Virus record (IMG/VR): IMGVR_UViG_3300012353_000010
Coordinates: 1 to 21,446 of that record
Strand: one strand, 5' to 3'
DNA from: a virus
Length of the DNA: 21,446 bases
Shown here: positions 1 to 21,446 of the stretch, piece after piece
Position numbering within the stretch: the stretch's first letter is position 1
Layout of the letters: each line of letters starts with the position of its first letter
Translations under genes and position numbers: made by a program
The notes under the pieces: model-generated
Databases searched by the model: none
What the model saw: only the letters and a program-made list of their open reading frames with translations
What the model was told of the DNA's origin: nothing

Positions 1-1224
1 CATGTCAACGACCTGACATTCTTCACTGCTAAAAGCAGCGCCGCGACGGTCGGCCTTACCCTTGATTATGACGCCCAGGTGTTCGTGTCGGGCTCTACGG
101 CCGGTCAGGAGCGCACCACGCTGGATCGCGTGCAGTCACGTTTTCTGGTCGACAACTGCGTCTTCACGGGCGTTTCTGGTGGCTTGAGCGGCTGGAAAAC
201 CGGTGTCGACATGATCGCCGGACTCAACGGCTCGATCACCCGCTGCAATTTCGTCGGCTGGATCGAGGGAAATGTCGCAGGTAAGGGTGCCAACTACCCA
301 GGCAGCGATGTCGCCATGAACTTCCGGGGGCGTGGCAACAGCTATCAGAATGGGCACCCTGTCAGCCTGCACGTCAAGAACAACATCGTCTACTTTTATA
401 TCACCGGCGCCAACTTCGATCAGTGTGAAGGTGCATACGTCGATGGCAACGTGCTGGTTGCCTGCGGCATTCCTGTCAATTTCACCGGCCCGACTTCCTC
501 GCCGTTTGCCGCCAATCCATATCTCGTGGTCACCAACAACGATACATCATTCTTCACTGTTGGCGTGTTCGCAACGGATGCAGCCGATGTGCGTATCAGC
601 GACAACGAAATCATCGCGCGTGCCGAAGCTTCAGCCGCTGCAATCTATGGTGTGCTGCTACGCTCGACAAATGCCGTGACTCAGGATGGAAGCGTTTTTG
701 CCAATTCGTTCGTAAATTCCGCAACACGTCCTATGATCGGTATTCGCACTGAAGGAACTCGCCGCATCACCATAGGTTCGAACAGCTTTCGCAATCCGGT
801 AACCGGCATCGAGATTGGTGCGAACGGCGCCGGTGTGGCCTCGCAAGAATGTGTTGTCGATATGCAGAACACCTTCGCAAATGTGACGACACGCTATACC
901 GTAACAAGCGCTGTCGGCAATTTCATTGGCGCGGAGGTCAGTGCTGCATCAAAGGGCCATCTTGACCTGCCGAACGGCATTCAAATAAGATTTGGCAGTA
1001 CGCTTGTCGGAACATCAGCAGCCAATACCACCGTAACATGGTCTCGTGCTTTCAACTCTAATGCGTTCAGTTGCGTCATCTCCAATGGCGATCTGTCGCT
1101 GGTATCCGCTGACCGTACTTTCGCCGTCGCATCGTTCAACACCAGCGGATTCACCTTCAATATCGAACCGCAGGTTCCTGACAACACGACGACACGAGTC
1201 AATTTCGTAGCGTTTGGAAACTGA
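1..1224 (+). CDS. Tail spike/fibre protein, beta-helix with gp53-like C-terminal domain (5' end outside window)
   Basis: The frame is open from the first base, so the gene enters from the left and only its last 407 residues are seen; the GTG at 79 is an internal codon, not a convincing start. The visible part has irregular short turns rich in Asn, Gly and Val (for example ITRCNF, VKNNIVYF, VRISDNEII, ITIGSNSF), the usual look of a right-handed parallel beta-helix of the pectate-lyase-like type. After about nucleotide 960 the pattern changes to a compact domain (NGIQIRFGS, VTWSRAF, FSCVISN, ending VNFVAFGN) that resembles the gp53-like C-terminal domain of phage tail fibres. The likely role is host polysaccharide binding or degradation at the tail tip. 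The portal gene starts directly after the TGA. Fold assignment is by eye; substrate and catalytic residues are not identifiable. Confidence 0.75.
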   Translation, partial: HVNDLTFFTAKSSAATVGLTLDYDAQVFVSGSTAGQERTTLDRVQSRFLVDNCVFTGVSGGLSGWKTGVDMIAGLNGSITRCNFVGWIEGNVAGKGANYPGSDVAMNFRGRGNSYQNGHPVSLHVKNNIVYFYITGANFDQCEGAYVDGNVLVACGIPVNFTGPTSSPFAANPYLVVTNNDTSFFTVGVFATDAADVRISDNEIIARAEASAAAIYGVLLRSTNAVTQDGSVFANSFVNSATRPMIGIRTEGTRRITIGSNSFRNPVTGIEIGANGAGVASQECVVDMQNTFANVTTRYTVTSAVGNFIGAEVSAASKGHLDLPNGIQIRFGSTLVGTSAANTTVTWSRAFNSNAFSCVISNGDLSLVSADRTFAVASFNTSGFTFNIEPQVPDNTTTRVNFVAFGN

Positions 1225-3120
1225 ATGCCAAGCCTTCTCCATCCTACTCTGCGAGACATTTCGCCACAGCTGGACGCCGACAAGCTCAAGAACACCGGCA
1301 GGCAGGTGCAAGAGGAATTCACACCAGATGCCGAGAGCTGCTCAGAATGGCGGGAGATGCATGCGAAATGGATCGAAATCTACTTTCAGCGCGACAAGAC
1401 AGAGAAGCCATTCGAGGGGGCCAGCGACGATAGTCTGCCGATCCTCGCCGAGGCGTGCGACCAGTTTCACGCCCGTGCGTCCAAGGCAATGTTCCCGGCG
1501 CGCGGCCGCAAGATGATCCGCTGTGTCCCGACTGGTGCCGTGGATCCAATGTCGCTCGAGCGCGCGCAGCGTGTCGAGAAGTACCTGCAGTGGCAGCTAC
1601 TGGATCGGGGCTCGGACTACCGCCAGGCCAAGGATGCCATGTTGATGGCGCTGCCGCTGCATGGGTGCATGTTCTCCAAAGTATTCATGGACCCGGTGAC
1701 CGGGCGGCTTGCGGTGCGCAATGTTCGGGCGACCGACCTCATCATCCCCTACGGCACCGGCCCGCGCATGCTCGACGATATCGGCCGCAAGACGGAGATT
1801 CAGTGGGTTCCGCGCCATCACGCCAACAAGCTGACATCGACGGGGTATTTCAACCAGCCGCTGATGCCATGGTCGAGCCGTGGCAGCGTCGCCGGCAAGA
1901 ACCCCGCCGATGACGTGATCGACACGATCATGGGCTTCCAGGAAGGCCACAGAGACGCGTCGGACTACTGCCTGGTGCTCGAGCAGCACCGCTGGCTCGA
2001 CCTCGATGAGGATGGCGTGGAAGAGCCCTACATCGTTTGGCTGGACGCCATCAACCAGGAAATCGTGCGCGTTCAGATACGCTACGAGACGGACGAGGCC
2101 GGCGTCCCGGCCGATGACAAGAACCCGATGGAGTTTTACACGCAGTTCAATTTCGTCCCGAACCCGGATGGCATTTACGGCATCGGCCACGGGTTGAAAA
2201 TCGGAGCTGTCAACCATGCTATCAATCGTCTTCTCCGCATCAATCTTGATAGCGCTATGTTGGCTGCGATCGGCAATGCTTCGGGGATCATCAACAAAAC
2301 CATCGGCATCAAAAAGGGCGAGATTCAGCTCAAGCTTGGCAAGTTCATCACCACCGAAACTCCCGTAGAGGATATTCGTACACAGATCATGCCGTTCAGC
2401 TTTCCTGGTCCGAACGCTGCCGGCATCAATCTCATGGAGCTGCTGTCCAGCCGCGCCGATCGTCTCGCCATGGTCACCGAGGCGCTGACCGGACAAACGG
2501 AGGCGGTTATGCAGCCGACCACCGTGCTGGCGCTGCTCGAGCAGAGCAACATTGTCTTCTCGGCGGTATTCGAGCGGGTGCTGGTCAGCTGGGAGAGTGA
2601 GCTGCAGAAGGTCTATCGCACGAACCGCATGTATATGAACGACAACGAATATTTTGTGATCATTGATGCAAATGAGCCAATGTTTCAGGAGATCGCCGCG
2701 GCCGATTTCCAAGAAAACTTCCAGATCAAGGCGCTGGCCGATCCGGACCAGCTGACGTTGAAAGAGAAGCTGGCCAAGGCTCAGGCGAGCTATCAGGTGC
2801 TGTCGACAAGTCCTGTCATGGCCATGAGTCCACCGCACATGCGCAACGCGATTGTGCGCTACCTCGAGGCGCTGGACGTCGAGAACATCGACGAGCTTGT
2901 GCCGACGGTCGAGATGGTGCTGCAGCTCATGCAGCTGCAGTCCCAGCAACAGACGACGCAGGCGGTGAATGCCGGCCTCGAGAAGGCAGCTATGGGCGCG
3001 GTGCAGGCGATCGCCACCAAGGCGGCCAGCATGGCGTTGACCGATGCGGCGATCGCCGCTGGGGTGATCGAGCCACCGGCGAGCGCGCAAAAAGGCAATG
3101 GATCGAAGGCAGCATCATGA
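1225..3120 (+). CDS. Phage portal (head-tail connector) protein
   Basis: The 631-residue product has the length and pattern of podovirus/P22-like portal proteins, which form the dodecameric ring at the packaging vertex. Supporting stretches are DSLPILAEACDQFHARA near residues 69-85, LPLHGCMFSKVFMDPVTG at 143-160, VRATDLIIPYGTG at 167-179, and the long helical part after residue 320 with ADRLAMVTEALTG and TTVLALLEQ. The C-terminus (after about 560) is rich in Gln and Ala with helical character, as in portal crown or barrel regions. The ATG directly follows the stop of the preceding gene (TGAATG), and the stop overlaps the next start (ATGA), indicating translational coupling. Only a weak ribosome-binding site (GGAAA) is visible. 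The assignment rests on family resemblance, not on a search. Confidence 0.85.
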   Translation: MPSLLHPTLRDISPQLDADKLKNTGRQVQEEFTPDAESCSEWREMHAKWIEIYFQRDKTEKPFEGASDDSLPILAEACDQFHARASKAMFPARGRKMIRCVPTGAVDPMSLERAQRVEKYLQWQLLDRGSDYRQAKDAMLMALPLHGCMFSKVFMDPVTGRLAVRNVRATDLIIPYGTGPRMLDDIGRKTEIQWVPRHHANKLTSTGYFNQPLMPWSSRGSVAGKNPADDVIDTIMGFQEGHRDASDYCLVLEQHRWLDLDEDGVEEPYIVWLDAINQEIVRVQIRYETDEAGVPADDKNPMEFYTQFNFVPNPDGIYGIGHGLKIGAVNHAINRLLRINLDSAMLAAIGNASGIINKTIGIKKGEIQLKLGKFITTETPVEDIRTQIMPFSFPGPNAAGINLMELLSSRADRLAMVTEALTGQTEAVMQPTTVLALLEQSNIVFSAVFERVLVSWESELQKVYRTNRMYMNDNEYFVIIDANEPMFQEIAAADFQENFQIKALADPDQLTLKEKLAKAQASYQVLSTSPVMAMSPPHMRNAIVRYLEALDVENIDELVPTVEMVLQLMQLQSQQQTTQAVNAGLEKAAMGAVQAIATKAASMALTDAAIAAGVIEPPASAQKGNGSKAAS

Positions 3121-3710
3121 GACTCGTTGCGCCCAAATCCATAAGCAACAAATTCCTGCGTTGCGACGGCTATCAGCGCGGCAGCTTCGAGACGTGCGTC
3201 AATGTGTGTCGCGAAGGGGGTCGCCTCGGGGGAACTGTCATCGATGTCGGAGCGCATGTCGGAACATGGTCGGTGCGTTTCGTTCCGTTCTTTACGAAGA
3301 TCGTTGCAATCGAAGCGGACAGAACATTCCTGCCGTTCCTTGCTGAAAACGTACCCGTAGCCACAATCATCAACGCACGCTTGGGCATCGACAGCCGTCT
3401 TGACGACATTGCCATGATGTATGGAAGGGTCGATCTCATCAAAATAGACATTGATGGGCCAAACTCATCTGTTATAGAGGGCGCGAGGTGGTTGCTGGAC
3501 AGAGACGATCCAATGCTCTGTATTGAGATGGTCTCTAACGAGTTTTTTGACGACGAAGCCTTGGAGCTTTTGCATTCGATGCATTATTTTTCGCACGCTC
3601 ATTTCGGGAAGGATTTCATATTCGTGAGAAACTTTAAACCTGCATCGGTGCCGATTATGGTAGAGGAACACAACAATGCGCACCACCCATCGCCGCACCT
3701 GGCATCGTGA
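3117..3710 (+). CDS. FkbM-family SAM-dependent methyltransferase
   Basis: The 197-residue protein shows class I SAM-methyltransferase motifs: motif I VIDVGAHVGT at residues 41-50, the acidic residue after strand 2 in VAIEAD (E67), and the FkbM-like VDLIKIDIDG at 105-114 followed by VIEGARWLL. Family members mostly O-methylate sugars or polyketide hydroxyls. The start codon overlaps the portal stop by four bases (ATGA), preceded by a weak AAGGCAG. The gene sits at the left edge of a run of glycosyltransferase genes, so a role in capping or methylating a phage-made glycan is a fair inference. The C-terminal 12 codons overlap the next gene by 35 bases. The protein is shorter than many FkbM proteins but holds the full core. 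Confidence 0.8.
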   Translation: MRLVAPKSISNKFLRCDGYQRGSFETCVNVCREGGRLGGTVIDVGAHVGTWSVRFVPFFTKIVAIEADRTFLPFLAENVPVATIINARLGIDSRLDDIAMMYGRVDLIKIDIDGPNSSVIEGARWLLDRDDPMLCIEMVSNEFFDDEALELLHSMHYFSHAHFGKDFIFVRNFKPASVPIMVEEHNNAHHPSPHLAS

Positions 3711-4107
3711 GCGCTGGCTGATCGTCGACGAGCGCACAGGGGCCACGCACTACGCCGACGAGATGGTGCGCGAGCCTGACACGGGATTGATCGTCCACCG
3801 CGATAGCGTCGACATCAAGCACCCGCAACTGCGCGTTCGGCCGAAGTACAAGGACCCAGCGCCGGTCACGCCGACGATCCCGGCGCCGTGGACGGCTGAT
3901 CCGCTCGGCATCAACTATGCGAACGACATCACCAATCTAATTGGCAACACTGGCATTCAGGATTGTGTGCCGGCGCCGGCCGAAGATATTTTCGGCACCG
4001 GTGTGAACAAGATGGTGATCGAGGGCTGCGATCAATTCGCGCGCTTTGTCGTCGACGCCAAGGATACGATCTACAGTCGGACATTCGGGCCGACCGTCTT
4101 TCCGTGA
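3676..4107 (+). CDS. Hypothetical phage structural-module protein with HPQ motif
   Basis: This 143-residue protein has a strong upstream AGAGGA ribosome-binding site, which fixes the ATG at 3676 inside the end of the methyltransferase gene. The N-terminal half has a pattern (GATHYADEMV, GLIVHRDSVD, KHPQLRVRPKYKDP) that I recall from small proteins found near portal genes in several tailed phages, where a GL-V-H/R segment is followed by HPQ and VR. The C-terminal half (after residue 70) is different and unknown. A head-completion or assembly role is a weak inference from position. Function is not established from the sequence. It is the last plus-strand gene before the convergent glycosyltransferase. 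Confidence 0.6.
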   Translation: MRTTHRRTWHRERWLIVDERTGATHYADEMVREPDTGLIVHRDSVDIKHPQLRVRPKYKDPAPVTPTIPAPWTADPLGINYANDITNLIGNTGIQDCVPAPAEDIFGTGVNKMVIEGCDQFARFVVDAKDTIYSRTFGPTVFP

Positions 4108-4112
4108 TAAAC

Positions 4113-4134
4113 GGCCGTTTTCTCTGAAACGGCC
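4113..4134. terminator. Hairpin between convergent genes, possible bidirectional terminator
   Basis: A perfect 8-bp inverted repeat (GGCCGTTT / AAACGGCC) with a 6-base loop lies six bases after the stop of the plus-strand gene at 4107 and about 50 bases after the end of the minus-strand glycosyltransferase gene. There is no long U-run on either strand (the minus-strand transcript continues GTTTATC), so it is a weak intrinsic terminator at best. Its position between convergent genes is the main support. Confidence 0.45.
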
Positions 4135-4182
4135 AAAGTCACACCACTATTGGAGCAGCAGGTGTCGCCTCACGCTTGTCCC

Positions 4183-5082
4183 TTACCGGGGGCGTGGCGC
4201 CCCAGGGGCGCGGCAGAGTAAATTTTTCCACTTCTTGCCGATCCGGTCAATGCTGTACGGTTCCAGTAGCCGCACATCCGTCGGTTCCCATGGTCCAGCC
4301 AAAGCTTCCCGCCAGTCCGTCACGGTCACGCCGAATTGCACATATGCCGGCATGTTCGATGCGATCACCGGCACGCCCGCCGCGATCGCTGTGGTTGCCC
4401 GGTTATGGGACTTGGCGCGTGTATATGGCGTGTCGACGACCGGAATGATGACGGCGTGATGCTGGCGAAGCATGCATCCGAATGTCTTGGCGTTCCATTC
4501 CTCATAATATGCTGGAATCTTCAGCTGATCTCCGACGATCCTAAATAGCTCTATGGAATTCGAACAGATCGTCAGCGTCAGATCATCGAAGCTGTTCAGC
4601 TCGTCCTTGATGGACAGGATATCTCGCATTCCTCCCGCCGCATGATGCTTGTTGCCCCAGCAGCCGAACCACAGGAGATGCCGTTTGTCTTCCTGCCACC
4701 ACTGGCCGCGCCATTTGCCGTTAATCCACGAAACCCGGTCGATGCAGTCCGGTATGCACACGACGTTTTCATTGTGAAGTCTGAGGCGCTGCGCCAACAC
4801 CGGCGTTCCGGCAACGATGACGCTCGCCTCTCGACAAGCGCTCACGTGCTTTTCCGACCACGTGTAGTCGTCCGAGACATCGAAGATTATCTTCTTTCCG
4901 GTGCCCGCCAGAGCGGCCACCATCTCGGGACGCTTGAACACGACGGCGGTATCAGCACGAGCGTCATGCCACGATATGGGAACACTTCCTGATTCCTCGA
5001 GCCATCCTCCTATGCTCAGCGCACGGATGCGGCTCGAAGCGTGACTTTGGTCATACGATGCGGGAAAAAACGCGACGGTCAT
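4183..5082 (-). CDS. GT4-like (GT-B fold) glycosyltransferase, minus strand
   Basis: From the ATG at 5082 the product has 299 residues. I prefer this start over the upstream ATG at 5154 because AGAAGAGAG lies directly upstream and because MTVAFFPAS begins the first Rossmann strand, as expected for GT-B enzymes. Family-like features are SSRIRALSIGGWL at 16-28, ADTAVVFKRP at 43-52, VVCIPDCID at 107-115 (the usual IPNGVD position), LWFGCWGN at 137-144 and KSHNRATTAIAAGVPVIAS at 224-242, which corresponds to the nucleotide-sugar binding loop. The catalytic E-x7-E pair of classic GT4 enzymes is not obvious. Apart from the ORF at 21027, it is the only minus-strand gene in the window, which suggests separate transcription or later insertion. 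Sugar donor and acceptor are unknown. Confidence 0.75.
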   Translation of the reverse strand: MTVAFFPASYDQSHASSRIRALSIGGWLEESGSVPISWHDARADTAVVFKRPEMVAALAGTGKKIIFDVSDDYTWSEKHVSACREASVIVAGTPVLAQRLRLHNENVVCIPDCIDRVSWINGKWRGQWWQEDKRHLLWFGCWGNKHHAAGGMRDILSIKDELNSFDDLTLTICSNSIELFRIVGDQLKIPAYYEEWNAKTFGCMLRQHHAVIIPVVDTPYTRAKSHNRATTAIAAGVPVIASNMPAYVQFGVTVTDWREALAGPWEPTDVRLLEPYSIDRIGKKWKNLLCRAPGAPRPR

Positions 5083-5135
5083 TGACTCTCTTCTCATGTT
5101 GAGCATATTGCGTAAACGTGTCGGCAACGGTAGTC

Positions 5136-5152
5136 GGCACAAGAGCTGTGCC
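5136..5152. promoter_or_regulatory. Small hairpin in the divergent intergenic region
   Basis: GGCACA and TGTGCC form a 6-bp stem with a 5-base loop in the short region between the minus-strand glycosyltransferase start (5082) and the plus-strand GT-B-like gene. The stem ends one base before ATGAGGAG (5153-5160), so it could influence ribosome access to the plus-strand gene. I could not fit a good sigma-70 promoter in either direction within this gap. Confidence 0.25.
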
Positions 5153-5168
5153 ATGAGGAGCGCAGGTC

Positions 5169-5927
5169 ATTCCACGCATCATACCATACATCACCGATCA
5201 TCAGCATAGTCGCATCGTCATTGGTGCCGCTGCCGAAGGTCTGCGCGCCGAGCCCCGCATTGCCGCTTCATCAGCGTGGGTTCCTGAACCGTCGCTCGTC
5301 TATGGCATCTTGAGAGGGTGCCAGGATATCATCAGGAAATGTCGGGCCGTCGGAATTGATTGGTGGCACATCGATCTAGGCTACTTCGGACGTGGCCACT
5401 ATGATGGATATTACCGCCTGAGTCGCAATGGACTTTGGCCGTCTAGTATAGTTTACCCTAAATGCGAAAGAGAGCTCCCAAAGCTTGAACCATGGAAAGC
5501 TGGAAATGGGCCAATCGTTATTTGCCCGCCAACTGCAAATTTTGCCGTTAATCACCCCTATGAGAAGCTGGACGAATATGACTGGACAGATAGTGTTAGG
5601 CGCGCCATTGCCAAACTAACCGATCGGCCGACATATGTGCGTGATAAGAAATCACACGAAGGGACTGCCCTTGGCGACCCGTGGTGTGTTGTTGTTCATT
5701 CATCGAACATCGCTATGGAAGCGATGATGGCTGGAACACCAGCGATTGCGCTTGGTGATTGTCTGGTTAAGGACTTTGGTCCGAATTTAGAAAACATCGA
5801 ACATCCCCAAATTCTGCGTGGTGTGGATCGTGAGTTACTTTTCTCTATCGCCGCTCATGCGCAATTTACGCTTGACGAGTTCCGCAGTGGATATGCCTTC
5901 GAGCTTTCGCGGGAGTTGCAGGGATGA
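5169..5927 (+). CDS. Glycosyltransferase-like protein (GT-B C-terminal motif), start uncertain
   Basis: The frame is open from 5157, and the codons upstream of the first conventional start (TTG at 5310) encode sequence that looks real (RIIPYITDHQ, RIVIGAAAEGLRAEPRIA, WVPEPSLVYGI), so the TTG-start version is probably truncated. The best placed start is an ATT at 5169, eight bases after GAGGAG (5155-5160), giving 252 residues. An ATG at 5153 lies in another frame, so a one-base error or frameshift is an alternative. The C-terminal half contains VVVHSSNIAMEAMMAGTP, typical of the donor-binding region of GT-B and capsule-synthesis enzymes, and the middle has WWHIDLGYFGRGHYDGYYR. Donor and acceptor are unknown. 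The stop overlaps the next small gene (ATGA). Confidence 0.6.
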   Translation: MPRIIPYITDHQHSRIVIGAAAEGLRAEPRIAASSAWVPEPSLVYGILRGCQDIIRKCRAVGIDWWHIDLGYFGRGHYDGYYRLSRNGLWPSSIVYPKCERELPKLEPWKAGNGPIVICPPTANFAVNHPYEKLDEYDWTDSVRRAIAKLTDRPTYVRDKKSHEGTALGDPWCVVVHSSNIAMEAMMAGTPAIALGDCLVKDFGPNLENIEHPQILRGVDRELLFSIAAHAQFTLDEFRSGYAFELSRELQG

Positions 5928-6082
5928 AGCACGATAAGCATTCACCATGGGCCCTCGATTTCGATGATCACCGCACGTCGCTGATCGAGCGGGTGTTGGT
6001 TTATCTCGGCATTGCCTGCATGCTCATCAGCACCGTGTCAGAAGTGATTCAGGGAATCCAAGCATGGCAGATAATAAGATGA
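5924..6082 (+). CDS. Small single-span membrane protein, 52 aa
   Basis: This short gene starts in an ATGA overlap with the preceding glycosyltransferase-like gene and ends 19 bases inside the next one. The product starts with a polar, acidic/histidine-rich segment (MKHDKHSPWALDFDDHRTS) followed by one hydrophobic helix (residues about 24-37, VLVYLGIACMLIST) and a short tail. The overlaps on both sides and the clean amphipathic layout support a real gene despite its size. Function is unknown; an anchor or partner for the neighbouring glycosyltransferases is only a guess. Confidence 0.55.
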   Translation: MKHDKHSPWALDFDDHRTSLIERVLVYLGIACMLISTVSEVIQGIQAWQIIR

Positions 6083-6279
6083 TGCATCGTGGAAAAGTCG
6101 AAATCACATTTTCTCGGCTTGCCCAAATTCTCGGGTTGCCAAGTGATGTTGAAATAGTGCGTGTTGATGAGTGCGATAGCGGTATCGTTCAAGTGACAGT
6201 ACGTGGTGTCGGATACGAGGTGCATGAAGGTAGTATGATGCCTGTAGCTGGTAAATATATCGGGATTGACTGGAAATAA
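6064..6279 (+). CDS. Hypothetical protein, 71 aa
   Basis: The ATG lies within the end of the 52-residue gene, after CAGGGAATCC as a possible ribosome-binding site. The protein reads as a small alpha/beta domain: VEITFSRLAQILGLPSDVEIVRVD, then GIVQVTVRGVGYEVHEG. Small proteins with this kind of RLA-x-I-LGLP...V.V.G pattern recur in phage genomes, but I know of no function. The base composition is clearly richer in A and T than the portal and terminase genes, a trait shared by the next gene, which hints at separate acquisition of this pair. Confidence 0.55.
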   Translation: MADNKMMHRGKVEITFSRLAQILGLPSDVEIVRVDECDSGIVQVTVRGVGYEVHEGSMMPVAGKYIGIDWK

Positions 6280-6496
6280 TGATGGCATCACACCATCAGA
6301 AGTATGTACAGGGATTCTAGGCGTAGCAGACACCGCAATGATACAGCCAATCTTTAAAGAGCTTACTCTAGAGGTCATTGAGCTTGCCAAAGAACTTTCA
6401 GAAGAAACCGGTCTTGAATTAGTTGAGGTTTTTACTGCCATGGGCACATCATCTGCACTAAGTATGATGATAAGGTCGAGAGAAAAGTCTAACTAG
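6266..6496 (+). CDS. Hypothetical helical protein, 76 aa
   Basis: The frame overlaps the preceding gene by 14 bases and starts at TTG (6266); the first in-frame ATG is at 6338 and has no ribosome-binding site, so the start is open. The C-terminal half (FKELTLEVIELAKELSEETGLELVEVF) is strongly helical and acidic, then TAMGTSSALSMMIRSREKSN. No catalytic motif, membrane span or signal is seen. The stop TAG directly abuts the next ATG (TAGATG), in keeping with coupled translation. Function unknown. Confidence 0.45.
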   Translation: MTGNNDGITPSEVCTGILGVADTAMIQPIFKELTLEVIELAKELSEETGLELVEVFTAMGTSSALSMMIRSREKSN

Positions 6497-7216
6497 ATGT
6501 CGTTGACTGCATGGATCGGATGGACTGGCGAGAGCGCCCTCGCATATGAGGTCTGTAAGGCGTCGCTGCTCGCCAATGCTAGTATCGATGTTGACGTGCG
6601 TCCGCTGCGACATTGGGAGTTGCGCAACGCTAAGATTTACCGCCGGCCGTACACCGTTACTGGCGAAGGGCAGCGTATCGACGGTGTGGACAACACGCCA
6701 TTTTCAACAGATTTCTCGTTCACCAGATTTCTGGTGCCGGCGCTTGAAGACTTTGCAAACAAGTGGGTTTTATATTGCGACAACGACATGCTGTGGCTGG
6801 ACGATGTAGCCAAGCTGCTTGATGATGTTTCATGGCACAAGCACACATGGGCCATGGCATGTGTCAAGCATGACCATGCTCCGCCGGCCAACAAGAAAAT
6901 GGTCGGCTATGTGCAGACCAGTTACCGCCGTAAGAATTGGTCGTCGCTGATGATGATGAATCCTCAGAAGTGCGCTTATCTGAGCGTCGATAAGGTCAAT
7001 GAGGCAACAGGATCATGGTTGCACGGGCTGGAATTTGTCGAGGATCACCAGATCGGGACACTCGATCCGCGCTGGAATGTTCTCTATGGGGTACAGCATC
7101 ATCCGGACCCAGCGGTAGTGCATTTCACGAACGGCACGCCGGATATGCCATTTGCGATGCTCAACGGAAGCCCGTACGAACGGATATGGCGCACATGCGC
7201 GGGCCGGGTGGCATGA
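6497..7216 (+). CDS. GT8-like (GT-A fold) glycosyltransferase
   Basis: The 239-residue product fits GT8-type retaining glycosyltransferases, which use a metal-bound nucleotide sugar. Landmarks in the expected order are TDFSFTRFLVPAL at residues 71-83, the DxD metal site in LYCDNDMLWLDD (D95, D97), WSSLMMMNPQKCAYL around 148-162 (the position of the SG-x-M-x-N segment), EDHQIGTLDPRWNVL at 182-196 (the DQD/WN region) and VVHFTNGTPDMP at 207-218 (the HxxG...KPW region that holds the second metal ligand). There is no membrane segment, so it acts in the cytoplasm. It overlaps the next gene by ATGA. The donor and acceptor cannot be told from the sequence. Confidence 0.75.
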   Translation: MSLTAWIGWTGESALAYEVCKASLLANASIDVDVRPLRHWELRNAKIYRRPYTVTGEGQRIDGVDNTPFSTDFSFTRFLVPALEDFANKWVLYCDNDMLWLDDVAKLLDDVSWHKHTWAMACVKHDHAPPANKKMVGYVQTSYRRKNWSSLMMMNPQKCAYLSVDKVNEATGSWLHGLEFVEDHQIGTLDPRWNVLYGVQHHPDPAVVHFTNGTPDMPFAMLNGSPYERIWRTCAGRVA

Positions 7217-7902
7217 GGGTCGTCTCGACATTTCCGCTGGCGCACGCCGAAATCTACGGCGAGGATTTCCTCATTGATTGCGCGCGTTTCGATGTGCCGT
7301 TGACGCTCGTTCACTATGAGCCATTCGGCGCTGTTCTCGATCTCGGAGAGGTGCGGATCGACTCGACAGACGATCGCGAAGTTCGAGGGTTTCTGTGCGA
7401 CTGTGATCGCAACTTTCCACCAAACGAAAGCTATCGTTTCCAGGCTGCGCGTTTTTGCTTCAAGGCATTTGCCATGACGCGCCCGGACATTCGCGATGTG
7501 GATTGGCTGGTGTGGATCGATGCCGATGTGCGTATGCACGATGATCCAGATTGGCGGGAGTTACTGAATCACCGAGCTGATGTCTGTTATCTCGGTCGAA
7601 GCGAATGGGATCATTCTGAAACCGGATTTCTCGCCTTTAACATGCGCCGCCGGGGCGCCGAGGCGCTTGATGCCATCCGATCTATGTATACGAGTCGCAA
7701 TATTTTCTCACAGCAGCAATGGCATGATGCATGGATTTTCGATCTGGTGCGAGAACGTCTGAAACTCAAATGTCACAACCTATCGCCCGAAGCCAAGGGC
7801 TTGGACGCATGGGAAGCATCACCGCTTGCTTTATGGAGCAAGCATCTAAAGGGCAATCGCAAATTCACGGAGTCGGAATGCCAAAGCTTCTCATCGAAAT
7901 AG
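7213..7902 (+). CDS. Putative GT-A-type glycosyltransferase with DxD motif
   Basis: I place the start at the ATG at 7213, which overlaps the previous stop (ATGA); the frame is open upstream to 7015 but that part is antisense-like noise over the GT8 gene. The 229-residue protein starts MRVVSTFPLAHAEIYG and has WLVWIDADVRM (DxD at 103-105), SETGFLAFNM at 135-144 and WHDAWIFDLVRERL at 170-183, an arrangement typical of nucleotide-diphospho-sugar transferases where ETG and HD-x-W contact the acceptor and metal. A late histidine (HLKGNRK at 211) may be a metal ligand. It differs from the GT8-like neighbour, so two different linkages are likely. Family number not assigned. Confidence 0.65.
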   Translation: MRVVSTFPLAHAEIYGEDFLIDCARFDVPLTLVHYEPFGAVLDLGEVRIDSTDDREVRGFLCDCDRNFPPNESYRFQAARFCFKAFAMTRPDIRDVDWLVWIDADVRMHDDPDWRELLNHRADVCYLGRSEWDHSETGFLAFNMRRRGAEALDAIRSMYTSRNIFSQQQWHDAWIFDLVRERLKLKCHNLSPEAKGLDAWEASPLALWSKHLKGNRKFTESECQSFSSK

Positions 7903-7967
7903 GCGCGTTCGGCGGACTGGGATTCCTGGTCTTTATCGCACTGAATCTATTAACATGGGCCATATAG
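7878..7967 (+). CDS. Very small membrane protein, 29 aa
   Basis: The proposed ATG lies within the end of the glycosyltransferase gene, behind ACGGAGTCGGA. The whole product after MPKLLIE is one hydrophobic helix (IGAFGGLGFLVFIALNLLTWAI), with a Gly-rich face. The stop TAG is one base before the ATG of the large methyltransferase fusion gene. The frame stays open back to 7731, but that longer reading lies in the shadow of the glycosyltransferase gene. Such mini-proteins are easy to miss in gene calling. Function unknown. Confidence 0.4.
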   Translation: MPKLLIEIGAFGGLGFLVFIALNLLTWAI

Positions 7968-7968
7968 A

Positions 7969-9801
7969 ATGCGCACCGAACATCTAGACGATCTGATTAA
8001 GTTGCATAAGCCGCGTATCATCACCGAAATCGGTGTGGCGAGATGCACAACCGCGTTGCGCATGATCGATTGCGCGTTCAAAGAACAAGACGAGATCACG
8101 TACTATGGCTTCGATCTGTTCGAGGATTTGGACGATGCCAGGATCAAGGCCGAGTTTCAGGGAAAGAAGCCGTTGTCTTTCGACCAGGCTTGCAAGCTGT
8201 TTACCGATGCGACTACGCGTTATGCTGAGCATGGCAAAACGCTTCATTGGAATCTGCAGCGAGGCTCAACGACACAAACGTTACTTCATTGCCAGAAAGA
8301 GGCGCTGACCGCTGATCTTGTCTACCTGGACGGAGGGCATTCGGTCGAGACCATCAAACATGATCTGCGAGCATTGAAGGGCTCAAAGGTCATTCTGCTG
8401 GATGACTTCTACCACGACCGGGAACCAGATTTCACTCAGCGCTGGGGTTGCAACGCTGTGGTGCAGGAGCTGTATCCCGGCGATTTTGCATTCATGCCAG
8501 TTATCGACCGCATGCCGGGAGCTGATGGCCATCCGATCGACATTGGGCAGGTGGTGGTGCCGCGCAGCGCTTGGCCACTGGCGCGCCTCATGGCGCCGCT
8601 GACGGTCATTCGCCAGAGCAAGCCGAAGACGGCATTCATCTATGCCGACCCGGTTTCGACACGCTATCTCAGCCGCGAGATCATCGCGCATGGCGGCACC
8701 GTGACGGAAGAATTCGCGCGTACCGACATCGATTTCTCCTATGTCGATTGTGTCTGCGGCGATCAGTATATGGATCGCGACGAAGCCATCGATGCATGGG
8801 AGAAAATCAAGCACGTCCCGGTGAAGGTATTCGGAGGCCTGGTGCTGGATGATGCCGTTCATGATGGTGCCGGCCATATCCTGCATGCTGATCCCACCAT
8901 CAATCGCATGACGATTTCTGGTCTGGACAAGCTCGATGGTCGCGAAGTCGGTTGCTTCGTCTCGCCGAAGGCTGCATGGCAACAGAAGGCGCGCATTCAC
9001 GTCGCCACGCGCAACTGCGTCGACAACGAAGTCATCATCGCCAATATTCGCGCCAATGCGCCACGGATTCATCGCTGGATTGAAACATGCCGGCCGCATG
9101 ATGGCAAAATCCTGTTCGTTTCGGCAGGGCCAAGCCTCAAGGGGTTGCTGCCGGAAATCCGCGAACGGTCCACCGATGCCAAGATCGTCTGCGTCAAACA
9201 TGCGCACGATCCCCTGATAGAGGCCGGCATCATTCCGTGGGGCTGCGTGCTGCTCGATCCACGCGATCACGTCAAACAGTTCGTCCAGAACCCACATCCC
9301 CGGACGATCTACTTCACCGCGTCAATGGTTTCTCATACCACGGTGGATATCCTGCTCGAGAAGCGGGCGCGGATTGTCGGTTATCACGCGCTGGTTGGCG
9401 CTGGTGAGGATAAGGTGCTCCCGAAGGGCACCATGTTCATGGTGGGTGGCACGTCCGCTGCCGTGCGCGGGCTGCCGCTATTCTTGACGCTCGGCTTTAG
9501 GGATTTCACCCTATATGCCTATGACAGCTGCTTCGATGAACGCCCAGCAAATATCGGCGAAAAGACCAAGCTTGGTTATGACCGATATGTCAAAGTCGAG
9601 ATTGGCGGCAAGAAGTTCTGGACAGAACTCGAACTCGTAGCCCAAGCTCAGGATTTCAAAGAGTTCATGACGATTTTAAGTCAGACGGAAATGACATCAT
9701 CAGTAAAGCTTGATGTGCGTGGTGGTGGTATCTGTAAGCACCTGTTCGACTTAATGCGTCCAATCCGTCCGTCATTCGAGGACCTTGCCAGGATTTTCTA
9801 G
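7969..9801 (+). CDS. Fusion protein: class I methyltransferase (Methyltransf_24-like) + DUF115/MAF-like domain
   Basis: The 610-residue protein appears to hold two recognisable parts. Residues 1-150 look like a Methyltransf_24-type SAM methyltransferase: IITEIGVARCTTALRMI (17-33), YYGFDLFED (45-53), LHWNLQRGST (92-101), ADLVYLDGGHSVETIKHDL (115-133) and VILLDDFYHD (141-150). Residues about 380-600 look like DUF115, the core of Maf motility-associated factors that transfer nonulosonic sugars to flagellin: ILFVSAGPSLKGLL (381-394), GGTSAAVRGLPLFLTLGF (493-510) and TLYAYDSCFDE (514-524). The 200-residue linker (about 180-380) holds another alpha/beta region I do not recognise. Placement after three or four glycosyltransferase genes fits glycoprotein or glycan synthesis. 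Donor, acceptor and methylation target are inferred only. Confidence 0.75.
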   Translation: MRTEHLDDLIKLHKPRIITEIGVARCTTALRMIDCAFKEQDEITYYGFDLFEDLDDARIKAEFQGKKPLSFDQACKLFTDATTRYAEHGKTLHWNLQRGSTTQTLLHCQKEALTADLVYLDGGHSVETIKHDLRALKGSKVILLDDFYHDREPDFTQRWGCNAVVQELYPGDFAFMPVIDRMPGADGHPIDIGQVVVPRSAWPLARLMAPLTVIRQSKPKTAFIYADPVSTRYLSREIIAHGGTVTEEFARTDIDFSYVDCVCGDQYMDRDEAIDAWEKIKHVPVKVFGGLVLDDAVHDGAGHILHADPTINRMTISGLDKLDGREVGCFVSPKAAWQQKARIHVATRNCVDNEVIIANIRANAPRIHRWIETCRPHDGKILFVSAGPSLKGLLPEIRERSTDAKIVCVKHAHDPLIEAGIIPWGCVLLDPRDHVKQFVQNPHPRTIYFTASMVSHTTVDILLEKRARIVGYHALVGAGEDKVLPKGTMFMVGGTSAAVRGLPLFLTLGFRDFTLYAYDSCFDERPANIGEKTKLGYDRYVKVEIGGKKFWTELELVAQAQDFKEFMTILSQTEMTSSVKLDVRGGGICKHLFDLMRPIRPSFEDLARIF

Positions 9802-9808
9802 CAGCGTC

Positions 9809-11386
9809 ATGCTTGAATATGAGGAGCTGGATTCTCTTCTATCCCAAATATACATAGACGCAAGCGGTGGCGTAGACGAGTTCGAGCGTCAAAGAGATAT
9901 AGCTGCTCTTCTTGGTCTATATACACCGCAAGACAGGCAAATTCTCTTTCACGACTCCATCTGCAGGCAGATTATCTATGGCGGCGCTGCCGGCGGCGGT
10001 AAGTCTCACGCATGCCGCTGGGACCTTATTCGCCTAGCGCTGCGTAATCCCGGTTTCCAAGGCTATCTCTTCCGCCGCACGCGCAAGATGCTGCTGGGCA
10101 CGCACATACGGCCGCTCAAGCGGGTGCTTGCCAAATTTCCATCACTTGGCAGATACAGCGACCAGCGCTCCGTATTCGAGTTCTTCAACGGCAGCGTGCT
10201 TTATATGTGTTACTGCGACACCGACGATGACGTGTTCAATTATCTTTCAGAAGAGATGCATGCGTGCCTGCTGGACGAGGCGACACAGTTCACTAATCAT
10301 CAGATCGGGTATCTCAAGACACGGCTGAGGCTCGGAGGGTGGGAGCCGACTGTTGATGGCGATAAGCTACCGCGCTTCGTGCTGGCCACCAATCCTGGTG
10401 GTCCGGGGCATGATTACGTCAAGTCTCTTCGCGACCAGGCGCCGGCCGAAACGGTGTTTCACGACCGCGAAATGCGCGACACACGGAATCCAGCAGACAA
10501 GGGCTGGACCACCGTATTCATCCCGGCGCGGATGGACGACAACAAATATCTTGATATCGATTATGGCTCGGCATTCGGCATGCTGCCGCCAGAGACGCAA
10601 CGGGCGTACCGTGATGGCGACTGGGACGTCATCGCTGGTGCGGCGCTGCACAATCTGCGGCGTGATACGCACATGCTCGGTATCTTCAAGCCGCCGGCGC
10701 ATTGGCTACGGTTCATGTCAATGGACTGGGGAATGGCCAAGCCGTTCGCCATCGGCTGGTATGCCGTCTGTGACAACGACCATTGGATCAAGTTCAAGCA
10801 CAGCGAGGGCGGGCCCAAGTTCATTCCGCGCGGCGCCGTGGTCATGTACCGCGAACTCTACGGATATGGCGGCAAGGGCAATGTCGGCTGCTATTGGCCG
10901 CCTGGCCGAGTCGCCACCGAAATCTTGAAGCTCGAGAAGGCAGTGGGCGAGAAGATGGCTTACCGGGTGGCCGACACCGAGATATGGGCGCAGCACGGCG
11001 GGCCGTGCGTGGCAGAGATGTTCACCAATGAGGGAATCTATTTCACCAAAGCAAGGAAGGACAGGATTCGCAATTACAATGAGATGCTTACTAGGCTAGC
11101 GGGCGAGGGAGATTATACGCCAGAAGGCACTATGACCAACAGGCCGATGTTTTTCATCACCAAGAACTGTGCTCACTGGTGGCGCACATGCCCGACGCTG
11201 ATGATCGATCCGCTCGAGCCGGAGAAGGGTCCGGAAACCAAAAACACCGAGGATCACCATTACGACCAGACCGCATATGCCCTGCGGTCACGGCCATGGG
11301 TGCAGGACGAGGTTGACGCGGCGGAAGAGGATGACGAGCCGCAGCCGCTCAGGGGCTACGTTGCGCCGTATCAAGCCGTAGCTTAG
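9809..11386 (+). CDS. terL: Terminase large subunit (DNA-packaging ATPase/nuclease)
   Basis: From the ATG at 9809 the product has 525 residues (a TTG at 9785 would add eight). The ATPase domain shows a Walker A motif YGGAAGGGKS ending near residue 66, Walker B with catalytic Glu in ACLLDEATQF (D156, E157) and the coupling motif LATNPGGPG near 192-200. The nuclease domain has the first acidic ligand in MSMDWGMAKPF (D306), a second in YRVADTEIW (D389) and the C-terminal EDHHYDQTAYALR (D482, D486). This is a complete set for cutting and pumping DNA into proheads through the portal encoded at 1225. No small terminase subunit is seen upstream, where it would usually be; the preceding gene is the DUF115 fusion. 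Early codons are rich in A and T compared with the rest. Confidence 0.95.
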   Translation: MLEYEELDSLLSQIYIDASGGVDEFERQRDIAALLGLYTPQDRQILFHDSICRQIIYGGAAGGGKSHACRWDLIRLALRNPGFQGYLFRRTRKMLLGTHIRPLKRVLAKFPSLGRYSDQRSVFEFFNGSVLYMCYCDTDDDVFNYLSEEMHACLLDEATQFTNHQIGYLKTRLRLGGWEPTVDGDKLPRFVLATNPGGPGHDYVKSLRDQAPAETVFHDREMRDTRNPADKGWTTVFIPARMDDNKYLDIDYGSAFGMLPPETQRAYRDGDWDVIAGAALHNLRRDTHMLGIFKPPAHWLRFMSMDWGMAKPFAIGWYAVCDNDHWIKFKHSEGGPKFIPRGAVVMYRELYGYGGKGNVGCYWPPGRVATEILKLEKAVGEKMAYRVADTEIWAQHGGPCVAEMFTNEGIYFTKARKDRIRNYNEMLTRLAGEGDYTPEGTMTNRPMFFITKNCAHWWRTCPTLMIDPLEPEKGPETKNTEDHHYDQTAYALRSRPWVQDEVDAAEEDDEPQPLRGYVAPYQAVA

Positions 11387-11402
11387 GCCGCAAATCTTTC
11401 TG

Positions 11403-11431
11403 CTGACATATCGGCGGAATCGTCTCATATT
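11403..11431 (+). promoter_or_regulatory. Possible sigma-70 promoter upstream of the lysis cassette
   Basis: CTGACA (11403-11408) and CATATT (11426-11431) match the -35 and -10 boxes at five and four of six positions, with a 17-base spacer. They sit in one of the few non-coding gaps on the plus strand (11387-11438). The expected start point would be at or next to the ATG at 11439, so a transcript from it would be almost leaderless; no good ribosome-binding site is seen there either. Confidence 0.4.
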
Positions 11432-11438
11432 CATAGGC

Positions 11439-11990
11439 ATGCTTGAGCGTGCCCTCCCGTGGGAAGAGATTTTCGCCACTGGGCTGGAATTCATTCGCAC
11501 TGTCGAGGGCGGTCTATCGGACCGCCTGCCATCCGATGATCCGGGCGGGCTGACCAATCTCGGCATCACCCAAGGCACCTTGTCGACATACCGCAAGAGG
11601 TTTCCAGACGATCTCGACATGCCTTCTTCGGTGCGCACGCTGCAGAGTGGTCAGGCCGATCGCATCTATCGTAGGCTCTACTGGGAACCGTGCCGATGCA
11701 CCGAGCTGCCTCCCGCTGTGGCGTTGATCGTATTCAATGCGGCCGTGCAGTCGGGACAGACCAGGGCTGCGCGATGGCTGCAAGACGCGCTGAACGTCGC
11801 CGAAGACGGCATCATCGGACCTGAGACGATCGCTGCAGCGCAAGCGGCAGACCAGGCGCAGCTAATCGAGGAAATGCTTACCAATCAGCTGATGTTCGAG
11901 GATCATCTCAACAACTGGAACGCCAATCGCCGAGGCTGGACGAGACGACTGTTCCGGATATGCTGGCTGGCAGCTTGTCATGCGACATGA
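11439..11990 (+). CDS. Endolysin, GH108 N-acetylmuramidase with peptidoglycan-binding C-terminus
   Basis: The 183-residue protein cuts the glycan backbone of peptidoglycan at lysis. It has the GH108 signature: FIRTVEGGLSD with the catalytic Glu (E23 in EGG) and SDDPGGLTNLGIT at residues 32-44, then YRRLYWEPCRC around 77-87. The C-terminal part (AVALIVFNAAVQSG, TRAARWLQDALN, EDGIIGPETIAA at 122-133) matches the PG_binding_3 domain that follows GH108 in phage lysins. No signal peptide or SAR segment is seen at the N-terminus, so export should depend on a holin. It starts the cassette; its stop overlaps the next ATG (ATGA). Confidence 0.9.
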   Translation: MLERALPWEEIFATGLEFIRTVEGGLSDRLPSDDPGGLTNLGITQGTLSTYRKRFPDDLDMPSSVRTLQSGQADRIYRRLYWEPCRCTELPPAVALIVFNAAVQSGQTRAARWLQDALNVAEDGIIGPETIAAAQAADQAQLIEEMLTNQLMFEDHLNNWNANRRGWTRRLFRICWLAACHAT

Positions 11991-12496
11991 TCATCAGCAG
12001 GCTATTCGATGACTGGCGCCGATATGGCATTTACAATTGCGAATACGAACGGCCGATCGCCTTTCGCACTGTCGACGGCTGGCAGCTTTATAAGCCCGCC
12101 GTCTACAAGTGGGTATGGGACCGTGGGCCATTCGGCATCATGCACCCCTCCGGCTATCGCTGGGAGGCTAGTGTGCCAGCGATAGCACGTGGCATTGCTG
12201 ATCCAGAGATGCTGTGGGAAGCTTCGCTTCCGCATGACATCGGCTATGAGACGCAGGGCGGGCTGCGGCCGTTCCGGGTGTGGCATGATGATGGAACATT
12301 CTCCGAGCAGCAGCTGGTCAACTGGTATACCAGCAGGCCTCTCTCGGAAAACCCGGTGAGTAAGAGCCGCTGGGATGCTGTGCTGTTCGCCTTTGCGCTT
12401 GCCTCCGGAGTGCATCCAGGCATGGCCGAAGAAACCTATGTCGCGGTGACCATTGGCGGCGGTCCGGCGTGGGCAAGCGAGGAACCAGAGGCATGA
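11987..12496 (+). CDS. DUF1353-like phage protein
   Basis: The ATG at 11987 overlaps the endolysin stop, giving 169 residues. The protein has the DUF1353 layout: RPIAFRTVDGWQLYKPA near the start, then WEASVPAIAR (59-68, the position of the usual FDGASVP) and ASLPHDIGYET (79-89) with the conserved His-Asp. DUF1353 proteins occur in many phages, often by lysis or tail genes, with unproven function; the HD pair and SVP motif hint at a metal-dependent enzyme. No membrane segment. Followed by ATGA overlap with the next gene. Confidence 0.65.
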   Translation: MIISRLFDDWRRYGIYNCEYERPIAFRTVDGWQLYKPAVYKWVWDRGPFGIMHPSGYRWEASVPAIARGIADPEMLWEASLPHDIGYETQGGLRPFRVWHDDGTFSEQQLVNWYTSRPLSENPVSKSRWDAVLFAFALASGVHPGMAEETYVAVTIGGGPAWASEEPEA

Positions 12497-12810
12497 CGGG
12501 TTCTGAAACAGTCGGGTTCCTGTTCGACATTTCACCGGCGCTGAGCAATCTATTGATCACCGTCGCCACCGGATTCTTTGGCGTGGTGATGGCGTGGATC
12601 GCCTACAAGACCAGCACCATGGACAAGACGCTCAAGGAGCAGGCGACGCATATGCAGAAAGTTGTCGAGACGACTAATGGTATGAACGAAGCGCGACTTG
12701 CTGCTGAGAAGACCGCCGCGTTGGCTGTCGGGATGCTCGAAGGCCGCCAGCAAGTCCGCAAGGAGCTGAGCGGTGAATCGCCCAGTCCGGACAAGACCGG
12801 CAAGCCATGA
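12493..12810 (+). CDS. Membrane protein with one TM helix and coiled coil (holin or inner-membrane spanin candidate)
   Basis: The ATG at 12493 overlaps the previous stop and has GAGG just upstream. The 105-residue protein has a short N-terminus, a hydrophobic helix at about residues 18-37 (SNLLITVATGFFGVVMAWIA) and then a charged helix (YKTSTMDKTLKEQATHM ... RLAAEKTAALAVG) likely to form a coiled coil, ending in a polar tail. One N-terminal span plus a coiled coil fits an i-spanin, and a one-span holin is also possible. Its partner would be the next gene, a lipoprotein candidate. Lysis role is inferred from context. Confidence 0.55.
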   Translation: MTGSETVGFLFDISPALSNLLITVATGFFGVVMAWIAYKTSTMDKTLKEQATHMQKVVETTNGMNEARLAAEKTAALAVGMLEGRQQVRKELSGESPSPDKTGKP

Positions 12811-13118
12811 TCGTTATCAGGGCGCTGCAGATCGTGGCATTGCTCGCGGCAGTCGATCTGTCCACAGGCTGCGCCAATACTGAGTACGGCGGACTGAATT
12901 ACGCCACTGTGATTGCGCCAAACGGAGAAACGTGGAAGGTGATCAGCGGCAAGGATCAAACCGACACCAAGCTGGACATCGTTCGTGGCGATACGACTGT
13001 GCATTACAGCTCGAGCAAAGAAGACGCCACCACGGCGTTGACTGCTGCGCTCAAAGCTCAAACCGACCTGATCTCGCAACTGGCTGGATTGGTTTCTGGT
13101 CTGGTGCCTAAACCGTGA
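12807..13118 (+). CDS. Small lipoprotein candidate (possible outer-membrane spanin)
   Basis: The 103-residue protein starts with a basic-hydrophobic leader (MIVIRALQIVALLAAV) and a Cys at residue 22 in DLSTGC. The lipobox is imperfect because Ser, not a large aliphatic residue, is at -3, so lipidation is likely but not certain. The mature part has YATVIAPNGETWKVISGKDQ and a helical Ala/Leu-rich C-terminus. It overlaps the preceding gene by ATGA. Position after a membrane/coiled-coil protein fits an o-spanin, although it is larger than many and lacks a Pro-rich linker. Confidence 0.5.
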   Translation: MIVIRALQIVALLAAVDLSTGCANTEYGGLNYATVIAPNGETWKVISGKDQTDTKLDIVRGDTTVHYSSSKEDATTALTAALKAQTDLISQLAGLVSGLVPKP

Positions 13119-13144
13119 TTTGCCGCGCTCCGCTCGCAATGACG
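13117..13144. repeat. Short intergenic repeat of the RSARND type
   Basis: On the minus strand this reads CGTCATTGCGAGCGGAGCG followed by CGGCAAATC, close to a dispersed element I recall from rhizobial and other bacterial genomes (CGTCATTGCGAGCG-AGCGAAGCAATC). The plus strand translates to PRSARND, a spurious peptide well known from such repeats. It lies directly after the lipoprotein stop and before the ribosome-binding site of the fibre gene, so it may be a remnant picked up from a host. Single copy here. Confidence 0.4.
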
Positions 13145-13161
13145 TTTTGGAGGCCAAGAAA

Positions 13162-13698
13162 ATGACGGTCACTGCAATTCTCAACACCCCCGCGAGTCTC
13201 GATCTTCCGATTGCCACGCCTTCCGCCGATGGGCTCATGTCGGCTGCTGACAAGTACAAAGTGGACAACATCGCCACCGGCACCGCTGGTGTGGCGAGCT
13301 TCAACAGCCGCACCGGTGCGGTCACGTCGGCTCCCGGAGATTATAACGCTAGTCAAATTACCGAGACGAGCAGCGCCAAAATCCTGACTTCTGCCGAGCG
13401 CGCCCGCATTCTCAGAGCGAATACCGTTACCCGTTTCACCGGTTCGCAAATCATCGGCCTTGCCGAGATGTTCGCCGATTATGCCGGCACATCATCGGCA
13501 ACCGCGACACTCACCACTGATATGACGGCTACCGTCATCACGATCGCCAATCGCGGCTCTTCTGTCTTGACCATTACGGCTGGCTCTGGACAGATCATCA
13601 ATGGTGGCAATATTGCTCTTCCTGCTGGCACGGCGAGCAGCCCGTCCAGCGTCTGTCTGACTCGCGATCCATCAAATGGCTCTTGGTGGAAGCGCTAA
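13162..13698 (+). CDS. Short tail fibre protein
   Basis: GGAGG at 13149-13153 lies eight bases before the ATG, so this start is firm; the frame is open to 13120 but that part is the repeat. The 178-residue product has the tail-fibre motif GLMSAADKYKVDNI at residues 24-37 and one copy of the repeat VASFNSRTGAVTSAPGDY at 44-61. The C-terminal 50 residues (VLTITAGSGQIINGG, SVCLTRDPSNGSWWKR) match the end of the next, larger fibre (RTITGGN, TICFSIRASNGSWRKV), so the two genes are paralogues and this is a miniature version. Likely a trimeric fibre or fibre tip. Confidence 0.8.
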   Translation: MTVTAILNTPASLDLPIATPSADGLMSAADKYKVDNIATGTAGVASFNSRTGAVTSAPGDYNASQITETSSAKILTSAERARILRANTVTRFTGSQIIGLAEMFADYAGTSSATATLTTDMTATVITIANRGSSVLTITAGSGQIINGGNIALPAGTASSPSSVCLTRDPSNGSWWKR

Positions 13699-13719
13699 CA
13701 TCTCAAAGGACTACTGTAC

Positions 13720-15705
13720 ATGACGATCTCTGCGACGTGGAGCACCACAGGCGATCTGACGATTGCCAATGCCACGACCGTAACCGCCGGCCTGATGTCG
13801 GCGAACGACAAGATCAAGCTCGATGGGGTCGAGGTATCCGCAACCGGCGATATGACCGGTTCGGAGATCGTCAGCTCGATCAACACGGCACTCGGGGGGA
13901 CCGTCTGGCAAATCGGTGTCAGCGGTGGCTACTCTACGCCAGCCGAAGTGGTCGTCGCGCTGGACACGTGGTTCACCGATCAGACACCGCAGGATTTGAC
14001 CTGGCGTGATCAGCACGTCGATACGGTATTCGGTCGCTCCGGACCGGCGGTCATCGCGGTATCAGGCGACTACGCGATCCCGCAGATCACCGATCTGGTG
14101 TCGGCGCTCGGAGCGAAATCACCGACCAGCCACGCGCATACCATCTCGGATACGACCGATCTCACGACGCAGCTGTCGGCGCTCAAGCTGATCGTCAAGT
14201 CATCGGCTGCCGTGGTTGTCTCTGGCGCGCCGGTGCTCGACTTCTACGGCGCTGCGGTGTCCGCTGGTAACGGTGGTGCGGTCATCGCCATCACTGGCCA
14301 AGTCGCCAGCGTTTTCACGCGTACGGGCGCCGTAGCGGCTGTATCGGGCGATTACGATCTGTCCAAGATCGCCGAGACTGGAACCTACAAGCTCTACACC
14401 GCGACAGATCAGTCTCTTGTTGCTCAGGCGACGGCGGCACTCGTCTCGGCTGCCTTGGTCAAGCGCGACAGCAGCGGTCGTTTTCAGGCGCAATCACCGC
14501 TGGTGACCGGAGATGTGGCGACCAAGGGTTATGTCGATACGCTCGTACCGGCCACCGGCAATGCCACAACCACAATACCATTCACTGTGGGCTCCACGCA
14601 GGTGGTCGACATGTCGGCGGCCAACTCGGAGTTCCCCAATCAACGCCGTGTTTTCTTTGATGCGACCAATGTCACGGATTTCTATCTCGCCGGTAGATGC
14701 GATATCGCTGGAGTTGCCGGATCAAAGTATTTCTTGCAATACAGCGTTGATGGAACTGCTGTTGGTGGAACGACGTGGACGCCCGTATCAGGCGCAGAGT
14801 TCTCTCTGACATCTACCGGCCATCAAGCCAGTTCCATCGTCACTTGGCCGTCTGCAGCGAGAACCAATCACACATGGGTAAGGCTGATGAGCGTCGGCGG
14901 TAATGCTACCGCTGATCCTTCAGTCGTCATGTTGACTGGTAATTTCATCTACAAGACTGGCGGCGGTGGAGGTGGTGGCGCGGTCTCGAGCGTGTTCGGC
15001 CGGACCGGTGCGGTCGTTGCTGTCAGTGGCGATTACATCGCCAACCAAATCACAGTGACGCCGGTAGGCAACCTGGCGTCGACGCATGTGCAAGCCGCAT
15101 TGCAGGAACATCAGGGTGATATCGATGCGCTGACCGCGGGGACTGTTCCCGACAACAGCATCACCAACGCTAAGCTGGCAGATGTGGCGACAGCCACCAT
15201 CAAGGGTCGCATCACCGCTGCGACCGGCGATCCGGAAGACCTGACAGCAGCTCAGACGCGCACGCTGCTGAGCATTGTCGATGGTGTATCGAGCGTCTAT
15301 GGCCGTACCGGCGCGGTTGTTGCCGTCAGCGGCGATTACGTAGCATCCAAGGTCAATGAGGATGCAACGCGCGTCATTATGTCGGCGACCGAACGCACAC
15401 GGCTCGCAGGCATGGAAGATGGCGCGACGAAGTGGCTTCCATCGATGCCGGCGATCATCGTCAACACCACCATGACGACAGAATTTGCCGAGATCACCGG
15501 ATCGTCGGTAACGCAGGTGACGCTTCCGGCCCCACCGATCAACCTGGCTCGTATCTCGAATTACGGTACGACCACGGTTACGATCGTCGGCGGCTCTCGC
15601 ACCATCACCGGTGGCAACATGACGCTTGCGCCAGGCACGGATACTGTTCCAAGCACCATCTGCTTTTCGATTCGAGCATCGAACGGGAGCTGGCGGAAGG
15701 TCTAA
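13720..15705 (+). CDS. Tail fibre protein with repeated FGRTGAV modules
   Basis: AAAGGA nine bases upstream supports this ATG. The 661-residue protein has GLMSANDKIKLDGV at residues 24-37, four copies of a module like SSVFGRTGAVVAVSGDY (near 100, 195, 421 and 523), a middle domain with SGRFQAQSPLVTGDVATKGYVD, a seven-Gly hinge at 414-420 and the SWRKV-type C-terminal domain shared with the preceding gene. These are classic traits of host-recognition fibres of tailed phages. KLADVATATIKGR and GDPEDLTAAQTR are also widespread fibre modules. The hinge may separate a shaft from an exchangeable tip. Confidence 0.85.
   Translation: MTISATWSTTGDLTIANATTVTAGLMSANDKIKLDGVEVSATGDMTGSEIVSSINTALGGTVWQIGVSGGYSTPAEVVVALDTWFTDQTPQDLTWRDQHVDTVFGRSGPAVIAVSGDYAIPQITDLVSALGAKSPTSHAHTISDTTDLTTQLSALKLIVKSSAAVVVSGAPVLDFYGAAVSAGNGGAVIAITGQVASVFTRTGAVAAVSGDYDLSKIAETGTYKLYTATDQSLVAQATAALVSAALVKRDSSGRFQAQSPLVTGDVATKGYVDTLVPATGNATTTIPFTVGSTQVVDMSAANSEFPNQRRVFFDATNVTDFYLAGRCDIAGVAGSKYFLQYSVDGTAVGGTTWTPVSGAEFSLTSTGHQASSIVTWPSAARTNHTWVRLMSVGGNATADPSVVMLTGNFIYKTGGGGGGGAVSSVFGRTGAVVAVSGDYIANQITVTPVGNLASTHVQAALQEHQGDIDALTAGTVPDNSITNAKLADVATATIKGRITAATGDPEDLTAAQTRTLLSIVDGVSSVYGRTGAVVAVSGDYVASKVNEDATRVIMSATERTRLAGMEDGATKWLPSMPAIIVNTTMTTEFAEITGSSVTQVTLPAPPINLARISNYGTTTVTIVGGSRTITGGNMTLAPGTDTVPSTICFSIRASNGSWRKV
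14017..15339 (+). repeat. Four dispersed fibre repeat modules
   Basis: Four coding copies of the V-F-G-R-T-G-A-V...V-S-G-D-Y module lie at about 14017-14073, 14302-14355, 14980-15036 and 15286-15339; a more distant fifth copy is at 13291-13344 in the short fibre. The third and fourth copies are near identical (VSSVFGRTGAVVAVSGDY and VSSVYGRTGAVVAVSGDY) and could recombine, changing fibre length. Confidence 0.75.
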
Positions 15706-15723
15706 GTAAGAGGAATCCCAGCA

Positions 15724-16611
15724 ATGAGTTGCTGTTTTTCGAGCACCGAAGCAGTTCCGATCACTGCTGGGGTTTTCACGGCTAATGGTCCGTTCAACGC
15801 GGTTATTACGGCCAATCCCGTGTTGGATTCAAATTCCGCAAATATTTCGACCAATCAGGCTGGTCGCACTCACGTAATGGATATTTATGACTACGGCGTT
15901 CCTATCTATGACGCCGATGCTGGCATGACAAAGTACGTTGTGAACGTAATCAATGCCCCGGACTGGGGGCCCAATGCGTTCTCTACGTATCCATGTCCAC
16001 TTACATCGAGCATGGCGCCGTCGCCTGGTAGTGATGGCGCCATGTGTGTCGTGGACTGGACAACGCGTAGATCGTACGAGTTCTGGCAATATGCGTGGAA
16101 TAGCGGATCGCCAAGCTGTTCCTGGGGAGCGGTATTCAGCTTGGACAGTGATGGCGTCACGCCGCTTGTAGCGGGCGCAATCGGGCCAATTGGCGCCGGC
16201 TTTTCGCGACTTGCCGGCATTGTGCGCATGTCGGAACTCACCAGTGCACTTATCCCGCATCCCTTGGTGTTCTCTAGCGGCATGTCTGGAAGCGGCTGGA
16301 TATATCCGGGCGTTAAGAGTGACGGCGGTGCAACTGGCAATGTCTTTAAAGAGGGTCATAGGATTCAGCTGAATCCAGCTGCCAATATCGACAGTCTCAC
16401 TGGCGTTACACGTACGATCGCTCAGGCGTTGAAAACCTACGGCGCGTATTGCATGGATGTTGGTGGCTCCGGCCTCAATTTCATATTCGAGACTCCACAC
16501 CCCGGCGGTCCCGATCCATACCCAGGATTGGGTGTTGGCGGTGATTACTTTGGGCTATCAGCAATACCGTGGAGCAGCATACGCGTCTTGAATACGTGGA
16601 ATGGAGTCTAA
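15724..16611 (+). CDS. MxCC protein 1: unknown extracellular-type domain
   Basis: AGAGGAA eight bases before the ATG supports the start. The 295-residue product begins MSCCFSST, the first of five proteins with this motif. The rest resembles secreted proteins of unknown function I recall from actinobacteria: GAMCVVDWTTRRSYEFW, GAGFSRLAGIVRMSEL, GHRIQLNPAANIDSL and QALKTYGAYCMDVGGSG. The His and Asp/Glu residues in these stretches are candidates for a polysaccharide-active site, but no activity is established. There is no signal peptide, in keeping with a virion component released at lysis. The next gene shares the domain in a diverged form; its ATG overlaps this stop by one base (TAATG). Confidence 0.6.
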   Translation: MSCCFSSTEAVPITAGVFTANGPFNAVITANPVLDSNSANISTNQAGRTHVMDIYDYGVPIYDADAGMTKYVVNVINAPDWGPNAFSTYPCPLTSSMAPSPGSDGAMCVVDWTTRRSYEFWQYAWNSGSPSCSWGAVFSLDSDGVTPLVAGAIGPIGAGFSRLAGIVRMSELTSALIPHPLVFSSGMSGSGWIYPGVKSDGGATGNVFKEGHRIQLNPAANIDSLTGVTRTIAQALKTYGAYCMDVGGSGLNFIFETPHPGGPDPYPGLGVGGDYFGLSAIPWSSIRVLNTWNGV

Positions 16612-17621
16612 TGGTTTGCTGTTTCTCGAGCACGGAGACTCCAATCGTTTCGAGAGATGCGTCTCTGTGGCCATTTTCATCGACTTCGGCATTCAACACG
16701 CCGATCGGCAGTGACGCAGTATTTGTCGACCACCCGCTGCTGAGAAGCGTCACATGGGTTTTCAACGGTCCGGGACCAGCGTGGAGCGTGCCTATTGCGC
16801 TTTACGATATAGCGAATCCTCTCGTCAACATTTCACAATCGAATCAATGCAATGAAGGAAGCTCATTCACGGCGCTGAATCTGCGCATCCCGAGCGGTAT
16901 GACGGGAGCTGATCCGCAGATATGTTATCGAGATGGCATGTTGTGCGTACTCAGCGATGATGGATATGCATACGGGTTTAATCAATTCAGACGAACGAGC
17001 GACACAACTGGATTAGCTGCGTATCATCAGCGGTACAACTTCGACCACCTGATAACAGGTGATGGATACAACCCGACTGCCGGTTTGTGGACAAAGGGTC
17101 ATTGGATAGCTGGTGTAAGTCTCATTGCTGGCGTAATTCGCAAATGGGAGGTCGATGCAATCGCAGCGGATTCTCTTCCGTACATGCGTCATGCGCTACA
17201 AATTGCACTTCCGGATGTGATTTTGCGAGCCGCTGGCGGAGGTGGGCAATCTACCACATACCGGTGGCCGGCAACATTCTCAGATGGTGGATGGGCAAAC
17301 TACAGCGGAACCGTCTGGATTGGCTCTTTGCTCGCCATTCCGCCGACATTCAATATCGATGCTCAGCTTTGGAATGAGCCAGCAAAGGTTCTTGCCAGAA
17401 CGTTGCAAAAGTTCGGTGGTTATCCAGTGGCAAGAGCCGGTACGGCCAACATCATGGTGGAGACTGGGGCGCTGCAAGCGCCCATCACTCAAATGAATCA
17501 GCATTTATACGCCATTCGCAACGAGCTCAGGCTTGTTGACAACAACACGCCGACTACGGTCGGCGGTGGTGGCAATTATCCATCAGAGCTGTGGCCTCTA
17601 CCTCCGCCAGTTCTTCCATGA
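16611..17621 (+). CDS. MxCC protein 2: diverged paralogue of MxCC protein 1
   Basis: I choose the ATG at 16611 (TAATG overlap) rather than 16569 because it gives MVCCFSST, matching the other four genes. The 336-residue protein shares the later part with its neighbour: SLIAGVIRKWEVDA against SRLAGIVRMSELTS, FSDGG against KSDGG, FNIDAQ against ANIDSL, and LARTLQKFGGYPVARAG against IAQALKTYGAYCMDVGG. It therefore seems a tandem duplicate that has diverged strongly. A Gly-rich patch (RAAGGGGQST) and a Pro-rich C-terminus (WPLPPPVLP) are extra features. Enzymatic role unknown. The stop overlaps the next ATG by ATGA. Confidence 0.55.
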   Translation: MVCCFSSTETPIVSRDASLWPFSSTSAFNTPIGSDAVFVDHPLLRSVTWVFNGPGPAWSVPIALYDIANPLVNISQSNQCNEGSSFTALNLRIPSGMTGADPQICYRDGMLCVLSDDGYAYGFNQFRRTSDTTGLAAYHQRYNFDHLITGDGYNPTAGLWTKGHWIAGVSLIAGVIRKWEVDAIAADSLPYMRHALQIALPDVILRAAGGGGQSTTYRWPATFSDGGWANYSGTVWIGSLLAIPPTFNIDAQLWNEPAKVLARTLQKFGGYPVARAGTANIMVETGALQAPITQMNQHLYAIRNELRLVDNNTPTTVGGGGNYPSELWPLPPPVLP

Positions 17622-18760
17622 CATGTTGTTTTCAGAGTGTCGTCGCGCTGCACGAAATCGTTGCCGCAAGCCCGGCATTGGCCGATGTGCAGGCAGCGGT
17701 CGATGCTGCCGTGAATGGCGACATTGTGCGTGTTCCTGCTGGCGCGGCCACTTGGAATGACTCTCTGAACATCATCAACAAGACGATCTTCCTCACCGGA
17801 GCCGGCTCTGGCGTGTCGGGAACAGTCATCAATTATGGCGGACATTCGCTTATTATGATCGATGCCGGCACACAGATAGGTCACATGTCCGTATCTGGTT
17901 TCCGCTTCGTCGGTGGAGATGCGAACAATTGGAGCGGAACCGCGATCAACTTTTCAGGTGCGATAGGCTGGAAGAATTTTCGTATTCATCACAACGTGTT
18001 CGACAACAATTTGCAGTATTCCCTCCGTGGCAGCGCTGCGACGTGCGGATTGATCGACAACAACATATTTCAGGGTTCAGCTCATGGAATAGAGCTGTCT
18101 GGAAATGGCAATATTGATTGGACCACAGCGCTAGTTCTCGGAACAGACGGATTCTTCTTCATAGAAGGAAACACGTTCAATTGGGATGACTGGTATGGCA
18201 GCACCGGTGCCATCACAGTGGACTTTTACAACGGTGGGCGCGTTGTTTTTCGTAACAATACATGTCGGAATGCGCTGTTCGAGACGCACGATCGCGCGCG
18301 CGATGGATTTCCTAGCGCCAATGCCTGGGAAATCTACAACAACACATTCACGTGCGATTCAAACCACTGGAAAGGTTTAGACATTACGGCTGGAACTGGA
18401 GTTATTTGGGGCAATACGTTCACCGGCGATTGGTCTGTGCCGATCGGCGCTATGGATTACAAGACGTTCGACTCTCGCAGCATTCCGCCGTGCGATGGCA
18501 ACGACGCGGACGACCAGAATGTGCCCGGGGAGACGGGATGGCGTTGCCAGTATCAGATCGGCTCGCAGAATTGGGGAGCCAATGCCGTAGGATATCCGGC
18601 ATATATTTGGAGCAACACCAAGAACGGCGTGGCGGAGGGCATGTATTGCACTTCCGGCGCAATTCACGTTGTTGATGGGCGAGACTTTATCAACAACGGC
18701 ACGACGTCCAAGTCGGGCTATACACCATTCATGTATCCGCATCCCCTGCAGTTGCTGTGA
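17618..18760 (+). CDS. MxCC protein 3: right-handed beta-helix (pectate-lyase-like) protein
   Basis: The ATG at 17618 overlaps the previous stop and gives MTCCFQSV. After a short linker the 380-residue protein has ADVQAAVDAAVNGDIVRVPAG, the usual cap of pectate-lyase-like beta-helices (VQ-AV--A-GD-V-VP-G), then turns rich in Asn: FRIHHNVFDNN, GLIDNNIFQGS, FFIEGNTFNWDD, VVFRNNTCRN, WEIYNNTF, GVIWGNTFTG. The C-terminal quarter leaves the helix pattern. The likely role is polysaccharide binding or cleavage. No signal peptide. It differs from the spike at 1-1224 in its tag and ends. Confidence 0.75.
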   Translation: MTCCFQSVVALHEIVAASPALADVQAAVDAAVNGDIVRVPAGAATWNDSLNIINKTIFLTGAGSGVSGTVINYGGHSLIMIDAGTQIGHMSVSGFRFVGGDANNWSGTAINFSGAIGWKNFRIHHNVFDNNLQYSLRGSAATCGLIDNNIFQGSAHGIELSGNGNIDWTTALVLGTDGFFFIEGNTFNWDDWYGSTGAITVDFYNGGRVVFRNNTCRNALFETHDRARDGFPSANAWEIYNNTFTCDSNHWKGLDITAGTGVIWGNTFTGDWSVPIGAMDYKTFDSRSIPPCDGNDADDQNVPGETGWRCQYQIGSQNWGANAVGYPAYIWSNTKNGVAEGMYCTSGAIHVVDGRDFINNGTTSKSGYTPFMYPHPLQLL

Positions 18761-19965
18761 TGTGCTGTTTTTCCAGTACACCTCAACCGGCCTCACCTAT
18801 TGCGATTCCACGCTGGGGTGTGGCAATGCTGCCGGGCTCTGCCGAGCAGTACTCGGACGTGACGGGAATGGGTGTGCATATGGTGCGACGTGGGCTGCGG
18901 TGGACTGCTGCCGAGCCCAATGCGCCAGTTGCCGGTGTCCGGACATATACATGGGTCGCACATGATGCGGCGGTCGCCAGGGCCAATGCAGCTGGCGTCA
19001 AGCTGCTTGGCGTGCTCGCGAACGGTCCCCAGTGGGCGTGCCCGGGCCCGGCTAATTCCGGACCGACGAACGTTCAAGATTATCTGGATTACGTAAACGC
19101 CATTTCCGCACGCTATGCCGGCCGCGTCGATGGCTACGAGATTTGGAACGAGCCACAAGGCAACGGGCTGAGCACTTTGTTGTACAAAACCATGTTGATA
19201 GGCGCATATCTGATCATTAAGGCAAACGATCCTGCCGCGATGGTTGTAGGCATCGTGGCAAACGGTACGTTCGTGGACGCCAATTCAGCGACGCGCAATG
19301 CATGGTACAACACTGTTTTATCAGATGCTCAGGTGCGCGCAAGCATGGACGCGGCAAGTGTTCACACTTACACGCGGCCGTATCCCCCTGAGATCGGTGC
19401 TGCGACCGGTCCGCTCGATGTGCGGCTCGCCAACAGCAATGCGTTGTTGGCCAGCAAAGGCTTCAGCAATCCCGTCTTCGTCACAGAGGGCAATTGGCCA
19501 TCTGCCGGCACAACGCCTGGTGTCGTCAGCGAGGCCGACCAAGCGCGTTTTATTGTTCGCATGGCGATCATCAATGGCTTGTTCTGCGCGCGCTTCTATC
19601 CGTTTCACATGTATGGGTATGTGAGCGCGGACGAGGCCGGCGGCATGGGGTTCATCCGTCCGGATGGGACTCACAAGCCGTCATATACCGCATGGCGGAC
19701 GATGGCCGGTGTTCTTGATGACACCGTGATAAACATATCTGCCGTCAGCACCGGCAACACGCGCTGTTATCGTTTTAACCGCAGCAATGGCACTTACGGT
19801 TTCGCGGCATGGTGTGTCACGGGAACGGCAGACCTACAACTCACTGGGCTACCGTTATCGATACGCCAGACGACGTTGCTCGGCGTCGAGTCCATCCTAG
19901 CCACCACTGATGGCGCGCTCACTGTCGCACTCACCGGCGATCCTGTTTACATCGATACTCAATGA
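18757..19965 (+). CDS. MxCC protein 4: clan-A glycoside hydrolase (GH39/GH5-like TIM barrel)
   Basis: A GTG at 18757 gives MMCCFSST in register with the M-x-C-C-F motif of the neighbours and a GTGA overlap with the previous stop; an ATG at 18760 is the alternative. The 402-residue protein has AVARANAAGVKLLGVLANGP, then YEIWNEPQG with the acid/base Glu (E132) and VFVTEGNWPS with the nucleophile Glu (E244), the two-Glu layout of clan-A retaining glycosidases such as GH39 and GH5. ASVHTYTRPYP (200-210) is the expected His/Tyr strand. A beta-rich C-terminal part follows (after about 330). A retaining exo- or endo-glycosidase on host surface glycan is likely; the substrate is unknown. Confidence 0.8.
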   Translation: MMCCFSSTPQPASPIAIPRWGVAMLPGSAEQYSDVTGMGVHMVRRGLRWTAAEPNAPVAGVRTYTWVAHDAAVARANAAGVKLLGVLANGPQWACPGPANSGPTNVQDYLDYVNAISARYAGRVDGYEIWNEPQGNGLSTLLYKTMLIGAYLIIKANDPAAMVVGIVANGTFVDANSATRNAWYNTVLSDAQVRASMDAASVHTYTRPYPPEIGAATGPLDVRLANSNALLASKGFSNPVFVTEGNWPSAGTTPGVVSEADQARFIVRMAIINGLFCARFYPFHMYGYVSADEAGGMGFIRPDGTHKPSYTAWRTMAGVLDDTVINISAVSTGNTRCYRFNRSNGTYGFAAWCVTGTADLQLTGLPLSIRQTTLLGVESILATTDGALTVALTGDPVYIDTQ

Positions 19966-21026
19966 CCTGCTGCTTGGCATCGGTCCCAATCCTGACCGGT
20001 CATCAATATTGGGTTTCGCCATCTGGATCGGATTCCAATCCTGGTAATCAGTATCAGCCATTCGCCACCATTTCGCAGGCAGCCGGCGTCGTTGTGCCTG
20101 GTGATACGGTACACGTTGCTCCTGGCAACTACGCTGGTGGATTCATCACGACGAGAAACGGCACCCCTAATGCTCGCATTCGCTTCGTGTCGAATGTCAA
20201 ATGGGCAGCCAAGATCAACTCGAATCCTTCGGGACATTGGGCAGCATGGGAAAGCAGGGGAGATTACGTCGACATAGACGGCTTCGAAATATCTGGAATT
20301 GGCCTTGTTTGGAGGATTGGGCTATACCTCACGGGATCATACGATGTGGCAAAGAACAATTATGTACACAACATTATGAATGGCGCATGTGATTCATCTG
20401 GTGGCGCTGGTATAGAGAATGATCATTTTTATGGTGGTGTAAACATTGATATCATCAACAATATCGTTGATCACATAGGCCCGGTTAACGGTTGCAATAC
20501 AATACAGGGAATATATGTTGCGACAAGTGGCAAGATTCACAACAATCTAGTTCATGGAATTGCCGGATGGGGAATTACGACATGGCATGATGCAACCGAT
20601 TCAGAGATTTTCAACAACACAATATTCAACTGCGTATCTGGTGGAATAAGCATCGGCACCGGTGGTTACTACACTCTGGATTCAACGCTGATAGGCAGAT
20701 TCCATGTTGCCAACAACATCACATACGGCAACGCCGGATATGGCATAAATGATTTTGGCGACATTGGGAACGACAGTTATGCGGTAAACAATATGTCGTT
20801 TGCTAATGGCACGAACTGGTCTATAAACCAAGTGTACTCATACAGCAATTTTACCGCAAATCCTCTATTCGTGAATTACATTGCCACCGGTGGTGGTGAC
20901 TATCATGTCCAGGCAGCATCTCCGGCTGTCGATGCTGGTGTACTGTTTGGTGCGCCGGCGATCGATCTGGATGGCATCGTCAGGCCGCAAGGTGCCGGTG
21001 TCGACATCGGCGCGTACGAGCGCTGA
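19962..21026 (+). CDS. MxCC protein 5: beta-helix protein, PL9/DUF1565-like
   Basis: The ATG overlaps the previous stop (ATGA) and yields MTCCLASV, the most divergent form of the motif. The 354-residue protein continues YWVSPSGSDSNPGNQYQPFATISQAA and VVPGDTVHVAPGNYAGG, the standard beginning of DUF1565/PL9-type parallel beta-helices. It has many Asn-rich turns (KNNYVHNI, IINNIVDHIG, KIHNNLVHGI, EIFNNTIFN, VANNITYGN) and ends with DLDGIVRPQGAGVDIGAYER, a common end of such helices. A lyase or polysaccharide-binding role is likely; the PL9 catalytic Lys was not located. It is the last plus-strand gene, ending right against the convergent ORF. Confidence 0.75.
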   Translation: MTCCLASVPILTGHQYWVSPSGSDSNPGNQYQPFATISQAAGVVVPGDTVHVAPGNYAGGFITTRNGTPNARIRFVSNVKWAAKINSNPSGHWAAWESRGDYVDIDGFEISGIGLVWRIGLYLTGSYDVAKNNYVHNIMNGACDSSGGAGIENDHFYGGVNIDIINNIVDHIGPVNGCNTIQGIYVATSGKIHNNLVHGIAGWGITTWHDATDSEIFNNTIFNCVSGGISIGTGGYYTLDSTLIGRFHVANNITYGNAGYGINDFGDIGNDSYAVNNMSFANGTNWSINQVYSYSNFTANPLFVNYIATGGGDYHVQAASPAVDAGVLFGAPAIDLDGIVRPQGAGVDIGAYER

Positions 21027-21335
21027 TTATGACTTCCATCCGAGACGCCTGGCGATCTCTTTGTATACAGCATCGAGCTCGGCATAGGGAGACTCTGGCG
21101 GAAACTCGTAGTGTTCGCACTCGGGGAAAGGCTGCCGGTCTCTCCCGGCTGTCACACCACTCGCGCCCGCATGGTCTGCCAGGACGGCTGGGCGCGGCGC
21201 CCAAGGTGTCGGGGGTGGCGTAGCAGCAAGCGTAGCAGCGTCTCCCGCAACCCCTTCGGAATGCCCGGATTCGAACCGGGGACCCCTGCCTCCCGAAGGC
21301 CTCTCTCCGGCACGGTTCTCGGCGCGTTCAGTCAT
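21027..21335 (-). CDS. Hypothetical protein, 102 aa, reading through the tRNA-like site
   Basis: AGGA lies eight bases before the ATG on the minus strand. Three parts are seen: a basic start (MTERAENRAGERP); then GGRGPRFESGH, which is simply the translation of the tRNA-Pro 3' half; then a Pro/Ala-rich stretch and an acidic, protein-like end (CEHYEFPPESPYAELDAVYKEIARRLGWKS). The end looks like real coding sequence, while the middle may be non-coding attP DNA that happens to stay open. It converges on the last MxCC gene with no gap. Function unknown. Confidence 0.35.
   Translation of the reverse strand: MTERAENRAGERPSGGRGPRFESGHSEGVAGDAATLAATPPPTPWAPRPAVLADHAGASGVTAGRDRQPFPECEHYEFPPESPYAELDAVYKEIARRLGWKS
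21218..21239. repeat. Direct repeats near the tRNA-like core, possible integrase arm sites (left)
   Basis: GCGTAGCAGC occurs at 21218-21227 and 21230-21239, a 12-base period. A third near copy (GCGTAGCGGC) lies on the other side of the tRNA-like core at 21414-21423. Direct repeats on both sides of a core are usual for arm-type binding sites of tyrosine integrases. In the minus ORF they encode a repeated AAT tripeptide, so a coding origin is possible. Confidence 0.3.
21256..21299 (-). other. attP-like core: 3' half of a tRNA-Pro(CGG) gene
   Basis: On the minus strand the 44 bases read as tRNA-Pro from the anticodon loop to the discriminator base: loop TTCGGGA (anticodon CGG, 21291-21297), right anticodon strand GGCAG, variable loop GGGTC, a perfect 5-bp T-arm CCCGG-TTCGAAT-CCGGG (21264-21280), acceptor strand CATTCCG and discriminator A (21256). 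The 5' half is missing: the matching acceptor strand CGGAATG and a D-arm are absent upstream, and only the loop-proximal anticodon pairs form. A 3' tRNA half starting at the anticodon loop is the classic attachment site of temperate phages. Phage-like sequence on both sides fits attP rather than a prophage end. CCA is not encoded. Confidence 0.6.
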
Positions 21336-21446
21336 TGTTCGGTTCCTGTTGCTGCACTGGTGGGGTATTTGCGGCGCTGCCGGCGCTCACTGACGCTTCG
21401 CTGCGTGGAAGCTGCGTAGCGGCACATTACGATCTGTCTGTCCACA
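21336..21446. other. Right-edge non-coding segment with repeats
   Basis: No convincing gene is seen in these last 111 bases. GCTGCGT occurs at 21400-21406 and 21411-21417 (11-base period), followed by the GCGTAGCGGC copy at 21414-21423, which may form the second arm of the attachment site. An integrase gene would be expected just beyond the edge. Confidence 0.3.

What the first reader, a model, noticed from the sequence alone, without database searches (positions are those of the whole stretch)
15724..21026. Five consecutive unrelated enzymes share an N-terminal M-x-C-C-(F/L)-x-S-(T/V) tag
The genes at 15724, 16611, 17618, 18757 and 19962 encode MSCCFSST, MVCCFSST, MTCCFQSV, MMCCFSST and MTCCLASV, then diverge into four different protein types. 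The codons vary synonymously (TGC/TGT for Cys, TTT/TTC for Phe, AGC/AGT for Ser), so selection seems to act on the peptide and not only on the DNA. Such a short tag before different beta-helix and glycosidase bodies suggests a common docking peptide, disulfide or metal site, or modification signal that mounts interchangeable glycan-acting proteins on the virion. I know of no described phage tag of this kind. The role is inference; the motif is directly visible.
Basis: partly seen in the sequence, partly recalled or inferred. Interest (0 to 1): 0.9.

Follow-up and report, generated by a model that had tools for sequence, protein, structure and literature searches.

The report
Shared di-cysteine tag on phage enzymes
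Five neighbouring phage genes for sugar-attacking proteins of four unrelated kinds all begin with the same eight-residue, two-cysteine tag, which most likely plugs each of them into a common holder on the virus particle; short plug peptides are known in other phages, but this cysteine version was not found anywhere else.

Summary
Five consecutive overlapping genes (15724-21026) start M-x-C-C-(F/L)-x-S-(T/V). No other protein called in the window contains a CC pair. Given the first tag, the chance of the other four is about 1e-28; counting homologous P1/P2 as one event, about 1e-21. Codons for identical residues have diverged, including AGY versus TCG serine, so selection acts on the peptide. 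Similarity stops at residue 8-9. Bodies: P1/P2 (homologous to each other and to a domain inside Gordonia phage minor tail proteins), P3 probable beta-helix, P4 GH5/39-like glycosidase, P5 Pel9A/DUF1565 beta-helix. A bacterial P5 homologue has a Sec-type leader where P5 has the tag. No homologue examined has the tag. Best reading: a docking peptide mounting interchangeable glycan-acting proteins on one virion site. Scans of 2.9 million viral contigs and 85,000 genomes (one codon subset), 385 alphaproteobacterial genomes and phage relatives found no second example. Virion location, partner and cysteine chemistry are untested.

The parts
15724..16611 (+). P1, 295 aa, tag MSCCFSST; body homologous to P2
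   Evidence: no Pfam/PHROG/NCBIfam hit
16611..17621 (+). P2, 336 aa, tag MVCCFSST; body = phrog_17388, found inside Gordonia phage minor tail proteins
   Evidence: (E=2.7e-14)
17618..18760 (+). P3, 380 aa, tag MTCCFQSV; probable parallel beta-helix
   Evidence: weak TIGR03805 (E=0.0036, below cut-off); low-confidence strand pattern
18757..19965 (+). P4, 402 aa from GTG (401 from ATG 18760), tag MMCCFSST; GH5/39-like glycosidase with a YEIWNEP motif
   Evidence: Cellulase, sub-threshold; 8uwt; Caulobacter phage Cr30 xylanase, 29%
19962..21026 (+). P5, 354 aa, tag MTCCLASV; Pel9A-like/DUF1565 beta-helix with C-terminal choice-of-anchor Q domain
15724..15747 (+). tag codons 1-8 of P1
   Evidence: repeat D3
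16611..16634 (+). tag codons 1-8 of P2
   Evidence: repeat D3
17618..17641 (+). tag codons 1-8 of P3
18757..18780 (+). tag codons 1-8 of P4
   Evidence: repeat D3
19962..19985 (+). tag codons 1-8 of P5
13165..13698 (+). small fibre-like protein; its C-terminal module shares 38% identity and one Cys (C164) with the next gene; candidate holder (inference)
13720..15705 (+). tail-fibre-like protein, 661 aa; Cys only at 327 and 648, the latter conserved with C164 above; candidate holder (inference)

Best explanation
The eight residues are an N-terminal docking peptide. The phage carries an operon of accessory glycan-acting proteins (two of a Gordonia-tail-protein type, two beta-helix proteins, one glycosidase). 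Each bears the same peptide, which plugs into a common site on a tail fibre or adaptor, so different enzyme bodies can be gained or swapped while the mount stays the same. Met1 is probably removed in P1, P2, P3 and P5, leaving (S/V/T)-C-C-(F/L)-x-S-(T/V). The hydrophobic and hydroxyl residues would fit the pocket, and the adjacent cysteines would lock it, by disulfide to the holder or across a trimer, or by metal. Shown: the tag, peptide-level constraint, unrelated bodies, absence of the tag from the homologues examined. Inferred: virion location, partner, pocket, Met removal, cysteine chemistry.
For: Five of five consecutive genes tagged, no CC in 17 other proteins called in the window; synonymous divergence with the peptide kept; DNA similarity ends at the tag (repeat D3, 102); P1/P2 homologous and the P2 body lies mid-protein in about 730-740-aa Gordonia phage proteins, most of the listed ones annotated as minor tail proteins; two fibre-like genes lie directly upstream; the P5 body is a secreted bacterial type: Massilia has an apparent Sec leader ending ASA-ADLYVST just before the body, and the solved relative 5olq aligns from its second residue; no Sec or lipoprotein signal in the tagged N-termini; precedent of 7-11-residue docking peptides in K1-5/SP6/KP34-type phages (PMC6872550); precedent of Cys in RBP N-terminal arms bonded to the baseplate in Agrobacterium phage Milano (PMC10811340).
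Against: No adaptor with a T7-fibre-N or T4gp10-like domain was seen among the window proteins scanned, but the record is a 21-kb fragment. No second phage with the tag was found, so conservation across phages is not shown. Known docked RBPs are usually trimeric tailspikes; P4 as a glycosidase barrel would be unusual. No experimental or usable structural data (AlphaFold models failed: 63, 101).
Confidence: 0.6

Rival explanations
1. The tag is a vestige of how genes were captured: bodies recombined repeatedly behind one start segment (short shared DNA as crossover or translation-coupling site) and the peptide itself does nothing.
For: Similarity ends at the tag; genes overlap by stop/start and P3-P5 lack a clear Shine-Dalgarno, so the start region could matter for coupled translation.
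Against: Third positions and a serine codon family (AGY vs TCG) diverged while Cys-Cys-Phe/Leu and Ser stayed; a DNA or RNA element should conserve bases. P5 shares little DNA with the others yet keeps the peptide.
Confidence: 0.15
2. The proteins are not on the virion: they are soluble depolymerases released at lysis, and the tag directs them to a host or envelope component.
For: P5 and P4 resemble secreted bacterial enzymes; no trimerisation domain identified.
Against: No signal peptide or lipobox; the P1/P2-type body is part of Gordonia minor tail proteins; location behind fibre genes.
Confidence: 0.12
3. The di-cysteine is a metal or cofactor site or an intra-trimer staple that matters for each protein alone, not a shared mount.
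For: Cysteine pairs near trimer axes are known: Milano TSP Cys24/Cys26 link chains of one trimer (PMC10811340).
Against: The conserved F/L and S-T/V around the pair suggest a specific binding surface beyond cysteines; homologues of the bodies lack the pair (59, 98).
Confidence: 0.13

Closest known systems
Short N-terminal conserved docking peptides of multi-RBP phages (K1-5/K1E/SP6 MAKLTKP and MIQRLGSSLVK; KP34-group MALxxLV), PMC6872550
   Same: 7-11 residues at the extreme N-terminus, shared by otherwise unrelated glycan-degrading proteins; the peptide differs between phage groups
   Different: Sequence is di-cysteine; used five times in tandem in one operon; on at least one non-beta-helix glycosidase; no T4gp10-like or T7-type adaptor identified here; not yet seen in a second phage
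Agrobacterium phage Milano RBP attachment, PMC10811340
   Same: Cysteines in N-terminal arms of receptor-binding proteins; an alphaproteobacterial phage (the host guess here)
   Different: Milano is a contractile phage with cysteines (Cys15; Cys24/26; Cys38) in longer N-terminal regions, not a tag repeated on unrelated proteins; disulfides proven there, unknown here
Gordonia phage minor tail protein domain (phrog_17388)
   Same: Body of P1/P2
   Different: In Gordonia it is fused into a 728-742-aa protein; here it stands alone behind the tag
Pel9A-like/DUF1565 choice-of-anchor Q secreted proteins
   Same: Body of P5, 39-43% identical to Massilia and Azospirillum proteins over nearly full length
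   Different: The Sec-type leader of the Massilia protein is replaced by the tag

Membership tests
Short N-terminal RBP docking peptide (K1-5/SP6/KP34 type) | 7-11-residue conserved peptide at the N-terminus of otherwise unrelated RBPs | tested here: met
Short N-terminal RBP docking peptide (K1-5/SP6/KP34 type) | Bodies are glycan-degrading receptor-binding proteins | tested here: inconclusive
   P4 and P5 enzyme-like, P2 tail-protein-like, P3 weak beta-helix (3, 4, 38, 39, 43); binding and activity not testable
Short N-terminal RBP docking peptide (K1-5/SP6/KP34 type) | Anchor/adaptor with T7-fibre-N and/or T4gp10-like domain in the genome | tested here: inconclusive
   None in the window proteins scanned, but the record is a 21-kb fragment
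Short N-terminal RBP docking peptide (K1-5/SP6/KP34 type) | Peptide conserved in related phages | tested here: inconclusive
   Nearest relatives G418-G420 lack the tag and these genes; no homologous locus to compare
Short N-terminal RBP docking peptide (K1-5/SP6/KP34 type) | Peptide physically binds the adaptor | not testable with these tools
   needs pull-down or cryo-EM
Disulfide-anchored RBP (Milano type) | N-terminal cysteines bonded to tail or baseplate cysteines in the virion | not testable with these tools
   conserved single Cys in the C-terminal modules of both fibre-like proteins is only a candidate partner
Bacterial lipoprotein or Sec-exported protein | Basic n-region, hydrophobic stretch, lipobox or AxA site | tested here: not met
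   0-1 Lys/Arg in 35 residues, best 15-residue hydropathy 0.67-1.64 (89)

The most novel reading that the evidence does not exclude
A thiol-based universal mount: the adjacent cysteines lock five different enzymes covalently or by metal onto one class of virion site, probably conserved cysteines of the neighbouring fibre proteins, so the phage can capture cellular glycan enzymes by swapping their secretion leader for an eight-residue plug.
Probability: 0.2. Interest if true: 0.75.

Novelty: new variant of a known kind. Interest (0 to 1): 0.52.

Why it matters
If right, it shows how a phage can add captured enzymes to its particle with a minimal portable tag, including an enzyme type that in bacteria is secreted. 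A tag of this size would also be a handle for displaying enzymes on phages and for recognising accessory virion enzymes whose bodies alone give no clue.

Tried and rejected
Chance: rejected. Sec or lipoprotein signal: rejected. DNA-level repeat as the conserved unit: disfavoured by codon divergence and repeat limits. Searches for other tagged loci: degenerate M-x-C-C-F/L pattern in 55 virus records and, for M-x-C-C-F, 385 alphaproteobacterial genomes, plus codon-restricted patterns in whole collections; hits were single or in short, mostly shadow frames. Close relatives of the P2, P3 and P5 bodies in viral contigs: none; P2 in 289 alphaproteobacterial genomes: none, though that search had no positive control. 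AlphaFold models of P2 (pLDDT 28) and P3 (39) are too poor to use, so no fold search was run. The Rfam hit BYDV_5_UTR at 14951-15079 is far below its gathering score and is noise.

Full report
What was checked. The window is an IMG/VR virus record of 21,446 bases, not circular, thus probably a fragment. Five consecutive plus-strand genes begin with M-x-C-C-(F/L)-x-S-(T/V), at exactly the coordinates given. P4 starts with GTG at 18757 (MMCCFSST) or ATG at 18760 (MCCFSST). P2-P5 each begin on the stop codon of the gene before; P3-P5 lack a recognisable ribosome site, so coupled translation is likely (sequence reading).

More than chance, and a peptide rather than a DNA signal. Using residue frequencies from 71 ORFs of related phages, the per-gene match probability is 1.1e-7, or about 1e-28 for the other four given the first; treating the homologous P1/P2 as one event still leaves about 1e-21. 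No other protein called in the window has adjacent cysteines. At codons 3, 4, 5 and 7 the pairwise differences are 4, 4 and 23 at codon positions 1, 2 and 3; the first two come only from an AGY-to-TCG serine switch, which is silent. Codons 9-12 are diverged at all three positions. The direct-repeat search finds the tag as a 27-base family in genes 1, 2 and 4 that does not extend further.

The bodies. P1 and P2 are homologous (23% over nearly full length, E=1e-4). P2 matches phrog_17388, 'minor tail protein' (E=2.7e-14), and 69 Gordonia phage records (26-29% among those listed), where the domain lies roughly between residues 230 and 500 of a 742-residue protein in phage Newt. P3 is only weakly assigned to parallel beta-helices. 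P4 is a GH5/39-like glycosidase with a distant homologue in Caulobacter phage Cr30 (29%). P5 is a Pel9A-like/DUF1565 beta-helix with a C-terminal choice-of-anchor Q domain, 43% and 39% identical to Azospirillum and Massilia plasmid-encoded proteins. The Massilia protein has an apparent Sec leader ending in ASA immediately before the body; P5 has the tag there instead (the leader is my reading, not a tool prediction). None of the Gordonia, Cr30, Azospirillum and Massilia homologues has an N-terminal CC.

Phylogenetic reach. Relatives with 41-49% identical terminases and 34-43% identical portals (G418-G420) share the unusual run of glycosyltransferase-like genes between terminase and portal but have no M-x-C-C-(F/L) start; G418 is an 8.8-kb fragment, G419 and G420 are 43-44 kb. 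Codon-restricted tag patterns over all viral contigs gave 8 hits and over 85,000 genomes gave 50; none begins a tandem array, and the reading frames are mostly short. 385 alphaproteobacterial genomes gave only scattered hits, no tandem pair. These scans cover only part of the possible tag spellings, so rarity is indicated, not proven.

Mechanism. A short N-terminal peptide that docks otherwise unrelated receptor-binding proteins is established: in phage K1-5 the K5 lyase binds by MAKLTKP and the endosialidase by MIQRLGSSLVK, and KP34-group second RBPs share only MALxxLV; the peptide differs for each group of phages (PMC6872550). The present tag fits that description in length, place and in being shared by unrelated bodies, and it lies behind two fibre-like genes. 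That makes docking the most likely function (0.6). Cysteine chemistry is a further inference. In Agrobacterium phage Milano, N-terminal-arm cysteines of the tailspike are disulfide-bonded to baseplate and sheath (PMC10811340), which shows such bonds exist in virions. The two fibre-like proteins here share a C-terminal module (38% identical) whose single common cysteine (C164, C648) is a candidate partner; this is only a lead.

What it is not. No Sec or lipoprotein signal. A purely DNA-level recombination or translation element is disfavoured by the codon pattern, though such a site may have helped the genes to be acquired.

Verdict. The di-cysteine sequence, the five-fold tandem use and the placement on a glycosidase and a secreted-type enzyme are the new points. 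New variant of a known kind; interest about 0.5 until a second phage or a partner is found.

Noticed in passing
3117-9801: Between portal (1225) and terminase (9785) lie an FkbM methyltransferase (PF05050), a GT8-like glycosyltransferase, other transferase-like genes and a 610-aa MptE-like/methyltransferase protein (PF01973, PF13578). Relatives G418-G420 keep several of these genes (23-42% identity) between terminase and portal, so a sugar-modifying island is a feature of this phage group.
   Followed up: partly
21240-21340, minus strand: A tRNA-like 3' half (GGGAGGCAGGGGTCCCCGGTTCGAATCCGGGCATTCC) that ARAGORN does not call as a tRNA; possible attachment-site remnant of a temperate phage. No integrase family was seen among the window proteins scanned.
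   Followed up: no
1-1224: A protein with a gp53-like fibre C-terminus, cut off at the window start; whether it carries the tag cannot be seen.
   Followed up: no
12469-13118: Two small genes after the GH108 lysozyme look like an inner/outer spanin pair (the second has a lipoprotein-like start, ...DLSTGCANTE); lysis cassette next to the fibre genes.
   Followed up: no
13291-15344: Four repeats of a VxSVFxRTGAVxAVSGDY-like fibre motif across the two fibre-like genes.
   Followed up: no
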